A DNA stretch of 64,000 nucleotides from Bacteroidota bacterium (GTDB taxonomy: Bacteria; Bacteroidota; Bacteroidia; JACCXN01): contig JACCXN010000057.1 in assembly GCA_013696965.1 (NCBI GenBank), positions 62,001 to 126,000 of the forward strand. Reading direction: 5' to 3'. The position numbers and the translations under genes are program-made. This document shows, one piece after another, positions 1 through 64,000 of the stretch (position 1 is its first letter; each line of letters begins with the position of its first letter). The notes under the pieces were generated by a model. The model was not told the origin of the DNA. It did not search any database and worked only from the letters and a program-made list of their open reading frames with translations.

Positions 1-212
1 AAATTTATGGGTTGGAACATTCTCCTGAAAGATTTAAATTAGTGCAATTAAGACCCAAAACCAATTATAAAAACCTATATCTTACAGGTCAGGATATTGT
101 CTGTGTTGGTGTTGGCGCTGCTCTTTTCTCTGGAATTATTACAGCGGTTTCAATTTTAAACAGGAATTTATTGTGGAGAATTATACGTTATAAAGTGCCA
201 CAAACAGAATGA
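1..212 (+). CDS. C-terminal end of a RetSat/CrtI-like FAD oxidoreductase (5' partial)
   Basis: The gene is open from the left window edge (codons in phase from base 3) to the TGA at 210-212. The tail contains YGLEHSPERF and then NLYLTGQDIVCVGVGAAL, which is the C-terminal FAD-binding signature of the all-trans-retinol 13,14-reductase / phytoene desaturase family. A short basic tail follows (LNRNLLWRIIRYK). Members of this family oxidise, reduce or isomerise conjugated polyenes. A second, complete family member lies at 21797-23320 in the same cluster. The position just upstream of darA suggests that the gene belongs to the pigment cluster and that the cluster continues beyond the left edge. 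The family call is secure. The substrate is inferred from context only. Confidence 0.85.
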   Translation, partial: IYGLEHSPERFKLVQLRPKTNYKNLYLTGQDIVCVGVGAALFSGIITAVSILNRNLLWRIIRYKVPQTE

Positions 213-327
213 AAAAATAGATTCTGTAAAATGTAATAAATCTTTAATAGAGTGGCATTTAAAGAAATAATAAGCCTAATTAATTCACCTAAAATAAAAT
301 CCCCTAGATTACTGGAATTAATTTATG

Positions 328-487
328 AAATAGCCATGCACACCGTTCACAAACGCTAATGAATATATCAAGGCTCCAGATAAATCGGGATGACAATTAA
401 AAAAACACATATAAAATAGCCATGCACAAAGGTGAACAACAGAAATGAATTTAACCTGGCCCCTGTTGAATGGAATGACAATTAAAA
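328..487. repeat. Two imperfect tandem copies of an intergenic repeat (about 86-bp period)
   Basis: The gene-free stretch 213-552 holds two related blocks. Each starts with AAATAGCCATGCACA (328 and 414) and ends with TGACAATTAAAA (391 and 476), an offset of 85-86 bp. The middles are diverged. No coding capacity is seen. The GGAATGACA-like 3' part resembles the ends of the repeat units at 49566-50476 and a piece of the element at 10907-11040, so these may be members of one dispersed intergenic family. The rest of 213-552 is AT-rich and holds nothing else I can support. A promoter for darA should lie here but I cannot place it. Confidence 0.6.
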
Positions 488-552
488 TACGAATGCTTAG
501 TATTCATGGTTCTATGGAGGAACATTAACAAACGATTTAACTTATTATACAG

Positions 553-1470
553 ATGAAAAAAGTATTGGTCATTTATTATACTCAATCTGGTCAATTAAAT
601 AAAGCATTAAAGGCAACGCTAAAACCATTGGAAGACATTGCCAAAGTTCAATTGTATTATGAACAACTGAAACCGAAAATTCCATTCCCTTTCCCTTGGA
701 GTTACATGGAGTTTTTTGATGCTTTTCCTGAAACGGTTCAAGGAGTTCCATGTGAGCTGGAATCTTTTGAATTTAATCCTGAAGAAGATTTCGATTTAGT
801 TATTATTGCCTATCAGCCTTGGTTTTTATCTATTAGTAGACCTGTGAATTCTTTTTTACAAACTCCTCAAGCAAAAATAGTACTTAAAAACAAACCCGTT
901 GTAACAGTTATAGCCTGCAGAAATATGTGGCTAAACGCTCAACAAAAAATGAAAATTAATTTAAAAAAACTTGAGGCTAATTTAGTGGGTAATATCACTT
1001 TTGTAGACAAAGCTTCAAACTTGGTTAGTCTTATTACTGTTCTGGCTTTTGCTTTGGGAGGTGTTAAAGATAAATTCTTAGGTGTTTTCCCTAAATATGG
1101 GGTTTCAGATAAGGATCTTGATTTGTTAGCTGGAATTTTTGGTGAAATTATCCTGAAAAACCTCAAAAGTGGCGATTATTCAAAGCAACAACAGGAATTG
1201 ATTAACCAGGGAGCAATTAATATAAAATCAAATTTAATGCTCATGGAGGGAAGGGGAAGTGTGCTTTTTCCGCTTTATGCAAATTTCATTTCCAAAAAAG
1301 GAGCCTCTAATAGCAGGGAACGAAGGACACGTGTTCGTATTTTCGGAATTGTATTACCCACAGCAATTTTGATTCTTTCTCCTATTATTACTATAGTTTC
1401 AAGACTAGCTCCGGTTTTATTTCCTAAAAAAATAAAAAAAGAAATTGAGCGCCATTCTTTGATTCACTAG
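553..1470 (+). CDS. darA: DarA-like dialkylresorcinol aromatase (flavodoxin-like)
   Basis: 305 aa. The N terminus (VLVIYYTQSGQL, residues 4-15) has the flavodoxin-type phosphate-binding loop (TQSGQ, 10-14), and residues 80-90 form the next strand of the fold. In characterised dialkylresorcinol pathways DarA is the flavin-dependent aromatase that oxidises the cyclohexanedione made by DarB to the resorcinol ring. The basic stretch near 256-262 is followed by a hydrophobic segment at about 263-290 and a lysine-rich end, so the protein probably sits on the inner membrane. It lies 169 bp upstream of darB in the same direction, which is the expected partner. The ATG at 553 places the flavodoxin strand at the extreme N terminus as expected. 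Confidence 0.85.
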   Translation: MKKVLVIYYTQSGQLNKALKATLKPLEDIAKVQLYYEQLKPKIPFPFPWSYMEFFDAFPETVQGVPCELESFEFNPEEDFDLVIIAYQPWFLSISRPVNSFLQTPQAKIVLKNKPVVTVIACRNMWLNAQQKMKINLKKLEANLVGNITFVDKASNLVSLITVLAFALGGVKDKFLGVFPKYGVSDKDLDLLAGIFGEIILKNLKSGDYSKQQQELINQGAINIKSNLMLMEGRGSVLFPLYANFISKKGASNSRERRTRVRIFGIVLPTAILILSPIITIVSRLAPVLFPKKIKKEIERHSLIH

Positions 1471-1639
1471 TAATTTCTTCTGTATAGGAAGTTAAAATCC
1501 CCATTATTAGTAATAAATTTGAAGTTTTTTATATATTCCTTATCTACGTAATAAAAGAAACTATTATCTTTACCCATACCCATAAGAGTTTAATCCATAA
1601 TGCAGAATTTAGCATTATAAAGCAAACCTATTTTAATTC

Positions 1640-2782
1640 ATGAATAAGTCAGTCTATATTAACCGCATTTCCAAATTTTTACCTGGTAATCCTGTCAGTA
1701 ACGATGAAATGGAGCAATATCTTGGATTTGTTGGAGGAGATTTCAAATCCAGATCAAAACCAATTATTCTAAGGAATAATAAAATAACAAATCGCTACTA
1801 TGCTCTTGATAAACAGGGCAAAAGCACATATAGCAATGCTCAACTTTCTTATGAGGCAATTAAAGGTTTAGTAACAAATGATTTTAAGTTAGACGATATT
1901 CAACTCTTAACATGTGGAACCACAACCCCTGATCAACTTTTGCCTTCACATGCATCTATGGTTCACGGGCAATTAAAATCAAAGCCTATAGAGGCCATTT
2001 CCTTTGCAGGTTCATGTTGTGCAGGAATGAATGCCTTAAAGTATGCCTACATGTCTGTATTAACGGGCTATACAACAAATGCTGTTACAACGGGTTCCGA
2101 GAAACTCTCACAATGGATGGTGGCAAATAATTTTTCTGAAGAAGCTTCAAAATTAAAGCAGGTGGAAGAGAGGCCCATATTGGCTTTTGAAAAAGAATTT
2201 TTACGTTGGATGCTTTCCGATGGTGCAGCGGCTGTTTTAATTTCAGATAAGCCAAATAGTGATGAGCTTTCCTTGAAAATAGAATGGATTGAAATAGTTT
2301 CTTTTGCAAATGAAGTGGAAACTTGTATGTATGCTGGAGGAGAAAAAACTGAAGATGGAGAAATTAAAGGCTGGGCCACTTTTGAGCAGAAAGAATGGCT
2401 GCCAAAATCCCTTTTCTCCTTACGTCAAGATACAAGACTTCTCGAAACTCATATCGCCCAATTAGGTACAAGAAAATACATAGAGTTATTTAAAAAACAC
2501 AATGTTGATCCCCAAAGTATAGACTGGTTGTTACCTCACATTTCATCAGAGTTTTTTCGTTCAAAAGTAGATGATGAAATGAAAAAATTTGGTGTTCAAC
2601 TTCCACAAGAAAAATGGTTTATAAATCTTACACGAGTTGGTAATATTGGAGCTGCGGCCATATTTGTTACTTTAGCAGAATTGATGAGTTCTGGGAAACT
2701 CAAAAAAGGACAGAAAATAGTACTTACTGTTCCTGAAAGTGCTCGTTTTTCATATGCCAATGCTTTGCTTACTGTTTGCTAA
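1640..2782 (+). CDS. darB: DarB-like ketosynthase (KAS III family)
   Basis: 380 aa with the thiolase fold of FabH-like enzymes. The catalytic triad can be placed: Cys127 in SFAGSCCAGM, His300 in DWLLPHISS, and Asn335 in RVGNIGAAA. DarB enzymes perform the unusual double condensation between a 3-oxoacyl thioester and an unsaturated acyl thioester that gives the 2,5-dialkylcyclohexane-1,3-dione, which DarA then aromatises. The adjacent darA supports this over a housekeeping FabH, and the double Cys (126-127) and long N terminus also differ from typical FabH. The ATG at 1640 gives a normal KAS III N terminus. A sequence resembling the Bacteroidota -7 box (TATCTTTA) lies about 70 bp upstream, but I do not regard it as proven. 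Confidence 0.88.
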   Translation: MNKSVYINRISKFLPGNPVSNDEMEQYLGFVGGDFKSRSKPIILRNNKITNRYYALDKQGKSTYSNAQLSYEAIKGLVTNDFKLDDIQLLTCGTTTPDQLLPSHASMVHGQLKSKPIEAISFAGSCCAGMNALKYAYMSVLTGYTTNAVTTGSEKLSQWMVANNFSEEASKLKQVEERPILAFEKEFLRWMLSDGAAAVLISDKPNSDELSLKIEWIEIVSFANEVETCMYAGGEKTEDGEIKGWATFEQKEWLPKSLFSLRQDTRLLETHIAQLGTRKYIELFKKHNVDPQSIDWLLPHISSEFFRSKVDDEMKKFGVQLPQEKWFINLTRVGNIGAAAIFVTLAELMSSGKLKKGQKIVLTVPESARFSYANALLTVC

Positions 2783-2839
2783 TTCAGTAAAAAAATATCC
2801 ATAGTTTTGATTTAAATTCAGTCTAAGATTTAACTTATA

Positions 2840-3238
2840 ATGGAAAAAGATAAAGTCCCTCAGGATGATTCAAATGTGTTGGAAGGCAAATTAAAAGTAT
2901 TAAAATATGCTGTTGACGAAAACGGGAAATATACCCAAGTCCCTACAGTAGGCTGGGAGCCTGAAAACATTGTATTATCGCAGGCTTGGGAAGAAATTAA
3001 TGAAAAAGTAGAAAGTGTTCGAAAACGTGTTCTTGCTAATGAATTAAGCCCCATTGCATATTACATGGAAAAGCAAATGTTGGATATAAAAATGCTTGCT
3101 CAATATGTCGGGTATTTTGGGTTTCGTGTAAAAATGCATTTGAAACCTGCTAATTTTAAACGATTGTCTGAAAATCAATTGGACAAATATGCAAATGCTT
3201 TTCAAATTACTAAGGAACAACTTTTAAATATTGATTAA
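2840..3238 (+). CDS. Small conserved-looking protein of the flexirubin cluster, unknown function
   Basis: 132 aa, cytoplasmic, with no signal peptide or membrane segment. The N-terminal 60 residues are acidic and Trp-containing (VGWEPENIVLSQAWEEI, about residues 37-53). The C-terminal half (about 70-130) is helical, with MLDIKMLAQYVGYFGFRV followed by LKPANFKRLSENQLDKYANAF. This looks like a small helix-turn-helix or XRE-like helical bundle, but a DNA-binding role is not certain. It sits 57 bp after darB and 59 bp before the BtrH-like gene, so it is probably co-transcribed with the resorcinol genes. I do not recognise a named family. It could be a small regulator or an accessory factor for the acyl-transfer step. 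Confidence 0.75.
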   Translation: MEKDKVPQDDSNVLEGKLKVLKYAVDENGKYTQVPTVGWEPENIVLSQAWEEINEKVESVRKRVLANELSPIAYYMEKQMLDIKMLAQYVGYFGFRVKMHLKPANFKRLSENQLDKYANAFQITKEQLLNID

Positions 3239-3297
3239 TGCTCTTTTCCCTCGGTGCATTCTATTGAATTCAGATTAAAAAATTTAACAAAAAAAAA

Positions 3298-4299
3298 TTG
3301 AATATAAATTTTATACATAATCAATCAGCTCATTGCGAAAGTGGCGTGGCCTCTAATTTATTGGCTCATCACGGATTGAAATTGAGTGAAGCAATGATAT
3401 TTGGTATTGGTTCTGGATTGTTTTTCGGGCATATTCCATTTTTAAAAGTGAATGGAATACCAGGCACAACCTATCGTATATTACCAGGAATGATTTTTAA
3501 ACGCACCTGTAAGCGTTTAGGAATTCAAATGAAAAGACAGACATTCAGAAATGAAGCAAAAGCAATGGATGAGTTGGATAAAGTGTTGGAAAAAGGAATG
3601 CCAGTAGGTCTTTTAACCAGTGTTTATTATTTGCCCTATTTGCCTTCCGCATTGCGTTTTCACTTTAATGCTCACAATATTGTAGTATATGGAAAAAGCA
3701 ATGGGAATTATTTAGTGAGTGATCCGGTTATGGAAACAGTTTCTGAAATTTCATCAAAAGATTTACAACGTGCACGTTTTGCAAAAGGCGCTTTGGCGCC
3801 CAATGGCAAAATGTATTATCCTATTCATGTGCCTCAAAATATTGATTTACGCAAACCAATTATTGATGGAATTATTAAAACATCAAGTGATATGACCACT
3901 ATTCCTGTTCCACTTTTCGGTGTGAAGGGGGAGAGGTTTCTTGCAAAAAAAATTCGTCAGTATCCAAAAAATCTGGATAAGCGTAAAGCTGCACTTTATT
4001 TGGGAAATATAGTGCGGATGCAAGAAGAAATTGGTACTGGTGGAGCTGGATTTCGTTTTATTTTCGCAGCATTTTTACAAGAAGCCTCAGTTATCTTAAA
4101 TCAGGAATGGTTAATGGAGGTTTCAAAAGAAGTAACTCAAACAGGTGATTGCTGGCGTAATTTTGCTTACAATGCTGCCCGTATCTGCAAAGATCGTGCT
4201 ATTACAGGAGAAAACTACGATAAACTTGCTGATATTATTATGGATTGTGCTTTTCGTGAAGAGCAGATTTTTAATAAACTTAAAAAAATCACCTTGTAA
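3298..4299 (+). CDS. BtrH N-terminal domain protein, putative acyl-ACP:acceptor acyltransferase
   Basis: 333 aa. The N terminus (HNQSAHCESGVASNLL) matches the BtrH/DUF4872 family, whose founding member moves an acyl chain from an acyl carrier protein to an acceptor in butirosin synthesis. The fold is papain-like. Cys13 in HCESG, His126 in NAHNIVVYG and Asp142 in YLVSDP are in the right order for a catalytic triad. The start appears to be TTG at 3298: an in-frame stop (TGA at 3265) lies just upstream, no ATG occurs between, and a later start would remove Cys13. The stop codon overlaps the ATG of the ABC ATPase (TAATG). In this context it is a good candidate for esterifying the aryl polyene to the resorcinol. 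That role is inference. Confidence 0.82.
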   Translation: MNINFIHNQSAHCESGVASNLLAHHGLKLSEAMIFGIGSGLFFGHIPFLKVNGIPGTTYRILPGMIFKRTCKRLGIQMKRQTFRNEAKAMDELDKVLEKGMPVGLLTSVYYLPYLPSALRFHFNAHNIVVYGKSNGNYLVSDPVMETVSEISSKDLQRARFAKGALAPNGKMYYPIHVPQNIDLRKPIIDGIIKTSSDMTTIPVPLFGVKGERFLAKKIRQYPKNLDKRKAALYLGNIVRMQEEIGTGGAGFRFIFAAFLQEASVILNQEWLMEVSKEVTQTGDCWRNFAYNAARICKDRAITGENYDKLADIIMDCAFREEQIFNKLKKITL

Positions 4300-5048
4300 T
4301 GACCACAAACAGTGCAATTCAAGTCAGCCATTTAGTAAAAATCTATAAAGGAGTGCATACTCCGGCCGTTGATGATATTTCCTTTACTATTGAAAAAGGA
4401 TTGATATGGGGGCTTTTAGGGCCAAATGGAGCAGGTAAAACTACTACTTTATCTATTCTTTGTGGCTTACTTAAACAATCAGAGGGAGAAGTTTTAATTA
4501 ATGGTTTACATTATGGAAATCATAAGAACCAGATTAAACACATGATAAGTATTGTTCCACAGGAAATTGCACTTTATCCTACCCTTACTGCATTTGAAAA
4601 TCTTAGGTATATTGGCAATATGTATGGGTTAAAAGGGAATGCTTTAAAACATCGAATTTCAGAATGCCTAAATATTTTTGGTTTAGAACAAAGTATAAAT
4701 AAACAGGTAGGAACCTTTTCAGGCGGCATGAAACGCAGGATTAATTTAATAGCAGGAATTCTAAATCAACCACAAATTTTATTTTTAGATGAACCTACCG
4801 TTGGAATTGATGTTCAGTCACGTAATATTATTACCGAGTATTTATTAAACATGAACAAACAGGGAACAACTATTGTTTATACCTCACATCTAATGGAAGA
4901 GGCAGAAAACCTTTGTTCACATATTGCTATAATTGACCAGGGAAAGATAATTTCTACAGGGAATCCTAAAGATTTAATTCAACAAAACAAGAGTAAAAAT
5001 TTGGAAGATTTGTTTTTAAAACTAACGGGGAGAAAATTAAGAGATTAA
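4299..5048 (+). CDS. ABC transporter ATP-binding protein
   Basis: 249 aa with all ABC ATPase motifs: Walker A GPNGAGKTT (41-49), Q-loop Gln88 (VPQE), signature FSGGM (140-144), Walker B LFLDEP (161-166) and switch His197 (YTSHLM). It resembles the drug/lipid export ATPases (DrrA/CcmA type) that pair with ABC-2 permeases. The start ATG overlaps the stop of the BtrH-like gene, and its own stop overlaps the permease ATG, so translation is probably coupled. Within the cluster it likely powers export of a resorcinol or pigment precursor across the inner membrane. The substrate is inferred from position. Confidence 0.92.
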   Translation: MTTNSAIQVSHLVKIYKGVHTPAVDDISFTIEKGLIWGLLGPNGAGKTTTLSILCGLLKQSEGEVLINGLHYGNHKNQIKHMISIVPQEIALYPTLTAFENLRYIGNMYGLKGNALKHRISECLNIFGLEQSINKQVGTFSGGMKRRINLIAGILNQPQILFLDEPTVGIDVQSRNIITEYLLNMNKQGTTIVYTSHLMEEAENLCSHIAIIDQGKIISTGNPKDLIQQNKSKNLEDLFLKLTGRKLRD

Positions 5049-6328
5049 TGCTTAGATTATTTTCAACCATAAGAAAGGAATTACTCATACTCATAAGGGA
5101 TAGGAGTGGGCTTGCCATAATGTTTTTAATGCCCATGACTCTTGTTACTATTATGGCACTAATACAGGATGGCCCTTTTCGGGACTACCAGGAATTTAAA
5201 ATACCCTTGTTGTTAGTAAATAATGATAGTGGAAGCTTGGGTAAAAAAATTGAGGACGGTTTAATAAATTCAAAAATATTTGAAGTAAGTAATTCCACCA
5301 AATCAGAAAAAGAAACTAGACAGGATATTGCCGAAGGAAAATATGACATAGGTATTATTATTCCTAACAATGCCACAGATCAATTGAATGAAAGAGTTGA
5401 ACGTTTTGTTGCTGAAACCTTGAATTCTGTTGGTATTTCTGACACATTGGAAAAGGAAAATAATAATTCTGAAATTAATTCGGATATCCTTGTTTATTTC
5501 GCCCCTACAATAAAAAAGTCATTTAAGAATGCTGTTTTAAGTTCAATTAAACAAGTTTCATCAAAACTGGAGACACAAACCCTTTTGGATTTTTTTCAAT
5601 CATCCTTAAGAGAATCAACTGGAGAATTGCCTGATGTAAAAAATGAAATTGGTGATTTTGTTAATTTCAGAGAATATGATGCCACTGAATATAGCGGAGA
5701 TAAAATGGAATTGAATTCTGTACAACACAATGTACCAGCGTGGACCTTATTTGGTATGTTTTTTATTGTAATAACCCTTGCTGGAAGCATTATCAAAGAA
5801 AGGGAAGATGGAAGTTATCTTCGAATACTCACTATGCCTGGATCTTATGTTACCGTTATGGCAGGAAAGGTTGTTGCCTTTCTTTTGGTTTGTTTGATAC
5901 AGTGCATGCTCATGCTTTTGGTGGGAATTTATTTAATGCCAATTCTGGGATTGCCTGAATTGGTAATAGGATCTAGTATTGCAGCCATTTTGCTTGTTGC
6001 CTTATGCAGTGCATTGGCCGCTACAGGATATGGGGTTATGATTGGAACTTTTTTTAACACTCACCAACAGTCTTCAACATTTGGTGCTGTTTCAGTAGTT
6101 ATACTGGCTGCATTAGGTGGTATTTGGGTGCCAGTATATGTAATGCCGGAGACCATTAAAATCCTTGCTGAATTCTCCCCTCTTTACTGGGGTTTAAGCG
6201 CTTTTCATGATGTCTTTCTTCAAAATGGAACTGTTGAAACTATTCTGCCTTATGCATACAAATTATTGCTTTTCTTCCTATTTACCATTAGTATTGCATA
6301 TTTGTTTAATAAAGTAAAATCAAATTAA
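5048..6328 (+). CDS. ABC-2 type permease
   Basis: 426 aa. There is one N-terminal membrane segment (about residues 17-38), a large soluble loop of about 190 residues outside the membrane, and then a cluster of five hydrophobic segments from about residue 231 to the C terminus. This is the layout of ABC-2 family membrane subunits (ABC2_membrane_3). It starts within the stop of the ATPase gene (TAATG), so the two form one transporter, presumably a dimer of each subunit. The 134 bp between it and the next ACP gene carry no clear terminator, so transcription may continue into the ACP-ketosynthase cassette. Confidence 0.9.
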   Translation: MLRLFSTIRKELLILIRDRSGLAIMFLMPMTLVTIMALIQDGPFRDYQEFKIPLLLVNNDSGSLGKKIEDGLINSKIFEVSNSTKSEKETRQDIAEGKYDIGIIIPNNATDQLNERVERFVAETLNSVGISDTLEKENNNSEINSDILVYFAPTIKKSFKNAVLSSIKQVSSKLETQTLLDFFQSSLRESTGELPDVKNEIGDFVNFREYDATEYSGDKMELNSVQHNVPAWTLFGMFFIVITLAGSIIKEREDGSYLRILTMPGSYVTVMAGKVVAFLLVCLIQCMLMLLVGIYLMPILGLPELVIGSSIAAILLVALCSALAATGYGVMIGTFFNTHQQSSTFGAVSVVILAALGGIWVPVYVMPETIKILAEFSPLYWGLSAFHDVFLQNGTVETILPYAYKLLLFFLFTISIAYLFNKVKSN

Positions 6329-6462
6329 ATTAAATAGATAAGTAGAAAGCATTTGTACCAAATTAAATTTATAGTTAAGCATTTATACGCCTTATTTTTA
6401 AATCAGATTCAGAAGAATTTTAAGTAGATAAACTTCAAGAAAAAAAAATTAATAGTATAATC

Positions 6463-6714
6463 ATGGAAGCATTAATTGAGCAATTGAAAATAGAAATAAT
6501 AGAGCAACTTAATTTAGTTGACATAAAAAAAGAAGACATCACTCCCGACACTCCTCTTTTTGGAATAGGACTTGGCCTGGATTCAATTGATTCATTAGAA
6601 TTAAGCGTGTTATTGGAAAGAAAATACGGGGTTAAAATCACAAATTCACAAGAGGGTAAAAAGGTTTTCCAATCCCTTCGTACCATGGCTGAGTTTATTC
6701 AGTCAAAAAAATAA
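6463..6714 (+). CDS. Acyl carrier protein, cassette 1
   Basis: 83 aa. The phosphopantetheine attachment motif is GLGLDSIDSLEL, with Ser41 as the modified residue. Flanking helices are of normal ACP length. It lies 18 bp before the ketosynthase gene at 6733 and is closely similar to the ACP at 11860-12114 (both begin with a short helix ending EQLNL). AcpS at 24977 is the likely activating enzyme. It is expected to carry the growing aryl polyene chain or one of the resorcinol precursors. Which of the two ACPs serves which arm cannot be read from sequence. Confidence 0.93.
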   Translation: MEALIEQLKIEIIEQLNLVDIKKEDITPDTPLFGIGLGLDSIDSLELSVLLERKYGVKITNSQEGKKVFQSLRTMAEFIQSKK

Positions 6715-6732
6715 TTCTCCAAGCCCCAGCAC

Positions 6733-7935
6733 ATGAGTGAAAAAGTATATGTTACGGGTGTGGGGATTATTTCAGCTATTGGAAATAACATTGCTGAAAC
6801 ATTAAAATCACTAAAAGATCAAAGATCGGGAATTGGTAATTTAAGCTATGTAAATAGCAGACATAAAGATCAACTTTCTGTAGGTGAAGTAAAAAATTCG
6901 AATGAGCAGCTAATGCAGCTTAAGGGTTTACAAAAAGGAAGAAAACAAACTCGTACCTCCTTGCTTGGTATCCATGCAGCCAGGGAAGCGCTTATAAGTG
7001 CGGGGATTGATAATATTAAGGAATTCCGAACAGGAATAATTTCAGCCACAAGTGTTGGTGGAATGGGTATTGTGGAAAATCATTATAAGGACTATTTCGA
7101 TATTCAGAAAAAAGGAGAATTCCTGGAGTATATTCCTACCCTTGATTGTGGTGATAGTACCGAAAGAATTGCTGATGACCTTGGAATTAAAGATTATATT
7201 TCAACCATAAGTACAGCTTGTTCATCCTCCGCTAATTCAATTATGTTTGGTGCACGTTTAATAAAAATGGGTTTGCTGGACCGCGTGGTAGTAGGAGGAA
7301 CTGACTCCCTTTCGCGTTATACTATTAATGGTTTTTTGAGTTTAAAGATTTTGGATAAGGATCCCTGCAAACCTTTTGATGGCTTGCGTAAAGGCCTGAA
7401 TTTAGGAGAAGGTGCTGGTTTTATTGTTTTGGAATCAGAAAAATCAGCAAAGAAAAAAGAAATACTTTGTGAATTATCTGGTTATGGTAATTCAAATGAT
7501 GCATTCCACCAGACAGCCTCCTCTCCAGATGGAGCTGGAGCATTTCTTGCAATGCAAAAATCCTTTCAGGTTAGCGGGTTAAGTCCAAACAAAATTGATT
7601 ATATAAATGCTCATGGAACAGGTACGGAAGTAAATGATCTATCTGAAGGACTGGCTATTGAACGAATCTTTGGTAATAATGTGCCTCCTGTTAGCTCCAC
7701 AAAAGCATTTACCGGACATACACTGGCAGCAGCAGGCGGAATTGAGGCCGTTTTATCTGTTTTAGCAATTAAATACAACACCATTTATCCCAATTTAAAT
7801 CATAGTAACAACATGCCTGAACTTTGTTTTACACCTGAAAAATCTTTCCTTACCAATAAGTCTGTAAATCATGTTCTGTCTAATTCTTTTGGATTTGGAG
7901 GTAACACCTCTTCCTTAATTTTTTCAAAGCTATAA
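6733..7935 (+). CDS. Beta-ketoacyl-ACP synthase (KAS II type), cassette 1
   Basis: 400 aa with a complete Cys-His-His triad: Cys163 in STACSSSAN, His294 in NAHGTGTE and His329 in FTGHTLAAAGG. This is the FabF/aryl-polyene ketosynthase layout, catalysing decarboxylative Claisen condensation with malonyl-ACP. It is followed after only 3 bp by a ketosynthase-like protein lacking the catalytic residues, so the two probably form a KS-CLF heterodimer, as established for aryl polyene and type II polyketide systems. A second KS of the same type lies at 12122-13321 with very similar motifs. The ATG at 6733 gives a standard KAS N terminus (VYVTGVGIISAIG). Confidence 0.93.
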   Translation: MSEKVYVTGVGIISAIGNNIAETLKSLKDQRSGIGNLSYVNSRHKDQLSVGEVKNSNEQLMQLKGLQKGRKQTRTSLLGIHAAREALISAGIDNIKEFRTGIISATSVGGMGIVENHYKDYFDIQKKGEFLEYIPTLDCGDSTERIADDLGIKDYISTISTACSSSANSIMFGARLIKMGLLDRVVVGGTDSLSRYTINGFLSLKILDKDPCKPFDGLRKGLNLGEGAGFIVLESEKSAKKKEILCELSGYGNSNDAFHQTASSPDGAGAFLAMQKSFQVSGLSPNKIDYINAHGTGTEVNDLSEGLAIERIFGNNVPPVSSTKAFTGHTLAAAGGIEAVLSVLAIKYNTIYPNLNHSNNMPELCFTPEKSFLTNKSVNHVLSNSFGFGGNTSSLIFSKL

Positions 7936-7938
7936 GTT

Positions 7939-9003
7939 ATGGAAGCTTTTATTCGAGGTACAGGAATTATCTCACCCCAAAATACCTTTAATACAGCTAA
8001 TTTTCTTTTAAACCCAGTTGAAACAGAAAGCAACTTTTTGCATTGTATTGAACCCTCTTACCTGGAATTTTTAAATCCTGTTATGGCTCGTAGAATGGGA
8101 AGAATCATAAAAATGGGTATTGCCGCAGCAAGTATTTGCCTGAAAGATGCTAAGTTAGAAATGCCAGATGCAATTATCACTGGAACGGCTTTAGGTTGTC
8201 TTGGGGATACTGAGAAATTTTTAACTGCCATTATTGAGGATGATGAACTGTTTTTAACCCCAACATCCTTTATTCAATCCATACAAAATACTGTAAGTGC
8301 CCAAATTGCGCTACAGTTAAAATGCATGAATTACAATTTCACTTATGTTCATAAGGGATTCTCTTTTGAAAGTGCGGTTTTAGATGCTATGATGCTTATT
8401 GCTGAGGGTAATGCAAACAATGTGCTAATTGGGGGATTAGATGAAATGACAGAAAAAAACTTTTTGGTATATGACCGCATAAATCTATGGAAAAAAGAAA
8501 AAATTAAAAGCAGTGAATTAATTCATAGTAAAACCATTGGTACAATTGCAGGAGAGGGAGCGGCCTTTTTTGTTTTAAGCAACCAGGAAAATGAAAATAA
8601 TTATGCAAAACTAAAGGGTGTTAAAACAATATACAAACCCAACTCTCAACAAGACATAGAAAAAGAAATTTCCTTTATGTTAGCAGACAATAATTTAAAC
8701 ATAAAGAGCATTGATCTTGTAATATATGGAATTAACGGAGACAATAATTTGGATTCTATAAGTAATTTTTTAAAAGACAATTATTTAAAAAACAGTGCAG
8801 CTGCATACTTTAAACACCTTTGTGGAGAATATCAAACATCAGGTAGTTTTGCAATGTGGATGGCTGCAAAAATTTTAAAAACCCAAACAATACCTGAACA
8901 TATACTTATTGGTACTTATGAACTGGACTCTATTAACAATATATTGATTTACAATAATTTTGGTCATGAAAATCATGTCCTTTATTTATTTTCAAGAGTG
9001 TGA
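7939..9003 (+). CDS. Ketosynthase-like chain-length-factor partner, cassette 1
   Basis: 354 aa, thiolase fold, beginning MEAFIRGTGIISPQ. The active-site Cys of the partner KS is replaced: the aligned segment reads TYVHKGFSFES, with Gly140 at the Cys position. The AHGTGT His motif has become YGINGD (about 263-268). A KHLCGEY block (292-298) takes the place of the KAFTGHT region, keeping Lys and one His. Loss of Cys and the first His fits a chain-length-factor (KS-beta) subunit. It is 3 bp downstream of its KS. It parallels the gene at 13324-14382, in which the Cys position is Asn140. No clear terminator follows the stop codon. Confidence 0.85.
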   Translation: MEAFIRGTGIISPQNTFNTANFLLNPVETESNFLHCIEPSYLEFLNPVMARRMGRIIKMGIAAASICLKDAKLEMPDAIITGTALGCLGDTEKFLTAIIEDDELFLTPTSFIQSIQNTVSAQIALQLKCMNYNFTYVHKGFSFESAVLDAMMLIAEGNANNVLIGGLDEMTEKNFLVYDRINLWKKEKIKSSELIHSKTIGTIAGEGAAFFVLSNQENENNYAKLKGVKTIYKPNSQQDIEKEISFMLADNNLNIKSIDLVIYGINGDNNLDSISNFLKDNYLKNSAAAYFKHLCGEYQTSGSFAMWMAAKILKTQTIPEHILIGTYELDSINNILIYNNFGHENHVLYLFSRV

Positions 9004-9158
9004 TTTTTTATTCTGAATTTATTCATTTAATCTTTGATTTTTGTTAATATTGTAAAATTATTAATATTATTTGCTAGAAAAATTGCATTGTGAATTTATT
9101 GATGTTGATATATTATTAACTTGTAAATAGAATATTTTAATCTTAAACTATAATTTAT

Positions 9159-10790
9159 ATGAGAACACAAAACATTTTAATTTTAATTCTATTAATCCTT
9201 CCACTGGGATTGTTTTCACAAGACAAATTTACTGTGAGAAGCCCTTATCCTGTTGTGGATGCTGGAAGCAAAAATTATTTTAACAAGGGCGATGAAATTT
9301 TGACAGTAAAAATTCATGGAAAAAAAGTATTCATGCAGCGTTTTAACACTAGTAATAGTAATCTGCCTAAAATCAATATAAGTATAATGCCTGATGGTTT
9401 TTCGCTTGAAAGGGTTCTTGAATTAAATAATAAATATTACCTGTTTTATTCTCTTTGGGATGGTGCCAACAAAAAAGAACAGCTTTATAGTCGTGAAATT
9501 GATTTCGATTCTGGAAAATTTATGGATAAGGAGAAATTATTGGTAAAAGTAAATGGTAAAATAACAGGTTCAGTTGCAGCAGTTGTATCTGGTGGGTTTG
9601 GTTGGATTTTTGGAGGAATAGTGGATAAGTTTGATTTCCAATATTCTCAGGATTATTCTAAGCTTATGATTACCTATCGTTTAAAGCCGGATATTAAAAA
9701 TGATGCTAAAAATTTTGATAAGATTGGCATGTATGTTTTTAGTAATAATTTAGATCCTATTTGGAATCAGGAAGTGGTTATGCCCTATACTGAAAAAAAG
9801 ATGAATAATATTGATTATTCAATCGATAATAAAGGTAACACATATATTCTTGCCACTGTTTTTGAAGATATTGAACCAAAAGCAAAAAAAAACAGCGATG
9901 AACCAAATTACCATATAGAATTGTTGAAAGTTAATGCTAAGACCCAGGAAATGGAAAAATCGGTTATTAAGCTTAATAATATGTTTATTAAATCTGTTTG
10001 GCTCTATGAATCTCCAAAAGGGAAAATGGTATGTGCAGGCTTTTATAACAAAGGAATTAATTCTAAATCTACGGATGGAATACTTATTTGCAACATTGAT
10101 AAAAAAGGTGAAGTAATTGATATTCGTTCTTATGAAATTCCTGTTAAAATTCTTAACATGTATCAATCAGCAAAAATTCAGAAGAAAAACAATAAAAAAG
10201 ATGAAAAAGCTGTTGCCGAATTTGAAAATCTTAAATTAAGGAATGTTTATTTTGAAGATGATGGAAGCATTGTATTGGTTGGAGAACAGCATTTTATTAC
10301 ATCCCATACAACTTGTAATTCAAAAGGAAATTGCCGTACAACTTATGTTTACCATTATAATGATATTCTTGTAACAAAAATTGATAGTAAAGGAGAATTA
10401 GCGTGGATGCAAAAGCTTCCTAAACGTCAAAGAGGAGGAAATGGTAAAGGTGGAATGGGATTTAAATTTATTTCAGGAGATAATAATTATAATTTCCTTT
10501 TTCTTGACAATGAAAAAAACCTTGATCTTTCTATGAATGAAATTCCAGCATTGCACCATGATGGAGCAGGGGGATTTTTAACCCTTTACAAGGTGGATAA
10601 AGATTTTGGCAATGTATCCAAGGTATCAATTGTAAATTTCAAAGCAGTTAAACTAGCTAAGGATGCAAAAAAAGGTCAGCCTGTCTACCAGTTTTCAACG
10701 AGTCGTATTTTGCCCTTATCTCGTAAGCAATTTGCCTTTGAGGTTTACAAAAAGAAAAAGCAGGATGTTTTAATTAAAGTTGATTTGTAA
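9159..10790 (+). CDS. Secreted beta-rich protein between the two KS cassettes, unknown function
   Basis: 543 aa with a signal peptide ending near LPLGLFSQ (residue 21). The mature part has repeated beta-strand pairs of the form 'hydrophobic strand, polar turn, KVD/KID...GE' (for example around 285-305 and 400-415), compatible with a beta-propeller, but I cannot name a family. A short glycine-rich hydrophobic patch lies at 136-154. There are a few lysine-rich stretches and no T9SS sorting domain. It lies 155 bp after the CLF gene and ends before a strong terminator hairpin (10850-10904), so it may be the last gene of the first transcription unit. Whether it has a role in the pigment pathway is unknown. 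Confidence 0.8.
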   Translation: MRTQNILILILLILPLGLFSQDKFTVRSPYPVVDAGSKNYFNKGDEILTVKIHGKKVFMQRFNTSNSNLPKINISIMPDGFSLERVLELNNKYYLFYSLWDGANKKEQLYSREIDFDSGKFMDKEKLLVKVNGKITGSVAAVVSGGFGWIFGGIVDKFDFQYSQDYSKLMITYRLKPDIKNDAKNFDKIGMYVFSNNLDPIWNQEVVMPYTEKKMNNIDYSIDNKGNTYILATVFEDIEPKAKKNSDEPNYHIELLKVNAKTQEMEKSVIKLNNMFIKSVWLYESPKGKMVCAGFYNKGINSKSTDGILICNIDKKGEVIDIRSYEIPVKILNMYQSAKIQKKNNKKDEKAVAEFENLKLRNVYFEDDGSIVLVGEQHFITSHTTCNSKGNCRTTYVYHYNDILVTKIDSKGELAWMQKLPKRQRGGNGKGGMGFKFISGDNNYNFLFLDNEKNLDLSMNEIPALHHDGAGGFLTLYKVDKDFGNVSKVSIVNFKAVKLAKDAKKGQPVYQFSTSRILPLSRKQFAFEVYKKKKQDVLIKVDL

Positions 10791-10849
10791 ACAATAAATC
10801 AATAGAATAAACGAAAAATTAATTTGCATTATTTTTCGGGTTTTTCCCT

Positions 10850-10904
10850 AATAATTTTTATAAAGCCCCTTGATCAATAATCAAGGGGCTTTATAAAAAT
10901 TATT
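10850..10904. terminator. Perfect 25-bp inverted repeat, likely terminator
   Basis: Arms 10850-10874 and 10880-10904 are exact reverse complements (25 bp) around a 5-base loop (CAATA). The core is GCCCCTTGAT and the outer part is AT-rich, so the transcript would end in a U-rich arm on either strand. It follows the 9159-10790 gene by 59 bp and separates the two ACP/KS cassettes. Confidence 0.85.
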
Positions 10905-10906
10905 AA

Positions 10907-11040
10907 TGTCCGGTAAAAAAGGAAAGATTCCTCACTACACTGCGTTCGTTCGGAATGACATTGAAAGTGAGAACAACTAAAACTCTTGGAAAGCCTGTCA
11001 TCAGGGTGTATCGAGGAATCTAAATTTTTTTTACCGGACA
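10907..11040. repeat. 134-bp MITE-like element with inverted ends
   Basis: The element starts TGTCCGGTAAAAAA (10907) and ends TTTTTTACCGGACA (11040), a perfect 14-bp terminal inverted repeat. Further in, GATTCCTC on the left pairs with GAGGAATC on the right. The interior contains CGTTCGGAATGACA, related to the tandem array at 49566-50476. A diverged partial copy of its right end is found at 31198-31247. It has no coding capacity and could be a small non-autonomous mobile element or a REP-like intergenic repeat. The remaining bases 11041-11188 are AT-rich with no feature. Confidence 0.7.
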
Positions 11041-11188
11041 GCAGTAATTTTAAATATGAAATTTTTTTGAAACTTCCCGGCTAAGAAAAAATTGTGGCAA
11101 GTGGATTAAATAAATCTTAGCTTTTATAGTTTAATTTACTTTGATAAAGAGATAAACTAACAAGTTAATGCAAAAGAATCTAATAAAA

Positions 11189-11214
11189 TTGAATTAAATT
11201 AAATTTTAATTTTG
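11189..11214 (+). promoter_or_regulatory. Candidate Bacteroidota promoter for the second cassette
   Basis: TAATTTTG at 11207-11214 matches the Bacteroidota -7 consensus TAnnTTTG and lies 28 bp before the ATG at 11243. A TTG at 11189-11191 is the nearest -33-like element, but the 15-base spacing is shorter than usual. Its place right after a strong terminator makes a new promoter here plausible. Confidence 0.4.
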
Positions 11215-11242
11215 CAAGGAATCAAAAAGAGAAAATCACAAC

Positions 11243-11857
11243 ATGTTTAGTATAAAGCGTTATAGCAGCATTAACAATAATATGGTACATCAAAATGGCC
11301 ATTTGCTGTTTGATCTTCCCAGCTTTTCTTTTGAAGAGTTTTCGGATGAAATTTACCGCATTTATAAGATTGCTTATCCGAAATATCACAAAATGGATAA
11401 TCTTTCAAAACTTGGTTTTCTTACTTCTGAAGTGTTATTGAAAGAAATGCCTTTAAAGGAAATCTATGATGAAAATAAAATAGGTATTGTTTTGTCAAAT
11501 AAAAATTCAAGTCTGGATACAGATATTAAATACAATAATTTGGTAAAAAAAGGTATAGCTAGTCCTGCCATTTTTGTATATTCGCTGCCAAACATAGTGA
11601 TAGGGGAAATTTGTATTAAGAACGGAATAAAAGGAGAAAACACTTTTTTTGTTTCTAATAGTTATGATATCCCTTCCCAGGTTGATTACGTAGGTAGCCT
11701 TTTAAAAGCAGGTATTGTAGATGCCTGTATTTGTGGTTGGATTGAAATTTTGGAGGGCAGCTACAAGTCCTTTTTATTTTTGGTGGATTCGCATGAACAA
11801 AAAGAACTGATACCATTTACTGTGAAAAACGTTGAATTATTATATAATACATTATAA
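11243..11857 (+). CDS. Truncated ketosynthase-like protein without the active-site cysteine
   Basis: 204 aa. Residues about 78-168 keep the pattern of a KAS N-terminal half: GIVLSNKNSS, then SPAIFVYSLPNIVIGEI (107-123), then LLKAGIVDACICGW (153-166), which aligns with the LIKSG...VVAGG block of true KS enzymes. On that alignment the catalytic Cys position is Ser140 (VSNSYD), and the whole C-terminal His-bearing half is absent. The first 60 residues are unlike KAS. It lies 2 bp before the second ACP gene. It could be a scaffold or a specificity subunit rather than a catalyst. The short reading frame is intact and flanked by tight gene spacing, so I do not call it a pseudogene. Confidence 0.7.
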   Translation: MFSIKRYSSINNNMVHQNGHLLFDLPSFSFEEFSDEIYRIYKIAYPKYHKMDNLSKLGFLTSEVLLKEMPLKEIYDENKIGIVLSNKNSSLDTDIKYNNLVKKGIASPAIFVYSLPNIVIGEICIKNGIKGENTFFVSNSYDIPSQVDYVGSLLKAGIVDACICGWIEILEGSYKSFLFLVDSHEQKELIPFTVKNVELLYNTL

Positions 11858-11859
11858 AG

Positions 11860-12114
11860 ATGAATGAATTAATACAAAATCTGAAAGTTCAGATTATAGA
11901 ACAATTAAATTTAAAGGACATTAAGCCTGAAGATATTGGCGATAACCAGCCCTTATTTGTTGAGGGCCTTGGATTGGATTCAATAGATGCACTCGAATTA
12001 ATCGTATTGCTTCAACAAAATTATGGGATAAAATTAGCCAGGGCTGAGGAAGGACCTGTTGTTTTTAAATCCGTTAGTTCTATGGCCAATTACATAATGG
12101 CCAATAAGAAATAA
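11860..12114 (+). CDS. Acyl carrier protein, cassette 2
   Basis: 84 aa with attachment motif GLGLDSIDALEL and Ser41 as the phosphopantetheine site. It is a clear paralogue of the ACP at 6463-6714 with the same helix boundaries. It is separated by 2 bp from the upstream KS-like remnant and by 7 bp from the downstream ketosynthase, so it belongs to one operon with them. Confidence 0.93.
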   Translation: MNELIQNLKVQIIEQLNLKDIKPEDIGDNQPLFVEGLGLDSIDALELIVLLQQNYGIKLARAEEGPVVFKSVSSMANYIMANKK

Positions 12115-12121
12115 TTCTTAA

Positions 12122-13321
12122 ATGAATAAACGTATATATGTTGCAGGTGCAGGTATTATTTCTGCCATTGGTAACGATATAGAGCAAACCCTTTTGAGTT
12201 TTGAAAAACATCAATCAGGAGTTAGTTCTGCCATGCACCTTACAACCCGTCATAAAAGTGAGTTTCCCTTGGCTGAGGTTAAAATGAGTAACCAAGAGTT
12301 AGGTGAACTTACTGGGCTCAATGAGAATTTAAGCCGTACTGTTTTGCTTAGCTACTACGCTGCAAAACAAGCCGTTTCTCCCTTTTTAACTGATGTTTTA
12401 AAGAAATTCAAAATTGGTTTTATTTCTGCTAGTTCTGTTGGAGGAATGGATAAAACAGAATTTTTTTTCCAGGATTTTTTAAAAGACAATAATACAGGGA
12501 ATCTTCGCGATGTTATGTTACACGATTGTGGAAAACATACTGACTTTGTGGCTGAAAAACTAGGTATAAACGATTTTGTAACAACCATTAGCACCGCCTG
12601 TTCATCGTCTGCTAATGCAATTATGTTGGCTGGAAGGCTCATTAAAAGTGGACAGCTGGATATTGTTGTGGCAGGTGGAGTAGATGCACTAACCAGATTT
12701 ACGCTAAATGGTTTTAATTCCCTAATGATTGTAGATAGAGAACAATGCCGGCCACTTGATCAAACAAGGGCAGGACTTAATCTTGGAGAAGGTGCAGCTT
12801 ATTTGGTTTTAATGAGTGAAAAGGCAGCTGAAGCTTTTTCAGCATCACCTTTATGTGAACTTACCGGATACTGCAATACCAATGATTCATTTCATCAAAC
12901 AGCACTCTCCGATGAAGGAAACGGTCCTTACCTTGCAATGATGGGGGCTTTAAAAATGAGCAATTTAAAAACTTCAGAAATTAGTTACATCAATATGCAC
13001 GGAACCGGTACCCAAAATAATGATAATGCAGAAGGAAAAGCAGTAGAAAGGGTTTTTCATCCTGATTATCCAAAATTAAGTTCCACTAAATCTTTTACCG
13101 GTCATACTTTAGGCGCCAGCGGGGCAGTTGAAGCTGTTTTTGCTGCATTAGCAATTAGCAAAGGACTCGTTTTTCCAAATTTTAATTTCAAAGAAACAAT
13201 TCAGGATTTACATATTAAACCAGAAACCAGTTTTCAAAAAAATCTTGAAATTAATCACGTCTTGTCAAATTCCTTTGGTTTTGGCGGTAATTGTACTTCT
13301 CTGATATTTTCAAAAGCTTAA
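12122..13321 (+). CDS. Beta-ketoacyl-ACP synthase (KAS II type), cassette 2
   Basis: 399 aa with the full triad: Cys160 in STACSSSAN, His293 in NMHGTGTQ and His328 in FTGHTLGASGA. It is strongly similar to the KS at 6733-7935 along its length (both start with a V-GAGIISAIG-like strand and end SNSFGFGGN...SLIFSK), so the two cassettes arose by duplication. It is expected to work with the inactive partner encoded 2 bp downstream. Two KS-CLF pairs may build different parts of the molecule, for example the aryl polyene and the acyl precursors of the resorcinol, but this is inference. Confidence 0.93.
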   Translation: MNKRIYVAGAGIISAIGNDIEQTLLSFEKHQSGVSSAMHLTTRHKSEFPLAEVKMSNQELGELTGLNENLSRTVLLSYYAAKQAVSPFLTDVLKKFKIGFISASSVGGMDKTEFFFQDFLKDNNTGNLRDVMLHDCGKHTDFVAEKLGINDFVTTISTACSSSANAIMLAGRLIKSGQLDIVVAGGVDALTRFTLNGFNSLMIVDREQCRPLDQTRAGLNLGEGAAYLVLMSEKAAEAFSASPLCELTGYCNTNDSFHQTALSDEGNGPYLAMMGALKMSNLKTSEISYINMHGTGTQNNDNAEGKAVERVFHPDYPKLSSTKSFTGHTLGASGAVEAVFAALAISKGLVFPNFNFKETIQDLHIKPETSFQKNLEINHVLSNSFGFGGNCTSLIFSKA

Positions 13322-13323
13322 AT

Positions 13324-14382
13324 ATGGACGTTTTTATTAAAGGCATGGGAAACATATCTCCTCAAAGAACTTTTGATGGAAATACTATTGAAAATGCTTT
13401 CACTTCCTTTGAGGCAAACAGACTAAAATGTATCGAACCTGACTATTCTCATTTTGTAGATGCAAAACAAATTCGCAGGATGAGTAGGGTTATTAAAATG
13501 GGAGTTGCCTCATCAATGCTTGCCATGAAAGACGCAGGTTTGCAAAAACCAGAAGCAGTAATTGTTGGAACAGCCTTGGGCTGTTTGGAAGATACTTCCA
13601 CCTTTTTATCTAAAATGGTGGAATACAAAGAAGATATGTTGAGCCCTACAGCTTTTATACATTCTACCCACAATACAATTGCCTCTCAAATTGCTTTATT
13701 GTTTGAATGCAGAGGTTATAACAGTACCTATGTACACCGAAATATTTCCTTTGAAAGTGCATTAATTGATGCAATAATGCTTTTGCAGGAAGGATCCATA
13801 ACTAATGCACTGGTGGGTGGAATTGATGAATTAACCAACACAAGTTTTAAAATATTGGAGCGGCTGGGACATGTTAAACAATCAGAAGGATTAAACACAG
13901 CTAATTTATATCAAAGCACATCCAAAGGGTCTATAGCAGGAGAAGGATCCGCATTTTTTTCACTGGTTAACAAACCCGATAACACTTGTTATGCCAAGAT
14001 AAAAGCAATAAAAACCATCTCTTTTACTTCATCTGATCAAGTTTGCGAAAAAGCTCTGGCAATGCTAAAAGAAAATGGAATTAAAGAACCGAATGTTTTA
14101 ATTTCAGCATACAATGGCGATTTGGAGGATGATAATACTACAAGTACAGTTGTAAATTCATTGGGCATGCAAAGTAAGGTTTTAAAATACAAGCATTTAT
14201 GTGGAGAATACGCTACCTCTGCAGCTTTTGCAATGTGGTTAGCCGCTGTTATAATCAAAAATAAACGACTTCCACAAGAATTTATCACTGCACCTAATTC
14301 TGAACAAAAGATTGAAAATATATTGATTTATAATCACTATAAAAAAATTCATCATTCACTTATTTTACTTTCTTCATGTTAA
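13324..14382 (+). CDS. Ketosynthase-like chain-length-factor partner, cassette 2
   Basis: 352 aa when started at the ATG at 13324, which gives MDVFIKGMGNISPQ, parallel to the cassette 1 partner; an upstream in-frame start at 13291 would only add an unrelated 11-residue tail overlapping the KS gene. The Cys position holds Asn140 (TYVHRNISFES), the AHGTGT motif has become SAYNGD, and KHLCGEY is kept. This is a non-catalytic KS-beta type subunit. Its last codons overlap the deacetylase start by 7 bp. The Gly/Asn difference between the two partners at residue 140 is the clearest difference at the former active site. Confidence 0.85.
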   Translation: MDVFIKGMGNISPQRTFDGNTIENAFTSFEANRLKCIEPDYSHFVDAKQIRRMSRVIKMGVASSMLAMKDAGLQKPEAVIVGTALGCLEDTSTFLSKMVEYKEDMLSPTAFIHSTHNTIASQIALLFECRGYNSTYVHRNISFESALIDAIMLLQEGSITNALVGGIDELTNTSFKILERLGHVKQSEGLNTANLYQSTSKGSIAGEGSAFFSLVNKPDNTCYAKIKAIKTISFTSSDQVCEKALAMLKENGIKEPNVLISAYNGDLEDDNTTSTVVNSLGMQSKVLKYKHLCGEYATSAAFAMWLAAVIIKNKRLPQEFITAPNSEQKIENILIYNHYKKIHHSLILLSSC

Positions 14383-15149
14383 CCTGTAGGAATTCTACCA
14401 TTCTTTTTACAGTTTTGATAGGAGCACTTTTATTTGTTGATTTTTTAAGCTTTGTCCCACTCTGGTTATTTATTGTGACAGTTGGAGCGTATGCTGCAAT
14501 TTTATTTTTCGGTTCCTATTACATAGGTTCTGGTTTCCATATTCCTATTATTTGCAAAGCTTACACTGATCAAAGGGAAGTTGCATTGACCTTTGATGAC
14601 GGACCTGTAGAAAAAAACACTTCCATTATACTCGATATTTTGAAGAAGAATAACATACAGGCTGCATTCTTTTGTATTGGAAAGCGCATGAACATTAACA
14701 ATTCACTTGTGCATAGAATTAATGAAGAAGGCCATATAATAGGGAACCATAGTTATTCACATCATTTTTTTTTCGACCTTTTTTCTAAAAATAAAATGTT
14801 GGGTGAATTAAGGGAAACAAACAAAATTGCTCAGGCCATAATTCACAAAAATTTAGCTTTGTTTCGACCACCTTATGGAGTAACTACCCCTGTTCTGGCT
14901 AAGGCTATAAAGCAGGGTGGGCTTACACCAATTGGTTGGAGTCTTAGGTCAATGGATACAACGATTAAAGATAAAAACAGATTGGTTAATAAAATAAACA
15001 ATAATATAAAACCAGGAGATGTTTTACTAATGCATGATTCAGCTGATGTTACAGCCGAGTGTTTACAGGAAATTATTGATTCTGTTAGTAGAAAAGGATT
15101 CAAATTTGTAAGATTGGATCGATTATTGAAAATTCAGGCTTATGTTTAA
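14376..15149 (+). CDS. Membrane-anchored polysaccharide deacetylase family protein (NodB fold)
   Basis: 257 aa. Two hydrophobic segments fill residues 8-50. The catalytic domain has LTFDDGP (71-77, Asp74/Asp75), HSYSH (125-129, the two zinc His), RPPYG (164-168), then GW (about 198) and LLMHD near the C terminus, so all carbohydrate-esterase-4 motifs are present. Such enzymes remove N- or O-acetyl groups from sugars. In a pigment operon with a GT2 enzyme it may trim a glycosylated or lipid-linked intermediate. It overlaps the upstream CLF gene by 7 bp and the downstream LolA-like gene by 8 bp, so it is translated as part of the operon. Confidence 0.88.
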   Translation: MLTCRNSTILFTVLIGALLFVDFLSFVPLWLFIVTVGAYAAILFFGSYYIGSGFHIPIICKAYTDQREVALTFDDGPVEKNTSIILDILKKNNIQAAFFCIGKRMNINNSLVHRINEEGHIIGNHSYSHHFFFDLFSKNKMLGELRETNKIAQAIIHKNLALFRPPYGVTTPVLAKAIKQGGLTPIGWSLRSMDTTIKDKNRLVNKINNNIKPGDVLLMHDSADVTAECLQEIIDSVSRKGFKFVRLDRLLKIQAYV

Positions 15150-15780
15150 AAAAACCATTGTATTAATTTTTTTCTCCTGTTTGTATTTTAATGCAAATGC
15201 TCAAGTTGATGGCTATAAAGCTGTGTCCGATGTGGAGGGTTTTAAAAAAAAACTTGCCAATTCCGCTAATGCAACTCAAAGCATAAGGAGCAATTTCGTT
15301 CAGGAAAAGAACCTTAGTGTATTATCAGAAAAAATAGTTTCCAAGGGTGAATTTGCTTTTAAAAAGCAAAATATGGTACGCATGGAATATAAGTTACCTT
15401 TTAAATATTTAATGGTTATCAATCAGGACAAGGTGATGATAAAGGATGAACAGAAAACAAATTCATTCTCCTCCAAAAGCAATAAACTCTTTGCAGTTAT
15501 CAATAATATTGTTGTTGATTGCGTACAGGGAACAGCCCTAATGAATAAAGATTTCTCTTCAAAGATATTTGAAAATGATAAATATTTCCTTTTGGTTCTT
15601 ACTCCCCAGAAAAAAGAGTTGAAAGAATTTTTCACAACCATCAGTATTTATTTAGATAAAAATGATATTTCAGTTTATAAAATGGACATGTTAGAGCCTA
15701 CTGGAGACAATACTGTTATTACTTTTTTAAATAAAGAATTTAATGTAAATATTCCTGATGCGGAATTTATTATTAATTAG
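15142..15780 (+). CDS. LolA-like outer-membrane lipoprotein carrier protein
   Basis: 212 aa with a signal peptide (residues 1-21, cut near NANAQ). The mature protein has the LolA/LppM-like layout: SIRSNFVQEKNLSVLS (about 48-63), GEFAFKKQNMVRMEYKLP (about 71-88) and an alternating beta pattern to the end. LolA-type carriers shuttle lipidated molecules through the periplasm, and aryl polyene clusters typically carry one. It overlaps the deacetylase by 8 bp and the lipoprotein gene by 23 bp. It probably moves the lipid-like pigment or its anchor to the outer membrane rather than serving general lipoprotein traffic. Confidence 0.82.
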   Translation: MFKKTIVLIFFSCLYFNANAQVDGYKAVSDVEGFKKKLANSANATQSIRSNFVQEKNLSVLSEKIVSKGEFAFKKQNMVRMEYKLPFKYLMVINQDKVMIKDEQKTNSFSSKSNKLFAVINNIVVDCVQGTALMNKDFSSKIFENDKYFLLVLTPQKKELKEFFTTISIYLDKNDISVYKMDMLEPTGDNTVITFLNKEFNVNIPDAEFIIN

Positions 15781-16375
15781 TATTTGTTGTTTTTTGCTTG
15801 GTTGTTTTCAATCCCCTTACCAGAATCTGCAGGCTTCTTCTGAAAATTCATCCTGTCTTGGTAATTTAAAACCAAATTTCACCTCCGTGCTTTATATGGC
15901 ACATGTAAATGTTGTGGGAAAACATTTAAGCGGATTGTTATTGTTTAAAAAAATGCCGGATAATACCACAAGAGTTGTTTTTTCAAATGAAATGGGAGTT
16001 AAATTTTTCGATTTTGAATATGCTGAATCAGGTTTCAAGGTTATACATTGTATTAAACATTTAGATAGAAAAGCAGTAATAAAACAGCTGAAAAAAGACA
16101 TTGGCCTAGTAATAATGCACAACATTGATGTTTCAACTGCCAAAATTTTACATAAAGACAATCAAAATTATTTTGGATTTTTTTCGGGCAGGGAGCAAAC
16201 ATATTACTTAACTAATAAAACATGCACTCAATTGATAGGAATTGAAAATGCATCTAAAAAGCAAAAAAAACTCATTATAAATTTAACGGATTATAAAGGT
16301 GGAATGGCAGATTCTATTTACATTGCACATCAAACCTTTGAATTTAATATTAGTTTAAAACAACTTGAAAGATAA
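15758..16375 (+). CDS. Lipoprotein of the pigment operon, unknown function
   Basis: 205 aa. A lipoprotein signal peptide is visible with lipobox LLGC and Cys16 as the lipidation site, which supports the ATG at 15758 even though it overlaps the LolA-like gene by 23 bp. The mature part is a mix of beta strands and charged loops with no motif that I recognise. Aryl polyene clusters commonly encode a lipoprotein beside the LolA-like carrier, so a joint role in pigment trafficking is likely. The stop overlaps the next ATG (TAATG). Confidence 0.8.
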   Translation: MRNLLLISICCFLLGCFQSPYQNLQASSENSSCLGNLKPNFTSVLYMAHVNVVGKHLSGLLLFKKMPDNTTRVVFSNEMGVKFFDFEYAESGFKVIHCIKHLDRKAVIKQLKKDIGLVIMHNIDVSTAKILHKDNQNYFGFFSGREQTYYLTNKTCTQLIGIENASKKQKKLIINLTDYKGGMADSIYIAHQTFEFNISLKQLER

Positions 16376-16749
16376 TGCTTAAAGACACTTTCTACAAAGT
16401 AGTTTCTTCCCTTGAAAAAGATGTATCTTCTTTTCAGTGGTCAATTATTATTAACAAGGAACATGAGATATTTGAAGGCCATTTTCCAGGTCTCCCTATT
16501 GTTCCGGGAGTTTGTATGATGCAGATAATAAAAGAACTCTTGCAGGATAAATTGCGAATAAAACTAAATCTTAAAAGTGCTTCAAACATTAAATTTTTAT
16601 CCCTTATAAATCCCACCGAAACAAACCAGGTAGATGTAGATGTAGAAGTTAAATATACATCATCTGAAACCGGTACTTATATAGCGGATGGAATTATTTC
16701 TGTAAATGCAATTCCATATTTTAAAATTGTGAGAGCAGTGTACAATTAA
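16375..16749 (+). CDS. Hot-dog fold dehydratase-like protein (FabZ/ApeI type)
   Basis: 124 aa single hot-dog domain. FEGHFPGLPIVPGVCMMQ (33-50) aligns with the FabZ active-site segment and retains the catalytic His36. The FabZ catalytic Glu, 14 residues later, is Gln50 here. The substitution makes simple FabZ-type dehydration uncertain, although hot-dog proteins of aryl polyene clusters do act as dehydratases. It is the only hot-dog gene in the window. It overlaps the lipoprotein gene by 1 bp and is 3 bp from the glycosyltransferase gene. Expected role: dehydration of 3-hydroxyacyl-ACP during polyene elongation, or binding of that intermediate. Confidence 0.82.
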   Translation: MLKDTFYKVVSSLEKDVSSFQWSIIINKEHEIFEGHFPGLPIVPGVCMMQIIKELLQDKLRIKLNLKSASNIKFLSLINPTETNQVDVDVEVKYTSSETGTYIADGIISVNAIPYFKIVRAVYN

Positions 16750-16752
16750 TTT

Positions 16753-17952
16753 ATGGACTTAGTAAAACCATATCAGCAAAAGTTCATTGACCACAAGATT
16801 TGTGTAATCATTCCTACTTATAATAATGCAACAACGCTTAAAAAAGTAATAGATGATGTTTTGGAATATACTGATAATGTTATAGTAGTAAATGATGGCT
16901 CCACAGATGGAACATCCGATATACTTGCTTTATATAAAGACATTAAACAGGTAAATTACAGAAATAATGTTGGCAAAGGCTGGGCACTTCGAAAAGGATT
17001 CGAATTTGCTATTGAGCAAGGATTTGACCAGGCCATTACCATAGATTCAGATGGGCAGCATTTTGCAAAGGATCTTCCACAATTTATTGAAAAGCTTGAA
17101 AACATTGGAACTTCTCTGATAATAGGAGCGCGCAATATGGACCAGGACTCAGTTCCTGGAAAAAGTAGTTTCGGTAATAAATTTTCTAATTTTTGGTTTT
17201 GGGTGGAAACAGGGATAAAAGCTCCCGATACTCAGTCGGGTTACCGTTTGTATCCGCTTACTCAACTAAAGGAAATTAAATTTTTTTCCAGGAAATTTGA
17301 ATTTGAAATTGAAGTAATTGTTAGAGCGGCATGGAAAGGGATAAAAATTGAATCAGTTCCAGTACAGGTTTATTACGCACCTGATGGAGAGCGCGTTTCT
17401 CATTTTCGACCCTTTACAGATTTTTCGAAAATCAGTGTTTTGAATACTATTCTTGTAATTATCACTTTTGTATATATAAACCCGCGTAATTTTTTCTTTG
17501 GAATTTTTAAAAGATCAACTTATAGCAGTTTGAAAAATCAAATTTTCAATCCCTATGAATCAAACTTGTTAACCGCATCCTCTGTGGCATTCGGTGTATT
17601 TATGGGAATTGTTCCTATTTGGGGGTTTCAACTTGTAATTGCTATATTTCTGGCAATTTTGTTAAGGCTTAATAAAGCTTTGGTCATAATTAGTGCAAAC
17701 ATCAGTATTCCCCCAATGATTCCTGTAATTGTTTTTTTGAGTTATAAAATGGGTCATATTTGGGTGGGTGAAAGTTTTACTTCGTTAATTTTTACAGAAA
17801 AAATAACTTTGGAAACAATACATTTGAATTTTATGCAATATGTTTACGGAAGTATTACCCTTGCTGTAATGGCCGCTGTATTCTTTGGGTCAATAGTGTA
17901 TGTATTGTTGACTTTTTTTAAGAAAAAGAAAATCAGAATTGATAATGAGTAA
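16753..17952 (+). CDS. Family 2 glycosyltransferase fused to a DUF2062 membrane domain
   Basis: 399 aa. The N-terminal GT-A domain shows PTYNNATTL (21-29), NDGSTDGT (47-54) and the metal-binding DSDGQH (98-103), with YRLYP and FEFEIEV later in the domain, as in dolichol-phosphate-mannose-synthase-like enzymes. After a hydrophobic segment (about 228-250) comes a DUF2062 domain (about 258-395) with FGVFMGIVPIWGFQ and further membrane helices. It is expected to transfer a sugar at the inner membrane face. Aryl polyene clusters usually have a glycosyltransferase/acyltransferase pair, and the PlsC domain in the next gene could be the partner. Its stop overlaps the next gene start by 8 bp. Confidence 0.88.
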   Translation: MDLVKPYQQKFIDHKICVIIPTYNNATTLKKVIDDVLEYTDNVIVVNDGSTDGTSDILALYKDIKQVNYRNNVGKGWALRKGFEFAIEQGFDQAITIDSDGQHFAKDLPQFIEKLENIGTSLIIGARNMDQDSVPGKSSFGNKFSNFWFWVETGIKAPDTQSGYRLYPLTQLKEIKFFSRKFEFEIEVIVRAAWKGIKIESVPVQVYYAPDGERVSHFRPFTDFSKISVLNTILVIITFVYINPRNFFFGIFKRSTYSSLKNQIFNPYESNLLTASSVAFGVFMGIVPIWGFQLVIAIFLAILLRLNKALVIISANISIPPMIPVIVFLSYKMGHIWVGESFTSLIFTEKITLETIHLNFMQYVYGSITLAVMAAVFFGSIVYVLLTFFKKKKIRIDNE

Positions 17953-20900
17953 TTTGTTCATAGCCCTATATGAGTTTTTCGAACACAAAAAATTTCTTTT
18001 GTTTTTTGTGTTTGCATGTATTGTGTCCTCCCTGATGTTTTTTGCTTCAAAAATACAATTGCAGGAAAATATTATGCAAATGCTCCCAAAAGATAAGGAT
18101 TCTGAGCAGTTAGCTAGCTTTTTAGAGAATTCCAAATTCTCTGATCGAATTATGGTTTGCATTACTAAAAAAGATACCCTTTCTCCTGCCTTGCCTGATA
18201 GTATGGTGGAGTTGGCGGATGTTTTTGCAGATCGTTTAAATGAAGAATTAGCAGAGTATATTGAATCGGTTAATTATACTGCCGATGATAATGATGTATC
18301 AGACTTGCTAGAAGTTATTGATAATAACCTTCCTTTATTTCTGGATGACAAGGATTATTTAAAAATAGATTCGATAATAAGTTCAGAAGGAATACGGGAA
18401 AAAGTAAAGTACAATTATCAAACCCTAACAGGACCTGCAGGAATAGGTTTGAAAAAATTCATTCTAAATGATCCCCTTGGCCTTAATTTTTTAGCATATA
18501 AAAAACTAAACAGTTTTCAGGCTGATGAGCAGTTTGAATTGTATGATCAGCATTTTGTAACCAAAGACAGATACAGTCTTTTTTTATTTATAAATCCTAA
18601 ATTCCCTTCCTCAGAAACGGGTAAAAATGCTGAATTTTTCATTAAAATGGATCAGCTTATCTCTAAGGTGATAACCCCTGAAAGCGAATTTGAACTTGTT
18701 TATTTTGGCGCCCCTGTAGTTGCATCTGGAAATGCAAAACAAATAAGAACGGATACAATATTAACTGTTTCAATTACAATTATTTTGTTGGTTTTAATGG
18801 TGGTTTTGTTTTTCAGAAAGCTATCCGCGCCTTTATTAATGCTCATTCCTGTTGTATTTGGAGCTCTATTTGCCTTGGCTTGTATTTATTTAATTAAGGG
18901 AAATATATCCGTAATATCTCTTGGGGCAGGATCATTGGTTTTAGGTATTGCTGTAAATTATTCGCTTCACTTTTTAACTCATTTTCATCATCATCCCGAT
19001 CCTAAAGTTGTCATAAAGGAATTGTCATTTCCAATGACAATAGGCAGTTTAACAACAATTGGTGGTTTTCTTTGCCTTCAATTCGTGAAAGCTCCGGTAT
19101 TAAGAGATTTAGGTCTTTTTGCAGCTTTTAGCCTAATGGGGGCAGCTTTGGCATCCTTACTTTTTTTACCTCATTTTTTGAAGGAGAAAACAGTTGATAC
19201 ACATGCTGAAATTTCAGATAATTCATTGTTTCAAACTCTATTGAGCAAAATACAAGGTAACAAATTGTTAGTTTGTATGTTTTTAGGCCTTACACCCTTG
19301 TTCCTTTATTTTGCTAAAGATGTGCAATTTGAAACCGACATGTATAAGATTAATTATATGTCTTCCCAGGTTAAACATGCTGAAAATAAAGTTAACAGTA
19401 TTAGTTCCTATTATCAAAAATCGGTGTTTGTTATTACAAAAGGAAAATCCCTTGATCAAGCACTTATTGAAAATGAAAAGACCTTGCCAGTTCTAGAAAA
19501 ATTGAAAGAAAAGGGCAAGATTAAATCCTATGTAAATGTTTCGGCATTATTGCCCTCCAAACAAGAGCAGTTAAAGCGGATTAAGAAATGGGAAAACTAC
19601 TGGAGTGCTGAAAAAGGAAATACTGTTTATAATGCAATGGTTAAGCAGGGAGCTGAATTCCAATTCAAGGAATCTGCTTTTATTCCATTTAAAACCCTTA
19701 CTAACAAAAAATTCAATCTTCTTTCCTCAGGGGATGAAAAAGTATTGAAAGATGCATTTTTAAATAATTTTATCGAAGAAAAAAACGGACATTTTTCCTT
19801 GATAGGATTAGTAAAAACCACTCCGGAACAGGTAAGTGAAATTTATGATAATTTATCTTTTCTTCCCGATGTAATTGTATTTGACCGTCAATATGTAACA
19901 GATAAATTGATGGATCTTGTAAGTGAAGATTTTAATTTCATAACACTGTGGACCTCCTTGTTGGTTTTTCTTGCCCTACTGCTTGTTTATGGCCGAATTG
20001 AACTTGCACTTGTTACCTTTATTCCAATGGTTGTTTCCTGGATATGGATTTTGGGAATAATGGCCTTGCTGGGGATAAAATTCAATATTGTAAACATTGT
20101 GCTTTCAACCCTTGTTTTTGCACTAGGCGATGATTATTGCATTTTTACAACAGATGGGCTTCAGCAAGAATATGCAAGGAAAGTAAAAAACATAAAATCA
20201 ATTACCACCTCAATTTCTCTTTCGGCTATAACAACAATAGTTGGCCTTGGTGTTTTGGTTTTCGCCAGACATCCTGCACTTAATTCAATTGCTTTAGTTT
20301 CAATAATTGGAATATTGTGCGTTTGGATTGTTTCACAAACCCTCCAACCTGTTTTGTTTAATGCTCTAATTACAAAGCCTACGAATAAAAAGCATGAGCC
20401 TTACACCTTTTTTAATATTATTAAATCAATATTCGCTTTTGGCTTTTTTGTTTTTGGTTCTCTTTTTCTTGGTGTTTTCGGCTTTCTTCTTTTTAATCTA
20501 ATTCCAATAAAAAAGGCTGTTAAAAAGCATTTTTATCATAAAATGTTAAGTGGCTATGCACGAGCTTTAATCTATATGATGATTAATGTAAACAAACAAG
20601 TCATTAATGATTACAAGGAAAATTTTTCCAAACCTGCTGTTGTTATTGCAAATCATTCTTCTTTTTTAGATATACTTTTATTGGTGATGCTTCATCCTAA
20701 ATTAATACTAGTAACCAACAAATGGGTATGGAATTCACCTGTGTTTGGCCTTGCAGTAAGAATGGCAGATTATTATCCTGTTGCAGAAGGAGCTGAAAAT
20801 ACGATTGCTAAATTTTCAGAGAGAATAAATGAAGGGTATTCAATTGTTATATTTCCAGAAGGCACAAGATCTGTACATGGGAATATTGGTCGTTTTCATA

Positions 20901-21796
20901 AAGGTGCTTTTTTTCTTGCACAGGAATTGCAGCTCGATATTTTGCCAATTGTTATACATGGCGCTAATTATGCCATGACTAAAGGCCATTTCTATTTGAA
21001 AAACAGCAAATTGACTTTGAAGGTTTTACCACGAATTAAACCTGGAGACCTCACTTTCGGAGCAAATTATTCAGAAAGGGCCAAACTAATTGGAAGGTAT
21101 TTTAGGCAGCAATATGCTGAATTAAGTGCAGATATAGAAACAACAACTTATTTTAAAGGAATGTTGTTTAGTAATTATTTGTATAAAGGCCCAATTTTAG
21201 AGTGGTATATGCGCGTAAAGGTAGGCCTGGAGAAAAATTATGAGCTTTTTGATCGCTTATTGCCTAAGCAAGGGAAAATTCTTGATATTGGGTGCGGTTA
21301 TGGTTTTATGGCATATATGCTGGGTTACCGATCTTCACAAAGGATTGTTAAAGGAATTGATTATGATGGCAATAAAATAGAAATAGCACAAAACGGGTAT
21401 CTTAAAGGTAAAAATGTTTCTTTTGCTCAAGGAAATGCCTTGGAATTTAAATTTGAGCGTTATGATGCTATTGTATTAAGTGATGTATTGCACTATTTAA
21501 AGACTGAAGATCAAATTGTTTTATTGGAAAATTGCATTGAAAATGTTTCTGAAGGTGGTATGCTTTTGATACGTGATGGGGTTAAAGAGCTTGAAAAAAG
21601 GCATAAAGGAACAAAACTTACGGAGCTTTTTTCTACTCGTATTTTGGGCTTTAATAAAACAGGTGAAAATGGTTTAACCTTTTTGTCATCCCAATTAATT
21701 CATGATATGGCTGCAAAACATTCTCTGGAATTATCCTTAATTGATAATTCTAAATTTACTTCAAATGTTGTTTTTGTACTTAAAAAGATTGCTTAA
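17945..21796 (+). CDS. Three-domain fusion: MMPL exporter, lysophospholipid acyltransferase, SAM methyltransferase
   Basis: 1283 aa from the ATG at 17945; a TTG two codons upstream is less likely. Residues 1-830 are an RND/MMPL transporter: one membrane helix at 15-38, two membrane bundles (about 270-415 and 665-815) with GIAVNY and ALGDDYCIF proton-relay-like motifs, and two periplasmic loops. Residues about 880-1060 are a PlsC acyltransferase with HSSFLD (904-909) and FPEGTRS (970-976). Residues about 1095-1280 are a class I methyltransferase with LDIGCGYG (1113-1120). The same triple fusion is known from Bacteroidota. It suggests that acylation, methylation and export of one lipid-like intermediate are coupled. 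It is in the operon between the GT2 gene and the second RetSat-like gene, which begins at the base after its stop. Confidence 0.9.
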   Translation: MSNLFIALYEFFEHKKFLLFFVFACIVSSLMFFASKIQLQENIMQMLPKDKDSEQLASFLENSKFSDRIMVCITKKDTLSPALPDSMVELADVFADRLNEELAEYIESVNYTADDNDVSDLLEVIDNNLPLFLDDKDYLKIDSIISSEGIREKVKYNYQTLTGPAGIGLKKFILNDPLGLNFLAYKKLNSFQADEQFELYDQHFVTKDRYSLFLFINPKFPSSETGKNAEFFIKMDQLISKVITPESEFELVYFGAPVVASGNAKQIRTDTILTVSITIILLVLMVVLFFRKLSAPLLMLIPVVFGALFALACIYLIKGNISVISLGAGSLVLGIAVNYSLHFLTHFHHHPDPKVVIKELSFPMTIGSLTTIGGFLCLQFVKAPVLRDLGLFAAFSLMGAALASLLFLPHFLKEKTVDTHAEISDNSLFQTLLSKIQGNKLLVCMFLGLTPLFLYFAKDVQFETDMYKINYMSSQVKHAENKVNSISSYYQKSVFVITKGKSLDQALIENEKTLPVLEKLKEKGKIKSYVNVSALLPSKQEQLKRIKKWENYWSAEKGNTVYNAMVKQGAEFQFKESAFIPFKTLTNKKFNLLSSGDEKVLKDAFLNNFIEEKNGHFSLIGLVKTTPEQVSEIYDNLSFLPDVIVFDRQYVTDKLMDLVSEDFNFITLWTSLLVFLALLLVYGRIELALVTFIPMVVSWIWILGIMALLGIKFNIVNIVLSTLVFALGDDYCIFTTDGLQQEYARKVKNIKSITTSISLSAITTIVGLGVLVFARHPALNSIALVSIIGILCVWIVSQTLQPVLFNALITKPTNKKHEPYTFFNIIKSIFAFGFFVFGSLFLGVFGFLLFNLIPIKKAVKKHFYHKMLSGYARALIYMMINVNKQVINDYKENFSKPAVVIANHSSFLDILLLVMLHPKLILVTNKWVWNSPVFGLAVRMADYYPVAEGAENTIAKFSERINEGYSIVIFPEGTRSVHGNIGRFHKGAFFLAQELQLDILPIVIHGANYAMTKGHFYLKNSKLTLKVLPRIKPGDLTFGANYSERAKLIGRYFRQQYAELSADIETTTYFKGMLFSNYLYKGPILEWYMRVKVGLEKNYELFDRLLPKQGKILDIGCGYGFMAYMLGYRSSQRIVKGIDYDGNKIEIAQNGYLKGKNVSFAQGNALEFKFERYDAIVLSDVLHYLKTEDQIVLLENCIENVSEGGMLLIRDGVKELEKRHKGTKLTELFSTRILGFNKTGENGLTFLSSQLIHDMAAKHSLELSLIDNSKFTSNVVFVLKKIA

Positions 21797-23320
21797 ATGG
21801 AGAGCGGAAAAAGAATTGTAATTATTGGAAGCGGTATTGGGGGCTTGATATGTGGTGCGATATTAGCAAAAGAGGGATATGTTATCACCGTACTTGAGAT
21901 GAATAAGCAGATAGGAGGAAATCTGCAAACCTATGCAAGGGATAAACATGTATTTGATTCAGGAGTCCATTATATAGGAGGTCTTGAAAAGGGCCAAAAC
22001 CTTTTTAAAATATTTAAATACCTCGATATCATGGATAAATTGAGGATGGAAAAGTTGGATGAAAATGCTTTTGATAAAATTGTTTTCGGAAGTGATAATA
22101 AGGAATATAAATATGCTCAGGGCTATGATACTTTCAGTAAATCGTTAATTGCTGATTTCCCGGAAGAAGAACAGGCTATAGAAAAATATTGCCAAACAAT
22201 TCGTGACATTTGTGATAAATTTCCTTTATATAATTTACGCCAAGGGGATTTCATGGAAAAATCAATTTATCTTGAAATTGATACCAAAACTTTTATCTGC
22301 TCCATTACAAATAACACAAGATTACAGAATGTTTTAGGTGGAAACAATCCACTTTATGCAGGAATTGGCGATAAAACCCCTTTATATGTGCATGCCCTGG
22401 TATTAAACAGCTACATTGAAAGTTCCTACAGGCTTATCAACGGTGGTTCTCAAATAGCCAAATTGCTTACTCGGATTATTCTTGCCAATGGCGGAAGTGT
22501 TAAAAATAAAACGGAAATTAAAAAACTTTCAGTTGATAACCATGGATTGGTGGAGTATGCAGAGGCAGCAGATGGAAGCAGATATGAAGCAGACCATTTC
22601 ATTTCAAATATTCATCCTGCCAAAACACTTTCCTTAACCGATTCAGAGGTAATCCGAATGGCATATAGAAACAGGATTAATAACCTTGAAAATTCAATTT
22701 CTGCATTTATTTTAAATGTTACATTAAAACCCAATATGTTCAAATATGTAAATACAAATTATTATTGTTACCTGGAGGATGATGTTTGGGAGTGTTCAAG
22801 TCATACGGATGATTCATGGCCCTTGTTTTATGCCATGTTTTATTCCGGTATGCCAAAAGACACTCAATACGCAGAAGGAATAACAATTATGGGGTATATG
22901 AAATTTGAGGAAGTTGAAAAGTGGAAAGATACTTTTAACACTGTTGGTTATCCAAACAGCAGAGGAGAAGAATATGAAGCCTTTAAAAAAAGGAAAGCCG
23001 AGAAACTTCTAGATGTTGTTGAACAAAAATTTCCTGGTTTAAAAAATGCAATAAAGAACTATTACACATCCACTCCCCTTACTTTCCGTGATTATATGGG
23101 AACGGATGATGGATCTATTTATGGAATTGCAAAAGATTATAAAGAACCACTTAAAACATTTATTTCTCCAAGAACAAAAATTAAAAATCTTTTATTGACT
23201 GGGCAAAACATTAATTTGCATGGAATTTTGGGAGTTTCAATAAGCTCACTGGTTACCTGCTCTGTGTTATTGGGTATGGACGAAATAATTAAAAAAGTTG
23301 ATGATGCCCAAATTGACTAA
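21797..23320 (+). CDS. RetSat/CrtI-like FAD-dependent oxidoreductase
   Basis: 507 aa. The FAD dinucleotide motif IIGSGIGGLICG occupies 9-20, followed by ...VLEMNKQIGGNL. The C terminus has NLLLTGQNINLHGILG, the FAD-closing motif of phytoene desaturases and retinol saturases. It resembles the partial gene at the left edge, so the cluster has two such enzymes. A likely role is changing the oxidation level or geometry of the polyene chain. It begins on the base directly after the previous stop and overlaps the next gene by about 20 bp. Confidence 0.87.
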   Translation: MESGKRIVIIGSGIGGLICGAILAKEGYVITVLEMNKQIGGNLQTYARDKHVFDSGVHYIGGLEKGQNLFKIFKYLDIMDKLRMEKLDENAFDKIVFGSDNKEYKYAQGYDTFSKSLIADFPEEEQAIEKYCQTIRDICDKFPLYNLRQGDFMEKSIYLEIDTKTFICSITNNTRLQNVLGGNNPLYAGIGDKTPLYVHALVLNSYIESSYRLINGGSQIAKLLTRIILANGGSVKNKTEIKKLSVDNHGLVEYAEAADGSRYEADHFISNIHPAKTLSLTDSEVIRMAYRNRINNLENSISAFILNVTLKPNMFKYVNTNYYCYLEDDVWECSSHTDDSWPLFYAMFYSGMPKDTQYAEGITIMGYMKFEEVEKWKDTFNTVGYPNSRGEEYEAFKKRKAEKLLDVVEQKFPGLKNAIKNYYTSTPLTFRDYMGTDDGSIYGIAKDYKEPLKTFISPRTKIKNLLLTGQNINLHGILGVSISSLVTCSVLLGMDEIIKKVDDAQID

Positions 23321-24980
23321 ATGGATCAAGTTTCCTCTGTACATTTTAATAGGATTTGTAGTCCTGGTAATAACCTTATTTGTTTATCTGTTATCCGTTG
23401 CCCTTGTAAGTGCTCCTATACCTGATGATTTATCAAGCCTTGAACTGGAAAGGAAACAAATTGACACCAATAGTTATGTTATTGGTAACAACTGGATCAG
23501 GAAAAGCAATACCGGAATTTGGGAAATGTATGTTGAAGGAGAGGCTTTTGAAAGAGGAGTGATAAATGGAAAACTTTCCAGTGAACTGGTTTTTGAACAG
23601 GAGGACGCATTTAACGATCAAATATGTAAAATGGTACCTTCTTCTTTTTACAGAGGATTTCTAAAGTATTTAATTGCCTGGTTTAATCGTGATTTGGATG
23701 AAAATATTAGGGATGAGTATAAACTTGAGATTTATGGGGTTTCAAAATCGGCTTCACCCAAATTTGATTATATAGGCCCTGCCTATCAAAGAATAATGAA
23801 TTACCATGCCGCACATGATATAGGACATGCTTTACAGAATTTAGCCCTTGTTGGTTGTTCTTCATTTGCTACCTGGAATGATAAATCAAAAGATAAAAAG
23901 CTTATTGTTGGCAGGAACTTTGATTTTTTTGTTGGAGATAAATTCGCAGAAAACAAAATTGCCCTTTTCGTCAATCCTGATCAGGGATATAAATTCATGA
24001 TGGTAACATGGGGAGGAATGACTGGAGTTGTTTCAGGTATGAATATGGAAGGACTTAGCATTACTCTTAATGCTGCCAAATCAGACATTCCATCAAAATC
24101 AGCAACCCCTGTTTCGCTGCTGGCAAGGGAGATTTTACAGTATGCAAAAAATATAGATGAAGCAATTGTTATTGCCAAAAAGCGAAAGGTATTTGTTTCT
24201 GAATCTTTCCTTATAGCCTCTGCTTATGATAATAAAGCGGTTAACATAGAGATAACTCCTGATACTGTAGGAATTTATAGCCCGGAGGGTAATTATATTA
24301 TTTGTACCAATCATTACGAAAGTGAATACCTTGCAAAGCAGCAACTCAATAAAGAACATATAGTTGAAAGTGCTTCCCTTTACCGCCATGAACGCATAGA
24401 GGAATTGCTTGCTAACATACCCGAAAACACACCTGAACAAACAGTTTCAGTACTAAGAAACCAGTTGGGAAAAGGAGATGAATTTATAGGACTTGGAAAT
24501 GAAAAGGCAATCAACCAGCTAATATGTCATCATTCAATTGTTTTTGAGCCGCATTCCAAAAAAGTTTGGCTATCGACTTCCCCCTGGCAGCTTGGAAAAT
24601 TCGTTTCTTATGATTTGAATGAGCTTTTTGCTATGAAAGGATTAACCCAAAACAGTGAACTATATGATACCTTAAATACAATACAAGCCGATACTTTTAT
24701 GAATACTTTAGAATACAATCAATTTCTACTGTTCAGGAAAATGAAAGAACAAATCACAAAGGGTGGAACTTTTGATGTAAATAGACTTATAAAGCTAAAT
24801 CCTGAATATTACCACACTTATGTATTGGCTGGAGATTACATGTTCAGGGAAAAAGATTTTTTAAATGCCAAAAAGTTTTATGAGATTTCCTTAAAAAAGG
24901 AAATAGCTACAAAAACAGAAGAGTATTATATTGTTGCACAAATAGAGAAATGCAACATTGAAAATAATAAGAAAAAATGA
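23301..24980 (+). CDS. Membrane-anchored C45-type (AAT-like) N-terminal-nucleophile acyltransferase/amidase
   Basis: About 559 aa. ATG codons at 23301 and 23304 are equivalent candidates, both overlapping the preceding gene. A single membrane helix covers about 12-36. The candidate catalytic Cys is about residue 186 in VGCSSFATWND, followed by VGRNFDF (about 204-210), the typical nucleophile and oxyanion region of penicillin acyltransferase / acid ceramidase-like C45 proteins. These enzymes cleave themselves before that Cys and then hydrolyse or transfer acyl groups. The last 60 residues are helical with one TPR-like unit. The hydrolase domain faces the periplasm if the helix is a signal anchor. 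It is a second candidate for joining or releasing acyl chains in the pigment pathway. Its stop overlaps the acpS start (ATGA). Confidence 0.8.
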   Translation: MMPKLTKWIKFPLYILIGFVVLVITLFVYLLSVALVSAPIPDDLSSLELERKQIDTNSYVIGNNWIRKSNTGIWEMYVEGEAFERGVINGKLSSELVFEQEDAFNDQICKMVPSSFYRGFLKYLIAWFNRDLDENIRDEYKLEIYGVSKSASPKFDYIGPAYQRIMNYHAAHDIGHALQNLALVGCSSFATWNDKSKDKKLIVGRNFDFFVGDKFAENKIALFVNPDQGYKFMMVTWGGMTGVVSGMNMEGLSITLNAAKSDIPSKSATPVSLLAREILQYAKNIDEAIVIAKKRKVFVSESFLIASAYDNKAVNIEITPDTVGIYSPEGNYIICTNHYESEYLAKQQLNKEHIVESASLYRHERIEELLANIPENTPEQTVSVLRNQLGKGDEFIGLGNEKAINQLICHHSIVFEPHSKKVWLSTSPWQLGKFVSYDLNELFAMKGLTQNSELYDTLNTIQADTFMNTLEYNQFLLFRKMKEQITKGGTFDVNRLIKLNPEYYHTYVLAGDYMFREKDFLNAKKFYEISLKKEIATKTEEYYIVAQIEKCNIENNKKK

Positions 24981-25351
24981 TTGCAGGCATAGGCATTGAT
25001 TTGATAGAAACAGAGCGCGTGGCAGAAAAAATTGCCAAGGAAGGGGGTTTCAGGGAATACGTGTTTTCAGAATCAGAAATTCAATATTGTGAAAGTAAAA
25101 CCAATAAGGCAGAAAATTATGCAGCACGGTTTGCTGCAAAAGAGGCCTTGTTAAAGGCTATTGGTACAGGTATGATGGGAAATTTTGTTTTCAATGAAAT
25201 GGAAATTGCCACGGATGATATGGGAAAACCTTCATTTAATTTTACAGGAGGATCAAAAATATTGATGGATTCAAGAAAATATTCAAATATTATGGTATCC
25301 TTATCCCATCTAAAAGGGATAGCTTGCGCCATGGTAGTAATAGAATTATAA
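24977..25351 (+). CDS. acpS: Holo-[acyl-carrier-protein] synthase
   Basis: 124 aa with the AcpS signature: IGIDLIETERV at 5-15 (metal-binding Asp8) and RFAAKEALLKAIGTG at 51-65 (Lys55/Glu56). The length is normal for a trimeric AcpS. It transfers 4'-phosphopantetheine from CoA to the ACP serine. Because it lies in an operon with the pathway genes (overlapping the C45 gene by 4 bp), it probably serves the ACPs at 6463 and 11860. It could also be the cell's only AcpS; this window cannot tell. Confidence 0.93.
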   Translation: MIAGIGIDLIETERVAEKIAKEGGFREYVFSESEIQYCESKTNKAENYAARFAAKEALLKAIGTGMMGNFVFNEMEIATDDMGKPSFNFTGGSKILMDSRKYSNIMVSLSHLKGIACAMVVIEL

Positions 25352-25360
25352 TAGAACAAT

Positions 25361-26644
25361 ATGCAGGATATAGAAAAAAAAGCTTCAGGAGATATAAAAG
25401 AATATCAAAATAAGGAACTGATCAAATTACTGCTTTATCTTGAAGAAAATTCCATTTTTTATCGTGATCATTTTGTTAAAAACAGGATTAACATTCATGA
25501 AATAAAAAGCATCCATGATATTGCTAAAATACCTGTTACCACAAAAGATGATTTGCAGGCAAGGAATTGGGATTTTCTGTGTGTTGAAAAAACAAAAGTA
25601 GTTGAATATTGTTGCACTTCAGGAACAATGGGCACTCCAGTAACAATTGCCCTTACTGAAAAGGACATGGAACGGCTTGCCTACAACGAATACCTTTCCT
25701 TTTTGTGCACAGGAGGAAGTGATTCTGACATTTACCATTTGATGCTTTCTCTTGACAGGCAGTTTATGGCAGGTATAGCTTATTATGCAGGAGCCAGGAA
25801 ATTAGGAGCAGGGATTATTCGCGGTGGGCCTGGAAATTTCCCCATGCAGCTTGATACCATTGAAAGACTTTCTCCAAACGTACTCATCTCAGTTCCCTCA
25901 TTTATTATTCAACTGATAAATTATGCCAATGAAAAGAATGTTGATCTTAATGCTACTTCAGTAAAAAAAATTATTTGCATTGGAGAAAATATTCGTAATG
26001 AGGATTTTTCACTAAATGCCTTGGGAGATCGAATAGTTAAAAACTGGAAAGTCGAACTTTTTTCTACCTACGCCTCAACAGAGCAACAAACAGCATTTAC
26101 AGAATGTAGTAATGGAAACGGAGGGCATCACCATGAAGAATTAATGTTGTTCGAAATACTTGATGAAAATAATAATCCACTTCCAAGTGGGGAATATGGT
26201 GAGCTTGCAATAACAACACTTGGTGTGCAGGGAATGCCTTTATTAAGGTATAAAACCGGTGACATATGCGCCTATTACGACCAGCCTTGTTCATGTGGAA
26301 GAACTTCATCCAGGATCAGTCCGGTTAAAGGACGAAAGCAACAACTTATAAAATACAACGGCACTACACTTTATCCACAATCAGTATTTAATGTTTTGAA
26401 CCAAATTGAATACATTCAGGATTATGTTGTGAGTATTTACAAAAATGATATTGGAACTGATGAAATGGTCATTAACATTGCCATGCCTGATTCAGTTAAA
26501 ATGCATGACAATAAAATAAAACAAGTTCTGCAATCACGTTTAAGGGTTACACCAAAAATTAAATACATTGCCCTTGCTGAAATAATTAGTATGCAAATGA
26601 GTGATGGTAAGCGAAAGGCAAGTAAATTAATAGACAGCCGTTGA
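25361..26644 (+). CDS. PaaK-like aromatic acid:CoA (or ACP) ligase
   Basis: 427 aa, of the adenylate-forming phenylacetate-CoA ligase family. TSGTMGTP at 86-93 is the phosphate-binding loop, STYASTEQ (about 235-242) is the A5-type motif, and YKTGDICAYYDQPCSCGRTS (A7 region with the family's Cys pair) leads into the small C-terminal domain. It probably activates the aromatic starter acid (a 4-hydroxycinnamate or benzoate type unit) for polyene extension. It is 9 bp after acpS and the last tightly packed gene of the operon. No ammonia-lyase supplying a cinnamate is seen in this window. Confidence 0.87.
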   Translation: MQDIEKKASGDIKEYQNKELIKLLLYLEENSIFYRDHFVKNRINIHEIKSIHDIAKIPVTTKDDLQARNWDFLCVEKTKVVEYCCTSGTMGTPVTIALTEKDMERLAYNEYLSFLCTGGSDSDIYHLMLSLDRQFMAGIAYYAGARKLGAGIIRGGPGNFPMQLDTIERLSPNVLISVPSFIIQLINYANEKNVDLNATSVKKIICIGENIRNEDFSLNALGDRIVKNWKVELFSTYASTEQQTAFTECSNGNGGHHHEELMLFEILDENNNPLPSGEYGELAITTLGVQGMPLLRYKTGDICAYYDQPCSCGRTSSRISPVKGRKQQLIKYNGTTLYPQSVFNVLNQIEYIQDYVVSIYKNDIGTDEMVINIAMPDSVKMHDNKIKQVLQSRLRVTPKIKYIALAEIISMQMSDGKRKASKLIDSR

Positions 26645-26766
26645 TTTCTTTATTAATAATTCCATTTTATAAATAAAAAATAAAATTTATATTGCAGAAA
26701 AATCTGAATAAGTTAATTTTATTCGGATTTTTGTACTTTATCAGTAATTATTTAAAAACTAAAAAC

Positions 26767-27612
26767 ATGAAAATTTTTTCAACCATGTTAATACTCATTT
26801 TATTGTTAATGAGTAATTTGTATGCCCAAAGACCAGTAAGTGATCCAAAACATGAGAACCATTATTCAGTGGAAACAATTGAAACCGATGATTTGGTTAT
26901 TGAATTTAAAAATGCCCATTCTCAACATCAATTTACAATAGTAAATGTGAATATTAAAAATAAGAGCAGTGACTATATTTATTTTAAAGGTTCAGAATCC
27001 AAATTTAAATATGCTCATGGCGATTACAGTCCAGTAGGCAGTTTAGTTTCTAAAATTGATTTTTTTATTGAACCAAATGGATCAGCATCAAAAACACTTA
27101 AAGTTTCCGGTGATAGTAAGTTTCATGTAGAGCAACTTAAACTTGAGCTTTCAGGCTTTTACAGGATTAATCCAAAAGGAGATAAAACCCTTACTGCGGC
27201 TGATTTTCAATTGCCTGCTTCCAAGAATTCTTTTTCTGCAGGGGATTGTAATTGTTCCCTTGAAAAATCAAGTCAAACCACAAAAGAAACTTCCGCCAAG
27301 TTTAATTGCAAATACCAGGGAAAAGATTTGTTGATATTGGACCCAACTAAACTTTCGGTAAAAGTAAAAAAGAGTCCTGAAAATATTTTTGCAAATGATA
27401 ACCGAAAAGACAAAGCAGAAATTATTTTTCCAGGAGGCGATTATAAATTTACTGCTGAATTCCACATACCGGGAAAGACAGCTGATATGCAATTTTCTGT
27501 ATTAGATGTTGTATGGAATGATACTTTTGTGCAGGCTAAAATGATTCCCATAAAAATCCCTTCCGTAAACTTTGTTTTCGATGATGGAATGACTTTATTG
27601 AAAAATCAATAA
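26767..27612 (+). CDS. Secreted protein of unknown function
   Basis: 281 aa when started at the ATG at 26767, which gives a clean signal peptide ending near SNLYAQ (residue 21). A TTG at 26692 would add 25 residues in front of that signal and is rejected. The mature protein is a beta-rich two-part domain (about 22-150 and 165-280) with charged surfaces and a cluster of three Cys (CNCS and FNCKY). I do not recognise a family. It lies 122 bp after the ligase gene and before the halogenase-like gene, and may or may not belong to the pathway. Confidence 0.75.
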   Translation: MKIFSTMLILILLLMSNLYAQRPVSDPKHENHYSVETIETDDLVIEFKNAHSQHQFTIVNVNIKNKSSDYIYFKGSESKFKYAHGDYSPVGSLVSKIDFFIEPNGSASKTLKVSGDSKFHVEQLKLELSGFYRINPKGDKTLTAADFQLPASKNSFSAGDCNCSLEKSSQTTKETSAKFNCKYQGKDLLILDPTKLSVKVKKSPENIFANDNRKDKAEIIFPGGDYKFTAEFHIPGKTADMQFSVLDVVWNDTFVQAKMIPIKIPSVNFVFDDGMTLLKNQ

Positions 27613-27711
27613 TTTAGTTTTGTTAAATGTTATTCAAGTGAATTAATATTCACAAAAATACGTTTTGTACTAAGAATTTTTTTTGCTTGCATACAATAGA
27701 TAAAACATTAA

Positions 27712-28953
27712 ATGAAAAGAGAACAAGTTGACGTGTTGGTAATAGGGGCAGGACCATCTGGTACAGTTGCAGCATCCATGATAAATAAAGAAGGATTTAA
27801 GGTAAAGATCGTTGAAAAATTAAAATTCCCGCGCTTTGTTATAGGAGAGAGCTTATTGCCCAGGTGCATGGAAGCTCTGGAAGATGCAGGATTCATTGAT
27901 GCAATATCGAAAAAAGGCTTTCAGGAAAAATTCGGAGCTAAGTTTGTTAAAGATGGCAGAATATGTGATTTCAACTTTTCAGAATGCTTCACCCAGGGTA
28001 GCAAGACTTGGACATGGCAGGTTCAGCGTGCTGAATTTGACAGGGTTCTTTCTGATGAGGTACAACGAATGGGCGTTCCCATTGATTTCGAAACAGGTGT
28101 TACTGAAATTAAATTTAATGGCACTGATTCAGTTACAACTGTGGAGGATTCGAAAGGAAATAAAAAAGAAATTGCTGCACGATTTATTGTTGATGCAAGT
28201 GGATATGGCAGGGTTATTCCAAAATTATTTAATCTTGACAGACCCTCCAATCTTCCCCCACGCAAAACATGGTTTTCGCACATTAAGGATGTAAACCGGG
28301 ATAGTTCGGATGAACCAAACCGTATTACCATTGTTTTACATCAAAAGGATATTTGGATTTGGATCATTCCTTTTTCCAATGGAATTACTTCTGTTGGCTT
28401 TGTTGGGATCCCTGAATGGTTTGAAAAATTTAACGGAAATCCTGAAGAAAAATTAAGAGCAATAATTGAATCAGATTCAACCATAAAAGATCGTTTTAGG
28501 AATTGCGAATTTGTTTTTGAACCTAGAACAATTGAAGGATGGTCGATGAGTACAGATAAATTTTTTGGTAATGGCTTTGTATTAACCGGAAATGTTACTG
28601 AATTCTTAGATCCTGTTTTCTCATCAGGAGTTACCCTGGCAACAGTTTCAGGACATAGGGCCGCTCAAATGGTTTGTGAACAATTAAAAGGCCAACAAGT
28701 AAACTGGCAAAAAGATTATACAGATTACATGATGCAGGGGGTTGATACTTTCCGCTCCTATGTTATGGGCTGGTATGATGGTTCTTTGCAGGATATCTTT
28801 TTTGCAAAAAAACCAAATCTTGAAATTCAAAAACAAATTTGTTCTGTTTTAGCCGGGTATGTTTGGGATACCGAAAACCCCTACGTAAAAAACCACAAAA
28901 GAGCATTACAGTCACTTGCAAAAGTGTTGAAAATGGAAGAAAGTGATAATTAA
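27712..28953 (+). CDS. Flavin-dependent halogenase-like monooxygenase
   Basis: 413 aa. The FAD motif is VIGAGPSGTVAASMI (10-24). GESLLPR (45-51) and EFLDPVFSSGVTLA near 298-311 are typical of flavin-dependent halogenases and geranylgeranyl-reductase-like enzymes. The halogenase motif WxWxIP is present as WIWIIP (215-220). Lys73 in QEKFGAKF may be the Lys that forms the chloroamine, but this is my alignment by eye. Flexirubins are often chlorinated, so a chlorinating role on the aromatic ring fits. If not a halogenase it would be a related aromatic hydroxylase or reductase. It is the last gene of the cluster before a terminator. Confidence 0.8.
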   Translation: MKREQVDVLVIGAGPSGTVAASMINKEGFKVKIVEKLKFPRFVIGESLLPRCMEALEDAGFIDAISKKGFQEKFGAKFVKDGRICDFNFSECFTQGSKTWTWQVQRAEFDRVLSDEVQRMGVPIDFETGVTEIKFNGTDSVTTVEDSKGNKKEIAARFIVDASGYGRVIPKLFNLDRPSNLPPRKTWFSHIKDVNRDSSDEPNRITIVLHQKDIWIWIIPFSNGITSVGFVGIPEWFEKFNGNPEEKLRAIIESDSTIKDRFRNCEFVFEPRTIEGWSMSTDKFFGNGFVLTGNVTEFLDPVFSSGVTLATVSGHRAAQMVCEQLKGQQVNWQKDYTDYMMQGVDTFRSYVMGWYDGSLQDIFFAKKPNLEIQKQICSVLAGYVWDTENPYVKNHKRALQSLAKVLKMEESDN

Positions 28954-29018
28954 AATAGGTTTTTCAACTTTTTAATTTCATCCCTAATTCCATATTCTTT
29001 CTATCAACATTTATATAA

Positions 29019-29059
29019 ATTAAAAGAGCCGCAAATCATGTTTCACGGCTCCTTTTAAT
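29019..29059. terminator. Hairpin terminator between convergent genes
   Basis: ATTAAAAGAGCCG (29019-29031) pairs with CGGCTCCTTTTAAT (29046-29059) with one bulged base and a 14-base loop. AT-rich arms on both sides make it usable for the halogenase-like gene on + and the VWA gene on -. Confidence 0.8.
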
Positions 29060-29090
29060 TTTAAATGTTATTTAAATAAACTAAGCTCAC

Positions 29091-31094
29091 TTATTTTCCA
29101 ACCTTTCTATCGCTTATTTCTAATTTTGAGGCCAGATCTACCAGTCTTATAAATTCTGCCCTATATCCTTCGTTGTCCCTTCCTTTTGATTGTCTGGCAA
29201 GTTCTATCGTGTTTGCATAATTGGAGTTGCCTTTATATTCTGAATGGCTTAAAAGCATTCCAAACTGTGCTACAGAGGCTGAGAATCTAAAATCATCAGA
29301 AGTACTAAGAAGTTCTTGATTTATTCCTTTTACTGTAACAGATAGCAATTTGCTTTTTGATTCTTTTGGTTCTTTGTACCTGAATTTAATTGTAGCATAC
29401 TCATTGGATGAAAAATCCTGTGGTTTAACCCTGTTTTCCTGGTATTTCAAAGGGTCGGTTTTAGGATTAAAATCCGAATCAGATAGGATTAGTTCATACA
29501 AAGCAGTTACCGTGTGACCAGCTCCAAGCTCACCCGCATCTTTTTTATCGTCATTAAAATCCTTTGCTTCGAGAATCCTGTTTTCATAGCCTACAAGCCT
29601 ATATCCTTTAACAAGTGCCGGGTTAAATTCAATTTGAATTTTCACATCTTTTGCAATTGTTAATAGAGTGGCACCTAGTTCATTTACCAAAACTTTGTTT
29701 GCTTCTTGCAAATTATCAATGTAAGCAAAATTCCCATTTCCTTTATTGGCAAGCTTTTCAAGTTTGGAATCTTTGTAATTACCCATTCCATAGCCTAGCA
29801 CAGTCAGGAAAATTCCCTCTTCCCTTTTTTCTTCAATAAGCTTTACCAAATCATTATCTGAGCTTACACCTACATTGAAATCTCCATCTGTTGCCAGGAT
29901 GATCCTGTTGTTGCCATTATTTAAATAATTTTCTTTGGCAATTTTATACGCCAGTAAAATTCCTTGTCCACCTGCAGTAGATCCACCAGCTTTAAGGTTT
30001 TCAATGGCGTCCATTATTTTATCTTTTTGATTGCATCTTGTTGGTTCAAGCACAACTCCCGCTGCCCCGGCATAAACAACAATGGATATTTTATCCTCTC
30101 TGCCTAATTCATTCACCATTAACCGCAATGATTTTTTGACAAGGGGAAGTCGGTTAGGTGCATCCATAGACCCTGATACATCTATAAGAAATACAAAATT
30201 CCCCGGAGGAAGGTTTTCCGCAGTTATTTTTTGTCCTTGTAATCCAATATGAAGTAGTTTGTTTTTTGCATTCCACGGACATGGACCCAGTTCTGTAGTT
30301 ATACTGAAAGGAAGATTATCCTTGGGTTGGGCATAATCATATGAAAAGTAATTGATAAACTCTTCGGTTCTTACAGCATCAGTAGGAGGGAGGTTCCCCT
30401 GTTGAATAAAGCGTCTCGCATTACTGTATGAAGCAGCATCCACATCAATGGAAAAAGTTGACAGGGGCGCATCTAAAGCATGTTCAAACTGGTTTGGTTT
30501 ATAATGTTCATAGCTTTCTTCTTTTTGTTCATTGTAATAATTGGTGGAGTAATTCTCCTGTGTTCTATAATTGCTATTTTTATTGGACTTATATGACTTT
30601 TGAGTTGATTCTGATAGTACAACGGCCCCGGTACTCAAATGATCAAGTGAATTTTGATGTGGTTTTTGCTCTAATTTTTCAACCGATTTCAATTTCTGAG
30701 GGCTTTGAATAAGGATAGGATTAATTGTAACAATTTTTCCAGAAGTAATTTGAATCGCTTGTATTAGAGAGGGAGCATAGCCTAAATAGCTTGTTTTTAA
30801 AGTATAGGACCCGGGTTTAAGTTTCGTGAATCTATAAAATCCATTACTATCAGTTGTGATTCCTGAAATCTGAATTCCATTTTGCTCTAGCAGTACATTG
30901 GCAAAAGCAATTGCTTCTTTTGTAATATTATCGCTTACTTTTCCTTTTAAAATCCCGTTTTCTTCCAAGTTGGAATTGAATTTTCCATAAAAAGTCATTT
31001 TACTGTTTGATAAAATTGTGTTCGAGGTGTTTTCAATTGTTGACCAGGCCATTGTTACAATTAGCACAAGGTTAAAAAATATCATTTTTTTCAT
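29091..31094 (-). CDS. VWA domain protein of the YfbK type with a carboxypeptidase-regulatory-like domain
   Basis: 667 aa. After a signal sequence (about 1-19) comes a CarboxypepD_reg-like beta-sandwich (49-128, GKVSDNITKEAIAFANVLLE and later YLGYAP). A low-complexity linker follows (about 130-205), then a vWF_A N-terminal domain (STFSIDVDAASYSNARRFI, 212-230), a VWA domain whose metal site DVSGS is at 305-309, and a C-terminal DUF3520-like domain (about 480-660). Such proteins are common in Bacteroidota envelopes. Metal-dependent protein binding is likely, but the partner is unknown. It stands alone, facing away from the small lipoprotein gene. Confidence 0.88.
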   Translation of the reverse strand: MKKMIFFNLVLIVTMAWSTIENTSNTILSNSKMTFYGKFNSNLEENGILKGKVSDNITKEAIAFANVLLEQNGIQISGITTDSNGFYRFTKLKPGSYTLKTSYLGYAPSLIQAIQITSGKIVTINPILIQSPQKLKSVEKLEQKPHQNSLDHLSTGAVVLSESTQKSYKSNKNSNYRTQENYSTNYYNEQKEESYEHYKPNQFEHALDAPLSTFSIDVDAASYSNARRFIQQGNLPPTDAVRTEEFINYFSYDYAQPKDNLPFSITTELGPCPWNAKNKLLHIGLQGQKITAENLPPGNFVFLIDVSGSMDAPNRLPLVKKSLRLMVNELGREDKISIVVYAGAAGVVLEPTRCNQKDKIMDAIENLKAGGSTAGGQGILLAYKIAKENYLNNGNNRIILATDGDFNVGVSSDNDLVKLIEEKREEGIFLTVLGYGMGNYKDSKLEKLANKGNGNFAYIDNLQEANKVLVNELGATLLTIAKDVKIQIEFNPALVKGYRLVGYENRILEAKDFNDDKKDAGELGAGHTVTALYELILSDSDFNPKTDPLKYQENRVKPQDFSSNEYATIKFRYKEPKESKSKLLSVTVKGINQELLSTSDDFRFSASVAQFGMLLSHSEYKGNSNYANTIELARQSKGRDNEGYRAEFIRLVDLASKLEISDRKVGK

Positions 31095-31576
31095 AAGGCT
31101 GAGTTTTTAGTTTTAATTAGTAGTGTTTAGACTCAGATTGTTAATTATTCCATAAGAGAAATGATTTTTTTCATTAAAATTCTTGCAATGCTCTCACTCA
31201 AAGCCTAGCCAGGGATCTAAAAAATTTTACCGGGCAGCAGTAACTTCTTTTATAAAGACTGAAATTTGTGAATAAGCAGAGTAGAATTTGAAACTACCAA
31301 GGGAAGGAAAGTTTCATTGCAGATTCTTTAAAATAAAATATAGATAATATGGAGATGTGAGAAAACTAAGTTTTATTGTTTGTGTTTTAATTTAAGCTTG
31401 AATTTTACATTTTAAGTTTTGTTCAAAGATTGTAAACATAAGAGAAATGATTGCTTTAAGGCTTTTTATTTTAATGAAATGTTGTATATATTTGCCTCAG
31501 CTACAATTTATAAGGAATTTATAAAATAAGGCTTAGTAATTTTAATAATTTTTAAACTCATTAAAAAAAAACAAAC
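31095..31576. other. Intergenic stretch with a repeat fragment
   Basis: 482 bp between divergent genes. Bases about 31198-31247 (AAGCCTAGCCAGGGATCT, then TTTTACCGGGCAGCAGTAA) are a diverged, partial copy of the right end of the element at 10907-11040 and the bases just beyond it. The rest is AT-rich. The promoter of the VWA gene should lie here but I cannot place it. Confidence 0.5.
31487..31494 (+). promoter_or_regulatory. Candidate -7 box for the lipoprotein gene
   Basis: TATATTTG matches TAnnTTTG exactly and lies 82 bp before the ATG at 31577. No TTG lies at the preferred spacing upstream, so confidence is modest. Confidence 0.35.
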
Positions 31577-31972
31577 ATGAAAACAATAAATTTCATCTTA
31601 GCTGTAGCTACTGTAATATCATTTCTGGGATGTGCGAAAGACCCTAAGAGTGTTTCACTTATTTCAGATAAAACCACTGTAAATAAAGGCGAAACTGCCA
31701 CTCTGACTTTAAAATGGGAAGGAGGGGCTAAATGGACTGATCTATATATTAAAGCTCCTGGAAGCCAGGAGTATAAGCAAGGACCAGGTACAAATGCAAG
31801 TTACTATGAAGGGACATTGGATTGGCCTTTGAATAACTATTTTGATTCTACTGGAGTTTATGGCTTTTACTGTATAATTTACGATTGTCAGAGTAAACCC
31901 AGTAAAGGTGAAAAATACAAAGAATGTAAAGGACAAACAAAATCAAATGAAGTTTTGATAACTGTTAATTAA
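31577..31972 (+). CDS. Small lipoprotein with an Ig-like fold, unknown function
   Basis: 131 aa. The lipoprotein signal peptide ends in SFLGC with Cys19 as the modified residue. The mature 112 residues form a beta-rich domain (VSLISDKTTVNKGETATLTLKW at 27-48 looks like the first two strands of an Ig or PKD-like sandwich) and contain three further Cys in the last third. It is likely to be anchored in the outer membrane. It is monocistronic, with a candidate promoter upstream and a terminator downstream. No function can be assigned. Confidence 0.78.
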   Translation: MKTINFILAVATVISFLGCAKDPKSVSLISDKTTVNKGETATLTLKWEGGAKWTDLYIKAPGSQEYKQGPGTNASYYEGTLDWPLNNYFDSTGVYGFYCIIYDCQSKPSKGEKYKECKGQTKSNEVLITVN

Positions 31973-32027
31973 TAATTTTAAATATTTTTATTCTTTACTA
32001 TTAACTAAAAAAGCAAAAAAAATTTTT

Positions 32028-32066
32028 AAAAGAGCCGTTTAAGTTTCCTTATTCGGCTCTTTTTTC
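32028..32066 (+). terminator. Hairpin terminator after the lipoprotein gene
   Basis: AAAAGAGCCG (32028-32037) pairs with CGGCTCTTTT (32054-32063), followed by a T run. The bases from here to 32347 hold no gene or repeat that I can support. Confidence 0.8.
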
Positions 32067-32347
32067 ATTTTTAATTTTTGCATCAAATAAACTAAAGTGA
32101 TAAAGTAAATTTTTTTTTTCAATGGTTTTACTCCTATTTAAATTTTCATTTCAGGGAAATCGTGATGCGCTTAGCTTAATTCGGGACAATTGCATTCTTT
32201 TATAGACCAACGATTGCTTCCTCTTTAGTCATAGATGTTCAATCCGATTAAAGGATAATGAAATTTGACACTCCGAGAATTTCTAATATAAATGATAAAT
32301 AATAGCGTATTTTAACGTTTTATTTATAATCCTATTCAATAAAAAAC

Positions 32348-32851
32348 ATGTTACAATTGATATTGCTGTTTGTGTCTTCTCTTTTTTCATCTCCTGATGA
32401 AAATATTATATTAATTAGAAATCAATACTACCTGGCTTCAAAGGATAGTAAAGAAGCCGAGGCTTTTTATGAAAAACTATCCAGCGCAAATGAAAAAAAC
32501 CCTTTAATGCTTGGTTATAGGGGCATGTCTGAATTTATTTCTGCTAAATATGCCTATAATCCATATTCAAAAATGAACTTTTTTAAAAAAGGCAAAGAGT
32601 ATTTGGAAAAGTCAATTCAATTGGATCCTAAAAATCCTGAATTAAGATGGTTGAGATTTTCTGTTCAGTCCAATGCACCTTCGTTTTTAAACTACAATTC
32701 CAATTTGGAAGAAGACAAATTAATTCTAATAAAAGTATTGTTAAAACAATTAAAGGTGGATGCGGATTTGCAAAAGAGAATTTATGATTTTTTACTTCAA
32801 TCACCTGATTTCACAAGTGAAGAAAAAGAAAAATTCAAAAAAGCAAAATGA
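32348..32851 (+). CDS. Small TPR-like protein with a short N-terminal signal, unknown function
   Basis: 167 aa. The first 15 residues are hydrophobic (LQLILLFVSSLFSSP) and could be a signal peptide or an anchor. The rest is helical: a TPR-like pair around 33-100 (EAFYEKLSSANEKNPLMLGY; then GKEYLEKSIQLDPKNPELRW), with a lysine-rich C terminus. Small proteins of this type are common in Bacteroidota, but I know no defined role. The downstream 108 bp before the convergent response regulator show no terminator. Confidence 0.75.
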   Translation: MLQLILLFVSSLFSSPDENIILIRNQYYLASKDSKEAEAFYEKLSSANEKNPLMLGYRGMSEFISAKYAYNPYSKMNFFKKGKEYLEKSIQLDPKNPELRWLRFSVQSNAPSFLNYNSNLEEDKLILIKVLLKQLKVDADLQKRIYDFLLQSPDFTSEEKEKFKKAK

Positions 32852-32959
32852 TTTGTGATGGAAGAAAACCAATTTACTAGGGCCAACCCCAAGATCTATG
32901 ACCATGCAAAGAGATTTACCTGAAATCTTTCCACAACATGAACTCCCACATCAATACAA

Positions 32960-33325
32960 TTACTTTTTTTCCAAATGATTTACCTTGATTAAAAGTTCAT
33001 CAAAATTTAACGGCTTTTCTAGAAAATCATATTCTCCCAAATCAAGCTTAAGTTTTGACAAAATGGCATCAGCTTTATTGAGTGAGGAAATAAGAATTAC
33101 AGGAATAGTATTCGAGTAAAACTGTTTTGTCAGACTGAGTAAGCCATGCCCAGACATGTAGGGCATAAGAACATCACTAATTAATAGATCTATATTTTCT
33201 TTTTCAATTAAATCAAGAGCTGAAATTCCATCATTTGCAGTAAGTACAGTATGCTTATCTTTTTTTAATACATGTGCAATTGTTTGCAGCGTAAATTCAT
33301 CATCATCAACAATAAGTATTTTCAT
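32960..33325 (-). CDS. Stand-alone response regulator receiver protein
   Basis: 121 aa consisting of one REC domain: acidic pocket Asp7-Asp9 (VDDDE), phosphorylation site Asp51 (LISDVLMP), Ser80/Ser81 in VILISS and Lys104 (FLEKP). There is no output domain. The start is taken as the ATG at 33325, since an upstream in-frame ATG (33385) would put a hydrophobic 20-residue extension before the first strand of the fold. No histidine kinase gene is in the window. A truncated second receiver lies just upstream on the same strand. Confidence 0.88.
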   Translation of the reverse strand: MKILIVDDDEFTLQTIAHVLKKDKHTVLTANDGISALDLIEKENIDLLISDVLMPYMSGHGLLSLTKQFYSNTIPVILISSLNKADAILSKLKLDLGEYDFLEKPLNFDELLIKVNHLEKK

Positions 33326-33391
33326 GGTCTTTATCCTCCAATATATAGTGATAAATAAAAAGAAAAACATAAAGGAGAAACACATCGATAT

Positions 33392-33589
33392 TTACTTTTT
33401 TTGAAAAACAACATCTTGTTGAATTTTATCCAGGGCTTCTATTCCGTTTCTTATGTTTTTAATTAAATTTTCAATTTTAATAAAGGTACTTTCGCTTTTG
33501 CTCACATAATCAAAAGCGCCATATTCAATTGTATCTGCTGCTATTTTTATGCCATCCTTCGCTGAAAGCACTATAATCAGAAAATCAAA
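33392..33589 (-). pseudogene. 5'-truncated response regulator receiver fragment
   Basis: Read on the minus strand from about 33589 to the TAA at 33392-33394, the sequence encodes the last half of a REC domain: IIVLSAKDGIKIAADTIEYG, then AFDYVSKSES and about 30 more residues ending in QKK. It holds the strand 4, helix 4, strand 5 (with the conserved Lys) and helix 5 region. The N-terminal half with the phosphoacceptor Asp is missing. The frame is closed upstream by a TAA within the fold-back palindrome at 33567-33608, so no start is available. It lies 66 bp upstream of the intact receiver gene. I infer a decayed neighbour of the same type. Confidence 0.7.
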
Positions 33590-33608
33590 ATTTTCTGATT
33601 ATAGTGCT
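33567..33608. repeat. Fold-back palindrome at the truncation point
   Basis: Arms 33567-33585 and 33590-33608 are perfect 19-bp reverse complements with a 4-base loop. The left arm is part of the coding sequence of the receiver fragment (minus-strand codons for FLIIVLSA), so the right arm is an inverted duplicate of coding sequence located exactly where the homology stops. Bases 33609-33770 are AT-rich and contain no feature. Confidence 0.8.
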
Positions 33609-33770
33609 AAGACAATTTATAAGCTAAAATTTACAATTTTTTATCCTTTTGTTAAAAGTGTTTTTTCTTAAACCCTTACTCCTATTTTACAAATATCTTT
33701 TCCTTTAAATTAAAATTTGGATTTTTCTTATTTTGTGGGTAAATTCAACTAAACAATTAATCCCATCCTT

Positions 33771-33977
33771 ATGAACGAAGAAAAAAATTTAAACAGCGAA
33801 AATGGTAATACCACAAATGAACCTAAAAGCGAAACTCAGGAAGATAGAGATAGACGATATGATGAGCAGAGAGAGCGAGACCGTATGTGGAACCAGGGAG
33901 TTAAAGAACGCGAAGATCAATGGAAAAAAGAAGTTAGAGAGCGTGAACACAAAAGGGAACAAGAAGACAGAAGATAA
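33771..33977 (+). CDS. Small highly charged helical protein, unknown function
   Basis: 68 aa: a polar N-terminal third (NEEKNLNSENGNTTNEPKSE) followed by an Arg/Glu/Asp/Lys-rich segment with regular RE, ER and ED repeats and two Trp, which should form one long charged helix. It has no Cys and no signal. It is followed by a good terminator 85 bp downstream, which supports a real transcript. Composition alone cannot give a function. A second reading frame over the same bases is treated as a shadow. Confidence 0.55.
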   Translation: MNEEKNLNSENGNTTNEPKSETQEDRDRRYDEQRERDRMWNQGVKEREDQWKKEVREREHKREQEDRR

Positions 33978-34062
33978 AAGTGCAGTTGCCAGAGAGAGCT
34001 ACATAATTATTAATTATTGTGTTAACCTGGGAAGTTTCATTTCTAAAACGTTTTAAAACAAC

Positions 34063-34110
34063 AAAAAGCCATTAGTTGTACTTACTATGAGTATAACTAA
34101 TGGCTTTTTT
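34063..34110. terminator. Hairpin terminator, bidirectional
   Basis: AAAAAGCCATTAGTT (34063-34077) pairs with AACTAATGGCTTTTT (34095-34109), leaving a 17-base loop. It serves the small charged gene on + and the T9SS protein gene on -. Confidence 0.85.
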
Positions 34111-34124
34111 GGATCCTTGAATAG

Positions 34125-35405
34125 CTAATCTTTTAATAATTTAGAAATCCTGGAATCAACTTTAAGAAAGTAAATACCAGGAGCAATATCAGTTAAATTC
34201 AACTGTATTTGCCCAAGAGTTAAAAACTTACCTGTTTCAATAAGTTTATTGTTCATATCATACAGTTCCACTGATTCTATGTTAGTTCCAGCTATACCAA
34301 CAAATTCCCTGGCTGGATTTGGATAAATTATAAACTTTTCAAAATCTTTTTGAGAAAGAACAGATGTAGGGTTTTCCTGAACACTGAATGGTATGTATGT
34401 AACACAATCATTTGCATCAATTATGGTAAGGGAATAGTTTCCAGGTGAAAGATTATTGATCCCGTTTGGATCTGTAGACCCATTGTCCCAAAGGATTGCA
34501 TAAGGAGCAGTTCCTCCTGAAACATTTATTGAGGCACTACCATCATTTGCTCCTGTAGTAGAAGTGTTTGTAACAATAAGATTAGGTTCAATAGGTGTAG
34601 GTTGTAAAATCACAGACATGCACATTGCCGAAGTACCAGTCATATGCATAATATAGCCATTAACCGGGCCCTCACACTGATTATTAATAAAAAGGGAAGA
34701 ACTGGAACTTTGGCCAGCTAAATTTGAAAAAATAATTTCATTGGGATTATTCAAAAAGATCAGTGTTGCTTCTCCATCACATTCTCCAATACAAGAAACG
34801 TTTTCAGAAAAAATGAAACAATCTAACATATCTATAGCAACTGAAATTATTGGTGGATTACCCATTCCAGGACAGAAAGTTGCACCATCAGTTAGTGAAT
34901 ATCCATAACTTCCGGCACATAAATTTGTTAAAGAATTCCCACTAACTGTGGGCATTACCGAGCCATTTTGATACCAGATTAAAGTTGTTGGAGAATAACC
35001 TCCATTAATGTCAAGATTTATTTCGCCATTGCATGTATTGTTAGATATCTTATAGGTTCTTATTACAGATAAGGGCAGCACTGTTGGTTCAATTAAATAG
35101 GTTATAGAAGCATTATTAGGATCAAAATTTATGTTTGCTTCGAAAGCATAATTATTTGTTCCATCTGTTGCCTGAAACATGAAATTGTGTGTAGCACTGC
35201 AAATAGCCATAAGAGAGGCATCATCCATTAGAACCTGATTGCCGTTATAATTTAGTATGTAGGTAAAAGGACCTTGAGAACAGGTGTAAAATTCAATTTT
35301 ACCTGTACAAGCATTGTAATCAGGTTGTATGTGCATGTAAACCTGGATGAAGGCATTTGCAGAACTTGTTAATAATACAAAGATTAAAGAGTAAATTAGT
35401 TTCAT
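34125..35405 (-). CDS. T9SS type A cargo protein with SprB-like repeats
   Basis: 426 aa. The signal peptide ends near SSANAF (about residue 19). Two SprB-like repeats are seen: about 119-175 (NGEINLDINGGYSPTTLIW ... CAGSYGYSLTDG) and about 280-335 (NDGSASINVSGGTAPYAILW ... SPGNYSLTIIDANDC). Between them is a Cys-rich stretch. The C-terminal domain (about 355-426) begins FIIYPNPAREF and ends in an ...APGIYFLKV-type strand, the type A sorting signal. The protein should be exported by T9SS and retained on or released from the surface. It appears to be monocistronic. Confidence 0.88.
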   Translation of the reverse strand: MKLIYSLIFVLLTSSANAFIQVYMHIQPDYNACTGKIEFYTCSQGPFTYILNYNGNQVLMDDASLMAICSATHNFMFQATDGTNNYAFEANINFDPNNASITYLIEPTVLPLSVIRTYKISNNTCNGEINLDINGGYSPTTLIWYQNGSVMPTVSGNSLTNLCAGSYGYSLTDGATFCPGMGNPPIISVAIDMLDCFIFSENVSCIGECDGEATLIFLNNPNEIIFSNLAGQSSSSSLFINNQCEGPVNGYIMHMTGTSAMCMSVILQPTPIEPNLIVTNTSTTGANDGSASINVSGGTAPYAILWDNGSTDPNGINNLSPGNYSLTIIDANDCVTYIPFSVQENPTSVLSQKDFEKFIIYPNPAREFVGIAGTNIESVELYDMNNKLIETGKFLTLGQIQLNLTDIAPGIYFLKVDSRISKLLKD

Positions 35406-35766
35406 ATATATATAATCTATTTGTTGTTAATTATTCCCCCCAGGCACCAATAAATGCTAAAGCATTTGTTTTATAATCCTCAAATGGCAAGCCATATGAG
35501 GATTAATTCGAGTTGTTTACTTATTAAACGCAAAGAGTGGAATTGGTTGCTTTATTATTTATCAAAAAATTAATCTTTTTATAATTCTAAATAAAATATA
35601 AAACACGATACACTATGCAATTTCCATCGTGCAACAAAAGTCAGCGTAGAAACTTTCTTATTTTATTGATTTGAAGAAAACTCCATTATAATATAAATTC
35701 TTAATAATAATCAAAACCTTTTAAACTATTTTTATTATGCTTAAATTCACGGCATAAACCCATTAA
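35406..35766. other. Intergenic stretch with a hairpin and a small repeat
   Basis: A nearly perfect hairpin (TAATCCTCAAATGGC at 35474-35488 with GCCATATGAGGATTA at 35491-35505, one mismatch) lies between divergent genes. Just before it is AAATGCTAAAGCATTT (35452-35467), a short palindrome. The string GCTAAAGCATTTG recurs at 37465, and both copies are followed about 25-30 bp later by AAGCCAT, so this is a small intergenic repeat flanking the gene at 35767-37416. No promoter can be placed with confidence. Confidence 0.5.
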
Positions 35767-37416
35767 ATGGTTAAGAAAAATAACAGAGGATTAGTATTGT
35801 TTCTAAAAATAAGTGTACTTATTTTCGGCTTTTTTCTGTTGTTAGTTTTTGCTATAAATCCAACACTTGAAAAGATGTTGGCCAAACAAATAGAATTAAA
35901 ATTGTTGGGCAATTTTAACTACACTTATGAATCCCTGGAAGTTGATTTATGGACTGGTTCGGTAGCATTTAAGGAGATTAAATGGTCTTTTCCAAAAGAT
36001 TCTACAGCAGTTGAGCAGGAAGGTAGTATTGAAAAAATCAGCATAAATGGAATTGCCTTAAGGATTTTGCTTGGGGATACGGATATTAAAATTGATAAAA
36101 TTCTTTTTGATAATCCTGAAATGCTTCTTCGTATTTCCGATAATGCTCCTTTAAAGGATTCAGTTGAGCAGAAAGATAAATATATAAAATTTAGTTTTTA
36201 TTCTCTTTTCCAGGGAAAAATAAATAGCCTTAGAATCCGCAGTATTAGTATAAAAAATGGAAATGCAACCTGGATAAGTTTGGCAGATAATAAGGTCCGT
36301 AGAACTATAAAAAATGCACAATTACAAGTAGATGACATAGAATTGGATGCTGAAATTGCAGAGGCAAACAATGGTTGGTTTTCTTTGAGTAATGTTCATT
36401 TGGATTGTGCAGGAGGCGAACTTTTTTTACCCGATAGTTTGCATAAAATTAAAACAGGTAAAATACATTTAGATTATAAAGGTTCTGCAATTACAATTGA
36501 TTCAATTGTACTTGTTCCTTTATATGCAAAATCAGAAATGAGCAGGGCATATAAGTTTGAAATTGATTGGATAGATTTGCTAGCTGAAAGGGTTGATATA
36601 AGTGCCATTGACCTGCATACTTTAATGGTGGAAGGGAAAGTTAGGATTGCTAATGTTTTAGTTGAAGGACTTAGCCTAAATGCTTTCAGAGATAAAACCT
36701 TAGACCAGGGGCCTAAAAATTATTTGCCTTTGCCACAAGTTTCACTTAAAAATTTAGGAGTAAATATTAAAATTGACTCTGTGAATATTAAGAATGCAAC
36801 AATAATATATGAGGAACGCAATGAAAAAACAAAGAAATCAGGAACTGTTTCCTTTACAAAATTGAATGCACAAATTTACCATATTACCAATGATAGTATA
36901 AGTTGTATTCAAACCCCAACTGCTAAAATGAGGGTAAATACTAAACTAATGGGTAAAATTGATTTGAATGTTGATTTTGGGTTTGTTTTAAATAATGATA
37001 AAGGTGATCATTGGTTGAAAGGGAGTATAAAGGATTTTGATCTTAAAATGTTTAATCCTGTTTGTGAACCCCTATCATCAGTATCCATTCGAAGTGGAAA
37101 AGTGGAAAAGATAAATTTTGATGTTCGGCTGAATGACCATGTTGCAGATGGTAAAATGACTTTTTTATATTCTGATTTAAAAATAGACATGCTGGATGAA
37201 AATTATTCAAAATCAAGCAGGAAAATAAAAACCATAAGTTTTCTCGCAAATACTTTTTTAGTTAAAAAAAGCAACCCTTCGGGCAAAAAGGAACCAAGAA
37301 TTGGGATTATTCACTTTGAACGATTAAAGGAAAAGTCTATTTTTCACTTTTGGTCTAAATCATTACTTACAGGCGTAAAATCCACTTTGATTTCTACTGA
37401 AGAAAATAAAAAATAA
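35767..37416 (+). CDS. Inner-membrane-anchored AsmA/DUF748-like periplasmic protein
   Basis: 549 aa. A single N-terminal membrane segment (about 8-31) is followed by NPTLEKMLAKQIELKLLG, the usual helix that starts AsmA-like proteins. A long series of beta strands follows, with repeated 'hxIxxIxhxxxxL' patterns (SIEKISINGIALRIL, KINSLRIRSISIKNG, VSLKNLGVNIKIDSVNIKNATI). This fits an AsmA/TamB-like beta-groove protein in the periplasm, a class linked to lipid transport and envelope homeostasis. The match is by architecture, not by a diagnostic motif. It stands alone, with a small direct repeat on both sides. Confidence 0.7.
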   Translation: MVKKNNRGLVLFLKISVLIFGFFLLLVFAINPTLEKMLAKQIELKLLGNFNYTYESLEVDLWTGSVAFKEIKWSFPKDSTAVEQEGSIEKISINGIALRILLGDTDIKIDKILFDNPEMLLRISDNAPLKDSVEQKDKYIKFSFYSLFQGKINSLRIRSISIKNGNATWISLADNKVRRTIKNAQLQVDDIELDAEIAEANNGWFSLSNVHLDCAGGELFLPDSLHKIKTGKIHLDYKGSAITIDSIVLVPLYAKSEMSRAYKFEIDWIDLLAERVDISAIDLHTLMVEGKVRIANVLVEGLSLNAFRDKTLDQGPKNYLPLPQVSLKNLGVNIKIDSVNIKNATIIYEERNEKTKKSGTVSFTKLNAQIYHITNDSISCIQTPTAKMRVNTKLMGKIDLNVDFGFVLNNDKGDHWLKGSIKDFDLKMFNPVCEPLSSVSIRSGKVEKINFDVRLNDHVADGKMTFLYSDLKIDMLDENYSKSSRKIKTISFLANTFLVKKSNPSGKKEPRIGIIHFERLKEKSIFHFWSKSLLTGVKSTLISTEENKK

Positions 37417-37817
37417 GGTTAGAATTCATATTCAAGTTTGCATTTTACAAATCAACTCATGAACGCTAAAGCATTTGATTTTTAATTCCGATTTACCGGA
37501 AGCCATTGTTATATTCATTCCTGTTTGTGTATAGTTCCTGTATGGCTATTTCAAATTATTGTAAATAATTTTAAGGCTGAAAGAAAAGAAGGATTTCCTG
37601 ATTGTTTAAACTTAACATAAATTCCTAAAAATGGACATAGCCTTTTAGAATTTACCTTGCAGTAATAACACGAAAATTAAGTGATACAAGAATCCCATTT
37701 ATCTTCAATCGATTTATACAAGGACTAAAGACTATTAAAGCAAAAATTCAGATTTGTTTTTTAGGACAAATCTGAATTTCAGAATAAGAATAAATTTATG
37801 AGTATAAATCGTTGTTG
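37417..37817. other. Intergenic stretch, second copy of a small repeat
   Basis: Between convergent genes. It contains GCTAAAGCATTTG at 37465-37477 and AAGCCAT at about 37500, the second copy of the repeat near 35457. Apart from that and the terminator at 37746-37777 it is AT-rich without coding capacity. Confidence 0.5.
37746..37777 (-). terminator. Hairpin terminator of the 1386-aa T9SS protein gene
   Basis: ATTCAGATTTGT (37746-37757) pairs perfectly with ACAAATCTGAAT (37766-37777), with an 8-base loop. On the minus strand it is followed by a T run, as expected for the gene ending at 37818. Confidence 0.8.
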
Positions 37818-40800
37818 TTATCTAAACAAGGTAACTGTACCGCTGGTAATTGGATATTTCTTGCCGTCTGATCGTTCAAGGTTTGAAATAATATAGAAGT
37901 AGGTTCCATCTGAACAATCTGAGCCAGAATTGTTTTTACCATTCCAGTATCCTTTTGGATCATCCCATTCATAAATTTTCAATCCCCATCGGTTATAAAT
38001 AGTAGCATGTATAGTTTTCAGGTTAGCGTTTTTAACGGTAAAGACTTCATTTTTTCCATCACCATTAGGTGTAAAAATATTAGGTATAAATAGAGTGTCT
38101 AAAACTTCTATTGATGATAGAATGGTATCGCAACATGCGTTTGTATAACAAGCTAAAAGAGAAATTTGATAAACGCCATTTTGTTTGTAAATATGTTGCG
38201 GGTTTTCCAGAATTGAATTTTCTGTACCATCTCCAAATGTCCAGGAATAACTAGAAGCCCCGGTGCTTAAATTATTAAAATTTACTGACATAGGAGATTC
38301 ATTGTCAATTGTGGGAACAACTATAGTATAATCAAAATTAGCCTCTATACCCAATTCCTGATTAATAATAATGGATTTAGAAACAATGCAATTATTCTGA
38401 TCTTTTATATATACATTATAATAACCTGATCCAAACCCAGTAAGTAAATCCTGGCTTTGATAATCAGTTCCATCAATACTATATTGGTAAGAAGGAGTAC
38501 CACCATTTGCATTTACCTTAATTTGACCATCCAAATGACCACAAGTTGCAATATTTCCTGTAAGGGTTGTTTGAATGCCCGTTGCTGCTGGAATATTAAC
38601 AGTTCCTGTTTTGGTGCAACCTGCCAAATCCAGAATTGAATAAGTGTATGAACCTTGTGATAGGTTATTTGCCATTGTTCCTGATTGTGCATTTGACCAG
38701 CTAATAGTATAAGTTGGAGTTCCTCCATTTAAGGATACAATGCTTGCAGTTCCATCATTTTTGTCAACACATGTAGTTCCGGTATAGGAGACAGTTTCAT
38801 TAATTAACGTAGGAGAACTAATTGTAACTGTTTCGTTAACCGAACAACCAACATTGTCAATAAAAGTTACAACATAAGTTCCCGGAGGTAAATTGTTAAA
38901 TACATTCGATGAGCTTTGTTGAGTTCCATTAATAAGATAAGAAAATGGAGTATTAACACCAGATCCATTAATGGTAATTGAACCATCATTATACAATGCC
39001 CCTGAAGCAAAATCTCCGCAAGAAGTTGAATCAGTAACAATATTGTCTATCTGAGGATTTGGGCCTGCTATTAAGGTTTCCTGAACAGTTATAGAACAAC
39101 CATTTGTATCTGTTACAACAAATTCATATGCTTGTTGACCCAATGAGTTAAAGATGTTTCCTGAATTAGGTTCTCCTGTAATGGGGTGGATGTATAAATA
39201 AGCAGGTGTACCACCAATTACAGTTAATTCAATTTCTCCATCATTGTTTGCACATGTAGGTTGTAGATTTACTGTACTTTGCAAAATTAATTCTGTTGGA
39301 GAAACAACATTTATGGTTGTATCTTTGATACAAACTACACCATTTGGACCTGTTTCTGTAATTGTAACTAGGTATGAACCAACAGGCAAGGTAAAAGCTG
39401 TATCATTTGTTTGAGAAAGGTAATCCCATAAGTAGGTGAAGGTACTTCCTGCCTGACCTTCGCCAGGGAAAACAACAGCAAAACCCAGTGAATCACCATA
39501 ACAAAGATTATTGGAAATACTTACACTATCAATTGTAGGTGGAGCTATTGCCAAAACTTCTATGGATATAGTATCCCTACATCCAAAATCATCCATCCCA
39601 ATTATTGTATAAGTTCCAGAAGCAAGATCAACCAGATCAGATGCAGGAACAAATTGAATTCCATTATCAATGCTATAAACATAAGGACTCTCGCCATTTA
39701 ATGGATCAGGAATAATTATACCATTATCATTACCACATGTGGCAGGGGAATAAGTAGAAATAAATTGAAATTCTGTAGGTGCAATATTAAATGTTGTTGA
39801 GTCTTTATTTCCACAACGATCAGAAACAACAAGGTAATAAGTTTCTGCAATACCTGTAAAAGGCATATTTGGATTTGAAACAATTTCTCCATAACTCCAA
39901 TTATAGTTATAGGGCTCGGCACCTCCAACAATATTTGCACTTACAGATATTGAGGTGGTGTTACATGGGACAATAGAATCAGGAATTACAGTAACAATAG
40001 GATCAGGCTCATCAGCAATATTTAATAGGAAAGTAATTGTATCCTCACCACAGCCCATAGTGTTTTGGTACACATGAATAATAAAGGTTTCATTTCCTTC
40101 CGCCAATCCATCAGCCAATGCAATAAAAGTAAATGAGGTGGTATTGTTACCAGGAAGAATCAGAACACTATCAGGAACAACTGTATAATCAACCACACTT
40201 ATGGCAGTACCATCAAGGTTCAAATGAACTACGAGTGTATCACCCATATAATTTGAACGTGAAAAGACAATTGTAACTGTATCACAACCCTCTACTGTTG
40301 GGTCATTTCCGATCAAATAAATACTATCTAAACGAGGAACATTAATTTCATCAATAATTACATCCACAGTATCTCTACATCCAAAGTTGTCCATACCTAT
40401 AACCTGGTAGGAACCATATAATAAATCTGTAAGATTAGGTCCGGGTAAAAATGTGGATCCGTTGTTAATACTATAGGTATAGGGGGCTTGGCCAACTATA
40501 ACATTGGTTTCAATAACTCCGGTTGTATCACCGCAATTATCTGGTAGAGTAGTTGCAGTAAATTCAAATTCAGCAGGTTCTAATAAAAAATTAACAGTAT
40601 CCTTATTTGCACAGCGGTCAGTAACAATAAGGAAATAAGTTTCAGCTACACCAGTAAAAGGAATATTGGGATTAGGTGCAGTTGAACCGAAACTCCAGTT
40701 GTAAGTATAGGGTGTAGCTCCTCCGGATATATCAGGCCCTATGGCTATGGAAGTGGCATTGCAAGGGACTATGGAATCCGGGATGAGGGCAAGTACCGGG

Positions 40801-41978
40801 TCAGGCTCATCCACAATATAAAGAAGTGCAGTAATAGTATCGTTACCACAACCTGAATTTGCCTGAACAACTGTAATTATTAATGATTCTGCGCCTTCAA
40901 AAATCCCATCAGTATTCGGAATAATTGATAAATAATTTACGGCTTGACCAGATGTAAATACAATACTATCAGCAATTTGAACATAGTCAGTACCATTTGC
41001 AGCAGTACCTGAAATTGTAAAATAGATAGTTTGAGAGGTGTTAATAAGACCTGGAGGCCTGATAAAAGCAAACATTGCAGTATCACATCCTTCTATTACT
41101 GAACTATCACCACTTACAGTTGTTGTTGCTATTTGAATATTCTCGGAACTGAAACTTCCACCTTCCAAAAACACTCCTGAATCATAACTACCATCACCCA
41201 AATCAGAAATGGCAATTTTAATGTGATAGGTTTGACCACATTGTACAGCAGACTTAGCCTCCAGTACTGTAGTGAAACCATCATATTGTACAGTTGTTCC
41301 ACTACAATTGTTTACATAATACTGGCAGTTTGTACAAGCGCCTCCAGTTTGGTTTGTAGGACAACCGCTAAAATTACCATTATTTACATTGTTTATAGTA
41401 ACAGCAGTAGTTGTATTGGGAATTAGGGCAATATTTTTAGCATTGTTTGAATAAATCCCAGTAATACCAGGGCCACTTAGAAAGAATCCAAAAGCATCAT
41501 TAAAGGATGAATTAACAAATTCAGGATATTCCTCTGATCCGAAAACATAGCGGAATTTTACAGAATCGCCCATAGGAACAAAATCAAATTCAAGAATTGC
41601 TTTATCACGAATGTTGGTGCAATTATTACTTGGCCCGGTAATCCTGCATAAATCAGGATCATTTGTTGTTGTTCCCACATTTGTCCCTGCACTACCCAAA
41701 TTATTTGGTCCTTGTGCCACATTTATATTTCCTGTTGCTAATATTACCCCATTTGCAATACCCATGTTAGAAGTTGCACCATTAAAAGTTCCAGCCTGAA
41801 CTGTAATGCTATTTGCTGCTATTCCATTAAAAGTGATATTGGTTGCACTAACACCAGCACCCAAAAGTACATTTTGAACTAGTTGAGTAGGGGTCATTGT
41901 ATTGGCAGTGGACAGAGGTTGTGTAAAACCATTTAAACCAAACAACAATAGGATTACAGAGAGTATGTTTTTTTTCAT
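37818..41978 (-). CDS. Giant T9SS type B adhesin-like protein with choice-of-anchor L, Calx-beta, SprB-like and PKD domains
   Basis: 1386 aa. The signal peptide ends near NGFTQ (20). Residues about 21-285 are a choice-of-anchor L domain (FGSEEYPEFVN at 146-156). Two near-identical modules, 287-543 and 555-810, each hold a Calx-beta-like domain (EGCDT...DEPDP), an Ig/SprB-like domain with PYTYNWS or PYNYNWS, and a second one ending MDNFGCRDT or MDDFGCRDT. SprB-like repeats continue to about 1250, then a PKD domain (SYSWTFGDGTEN). The gliding-motility-associated C-terminal domain (FIPNIFTPNGDGKNEVF ... IYNRWG) is the type B T9SS signal. It is expected to be surface-exposed and calcium-binding. 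The gene upstream (41999-42406) is 20 bp away and probably co-transcribed. Confidence 0.92.
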   Translation of the reverse strand: MKKNILSVILLLFGLNGFTQPLSTANTMTPTQLVQNVLLGAGVSATNITFNGIAANSITVQAGTFNGATSNMGIANGVILATGNINVAQGPNNLGSAGTNVGTTTNDPDLCRITGPSNNCTNIRDKAILEFDFVPMGDSVKFRYVFGSEEYPEFVNSSFNDAFGFFLSGPGITGIYSNNAKNIALIPNTTTAVTINNVNNGNFSGCPTNQTGGACTNCQYYVNNCSGTTVQYDGFTTVLEAKSAVQCGQTYHIKIAISDLGDGSYDSGVFLEGGSFSSENIQIATTTVSGDSSVIEGCDTAMFAFIRPPGLINTSQTIYFTISGTAANGTDYVQIADSIVFTSGQAVNYLSIIPNTDGIFEGAESLIITVVQANSGCGNDTITALLYIVDEPDPVLALIPDSIVPCNATSIAIGPDISGGATPYTYNWSFGSTAPNPNIPFTGVAETYFLIVTDRCANKDTVNFLLEPAEFEFTATTLPDNCGDTTGVIETNVIVGQAPYTYSINNGSTFLPGPNLTDLLYGSYQVIGMDNFGCRDTVDVIIDEINVPRLDSIYLIGNDPTVEGCDTVTIVFSRSNYMGDTLVVHLNLDGTAISVVDYTVVPDSVLILPGNNTTSFTFIALADGLAEGNETFIIHVYQNTMGCGEDTITFLLNIADEPDPIVTVIPDSIVPCNTTSISVSANIVGGAEPYNYNWSYGEIVSNPNMPFTGIAETYYLVVSDRCGNKDSTTFNIAPTEFQFISTYSPATCGNDNGIIIPDPLNGESPYVYSIDNGIQFVPASDLVDLASGTYTIIGMDDFGCRDTISIEVLAIAPPTIDSVSISNNLCYGDSLGFAVVFPGEGQAGSTFTYLWDYLSQTNDTAFTLPVGSYLVTITETGPNGVVCIKDTTINVVSPTELILQSTVNLQPTCANNDGEIELTVIGGTPAYLYIHPITGEPNSGNIFNSLGQQAYEFVVTDTNGCSITVQETLIAGPNPQIDNIVTDSTSCGDFASGALYNDGSITINGSGVNTPFSYLINGTQQSSSNVFNNLPPGTYVVTFIDNVGCSVNETVTISSPTLINETVSYTGTTCVDKNDGTASIVSLNGGTPTYTISWSNAQSGTMANNLSQGSYTYSILDLAGCTKTGTVNIPAATGIQTTLTGNIATCGHLDGQIKVNANGGTPSYQYSIDGTDYQSQDLLTGFGSGYYNVYIKDQNNCIVSKSIIINQELGIEANFDYTIVVPTIDNESPMSVNFNNLSTGASSYSWTFGDGTENSILENPQHIYKQNGVYQISLLACYTNACCDTILSSIEVLDTLFIPNIFTPNGDGKNEVFTVKNANLKTIHATIYNRWGLKIYEWDDPKGYWNGKNNSGSDCSDGTYFYIISNLERSDGKKYPITSGTVTLFR

Positions 41979-41998
41979 ATAAAGAAAACTTAAAATAA

Positions 41999-42406
41999 TT
42001 ATTTTATTAAATATTGCATGAAAAAATCACTTCTATTCATGATCCTTTCCTTTACATTCACTTCATTCACATTATTCATTGCTAAATGCCTGTTAAGAAA
42101 ATTCAAACCAAGATTTTTTTCTCCCAATAATGTTACGGTATAGCTGATTTTAGTTGAATTTTCCATATGTTTTTCAGTTGTTACAGAAAAATCAAGGTGA
42201 ATTAAATGATCAGGATTGAAAATTTTATAATCAGCAACTTTGGAATCATCTACAATAAGATAATAATTTAAGGTTTTTTCATTTGCTTTCTTTTGAATCA
42301 GGGCGATTTCTTCAGTGAAAAAAGCTGTTTGTTGGGCTTGGGATGTATATATTCCTAAAAAAGAAATAAATAAAATTAAGATTGTTACAGGTATTTTTTT
42401 TTCCAT
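41999..42406 (-). CDS. Small secreted protein preceding the giant adhesin gene
   Basis: 135 aa from the ATG at 42406, which gives a signal peptide with a hydrophobic core (VTILILFISFLGIYTS) ending near SQAQ; an ATG 13 codons upstream (42445) is also possible. The mature part contains no Cys and ends DFFMQYLIK. I recognise no domain. It is 20 bp upstream of the 1386-aa gene in the same direction, so a role in handling or anchoring that protein is possible but not shown. Confidence 0.72.
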   Translation of the reverse strand: MEKKIPVTILILFISFLGIYTSQAQQTAFFTEEIALIQKKANEKTLNYYLIVDDSKVADYKIFNPDHLIHLDFSVTTEKHMENSTKISYTVTLLGEKNLGLNFLNRHLAMNNVNEVNVKERIMNRSDFFMQYLIK

Positions 42407-42445
42407 AGAAGAAAACTTTAAAAAGGGTTTATTTATTAATTTCAT

Positions 42446-43368
42446 TCAATTTTAAAAAATCAAGCATTTTACAAAGCAAAGACGGTGAAATTTTTAAAAG
42501 TTGCTTTTGTATTTATTTTTTTAATGTATGAATTAGCCCATTCACAAATAGGAAATAATTTGTAAACATATAAAATAAATTCTAAGATTATAAATATTAA
42601 AATTGTTCTTTAATGTAAATAATCAAACTTAACTAGAGTTTATTATACTAATTTAGTAGTGCAACTTATTAATTTTTTTTAAAAAAGCCAAATAAAATTA
42701 ATTTTTTTTTGAAAAAATAAAAACCCCCACACTCTTATATTAAATAAAAAATACTTTAGCTTTAAAAAGTGGTCCATAAATTTAAATACTCATCATGTTA
42801 TGAGGTTTTCCTGGAAAAATATTTTAATTCTAACAAGATCAAATTGCGAACGAGTTTCTTGTCTAAGGATCTGCCTGGTGATTTAATAGAATAAATTGCA
42901 TTGCCCATTAAATTTTAGAATTTTCGATTTGGATAGTAAATTTTTTGTTTTTGTTGTAATACCAAATCTTTGAATGTTTTTAACTGCTTTTCTCTGTGGT
43001 TTTTATCGCCTTTTTTTTCAATAATTGTATTTGTATTGAATTGCGGCTAACAGGTCTATAAGAATCAGTGATTTTATCTAATAAATAATATTTTTTTTCT
43101 GGGGGTTTGATTTTAAGGTAATTAATGTAGTATATTTGTAAAATAAGGAGAAAAACTACCTGTAGCAAAAATTACTAAAAACTCCGGGAAGAATAGTATT
43201 ATTTTCTAATTATATCCCTTTTCAATTTGTATTTTCTTATTAATTTTTTGATTTAATAACAAAATAAAAATACCACAATTTGTTAATTTTTTTTTATAAA
43301 TCAACATTTAAAAGTTTATCAGTATAATTTTTTAATTAGCATTTTATCACAAACTTAAATTAAACACT
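42446..43368. other. Long AT-rich intergenic region between divergent genes
   Basis: About 920 bp with very high A+T and long T and A runs. I see no gene: a 62-codon minus-strand frame at 42980-43168 has no domain and overlaps the candidate promoter. The region should contain promoters for both flanking large genes, and its length suggests a long leader for the 2009-aa gene. Confidence 0.5.
43107..43138 (+). promoter_or_regulatory. Candidate Bacteroidota promoter upstream of the 2009-aa gene
   Basis: TATATTTG at 43131-43138 matches TAnnTTTG, and a TTG at 43107-43109 lies 21 bases upstream, within the usual spacing. It is 230 bp before the ATG at 43369, so a long untranslated leader is implied. 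Other promoters nearer to the gene cannot be excluded. Confidence 0.45.
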
Positions 43369-46300
43369 ATGAAAAATTTCTATTCTTTAATGAATAAAAC
43401 TCTGTTGTTCTTTATTGCCAGTTTATTTTCATTATCGGCATTTGCACAACCTCTTTCAGGGTTAAAAAACATTCCCGGAGATTACGCAAGCATTGCCTTA
43501 GCAGTCACCTCGCTTAATTCCAATGGAGTAGATGCACCTGGTGTAACTTTTAATGTTACTGCAGGCCATACTGAATCGGGATTAATTCCAATGATTACTG
43601 CAACTGGAAGCTCTGCGGCTCCTATTGTATTTCAAAAGGCAGGAGTTGGTAATAACCCGATTATTACAGCTGGTATAGGTACGAGCACTACCCTGGATGG
43701 AATTATTCGTTTATCAGGTACTGATTACATCACTTTTGATGGTATTGATGTTCAGGAAAATGGTGCAAATACTGATGCAACTACACGCATGGAATGGGGC
43801 TATGCATTGTTAAAAACATCTGAAACGGATGGTTGCCAGTATGTAACGATTAAGAATTCTAACATTACCCTTAATAAGGCTCATACCCTTTCCACAGGTA
43901 TTTATGTGGCAAATCACACTCCTGTTGTAACTACCAACCTGGTTGTTTCAAATGTATCTGGAACCAGTTCTTTTAATAAATTTTTCTCAAACACTATTTC
44001 CAACGTTTATGAGGGAATAAAAGTAACTGGTTATGGAACCACAACGGTTATAAATTTCCATGATGTGTTTAATGAAATTGGTGTTGAAGGAGGAAACTTA
44101 ATTACCAATTTTGGAGGTGGAACAGTAGCATCAAACGGTATTTATACCAAGTATCAAAATAGTTTGAAAGTTATTGGGAATACCATTAACGGAGGCAACG
44201 GGACGGCTGCGATATTGCAAGGTATTCACATTGATGTGGCTGCATCTGCTTCTGCAGAAATAAAAGGTAATACAGTTACCATTAATGGTGGAGGAACATT
44301 TCATGCAATGCGAGGTATACATAATCAATCTGGAATTACTCCAGATGGAAATACAATTACTATTGATAATAACTCAATAATAAATTGTACTTATTCTACA
44401 GCAACTTCTGCTATTTTTCAAGGAATATTAAATACAGCAGGAGCGGATGTTGTGAACATTACTAACAATACAATTTCTAACTTTTCATATTCTGGTACAG
44501 GTTTATTGCATGGAATCCAAAATACAAGCACAAATGCAACACCAATAAATATTACTGGAAACACCATTTCAGACATCACCCGGGCTTCCGCAGCTTCAGG
44601 TATTATATATGTTGTACAAGCCACTACCGGATTAATTAATTTCAGCACGAACAACATTTTTAACATTAGTCAATCGGGAACAAGTGTTGTTTATGGGTAT
44701 TATAACTTTGGTTCCCCAACCCTGGAGAATTATATAGGAAATAATATTTATAATATTTCAAGTTTAGGAACAGGGGCAGTGGCAGGTATTTATGTCAATA
44801 CTTTAGCGGCAAGTGTTAGGACAGTTACATCCAACAAAATTTATTCTCTTTCAACTCAGGGAACTACTGTTTATGGATATTATGGTGCAGCCTCTAACCA
44901 GGTAACATTTAGCAGGAACAGAATTTCGGATCTTACTTCCAATTCTACAACCACTTCTACAGTTAATGGTATTCATATAGCTTCAGGAAACCATACTATT
45001 CAAAACAATATAATTGGAAATCTTTTTGCTCCTACAACTGCAAGTTTAGTAGCAGTAAACGGAATACAAATTGCAGGTGGTACTGCTCACAATTTATATT
45101 ATAACTCTATTCACCTCAATGCTTCTACAAGTGCTGGAGGAGATTATGGTTCAAGCGGAATTTTCATTAGTTCAACTTCTGCAACTTTGGTTGTTAATTT
45201 AAAAAACAATGTGGTGGTAAATAAATCAACTCCACAAGGATTGGGAAGGACAGTTGCACTTAGAAAAGCAAATACAAATCTTGATCAAATAAGTGCTTCA
45301 ACCAGCAATAATCTTTATTATTCGGGGGTTCCATCAGCTGCCAATGTAATTTATTTTGATGGAACTAATTATGATGAATTATTATCTGCTTATAAAACAA
45401 GAGTTTCTCCAAAGGAAAAAGCTTCTGTTACAGAAGATCCTTCTTTTTTGAGCTTAACTTCCTCATCTGTTAATTTTTTAAGACCAAATGCAACCATTCA
45501 AACAAAAATAGAGAGTGGAGCTTTTGAGATTGCAGGAGTAACAAATGATTATTACACACCTGGTATAAGAACAGGATATCCTTTGGCCGCGCAGGTAAAT
45601 GGAGCTGGATTTAAACCGGATCTTGGTGCCATTGAAGGTGATTATTCTATATTCCCGGTTATTGATATTGGAATTACCAATTTGGCAGCACCTATGATGC
45701 CAAAGTGTTTGGGTACTGCAGAAACCATATCTTTTAGACTTTCAAATTTTAGTTCTTCACCAATTGATTTTTCAGTTGATCCGGTAACCATTGAATCTGC
45801 AGCAACCAATACCTCTAATGTTACTACCACTTTTGCTCCTGTTGTTTTAAATTCAGGAACCCTTGCAGGAGGAGGTACAATGAATATTGCTGTTAGCTTA
45901 TCTTATGATATGTCTGAGGAAGGGGTCTATTCATTTACTGCTTCTTCAGCAACTCCTGAGGATAATAATGTTGCTAATGATACCTTAGTAAATAAATTAG
46001 TTGAAGTAGGTGCTGGTGCAGCTTCAGCTACCGAACTTGCAATTTGTGCCACTAAGGAAACTACACTTTTCTTAACAGGTAATTCTGCCTCTTCCATTCA
46101 ATGGGAAAGCAGCAACGATGGGCTTGCTCCCTGGACTGCTGAAACCGGAACAGGAAACAATACTGCATCCTATACTGTTTCTCCAATGGCTACTAAGTAT
46201 TACCGTGCGGTGGTTTGTGGAAATATGATTTCAGATACTGTTTTAATTGATGTAACATTTGTTCCTAGCCCTGTTGCCTCAGATGTTACCCGTTGTGGTG

Positions 46301-49300
46301 AAGGTCCAATAACAATTACTGCAACTTCTAATAACCCGGTTAATTGGTATGATGCTCCGGTAGAAGGTAACTTAATTGACACAGGATTGGTATTTAATAG
46401 GTACATGACAGCTTCTAACACCTTTTTTGCTCAGGCAATGGATGGTGGATCTGGACCGGAAACAGCAGGGAAACTTGCACCAAGCCTTACAACATCAACT
46501 TCTGGAAATGCATGGGGATTAGTTTTTAATGTTGTTAATCAGGATATGACCTTAAATTCGGTTAAAATTAATTCTGTTGGTGCAACAGCTGGTACTATGA
46601 GCGTTGAATTAAGGAGCAGTACTGGAGTTTTAATAGAAACAGTTGGTCCTTTTGCCTACGCTGCTGGAACTACAGCCAATCCTACTATAGTTACTCTTCC
46701 ACTTAATCTTAATATTCCTGTAGGCACAGGATATAGATTGCAATCTGCGGCAATGTCTGGAGGATCAGTAATACGTGAAACATCCGGTAATACTTATCCC
46801 TATACATCACCTAGTGGCAATGTTTCAATTACCAGTGGTTTTATTACTAATCCGGGAAGTGCATCTTATTATTGGTTTTATGATTGGAATGTAACCTCAG
46901 GTTGTGTAAGTGAAAGAGTTCCGGTAATGGTAACTGTTACTCCAGCTCCTCAGGTTTTTGCATCGGTTTCAGATTCTCTGCTTTGCCAGGGTGATTCTAC
47001 TACACTTACAGCTACAAGCGTAAATAGTGACTATACTTATTCCTGGTCACTTATGGATAGTACTACCTCAATTTCAGGAGCTTCGGTAAATGTAGCTCCA
47101 GCTTCTGATGCAATTTACATTGTTACAGGTGTGGATTCTGATGATTGTTTTGCTGTTGATACTGTGAAGGTTTATGTTAACCCGATGCCTCAAATTGCAG
47201 CTATTGCAAACGACTCTTCGGTTTGTAAAACTAATTCCGTACAATTGGATGTAACCAATCTTCCTCTATTTAATGCACCTGTAGGAACAGGTACCATTAC
47301 CAACGGAAATCAGTCTTATCCAACACCATATGGAAATTATTATTGGGGGTCAAAACATCAAATGCTGATTAGGGCTTCTGAATTAACAGCGGCAGGAATA
47401 TTGCCTGGTCCTATCAGTTCTTTATCTTTTGATGTTACTAACGTAAATAGCTGTCCTGCACTTGAAAATTATGAAATAAAGATTGGAAATAGTTCTTTAA
47501 CTGTTCTTACAAGTACGTTCGAAACAGTTAATACTTCTGTGTTCTTTAGTGCATCATATTTACCTGTTGTTGGTTTAAATGAACATGTATTTAGTTCTGC
47601 TTTTGTTTGGGACGGTGTATCTTCAATCCTTGTTGAAACATGCTTTAATAACTCTAGTTATTTAGTTAATGGGAATGCTAGCGTTAATTCAACAGATGTA
47701 GGCTATAATACTGTAAACCGTAACCAAGGAGATAATGCAACAATTTGTTCCAATTTGCTTACTGGAACATTGCATACTGTAAGACCAAATATGAAATTTA
47801 TGCAAAATTTTCAGTGTGATTTTGCTTGGTCTCCTTCAGCAGGTTTATCTGATGCTACTGTGCAAAACCCGATAGCTACTCCAGAGAATACCACTACATA
47901 TAATGTTATAGCAACTCACCCTATTACAGGCTGTACAAGTTCTTCATCCGTAACCATTGTAATTATACCTGGTGCAGATGTTACTTTTTCTGTAACTGAT
48001 ATTAGCTGTAATAATGCCAATGACGGAGCTATGTCCTTTGTGCAAAATGATACTGCTTCTATTACTTATGTATGGGCGCATGATATTGCCGAAACAGCTA
48101 CTTCCCTTACTGGATTAATGGCTGGTAATTACAACTTAATAATAACTAAAACATCAAATGGTTGTATGATGGAATTTGAACACATGATGGTTGATCCTGA
48201 TGTAATTTCACTTAGCACCTCTGCAAATGATGCAACTTGTTTTGGAATTGCCTCTGGTGAGGCTTTTGTAAATGCTTCTGGTGGTACTCCTGGTTATTCC
48301 TATAATTGGAATACTATGCCAGCTCAAACCCTTTCAAATGCTACAAGTTTAGCTGCAGGAACATATCAGGTGACTGTAACGGATGAGAACGGATGTGTTG
48401 AAATTTCTTCAATTTTAGTTGGAGAGAAGGATCAAATTATCATCGCTTCAAACCTTAACAATGTTTTATGTTTTGGTGGAAATGCTGGCAGTATTACTAC
48501 AAATTCTACAGGAGGAACAGGTACTCATGAATACAGCTGGAGCCATGATGCAAACAATACAAGTTCTTCTGCTGCAAACCTAACTGCAAATTCATACACT
48601 TTAACAGTTACGGATGATAACAATTGCACGGTTTCTGAGATGTTTATAGTTTCAGAACCTACTCAGATTGCAGGAGTAATTACAACTCAGGACGAAACAT
48701 GTGCAGGTTCAAATAATGGACAAGCAACTGTTAATGCCTCAGGAGGAACAGGATTTTATGCTTATTTATGGAATAATACTTCTGGTCAAACAGGTTCCAC
48801 AGCTTCAAACCTTGCACCTGGAGTTTACCCTGTTAAAATTACCGATAGCAATGGTTGTGAAAGTATGGAAAGTGCTACTGTTGGAGTTGGGAATAGTGCT
48901 CCTACTGCTGATTTTACCTTCAGTGCAGTTGAAAATACAGTAAGCTTTACAAGTACAGGTTTGGGTGCAACTTCATACAGTTGGAATTTTGGTGATGGAA
49001 GCCCTATTTCCAGTGTTCAAAACCCTGTTCATTCTTACGCTGATTATGGAAATTATTCTGTAACCTTAATTGTAACCAATAATTGTGGTGTTGCTTATAC
49101 CCAGGTTCAACTTGTAACTACGGGTATTGCTGATCATAATGAAGCCTATACTTTTGATATATTTCCAAATCCAACAAGCGATTTGGTTAATATTAAATTC
49201 ACCGGTTTGCAAACTAAAAATTTAACCGTGAAAGTAATCAGCTACAATGGACAATTGATTGTAAATGATCAGTTGAATAATTTCACTGGTGTTTACAACA

Positions 49301-49398
49301 ACAGCCTTAACTTGAGGAATTATGCTTCAGGTATTTATACCGTACAAGTAGTAACTGATAATGGAATTATTACTAAAAGGATAGTGCTTAGCAAATAA
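43369..49398 (+). CDS. Giant T9SS type A protein with N-terminal beta-helix and SprB/PKD repeats
   Basis: 2009 aa. The signal peptide ends at LSAFAQ (27). Residues about 40-750 are a right-handed parallel beta-helix: many short 'N-x-I-x-N-hydrophobic' rungs (SNTISNVYEGIKVTG, ITNNTISNFSYSG, TGNTISDITRASA). Beta-sandwich and Ig-like domains follow (about 755-1530), with a distinct domain at about 1030-1160. SprB-like repeats fill about 1535-1840, then one PKD domain (SYSWNFGDGSP) at about 1846-1920. The last 84 residues (FDIFPNPTSD ... ASGIYTVQV ... KRIVLSK) are the type A sorting domain. The helix part could bind or cut polysaccharide or act as an adhesin; no catalytic residues are evident. 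It stands alone, with a promoter candidate far upstream and a terminator downstream. Confidence 0.92.
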   Translation: MKNFYSLMNKTLLFFIASLFSLSAFAQPLSGLKNIPGDYASIALAVTSLNSNGVDAPGVTFNVTAGHTESGLIPMITATGSSAAPIVFQKAGVGNNPIITAGIGTSTTLDGIIRLSGTDYITFDGIDVQENGANTDATTRMEWGYALLKTSETDGCQYVTIKNSNITLNKAHTLSTGIYVANHTPVVTTNLVVSNVSGTSSFNKFFSNTISNVYEGIKVTGYGTTTVINFHDVFNEIGVEGGNLITNFGGGTVASNGIYTKYQNSLKVIGNTINGGNGTAAILQGIHIDVAASASAEIKGNTVTINGGGTFHAMRGIHNQSGITPDGNTITIDNNSIINCTYSTATSAIFQGILNTAGADVVNITNNTISNFSYSGTGLLHGIQNTSTNATPINITGNTISDITRASAASGIIYVVQATTGLINFSTNNIFNISQSGTSVVYGYYNFGSPTLENYIGNNIYNISSLGTGAVAGIYVNTLAASVRTVTSNKIYSLSTQGTTVYGYYGAASNQVTFSRNRISDLTSNSTTTSTVNGIHIASGNHTIQNNIIGNLFAPTTASLVAVNGIQIAGGTAHNLYYNSIHLNASTSAGGDYGSSGIFISSTSATLVVNLKNNVVVNKSTPQGLGRTVALRKANTNLDQISASTSNNLYYSGVPSAANVIYFDGTNYDELLSAYKTRVSPKEKASVTEDPSFLSLTSSSVNFLRPNATIQTKIESGAFEIAGVTNDYYTPGIRTGYPLAAQVNGAGFKPDLGAIEGDYSIFPVIDIGITNLAAPMMPKCLGTAETISFRLSNFSSSPIDFSVDPVTIESAATNTSNVTTTFAPVVLNSGTLAGGGTMNIAVSLSYDMSEEGVYSFTASSATPEDNNVANDTLVNKLVEVGAGAASATELAICATKETTLFLTGNSASSIQWESSNDGLAPWTAETGTGNNTASYTVSPMATKYYRAVVCGNMISDTVLIDVTFVPSPVASDVTRCGEGPITITATSNNPVNWYDAPVEGNLIDTGLVFNRYMTASNTFFAQAMDGGSGPETAGKLAPSLTTSTSGNAWGLVFNVVNQDMTLNSVKINSVGATAGTMSVELRSSTGVLIETVGPFAYAAGTTANPTIVTLPLNLNIPVGTGYRLQSAAMSGGSVIRETSGNTYPYTSPSGNVSITSGFITNPGSASYYWFYDWNVTSGCVSERVPVMVTVTPAPQVFASVSDSLLCQGDSTTLTATSVNSDYTYSWSLMDSTTSISGASVNVAPASDAIYIVTGVDSDDCFAVDTVKVYVNPMPQIAAIANDSSVCKTNSVQLDVTNLPLFNAPVGTGTITNGNQSYPTPYGNYYWGSKHQMLIRASELTAAGILPGPISSLSFDVTNVNSCPALENYEIKIGNSSLTVLTSTFETVNTSVFFSASYLPVVGLNEHVFSSAFVWDGVSSILVETCFNNSSYLVNGNASVNSTDVGYNTVNRNQGDNATICSNLLTGTLHTVRPNMKFMQNFQCDFAWSPSAGLSDATVQNPIATPENTTTYNVIATHPITGCTSSSSVTIVIIPGADVTFSVTDISCNNANDGAMSFVQNDTASITYVWAHDIAETATSLTGLMAGNYNLIITKTSNGCMMEFEHMMVDPDVISLSTSANDATCFGIASGEAFVNASGGTPGYSYNWNTMPAQTLSNATSLAAGTYQVTVTDENGCVEISSILVGEKDQIIIASNLNNVLCFGGNAGSITTNSTGGTGTHEYSWSHDANNTSSSAANLTANSYTLTVTDDNNCTVSEMFIVSEPTQIAGVITTQDETCAGSNNGQATVNASGGTGFYAYLWNNTSGQTGSTASNLAPGVYPVKITDSNGCESMESATVGVGNSAPTADFTFSAVENTVSFTSTGLGATSYSWNFGDGSPISSVQNPVHSYADYGNYSVTLIVTNNCGVAYTQVQLVTTGIADHNEAYTFDIFPNPTSDLVNIKFTGLQTKNLTVKVISYNGQLIVNDQLNNFTGVYNNSLNLRNYASGIYTVQVVTDNGIITKRIVLSK

Positions 49399-49416
49399 AT
49401 TTTAATTAATCCTCTT

Positions 49417-49456
49417 AAAATAGGATGTTCCTTTATTGGGACATCCTATTTTTTTT
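49417..49456 (+). terminator. Hairpin terminator of the 2009-aa gene
   Basis: AAAATAGGATGT (49417-49428) pairs with ACATCCTATTTT (49441-49452) around a 12-base loop and is followed by a T run. The gap 49457-49565 has no feature. Confidence 0.9.
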
Positions 49457-49565
49457 ATGCTTTTTTTAAAACAGTGAAACCGATTTCTGTTTTTAATAGT
49501 TTTTTAGGCAGCCCTTTAAAAACAGATTAGTTTTAAGGGTACTCATTACACAGCGCTTCATTTTT

Positions 49566-50476
49566 GAATGACAGGTTGTTTTTTTAGGAGAAGAAAAAGA
49601 AAGAGGGTTTTGCCGCCCTTCTTTTCCTTTCTTGTCCATTCATTGTTGTCATTCTGAAAGAAGCGAAAACGAAATGAAGAATCTCTATCTGAGTGAATCA
49701 TTTGCTGCTTGTGCTATTTGCAAGAGATTCTCCCTTTGGTCGGAATGACAGGGGTTGTTTTTTTAGGAGAAGAAAAAGAAAGGGGGTTTTGCCGCCCTTC
49801 TTTTCCTTCTTGTCCATACAGTCTTGTCATTCTAAATGAAGCGAAGCGAAATGAAGAATCTCTATCTGAGTGAACCATTTGCTCCATGTGCTATTTGCAA
49901 GAGATTTTCCCTTTGGTCGGAATGACAGGGGTTGTTTTTTTAGGAGAAGAAAAAGAAAGGAGGTTTTGCTGCCCTTCCTTTCCTTTCTTGTCCATTCATT
50001 GTTGTCATTCTGAAAGAAGAGAAGCGAAATGAAGAATCTCTCTGAGTGATCCATTTGCTGCATATGCTATTTGCAAGATTCTCCCTTTGGTCGGAATTAC
50101 AGGAGTTTGTTTTTTTAGGAGAAGCAAAAGTAGGACGGCTTTGCTGCCCTTCTTTTCCATCTTGTTCATTCATTGTTGTCATTCTGAAAGAAACGAAGCG
50201 ATTTGAAGAATCTCTATCTGAGTGAACCATTTGCTGCTGCAGGTGCTATTTGCAAGAGATTATCCCTTTGGTCGGAATGACAGTGGTTGTTTTTTTAGGA
50301 GAAGAAAAAGAAAGGGGGTTTTGCTGCCCTTCTTTTCCTTCTTGTCCATTCATTGTTGTCATTCTGAAAGAAGAGAAGCGATTTGAAGAATCTCTATCTG
50401 AGTGAACCATTTGCTGCTGCATGTGCTATTTGCAAGAGATTATCCCTTTGGTCGGAATGACAGGTTGTGTTTTTAG
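49566..50476. repeat. Tandem array of five about 178-bp repeats
   Basis: The word TTTTTTAGGAGAAG recurs with steps of 179, 177, 175 and 180 bp (AGGAG at 49586, 49765, 49942, 50117 and 50297), and a last partial start is at 50475. Each unit contains TTGTCATTCTGAAAG, ATGAAGAATCTC, a TGCTATTTGCAAGAG segment and CCCTTTGGTCGGAATGACA. Within a unit, TGTCATTC...AGAATCTC and GAGATTCTCC...GGAATGACA are inverted partners, so each unit carries an imperfect palindrome of roughly 110 bp. Open frames across it encode only repeated nonsense peptides. It lies between two convergent gene blocks. Confidence 0.9.
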
Positions 50477-50531
50477 GAGTGGGAATAGAAGGTCAGGCAA
50501 AGCACTATACCCCTTAAAGTTCGCCAATTCT

Positions 50532-53500
50532 TTATCTAATCAAGGTAACATGCCCTTTATAGGTTAGAATTTCGCCTGTATTCGTTTTTAATGTTATTTT
50601 ATAAACATATACACCTGATATAGCCTGTTTGCCGTGTTTGCCTATGCCATCCCATCCTTTGTGTAAATCTGTTGATGTAAATATCATTTCACCCCAACGG
50701 TTAAAAATATTCATTTCGAATTTATCTTCTTCGATACCAATTCCCTGAGCAATGAAAATATCATTTGCTCCATCTCCATCAGGTGTAAAAGCATTCGGAA
50801 TATATACACCCATTGCCTGAATAATTGTAATATAATCAGTAACGCTATCCGTGCAGCCGAAATCATTGGTTATAATTAGAGTAACAGGAAATTCACCAAT
50901 TTCACTGTATATGTTTGAAGGATTCTGCAAACCTGTTTGTATATTTCCATCACCAAAATTCCAGGCCCAGTTTGTGGAACCGAAAGAATTATCTGTAAAA
51001 ACAATTAAAGGATTATCAGAATTTGCAACATATTTATTTGCAATAAAACTAGCCTTAGGCTTCGGATGTATAGTTATAAACCCTGGCATTGTTAACTGTG
51101 CGCTACATCCAAGATCATTCGTTACTAAAAGACTAATATCATAGGAACCTGAATTTTCATAACAAAAAGTGAAATTTTGTTGGTTTTGTATTTGTCCTGT
51201 TCCTATATTCCATGTCCAACTGTTAATAGCAGAATTACCAGATGTTGAATTATCAATAAATTTGATACAAGCTACAGGGCATACTCCATTTATATCTGTA
51301 GAGAAACCCACAGTTGGTAAAGGTTTTACATTTACAACTGCTTGTGCTAAATCTGACTGATTTGTACATCCATCATTAAGCTCAACTTGATAAATCAGGG
51401 TATCGGATGGTGAAACGGATATAGATTGAGAAGTGAAATTGCCTGGAGTCCATAAAAAGGTGTAACCAGTAATGTTGCCACCACTTGGATTAGCTGTTAA
51501 TGTTGTGCTTTCACCCAAACATATTGAACTGGTTGAAGGAGTGATGGTAACATTTAAAGGATTTGCCACAGACACAATAAAGTTATGAATTGCTGATGTG
51601 CAATTTCTGCTATCGCGAATAATAACTGAATATGAAGTAGTAACAACAGGCGATACAGTATATGAGCTACCTGTTACAAAACCATTGTTATTCCAGTTAA
51701 ATTCATAGCCGGGGGTTCCTCCAGCAGTATTTACACTTAATACAGTAGATTGTCCTTGACAAATGGTAGGATTTGATGAAGGAGTGAAGCTAACCTGATC
51801 AGGCTGGGTAATTACATAATTGATTAAAGCTGAACAACCATTGGCATCTGTAATAATAACGGAATGGTTCCCTGCACCAATTCCAGTTAAAACATTATTA
51901 GACTGTGGGGCTGCACCATTCCAGGAATATAAATAGGGTAGAGTTCCTCCATTTACATTATTAACAGTGGCTTCTCCAGTATTTCCACCATTACAACTAA
52001 CATTAATTTGGGCTGCTGAAGCAGATAATAAAGCAGGTTGATCAACAACAACTGTTGCACTATCAGAACAATTTAAAAAATCGCTTACAATTACTGTATA
52101 AGAACCAGCACTTATGGAGTCTTCCTGAGCCTGTGTATATTGTCCAGAATTCCAACTGTAAGTATAGGGAGGCAAACTGCCAGATGCAATTACCTCAATT
52201 GTACCATTATTAGAATTAAAACAAGTAGAATGGGATGATGTGGCTAAAATAACCAATGGAGAAGCAACATTAACTATTATGCTGTCTCTTCCTGCACAAC
52301 CGTTTATAAAACCAGTAACTATAAATTCTGATGTATCCAAAGGTGAAACTGTGATTGATTGTGTTGTTTCACCTCCGGGAAACCAAAGGTATGTATCCGC
52401 GCCACTAGCTGTTAGTATCGCAGAAGCTCCGTTACAAATGGAAACATCAGGTCCTGCACTAATGCCTGGAATAGTGTTGACCTTAACAGTTCCAATAGCT
52501 GAGCTGGTACAGTTATTTACAGTTTGTGAAACAGTATATTCTGTTGTATTGTCAGGAGAAACGGTAATGAAATCGGTTGTGAAATTACCAGGTGTCCATA
52601 AAAAGGTTCCTCCTATTAAGGATGAATTGGCATATAAGGTTGCAGAATCTCCTAAACATATTGTATCATTGTTAACAGTTAATACAGGAGTAGGCTTAAC
52701 TAAAACCAATGCGCTTGCCATTTCACTTATACATCCTGAAAAGGAATAAAAAAGGCTAAAGGTTGAATCTGCCAAAGGACTTACCAAAAGGGTAGAGGAG
52801 CTAGCACCGGTACTCCAGTTATATGTTCCACCAGCAGCGGAAACAACAGGAACCAACAGGACAGATGATCCAGAGCATAGTGATGTATCACTTAAGGAAA
52901 TCTCAGGTTGTTGAATTACTGTTACAAGAGCAGTATCATTATTTGAACATCCATTTAAAGTATAAACTACAGAATATAGTTCTGAACTGAGTGGGTTAAC
53001 GGAAATACTAGAACTGATCTGCCCGTTCGGTGACCATTCATAGCTGCCTCCAGCAAGATTAGTAACTGCATTGAGGGTTCCCGAAAAACCTTCACAAATA
53101 GTAATGTCATTCACTGAAATAGTGGGAACTGGCTTAACAGTAACAGTAGAAGTGTCAGCTAGGGAAGGGCAACCATCAAAAGTATAAATAAGAAAATAAT
53201 TTTTTGTAGAATCAGGACTAACAGTAATTGTGGCTGTGGTTTCACCTGTTGACCATGCATAGGTACCGCCTGGATCAGATACGTTTGCCATAATGGTTGC
53301 GTTTTCACCCGGGCAAATGAAATAGTCGTTTAAAGTTACAGTAGGGGCATAATTAACAGCTACCGTAGCCGATGCAGGTTGACTTGGGCAATTTTGCAGC
53401 GTGTATACAACAGAGTATGTTGTACTTGTTGCTGGTGATACTGAAATGCTCTGGGTTACCGCGCCATTAGACCATAAATAAGTACCCCCTGTTGAACTAG

Positions 53501-54506
53501 GATTGGCTTGGAGTTGGGCTGTTCCTCCTGCACAAATGGTAGTGTCTTGAAATACTGTAACAGTAGGAGTTTGATAAACAACAATTAAAACAGAATTTGA
53601 ATTTGCTGTATTACCGCAAAATGTAACTCTGGCCCTAAACCAGGTTGTAGCGTTTAGAGGACCTGTAACAAACGATGAAAGCGTGTCTCCGGTAGAATTT
53701 GTCCATGTTGAACCACCATTTATTGAAGTTTGCCACTGAATAGTTGTTCCATTGTTACCTGCTAAATTTATTGTGGCAGAATTTCCGGAACAAATTATGG
53801 GCGTAGCTGTGCTTGCGGTGCCTGCAATTGCAGCACCACCAACAGTAACAACAACATCCTTTGCTATTATTGTTCCTGTACATAAATCTGTAACCTCGGC
53901 CCTGTAAGTAGTGGTTATAATTGGATTTACTGATTTAACAGGGCCTGATCCAAGCCCACTGTTCCATTGATAAGTAAAATTTCCACATCCTCCAGAGCCA
54001 CTTGCTGTAAGAATTGAATATTGCCCGGGACAAATATTTGCAGGATTGGCAGTAACATTCAAAAATAAAGGAGGTTGTACCCCAGGGGTTTTAAAGGTGA
54101 AAGTCGCCGACCATGGACCCTCAGAGGATGTTCCCTCTGAAATATATTCCCTTACTTGTAATTTATATACTGTTCCCGGACATAAAGATGAAAAGTCTAT
54201 AACTAAATCCGGATAAGGCATTTGGATTGCATCGGGTTTAAAAATATTACCAGAGGTATGCGTTACAGCACCCGTAAAAGAAATTCCTGCACAAACAAGC
54301 TGCACTTGCATGGAATAACCTCCGTTGTCATTACATCCGTTTGTTGCTGCATCTGATTCTCCTGAAATGGTAACTGATGTTGAATCTGAGGGTATGGTGA
54401 AAGTCAAATTTACTAGTGGCAATCCATGACAGGCATGTACCTTTTGTACCGAAAAAAGAAGGGCGGCCAAAACAAAAAGTATATGTAATTTTAATTTCAT
54501 AATCAT
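50532..54506 (-). CDS. Giant T9SS type B protein with tandem Ig-like repeats
   Basis: 1324 aa; start ATG at 54506, or the ATG two codons later. The signal peptide ends near QKVHAC. Residues 27-143 form a domain shared with the 1163-aa protein at 56815-60306 (VNLT, DAATNGC, LCPGTVYKLQVRE, WSATFTFKTPG). From about 315 there are five or six similar Ig-like units of about 75 residues (each '...ICxG...LxA...YLWS...SISVSP...YSVVYT...GC...'), then SprB-like repeats, two PKD domains (SWTWNIGTGQ and NWAWNFGDGN), and the gliding-motility C-terminal domain (IPNAFTPDGDGANDIF ... IFNRWG). Its start overlaps the stop of the upstream 770-aa gene (ATGA), so it is the last gene of the operon. Confidence 0.92.
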   Translation of the reverse strand: MIMKLKLHILFVLAALLFSVQKVHACHGLPLVNLTFTIPSDSTSVTISGESDAATNGCNDNGGYSMQVQLVCAGISFTGAVTHTSGNIFKPDAIQMPYPDLVIDFSSLCPGTVYKLQVREYISEGTSSEGPWSATFTFKTPGVQPPLFLNVTANPANICPGQYSILTASGSGGCGNFTYQWNSGLGSGPVKSVNPIITTTYRAEVTDLCTGTIIAKDVVVTVGGAAIAGTASTATPIICSGNSATINLAGNNGTTIQWQTSINGGSTWTNSTGDTLSSFVTGPLNATTWFRARVTFCGNTANSNSVLIVVYQTPTVTVFQDTTICAGGTAQLQANPSSTGGTYLWSNGAVTQSISVSPATSTTYSVVYTLQNCPSQPASATVAVNYAPTVTLNDYFICPGENATIMANVSDPGGTYAWSTGETTATITVSPDSTKNYFLIYTFDGCPSLADTSTVTVKPVPTISVNDITICEGFSGTLNAVTNLAGGSYEWSPNGQISSSISVNPLSSELYSVVYTLNGCSNNDTALVTVIQQPEISLSDTSLCSGSSVLLVPVVSAAGGTYNWSTGASSSTLLVSPLADSTFSLFYSFSGCISEMASALVLVKPTPVLTVNNDTICLGDSATLYANSSLIGGTFLWTPGNFTTDFITVSPDNTTEYTVSQTVNNCTSSAIGTVKVNTIPGISAGPDVSICNGASAILTASGADTYLWFPGGETTQSITVSPLDTSEFIVTGFINGCAGRDSIIVNVASPLVILATSSHSTCFNSNNGTIEVIASGSLPPYTYSWNSGQYTQAQEDSISAGSYTVIVSDFLNCSDSATVVVDQPALLSASAAQINVSCNGGNTGEATVNNVNGGTLPYLYSWNGAAPQSNNVLTGIGAGNHSVIITDANGCSALINYVITQPDQVSFTPSSNPTICQGQSTVLSVNTAGGTPGYEFNWNNNGFVTGSSYTVSPVVTTSYSVIIRDSRNCTSAIHNFIVSVANPLNVTITPSTSSICLGESTTLTANPSGGNITGYTFLWTPGNFTSQSISVSPSDTLIYQVELNDGCTNQSDLAQAVVNVKPLPTVGFSTDINGVCPVACIKFIDNSTSGNSAINSWTWNIGTGQIQNQQNFTFCYENSGSYDISLLVTNDLGCSAQLTMPGFITIHPKPKASFIANKYVANSDNPLIVFTDNSFGSTNWAWNFGDGNIQTGLQNPSNIYSEIGEFPVTLIITNDFGCTDSVTDYITIIQAMGVYIPNAFTPDGDGANDIFIAQGIGIEEDKFEMNIFNRWGEMIFTSTDLHKGWDGIGKHGKQAISGVYVYKITLKTNTGEILTYKGHVTLIR

Positions 54507-56815
54507 AAATATTTAATAAAAGAGGCTGAAAATGGTATTTTCTGCTCTTTTGTTTTCAAACGCAATATATACTTTCCCTCCAAAAGGAAGGTAATATTTA
54601 TACGTGTAATCTCAGAATTGGTTAAACCTGTAACAATAACTTTACCTAAATTATCAATTATTTCATAAGTAACAGGATTTAAGCCTGAATAATTTAAATT
54701 AATGTAATCACTGCATGGATTGGGATAAATTTTAATATCAGTGGCACCAGGTTTAGAATAAAAAACAACATTTACAGGGTTCTCGTTGAAATTAACCCAT
54801 TGCATTGCATTAAATCCTGCAATAAAAGCATCTCCATCCATTATATAAGTAGTTTGGAATGCATTTGAGCTTACTGGTAAATCAGAACTATAGGTATAAC
54901 CTGTAATGAAAACTTCATTATTATCATTAATAACAATATCCATGGATTTATCATCCTGATTTCCTCCGAAATAAGAGGAATAATAAAAATTTCCAGCAGT
55001 ATCAAAAACACATATAAATGAGTCAGTACCACCCCCATTATTTATTTGGGTCGCATTGCTTGAAGCGGGAAGGGTTTGGCTATTGGAAAAACCGCAAGCA
55101 AATAAATATTTACCAGAATGAAATTTCATTTCAAGAATCCTGTCATTGTTATTTCCATCAAAGTAAGTAGACCAAACCAGGTTACCATTTGAATTGAATT
55201 TGGAAATAAAACCTGCTTCGGTCCCCTGCTTAGTAGTTTGGAAAGAATTTCCTGCAATATGAAAATCATTGCTTTGGGTTACTCCTGAGAGGTACACATT
55301 TAAATCTTCATCGCTGGTCATACCTGCAGGGTCTTCATAGGAAGAACCTCCAAAATAGGTTGACCATTCTACGGATCCTGCTGTATTAAATTTAGTCAGG
55401 TATGCATCAGCAGAACCAGCATTGTAAGTTTGAAATGCTCCAATAGTTACAGGAAAATCATTGCTGTAAGTATCACCGGTGATTAAAATATTGCCAGCCT
55501 TATCAAATGTAACAATATGAACATCTTCAGAAGCTGTACCTCCAAAATAGGTTGAATAAAGCAAATTCCCTTCCGAACTGAACTTAGCTACAAATGCATC
55601 TCGGGCCCCTGCTAATGAATTTTGTGCACTGTTTGCTGTTAAGGGTAAATTAACACTTGTGGTAAAACCTGCTATTACAATGTTATCAAAGTGGTCAACA
55701 TCCATTGTTAATGCCGCATCTGCACCAGATCCACCAAAATAAGTAGACCAAATGAATTCACCCATTGGATTCAACTTAAGTATAAAAGAATCATAACTTC
55801 CTGCAATTGTATTTTGCCATGCATTGGCACTTATATATAAATCAGTACTGTTGGAGTAGCCTGCTACCAGAATGTTTCCTTGTGAATCAAATTTTGTTTT
55901 ATATGCAAAATCAATGGATGATCCTCCATAATAAGTAGACCAAAGGATAGTTCCGCTTGAACTGAATTTTGTTATTACTGCATCATAATTAGCTTTTTTT
56001 GTTTGCTGAATCACTCCTTGGGTAATTGGAAAATTCGCACTTGCAGAAAATCCTGTTACAACAATATTGTTTTCAAAAGAATCTATTCCATGAAGTTCAT
56101 CCGAATCACTCCCACCAACAAATGAAGCCCATATAACAGAGCTACTTCTATCATTAGTAGATAGGGAAAAGTTGTAAGTTTGGGGATCAGTTTTTTTCAA
56201 AGAAGAGGCATTGAATATTTTATTACTGAAATAAAAATTAATATCACCAGCTGTTGTACTTGAACTTACCTGGTTTCCATTAACAATTAAATCCTTTGAA
56301 CCCATTAGAATAAATTCCGAAATTCCATTAATTGTAGAATTATTATGGTATTCAATCCTCAATCCATTATCCGTTTGTATTTGTAAAACAAGTTCTGAAC
56401 CTGTTTCAACATTTTTATAAATTAATGTTTTATAAACTGCTGAATGATATGTTTTACCATTCAAATTAAAGTTTACTGGATAAATTATGTCAGCTGGCAC
56501 AAGTTCTATTGTATTCCCTGAAAATTCCAGGGGTAAAAGATCAAGCCTTTGAATAGAGTAGGAAGGGGATAATTTATTTTCACTAAATGTTTTACTTTCT
56601 ATTTTCTCACTATTAGTTGCAACAAAGCTAATAGCATTATCAAGGAAAAATATTTTACCGCCAGGAATAGTTGTATAAAACCTTGTTTTGCTATTGTCTT
56701 GCAATTGACCTTTGTTTTCTATAAACCCAGACATCCTTTGACCCCTTACTTCAGCTTGGGCTAAAAGAGAGGTTGATAAAGTAATAATCCAAATAAATGA
56801 AAGCAATTTTTTCAT
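54503..56815 (-). CDS. T9SS type A protein with a predicted seven-repeat SBBP beta-propeller
   Basis: 770 aa with a signal peptide (1-21, STSLLAQ). An N-terminal beta domain (about 25-215, beginning FIENKGQLQDN) is typical of SBBP proteins. From about 228 to 670 I count seven repeats with the pattern 'W-S/A-T/S-Y/F-F/Y-G-G ... D ... N-hydrophobic-G-x-T/S-x-S-x-x-hP' (for example WSTYFGGSGADAALTMDVD), enough for a seven-bladed propeller. The C-terminal 77 residues begin IKIYPNPCSDY and are a type A sorting domain, although the end (FSASFIKYL) departs from the usual final strand. It overlaps both neighbours by 1-4 bp and is sandwiched between type B proteins. Confidence 0.9.
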   Translation of the reverse strand: MKKLLSFIWIITLSTSLLAQAEVRGQRMSGFIENKGQLQDNSKTRFYTTIPGGKIFFLDNAISFVATNSEKIESKTFSENKLSPSYSIQRLDLLPLEFSGNTIELVPADIIYPVNFNLNGKTYHSAVYKTLIYKNVETGSELVLQIQTDNGLRIEYHNNSTINGISEFILMGSKDLIVNGNQVSSSTTAGDINFYFSNKIFNASSLKKTDPQTYNFSLSTNDRSSSVIWASFVGGSDSDELHGIDSFENNIVVTGFSASANFPITQGVIQQTKKANYDAVITKFSSSGTILWSTYYGGSSIDFAYKTKFDSQGNILVAGYSNSTDLYISANAWQNTIAGSYDSFILKLNPMGEFIWSTYFGGSGADAALTMDVDHFDNIVIAGFTTSVNLPLTANSAQNSLAGARDAFVAKFSSEGNLLYSTYFGGTASEDVHIVTFDKAGNILITGDTYSNDFPVTIGAFQTYNAGSADAYLTKFNTAGSVEWSTYFGGSSYEDPAGMTSDEDLNVYLSGVTQSNDFHIAGNSFQTTKQGTEAGFISKFNSNGNLVWSTYFDGNNNDRILEMKFHSGKYLFACGFSNSQTLPASSNATQINNGGGTDSFICVFDTAGNFYYSSYFGGNQDDKSMDIVINDNNEVFITGYTYSSDLPVSSNAFQTTYIMDGDAFIAGFNAMQWVNFNENPVNVVFYSKPGATDIKIYPNPCSDYINLNYSGLNPVTYEIIDNLGKVIVTGLTNSEITRINITFLLEGKYILRLKTKEQKIPFSASFIKYL

Positions 56816-59800
56816 TATCTTATTAAAGTAAGCTGTCCTGAATAATTAAAATCTTCTCCTAAATAGTCGGTAAAAGTTATGACGTAAAAATAAACCCCAT
56901 TTTCCGATTCCTTTCCATTCCATCCTTCCATGCTGTTTTCCCATTCGTAAATTTTCTTTCCCCAGCGGTTAAAAATTTGTCCGTTGAACGTGCTCATTCC
57001 CTTCCCTTTTATAGTAAAAACATCATTTTTGCCATCCCCATTTGGAGTAAAAACATTGGGAATAATAAAATCCAAAGGTTCTTCTATTACTATTTCAAGG
57101 CTTATTGTATCCGAACATCCATCTATATTTGAAGCAACAAGAATTACAGTATAACTTCCCCTGTTTTCATAAGTCATGGAAGGATGTTCCTGGTTTGATT
57201 TTTCACCAGTACCAAAATTCCAAAGCCAATTTGTAGAATTTATTGAAGTATTTGAAAAGAAAATTTCAGCCGGGGTTTTTTCTGTAAAAGCAGAAGGAAA
57301 GAATCCCGCTGTAACCGATTCACCTATATTGGGAATATAAACAGTATCGGTTATTTGACAACCTTTTGCATCTAAAACTGTTAAAATATTATTACCTGAA
57401 TAGAGATTCATAATATCTACTTGATTGTTTACAGTATAAACATAAGGCGCAGTTCCGTTTTCAACTCCGAGAACATTAATGCTGCCATTATTAATTTGAC
57501 AGCTAGTGTTTTGAACGGAATATAAAGTCTTAATTCGTAGGGGTTGGTTAATAATAACAGTTTCTTTATGATGGCATTTTGAATTATCATCTGTAATTGT
57601 TACTATATATAATCCTGCAGTTAAACCATTTATGCTTGATTGTGTATTTCCTTCCGGAGCCCAAATGTATGAATATGTTCCACCTGTTCCCCCTGATACG
57701 TTTACTGAAGCACTGCCGTCACTTCCTCCCCAACAGCTTGCTGGAATTGAATTTGGTGTAACATTCAGCGCAGAGCCCTGTACAATTACTAAAACGGTAT
57801 CAGTTTCAGAGCAGCCCACAGCATTATCAACAATAACAATATATTGTGTTGTGCTATTTGGAGATGCATCCGGACTCGCTATTGTTGCATTATTAAGTGT
57901 TGTGGAAGGAGACCAAAGATAATTTACTGCTCCACTGGTATTATAAACAGCAGCATTAAGATTTGCAGAAGAGCCTGGACAGATAATAATATCGTCTCCT
58001 GCATTAACCATTGGAGCTTGGTTTAAGGTTATATTAACACCATCAGAGGCAGAGCATCCATTCGCATCAATACCAGTAACAGTATATATACCAGGGTTTG
58101 CTGTTTCTCCTGATAATATTGGAAATTGTTCATTTGCATCTGAAAGTCCCTCTGTAGGAGTCCAGGAATAAGCTATACCACCTGTGGCTGAAAGAATAAC
58201 GGAACTGTTTGTACAAACACTAAGGTCAGTTCCCGCATCCACATTAGGCAAAGGGTTTACGGTAACCGTAACAGTGGTTGTATAGGGACAAGTTGCTGAA
58301 ACAGCGGTAACTTCATAGGTTGTTGTGCTTGTTGGAGATGCAATAGGATCTCCTATTGTGATATTGCTAAGGCCAGTACTCGGAATCCAGGAATAATTAG
58401 GAGCAGAACTTGCCTGGAGTTGAACTGAACTACCCATACAAACAGATCTATCCTCAATAGTAAAAACGGGTGAGGCAAGAACCTGAACATCAACAAATGC
58501 CTCTGATGAACAACCCTCGTTATTGTAAACTGTAACATAAAATCTTGTATCAGTTGTAGGGTAAGCCGTGGGATTGGCAATGCCTGAGTTATTCAAAAAA
58601 GAATCCGGATCAATCCATTGATAACTTGTTCCGCCAGTTGCATTGAGTTGTACTCCAGAACCATAACAAACCTGCTTATCAGGACCTGCAGAAGCAATTG
58701 GATTATTCCCCACTTGTACCGTAACTGAATCAGTTTTTATACACCCGATATTATCTTGCATTGTAACATAATAAGTTGTGGTTGTGGAAGGATTAGCAAG
58801 AGGATTTGCAATATTATCCTGATTTAATCCGGATGAAGGTGTCCACAAATAACTTATTCCACCATTTGCGTTAAGTTGGGTAGCATCTCCATCACATACT
58901 GGAGGAGCAGTATCTACTGAAAGTACTTTTGGATGAACATTAACATTAAAAGTATGTGTATAAGTACATGTCAGATATTGAACCGTTAGCAAATAACTTA
59001 TGGTTGTATCTGTAACAATAGTTGGTGATCCTAAAGTGGTATCTACCATGAGATTAGGATAATTCCAAAAATAATTACTATTTGGATACAAAGCATCATC
59101 AAGCAAGGTAATGCTCCAATTATCAATTGAACCCTCGTTTCCTGGGCCATCATCAATAACCTCAAGAGTCCATGTTCCATTTACTGCAGAACCAACAATA
59201 GAGGCAAATCCACCCATCCCCTGAGGTTTGAAATAACCGTTAAAGGGAGCTGTTCCAATAGTTATATTCCTAATGGCAGTATCACTAAAACAAGTGTTGG
59301 TATAATTTACGCCAGTGCCACCATTATTCATGCTTAAATTTAAAATGTCGCCACTTGGAGAATGCAGTTTTATCTGAAGATCGGAAGTTTTTGTATGGGT
59401 AAGTTTCATACAAACTCCTACAACAGTATAATTTTTCGAAGTAGTAGCAAACATCCCTGAAACTAAAATTTCAGCAGTGTTTGCCCTTAAATCTTTAATA
59501 GGACGTTTCACTGGATCTGTAAAAGTATATTGTGATCCTGGCCCAATTGTTTCTTTTGGTACAGCGGGTTCAAATACAATAGTTTCTCCGGGACAATGTG
59601 TAAAAGAACTTATTGAGGTTGATGGAGCTACATAAATTGTAATGGCTTGCGAACCTGTAAATCCTGTGCAAGTATCCCGTCCTGTAACAATGTAATTGGT
59701 AGTTACACTAGGGCTCACAGTTTTCACCCTTCCGTTTCCTAAAGAAATAAAAGTTCCAACAGTTGTTTCTTGCTCCCATTTATAAGTAATTGTTCCACAA

Positions 59801-60306
59801 CCTCCAGTTGAAAGCCCGTAAATTGTAGTAGAGTTTCCGCAAAGCAGATTTGTGTCCACACCATGGGCAGTTATTACTGGTGGAGGAGGAGGTGTACCAG
59901 GGGTGGTGAAGTAATAAGTTGCCGACCAGGACCCTATCGCTGTTACAGGATTCCCCGTTAGCCTTTCCCTTACTCTCCATTTATAGGTAGTTCCTGGACA
60001 TAAATCAGAAAAAGGTATTACAACCGGATTATATGGAGCTTCAATGCAATTAACCTTTGTAATAGGTTCAGAAGAATAATTAGCTACTCCCTGAAAACCA
60101 CTCATAGTACATATAATCTCTACCTGAAGATAATATGCCTGAGGGCCACAAGTGGCACCATCGGAACTTCCACTTATAATAAGTTCGGTTCCCGTATTAC
60201 TCGAGGTTAAATTTACAATTGGCATGGCATGGGTTGCATTTACTTTTTCTGCCATTTGAAGCACTGAAAATAAAAAGAACATCAAAAAAATAAGATTTCT
60301 TTTCAT
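56815..60306 (-). CDS. Giant T9SS type B protein with a proprotein-convertase P domain
   Basis: 1163 aa from the ATG at 60306, which gives a proper signal peptide (LIFLMFFLFSVLQMAEKVNA); an ATG ten codons upstream would bury it. Residues about 25-137 are the domain shared with the 1324-aa protein (VNLTSS, DGATCG, LCPGTTYKWRVRE, WSATYYFTTPG). Residues about 285-404 are a P domain (VGVCMKLTHTKTSDLQIKL ... NGTWTLEVIDDGPGNEGSI ... DNWSITL), normally found next to proteases but here without one. Then come about seven Ig-like units, SprB-like repeats, a PKD-like domain (NWLWNFGTGEKS) and the gliding-motility C-terminal domain (IPNVFTPNGDGKNDVF ... IFNRWG). Its stop overlaps the next ATG (TAATG). 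Confidence 0.92.
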   Translation of the reverse strand: MKRNLIFLMFFLFSVLQMAEKVNATHAMPIVNLTSSNTGTELIISGSSDGATCGPQAYYLQVEIICTMSGFQGVANYSSEPITKVNCIEAPYNPVVIPFSDLCPGTTYKWRVRERLTGNPVTAIGSWSATYYFTTPGTPPPPPVITAHGVDTNLLCGNSTTIYGLSTGGCGTITYKWEQETTVGTFISLGNGRVKTVSPSVTTNYIVTGRDTCTGFTGSQAITIYVAPSTSISSFTHCPGETIVFEPAVPKETIGPGSQYTFTDPVKRPIKDLRANTAEILVSGMFATTSKNYTVVGVCMKLTHTKTSDLQIKLHSPSGDILNLSMNNGGTGVNYTNTCFSDTAIRNITIGTAPFNGYFKPQGMGGFASIVGSAVNGTWTLEVIDDGPGNEGSIDNWSITLLDDALYPNSNYFWNYPNLMVDTTLGSPTIVTDTTISYLLTVQYLTCTYTHTFNVNVHPKVLSVDTAPPVCDGDATQLNANGGISYLWTPSSGLNQDNIANPLANPSTTTTYYVTMQDNIGCIKTDSVTVQVGNNPIASAGPDKQVCYGSGVQLNATGGTSYQWIDPDSFLNNSGIANPTAYPTTDTRFYVTVYNNEGCSSEAFVDVQVLASPVFTIEDRSVCMGSSVQLQASSAPNYSWIPSTGLSNITIGDPIASPTSTTTYEVTAVSATCPYTTTVTVTVNPLPNVDAGTDLSVCTNSSVILSATGGIAYSWTPTEGLSDANEQFPILSGETANPGIYTVTGIDANGCSASDGVNITLNQAPMVNAGDDIIICPGSSANLNAAVYNTSGAVNYLWSPSTTLNNATIASPDASPNSTTQYIVIVDNAVGCSETDTVLVIVQGSALNVTPNSIPASCWGGSDGSASVNVSGGTGGTYSYIWAPEGNTQSSINGLTAGLYIVTITDDNSKCHHKETVIINQPLRIKTLYSVQNTSCQINNGSINVLGVENGTAPYVYTVNNQVDIMNLYSGNNILTVLDAKGCQITDTVYIPNIGESVTAGFFPSAFTEKTPAEIFFSNTSINSTNWLWNFGTGEKSNQEHPSMTYENRGSYTVILVASNIDGCSDTISLEIVIEEPLDFIIPNVFTPNGDGKNDVFTIKGKGMSTFNGQIFNRWGKKIYEWENSMEGWNGKESENGVYFYVITFTDYLGEDFNYSGQLTLIR

Positions 60307-60351
60307 CGTAGATGGATATTTAAATTTAATTCTCATGTTTTCCGAATCCCA

Positions 60352-63300
60352 TTATTTGTTCAATATTATTTTCCTGGTCAACACTTGTTTATCCGTTAAT
60401 ATTTGCAACATATACACTCCTGCAGATAAATCCTCCATCTCTATTTGTTTTGCGTATTCTCCTTTAAAATTATTTTTCACCTCATCCAAAATTATTTTTC
60501 CATTCATATCCATCACTTTTATTTCAATTCTCTCTGAATAACTAGCAGTAAATTTAATTGTTACAGATCCTGTTGTTGGATTTGGATAAATTTTCATTGC
60601 GTAATTATCCTTTAAATCCAACATTCCTACTGCTTCTGTACCTACTACTGCATATGCTGTATCATTACCACAGTCATTACCAACTATGTGCACTATTGAA
60701 TAATAATCATCATTAATATAAGTATGTATTGCACTTTGATTCATAATAAAACTACCATCACCAAAATCCCAGAAATAGTAAGTTGCATTCTGGGCAGTGC
60801 TCACGCAGGAAATGGTTTTACCAGAAATACTTGAGGTAAACGAAGCTTCAGGAGCAGTTTCCACTGTTACAATTAATGAATCCTGAGAAGAGCAATTAAA
60901 GGTATTTGTTCCTGTAACAACATAAGTTATTGTATTAGTTGGGCTCACACTAATGGAACCTCCATTTAATCCTCCTGGCATCCAGGTGTATACATTCGCT
61001 CCATTGGCTGTTATTGTTACTGAATCACCCAGGCAAATGGTTTTATTTGAACCTGCATTTACCAGGGGAGGAGGATTTATTTTAACTTTAATGGTATCTG
61101 AGTCCGAACAACCATTCACATCGGTTACAGAAAGAATATAGGTTCCGGATAAATCAACTGTAATTGTATTATTTGTTGAACCATTACTCCAATTGTAGGT
61201 ATTAAAGCTATTTGCAGCATTAATAGTTACTGATCCTCCGCACTGTTCAATGTCCGGTCCTAAAGAAAGCTGGGCAGCTGGATTAATATTTACTGTAACG
61301 CTGTCACTAACAACACAACCATAAATGTTTGAAACCTCAACCCAATAAATACCCGAAGTTGAGGCAACAATAGTTTGGGTAAAAGCACCTGTATTCCATA
61401 AATACATGTCTCCTGGATTCTGAGCATTTAAAATAACAGGCTCTCCACAAGTAGATATTACCGAACCTATATTTACAGTTGGTGCCGGAGAAAAGTCAAC
61501 CTCAATATCATCTGAGGCTATGCAACCTTTATTGGAAGTAACTTGTACAGAGTAAATTCCTGAAGATTGTACCAATAAGCTTTGATTGGTTGAATTTGTG
61601 TTCCAAAGATAAGTTGAACCCGGATTTCCAGCATTCAAGGTAAGCGTTCCGCAGATAACAGTATCATTACCAAAATCAACAACTGGAATAGGATTGATTT
61701 CTATATCAATTGAATCTCTTGTTAAACATCCGTTATTGTTAACATCCACAAAATACAATCCTGAACTTGTTACAAAAATAGAATTTCCTGTTTCCATTGT
61801 ATTCCATAAAAATGTATTTCCAGGATTGCCAGCCTCAAGAGTTGCAGAGCCACCGCATTGAGAAATATCATTTCCTAGATCTACTGTTGGATATGTATTT
61901 ACGTTTATAGTTACAGAAGAATTATCCTTGCAACCACTAGGTCCAGTAACAATTACATTATAAGTGGTTGTGGATAATGGGTTAACTGAAATAACTTGTG
62001 ATGTTTGTCCCGAACTCCATAAATAAGAATTACCTCCTGTTGCTGTAAGAATAGCTGTTTCCCCTTCACAAATAGTTTGATCAACGCCTGCACTTGCAGT
62101 TATTGCAGCACCAAATGTAATGTTAACTGTATCAGAAACTGTACAGGTATATACATTTGTTGCGGTAACCCAATAAGTTCCTGATGTTGTAATTGTTTTA
62201 GTGCTGTTTGTTGTCCCGTCATTCCATTGTAGATTAGTTCCTGGTTCTTGAGGACCTGGATTCAGTACATAAGATGTTGGCCCGCAAATAGAGGTATCTG
62301 CGCCTAAGTTAACCGTTGGTACTGGAAGAATGGTTATTTCAACAGTACTGGTAGTGTCATATGCAGCACATACACCTAAAGCCTGAGCTGATACCACTGC
62401 TCTAAAATGAGTGGAGGTATATAGGGGTCCGGTTCCATAAAAAGTAGAGGTGGAGCCTAAGCCAGTAAGATTTGAGAAATTCACTCCTCCATCTGTTGAT
62501 GCTTGCCATTGAATTGCCCCTGTAGATCCTAATAATTGTAAAATTGTACTGTTTCCACCGCACATCATTGTGTTTCCTGCGCTAATGTTGCCTGCATTAC
62601 TTTGTGGTTGTTCCCCAATTCTAATGTCATCAATGGCTATATTATCTCCAAATTTACTTACTGCAATAAATGCTACCCTTACCGATGTTGAATTAGAAAG
62701 ATTAGAGAGACAAACTCCGAATTTTTTCCAACCAGGAGTAGTGTAGTTAGCATTATACCTTGATAATTTCGCAATAGTGTCTGACCAGGTATTCCCCCCA
62801 TCATAGGATAAGCAAACATAAAGGCTATCACGGTTAAAAGCGTATGCATTGTTTTGGCTCATATAAAATTCAATTCCAGGATTGCTTAGTACTGTCAAGT
62901 TTAAACAAGGTGAAAAAAAGGCAGAACTTACTCCAGGGTCAAAATAATTGGAATTGAACAATAAGGTACCATTGGGCGAAAAAGGTGCAAGGGTAGGATT
63001 GCTGATTGTTCCTGTTTTAAATTCCCAAGTACCATTCCCTGACATCTGGCTAATTATCCAGTTTGTTGTTGTTGTATTAAAATTAACAGTGGATGGAAAA
63101 AGTGAAATGTTGTTACTGCTAATTGTAGAAGGATTCATGCTATTATTAGTAGTGTCATAATCAGCCAAAACAACTGTATTTGCATTAAATGTAAAGTTCC
63201 CTTGATTATTAAGCATATCTAAGGAGGTTGTAACCTGAACAACCATTGTATCAAGGGAGTTAATAATTCCAGAGGTCAAAGCAACAGAATATGTTGTATT

Positions 63301-64000
63301 AACCGGTCCGCTAACAATTACATTTAGGGTTGCATTATTAACAGAAAAATCAATTGGATTAAAACTCATGTTTTTAATTGCAACGCTAACAATTTCATTT
63401 GCAGAATAACAATTAAGGGAAATTGGTGTTACAAGCCTAACTGCGCCAATATCTGTTCCTACCGCCTCCAGTAGTTTGATATCATCCAAATGGAGTTCAT
63501 AGTTTTTTGTATCAAGTGTAGTGCCGTTTGTAGCATAAAAACCTATAATAATATCCTGATTTACATAACCAGATAAATCAATATATTGTTCCTCTAAAAG
63601 TGGAGTAAGATTGGATGAGGCATTATAAGTTGCAATTGTAATCCATGATAATCCACAATCTGCCGAAAGTTTAACTTCGAGTTTGTCATCCGTTCCCATT
63701 GTTGAGGGTTCAGTTAAAGAATTTGCCTGGGTTACAGCTATCTTAAATTTAAGAAGTGTATTTGGGGTGGCTTTTATTTTCGGCCCTATTAACCATTCAT
63801 ATTTATTGGTAGAAGATAAATTCACCGCAGCGGTAATGTTGGTTGATGATCCAAGTCCTGTTACCTCAACCCATTTTGCATTTATTGCAACAGGAGTTAC
63901 TGCTCCCTGGGCTTCCTTCCAATTGGGAAATATGGTTGTTAAATTTGAACCGTTATAACCCGTAAAATCTACAAAAAGTGGTAAAGAAGTAGGTGCCGTA
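60352..64000 (-). CDS. Giant T9SS type A protein with anchor-J/MAM-like and Ig-like repeats (5' partial)
   Basis: The frame stays open to the right window edge, so the true start is outside and at least 1215 residues are present; a GTG at 63825 is internal. The visible N-terminal part holds two choice-of-anchor-J/MAM-like domains, one containing LHLDDIKLLEAVGTDIGAV and another ending NIAIDDIRIGEQ. An Ig-like region follows with at least seven units of about 60-75 residues in which 'PGxTYLWNT...SGIYxVxV...GC' recurs, then a PKD-like domain (YYFWDFGDGS). The C terminus has MKIYPNPTTGS ... SAGVYMLQI ... LTRKIILNK, a type A sorting domain. It is the first visible gene of the minus-strand operon, 45 bp upstream of the 1163-aa gene. 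Confidence 0.9.
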   Translation of the reverse strand, partial: TAPTSLPLFVDFTGYNGSNLTTIFPNWKEAQGAVTPVAINAKWVEVTGLGSSTNITAAVNLSSTNKYEWLIGPKIKATPNTLLKFKIAVTQANSLTEPSTMGTDDKLEVKLSADCGLSWITIATYNASSNLTPLLEEQYIDLSGYVNQDIIIGFYATNGTTLDTKNYELHLDDIKLLEAVGTDIGAVRLVTPISLNCYSANEIVSVAIKNMSFNPIDFSVNNATLNVIVSGPVNTTYSVALTSGIINSLDTMVVQVTTSLDMLNNQGNFTFNANTVVLADYDTTNNSMNPSTISSNNISLFPSTVNFNTTTTNWIISQMSGNGTWEFKTGTISNPTLAPFSPNGTLLFNSNYFDPGVSSAFFSPCLNLTVLSNPGIEFYMSQNNAYAFNRDSLYVCLSYDGGNTWSDTIAKLSRYNANYTTPGWKKFGVCLSNLSNSTSVRVAFIAVSKFGDNIAIDDIRIGEQPQSNAGNISAGNTMMCGGNSTILQLLGSTGAIQWQASTDGGVNFSNLTGLGSTSTFYGTGPLYTSTHFRAVVSAQALGVCAAYDTTSTVEITILPVPTVNLGADTSICGPTSYVLNPGPQEPGTNLQWNDGTTNSTKTITTSGTYWVTATNVYTCTVSDTVNITFGAAITASAGVDQTICEGETAILTATGGNSYLWSSGQTSQVISVNPLSTTTYNVIVTGPSGCKDNSSVTINVNTYPTVDLGNDISQCGGSATLEAGNPGNTFLWNTMETGNSIFVTSSGLYFVDVNNNGCLTRDSIDIEINPIPVVDFGNDTVICGTLTLNAGNPGSTYLWNTNSTNQSLLVQSSGIYSVQVTSNKGCIASDDIEVDFSPAPTVNIGSVISTCGEPVILNAQNPGDMYLWNTGAFTQTIVASTSGIYWVEVSNIYGCVVSDSVTVNINPAAQLSLGPDIEQCGGSVTINAANSFNTYNWSNGSTNNTITVDLSGTYILSVTDVNGCSDSDTIKVKINPPPLVNAGSNKTICLGDSVTITANGANVYTWMPGGLNGGSISVSPTNTITYVVTGTNTFNCSSQDSLIVTVETAPEASFTSSISGKTISCVSTAQNATYYFWDFGDGSFIMNQSAIHTYINDDYYSIVHIVGNDCGNDTAYAVVGTEAVGMLDLKDNYAMKIYPNPTTGSVTIKFTASYSERIEIKVMDMNGKIILDEVKNNFKGEYAKQIEMEDLSAGVYMLQILTDKQVLTRKIILNK

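Follow-up and report, generated by a model that had tools for sequence, protein, structure and literature searches.

The dar operon of Azoarcus sp. BH72 has the order darA-B-D-E-F-(G-H)-I-C-J-K; darC encodes an ACP, darJ a ketosynthase (KS) and darK a hypothetical protein, and DarB links two acyl units that stem from fatty acid metabolism (PMC3949708). Chitinophaga pinensis carries the flexirubin cluster flxA-flxY and a dar operon, and its DarA and DarB alone gave a flexirubin-type resorcinol in E. coli (PMC3992019). The flx letters used below are those of the same paper: FlxC, FlxI, FlxL, FlxN and FlxO, KSs; FlxP, deacetylase; FlxS, dehydratase; FlxV, FlxW and FlxY, further cluster proteins (PMC3992019). 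The dar operon of C. pinensis strain YS-16, like that of C. filiformis, ends with a second ACP-KS-CLF set (CLF, chain-length factor). No account of what these additional ACP-KS-CLF genes do in dar operons seems to exist among the open publications searched. The aryl polyene systems of E. coli CFT073, X. doucetiae and A. baumannii (ApeO-ApeC/ApeR) include an ApeE-like ACP, an ApeO-like KS and an inactive KS partner.

The window (the whole stretch of 64,000 nucleotides that was analysed) carries the order ACP, KS, inactive partner twice, at 6463-9003 (cassette A) and 11860-14382 (cassette B). This arrangement, reported in the earlier note, is confirmed by gene calls, Pfam and NCBIfam. The locus is probably a joined dar + flx flexirubin cluster in which each module has its own ACP and KS-CLF, cassette A serving the resorcinol chain and cassette B the polyene. 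The dar module and cassette A are given below.

553-1470, + strand: DarA, resorcinol-forming aromatase (position and synteny, compared with Table 1 of the Azoarcus paper, PMC3949708).
1640-2782, + strand: DarB ketosynthase (NF053539 resorcinol_DarB, 582.8 bits, cut-off 550).
2840-3238, + strand: DarG-family protein at the Azoarcus darD position (NF053536, above cut-off).
3298-4299, + strand: BtrH-like protein, darE position (gene order).
4299-6328, + strand: ABC transporter ATPase and permease, darF and darI positions (gene order).
6463-6714, + strand: ACP of cassette A, darC position (PF00550; NF006617 above cut-off; 44% to E. coli ApeE).
6733-7935, + strand: KS of cassette A (KSA), darJ position (PF00109/PF02801; tree; signature).
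7939-9003, + strand: inactive partner/CLF of cassette A, darK position, with Gly140 and Q116 (PF13723/PF00109).

Module membership is directly observed. DarA and DarB are adjacent; DarB scores above its NCBIfam cut-off, and DarA is recognised by its place and by homology with genes of dar operons. The permease ends at 6328 and the ACP of cassette A starts at 6463, in the order also found in three other loci (L073, L238 of C. pinensis and L239 of C. filiformis). By these sequence features, cassette A is assigned to the tail of a dar (dialkylresorcinol) operon, at the darC-darJ-darK position. The order resorcinol genes, ABC transporter, ACP, KS, further gene is that of Azoarcus sp. BH72, which differs in belonging to another phylum and in having darG/H, absent here; the partner of cassette A is likened to Azoarcus DarK, 'hypothetical' in PMC3949708, by position. 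The flx genes of the window are as follows, FlxL being listed further below.

11860-12114, + strand: ACP of cassette B, FlxM (PF00550, NF006617; synteny with C. pinensis).
12122-13321, + strand: KS of cassette B (KSB), FlxN, with the His-Met signature kept (domains, synteny, tree, signature).
13324-14382, + strand: inactive partner/CLF of cassette B, FlxO, with Asn140 and the His116 equivalent kept (domains, residue alignment).
14376-16749, + strand: FlxP (polysaccharide deacetylase, PF01522), LolA-like protein, 205-aa protein and FlxS (dehydratase-like) (C. pinensis synteny).
16753-26644, + strand: rest of the flx cluster: glycosyltransferase, MMPL exporter-acyltransferase fusion, CrtI-like FlxV, AAT-domain FlxW, PPTase and CoA ligase FlxY.
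27712-28953, + strand: FlxK-like flavin halogenase/oxidoreductase, displaced to the cluster end (PF04820; synteny).

The flx set runs to about 28.95 kb in the window. Its first part lies on the same contig before the window starts and comprises genes for a TAL, a KR, a FlxC-like KS, an ACP, an acyltransferase, a dehydratase, a thioesterase, a FlxI-like KS and a methyltransferase. Both parts together give TAL-KR-KS-ACP-AT-DH-TE-KS-MT ... FlxL-M-N-O-P-...-W-Y in order when compared with C. pinensis and C. filiformis, and the order FlxC-D-E-F-G-H-I-J-K-L-M-N-O-P-...-W is common to these two species and the present locus. Two departures were found: FlxK is moved to 27712, and the dar module is inserted after the MT. 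Cassette B is thereby placed as flxM-flxN-flxO of the known flexirubin polyene cluster, by synteny, as in C. pinensis. The flx and dar loci of C. pinensis are apart, whereas here they are joined.

Pairwise identity between cassettes A and B is 56.6% (ACP), 50.6% (KS) and 44.3% (partner), the copies being old. A search with CLF B recovers CLF A with an E value of 1.9e-90, a similarity far beyond chance. Cys163, His294, Lys324 and His329 (KSA numbering) are present in both KSs; the Cys-His-His residues of KSA are intact, and L137 and K205 stand in place of His and Met. The AlphaFold2 (AF2) model of CLF A (pLDDT 92.6) has the KS/CLF fold. Each cassette has the composition of a type II PKS KS-CLF pair: an active KS and a Cys-less partner that keeps the KS fold (the fold being modelled for CLF A). 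The KS and partner of cassette A would form a heterodimer. The KSs are 31-34% identical to ApeO. Both score below the curated cut-off of 407 bits of NF006618 (aryl polyene ApeO-like KS): KSA, 318.7 bits; KSB, 307.2 bits. Unlike in the aryl polyene systems, the partners of A and B are about 350 aa long and not half-size; two KS-CLF units plus FlxI-FlxL are found here, and the polyene would end up on a resorcinol.

The origin of the two cassettes was analysed with a KS+CLF tree of 55 cassettes. The nearest relative is G296, a Bacteroidetes genome assembled from a metagenome. Its own cassette A groups with that of the present locus (support 100/99), inside a 100/100 clade that also holds the sole cassettes of family f20. 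Cassette B joins its counterparts in G296, G175 and G301 (100/100); the flxMNO group that contains them, with members from Chitinophaga, Mucilaginibacter and Ferruginibacter, also has 100/100 support. The earlier note had taken A and B for duplicates of each other; they are not sisters, lie in different clades, and are rejected as a single clade by the AU test (p = 6e-14), which agrees with the first half of the refuting outcome named in that note. Had the cassettes arisen by recent tandem duplication at this locus, the shared gene order and the proximity would be explained, and tandem cassettes possibly formed in this way occur in four loci of uncultured Bacteroidales; with 44-57% identity, this rejection, and the same two-way split on two contigs in the nearest relative, such an origin is extremely improbable here. 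Monophyly of all dar-context cassettes is also rejected (p 6e-5). Placement of cassette A in the main dar-type KS/CLF clade was considered and ruled out by its grouping with the f20 polyene-context cassettes in the same tree. It comes from another KS/CLF lineage than darJK of C. pinensis and, on the tree, is placed as a descendant of polyene-type cassettes, its closest kin being the sole cassettes of the f20 merged clusters.

These f20 clusters, which also combine dar and flx genes, have an A-like KS (67-70%) and CLF (56-64%) and similar DarA, DarB and ABC genes (58-77%). Unlike the present locus, they have one cassette, at the flxM-N-O place. Gene by gene, the nearest matches of DarA, DarB, the ABC genes and cassette A are in f20 or G296, and those of most other genes are in G296 or f59. 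In G296, one contig carries the dar module including A and another the flxL-M-N-O block, with the break exactly between CLF A and FlxL. These affinities and the split of G296 indicate that the locus consists of two modules of different histories; as judged from sequence, it is a joined dar + flx cluster and not a locally duplicated one. It illustrates how two modules with separate histories meet in one pigment locus. In an RpoB tree, the host is not firmly placed with respect to the f20 and f59 lineages; the dar module may have come by horizontal transfer from a donor resembling f20, or the pattern may reflect differential retention. A search for the same gene order returned the own genome alone, and a scan of viral contigs gave no matches.

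The search for residues that may distinguish the two uses covered 207 KS and CLF columns in which one residue reaches at least 90% among flx-context cassettes. Genes were assigned by best BLAST match to the genes of the locus, and context labels are automatic. Only four columns (KS137, KS205, CLF87 and CLF116) are changed in all three other lineages scored: Chitinophaga dar, the main dar clade and the first copies of tandem pairs. Cassette A is changed at 8/207 columns in all, including three of these four; its f20 sister cassettes are changed at 0/207. The triad KS137-KS205-CLF116 is His-Met-His in 101/109 flx-context cassettes. It is Leu-Lys-Gln in cassette A, Leu-Lys-Tyr in Chitinophaga dar, Tyr-x-x in the main dar clade and Tyr-Lys-Tyr in the tandem first copies. 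Exactly one His-Met-His cassette was found in 18/18 two-cassette loci or genomes first examined. As this rule was found post hoc, it was applied to another 11 genomes with two cassettes. Of these, 8 fit at readable positions; the three exceptions all belong to family f9, in which both cassettes keep the two His residues. Chitinophaga dar, f9 and the tandem copies are weakly placed in the tree, so that the number of independent changes is approximate.

CLF His116 is also found in E. coli ApeC. His138 of AbApeO is a pocket residue in a related KS (PMC8358021), and Val142/Met146 of KasA move with the gate (PMC9519891). KS137 lies in the stretch that supplies pocket residues of related KSs; its exact place is unsure, the ApeO alignment having an indel. 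The few residue changes suggest that each cassette is tuned to its own half of the pigment. It is quite possible, and tentatively proposed, that dar operons repeatedly recruited polyene-type ACP-KS-CLF cassettes that were re-tuned at the same positions (KS 137, KS 205, CLF 116); cassette A would be a clean case of recent date, since its sister cassettes still work on polyenes. If the signature holds, it provides a rule for telling from sequence which half of a flexirubin, polyene or resorcinol, a KS-CLF pair serves, together with three residues to exchange in a direct test of how such pairs select their chain.

The difference at the lost Cys is as described in the earlier note: in the aligned Cys column, the partner of A has Gly140 and that of B Asn140. 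As a specificity marker it was rejected: Gly is the prevailing residue in the two contexts alike, and Asn is found in seven cassettes of polyene context, spread over at least three separate KS-tree groups. The specialisation for polyene versus resorcinol precursors suggested in that note is upheld indirectly by module membership (B, flxMNO; A, dar tail) and by the triad changes, but not with Gly140/Asn140 as its mark.

Functional redundancy would mean that cluster joining brought the cassettes together, each able to supply both chains, with A subject to drift. It would agree with the single cassette of many dar-bearing genomes and with f20-type clusters that manage with one A-like cassette. 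Against it, neither of the two lineages with A has lost its catalytic residues; His-Met-His is retained by sole A-like cassettes but not by A in two-cassette genomes; and changes at the same positions in separate lineages are not favoured by drift alone. Redundancy is therefore rather improbable. A slightly better, still unlikely, reading is that both cassettes serve the polyene but differ in the stage or chain length at which they act, like ApeR and ApeO-ApeC, the place of A in the dar operon being incidental. The polyene-type descent of A, the in vitro complementarity of the two Acinetobacter aryl polyene KSs (PMC8358021) and the sufficiency of DarA and DarB for resorcinol formation in E. 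coli (PMC3992019) speak for it. Against it, Chitinophaga and many other genomes have the second cassette inside dar operons, away from flx; the triad positions, fixed in polyene cassettes, have changed in A, as in the majority of the remaining dar-context cassettes; and an ApeR-like KS is already provided by FlxC (36.7% to E. coli ApeR).

With the cassettes divided between resorcinol chain and polyene, cassette B (FlxM-N-O), together with the flx reductase and dehydratases, would extend 4-coumaroyl starters into the aryl polyene. The products of KSs are beta-ketoacyl-ACPs. The KS-CLF heterodimer of cassette A, with its own ACP, would give DarB a beta-ketoacyl-ACP chain of set length; DarB would condense this chain with a second acyl unit and DarA would aromatise the ring. 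Cassette A would be a former polyene cassette re-tuned for alkyl chains by changes that include KS H137L, KS M205K and CLF H116Q. In the mapped dar operons, KS, CLF and ACP are present and no obvious KR, DH or ER was found, which suits a unit yielding a beta-ketoacyl-ACP. As DarA and DarB suffice in E. coli, a dedicated cassette is not strictly needed and the host pool can stand in; it may also do so in the many one-cassette genomes. The sample comprised 47 genomes whose DarB is of normal size; about 16 have two such KSs and about 31 show one (the numbers of cassettes per genome are lower bounds). The frequency of single cassettes, the f9 exception and the descent of A from cassettes that serve polyene clusters elsewhere speak against the proposed division. 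Two cassettes per genome is an ordinary situation.

The region between the cassettes contains the following features.

9159-10790, + strand: 543-aa gene, no known domains (no Pfam/NCBIfam match).
10855-10899, + strand: strong terminator-like hairpin of 20 pairs between the two transcription units.
10905-11045, no strand given: dispersed 141-bp repeat at the junction (~5 near-full-length copies in the genome).
11243-11857, + strand: FlxL, 204 aa, half-size CLF-like, opening the flxL-M-N-O unit directly 5' of cassette B (AF2, Foldseek).

The hairpin and the repeat lie between the 543-aa gene and FlxL, so that cassettes A and B most likely mark the end of one transcription unit and the start of another. 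No Bacteroidota-type promoter pattern was found upstream of flxL, and across the window its matches did not exceed chance expectation; a sigma-70 scan gave no excess. In the nearest relative, a homologue of the 543-aa gene (31%) adjoins flxL. The FlxL gene and the spacer formed by the unrelated 543-aa gene, hairpin and repeat had been overlooked in the earlier note. FlxL has no Pfam or NCBIfam match; its AlphaFold2 model is confident (pLDDT 94), and the best PDB matches of this model in Foldseek are KS-CLF chains of the anthraquinone (AntDE), ishigamide and ApeO-ApeC complexes. FlxL is therefore probably a half-size chain-length factor, which may pair with FlxI.

The dar module, which ends with the first ACP-KS-CLF cassette, and the flx unit, which starts from FlxL and carries the second, meet at a dispersed repeat (10905-11045) whose inverted-repeat ends are TGTCCGGTAAAAA; about five near-full-length copies are found in the genome. 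Between the cassettes lies a gene (9159-10790) for a signal-peptide-like protein of 543 aa without known domain. The sole homologue found (31%; L236:16010-17632, in the nearest relative) adjoins flxL there, in divergent orientation.

FlxL (11243-11857; 204 aa) has no match in Pfam/NCBIfam. Its AlphaFold2 model resembles chain-length factors, including the half-size ApeC. On the basis of this model, FlxL and FlxI may form a third KS-CLF pair.

Signatures are given as the residues at KS137-KS205-CLF116. An exception to the signature rule is family f9 (genomes G008, G049 and G209; loci L250-L253, L076 and L079): both cassettes retain the His pair (KS137 and CLF116), and KS205 is Ser in the flx copy. 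Two tandem KS-CLF units occupy the flx position in four loci of uncultured Bacteroidales genomes (L175, L177, L200, L243). Copy 1 is Tyr-Lys-Tyr and copy 2 is His-Met-His; in L175 and L177 the partner of copy 1 carries a Cys at the site where this residue is normally lost.

The gene for a FlxK-like flavin halogenase/oxidoreductase (27712-28953) is displaced to the far end of the cluster, whereas in Chitinophaga FlxK comes after the methyltransferase and before FlxL. Large secreted or surface proteins (SprB, PKD and T9SS sorting domains) are encoded in one block (34125-63825).
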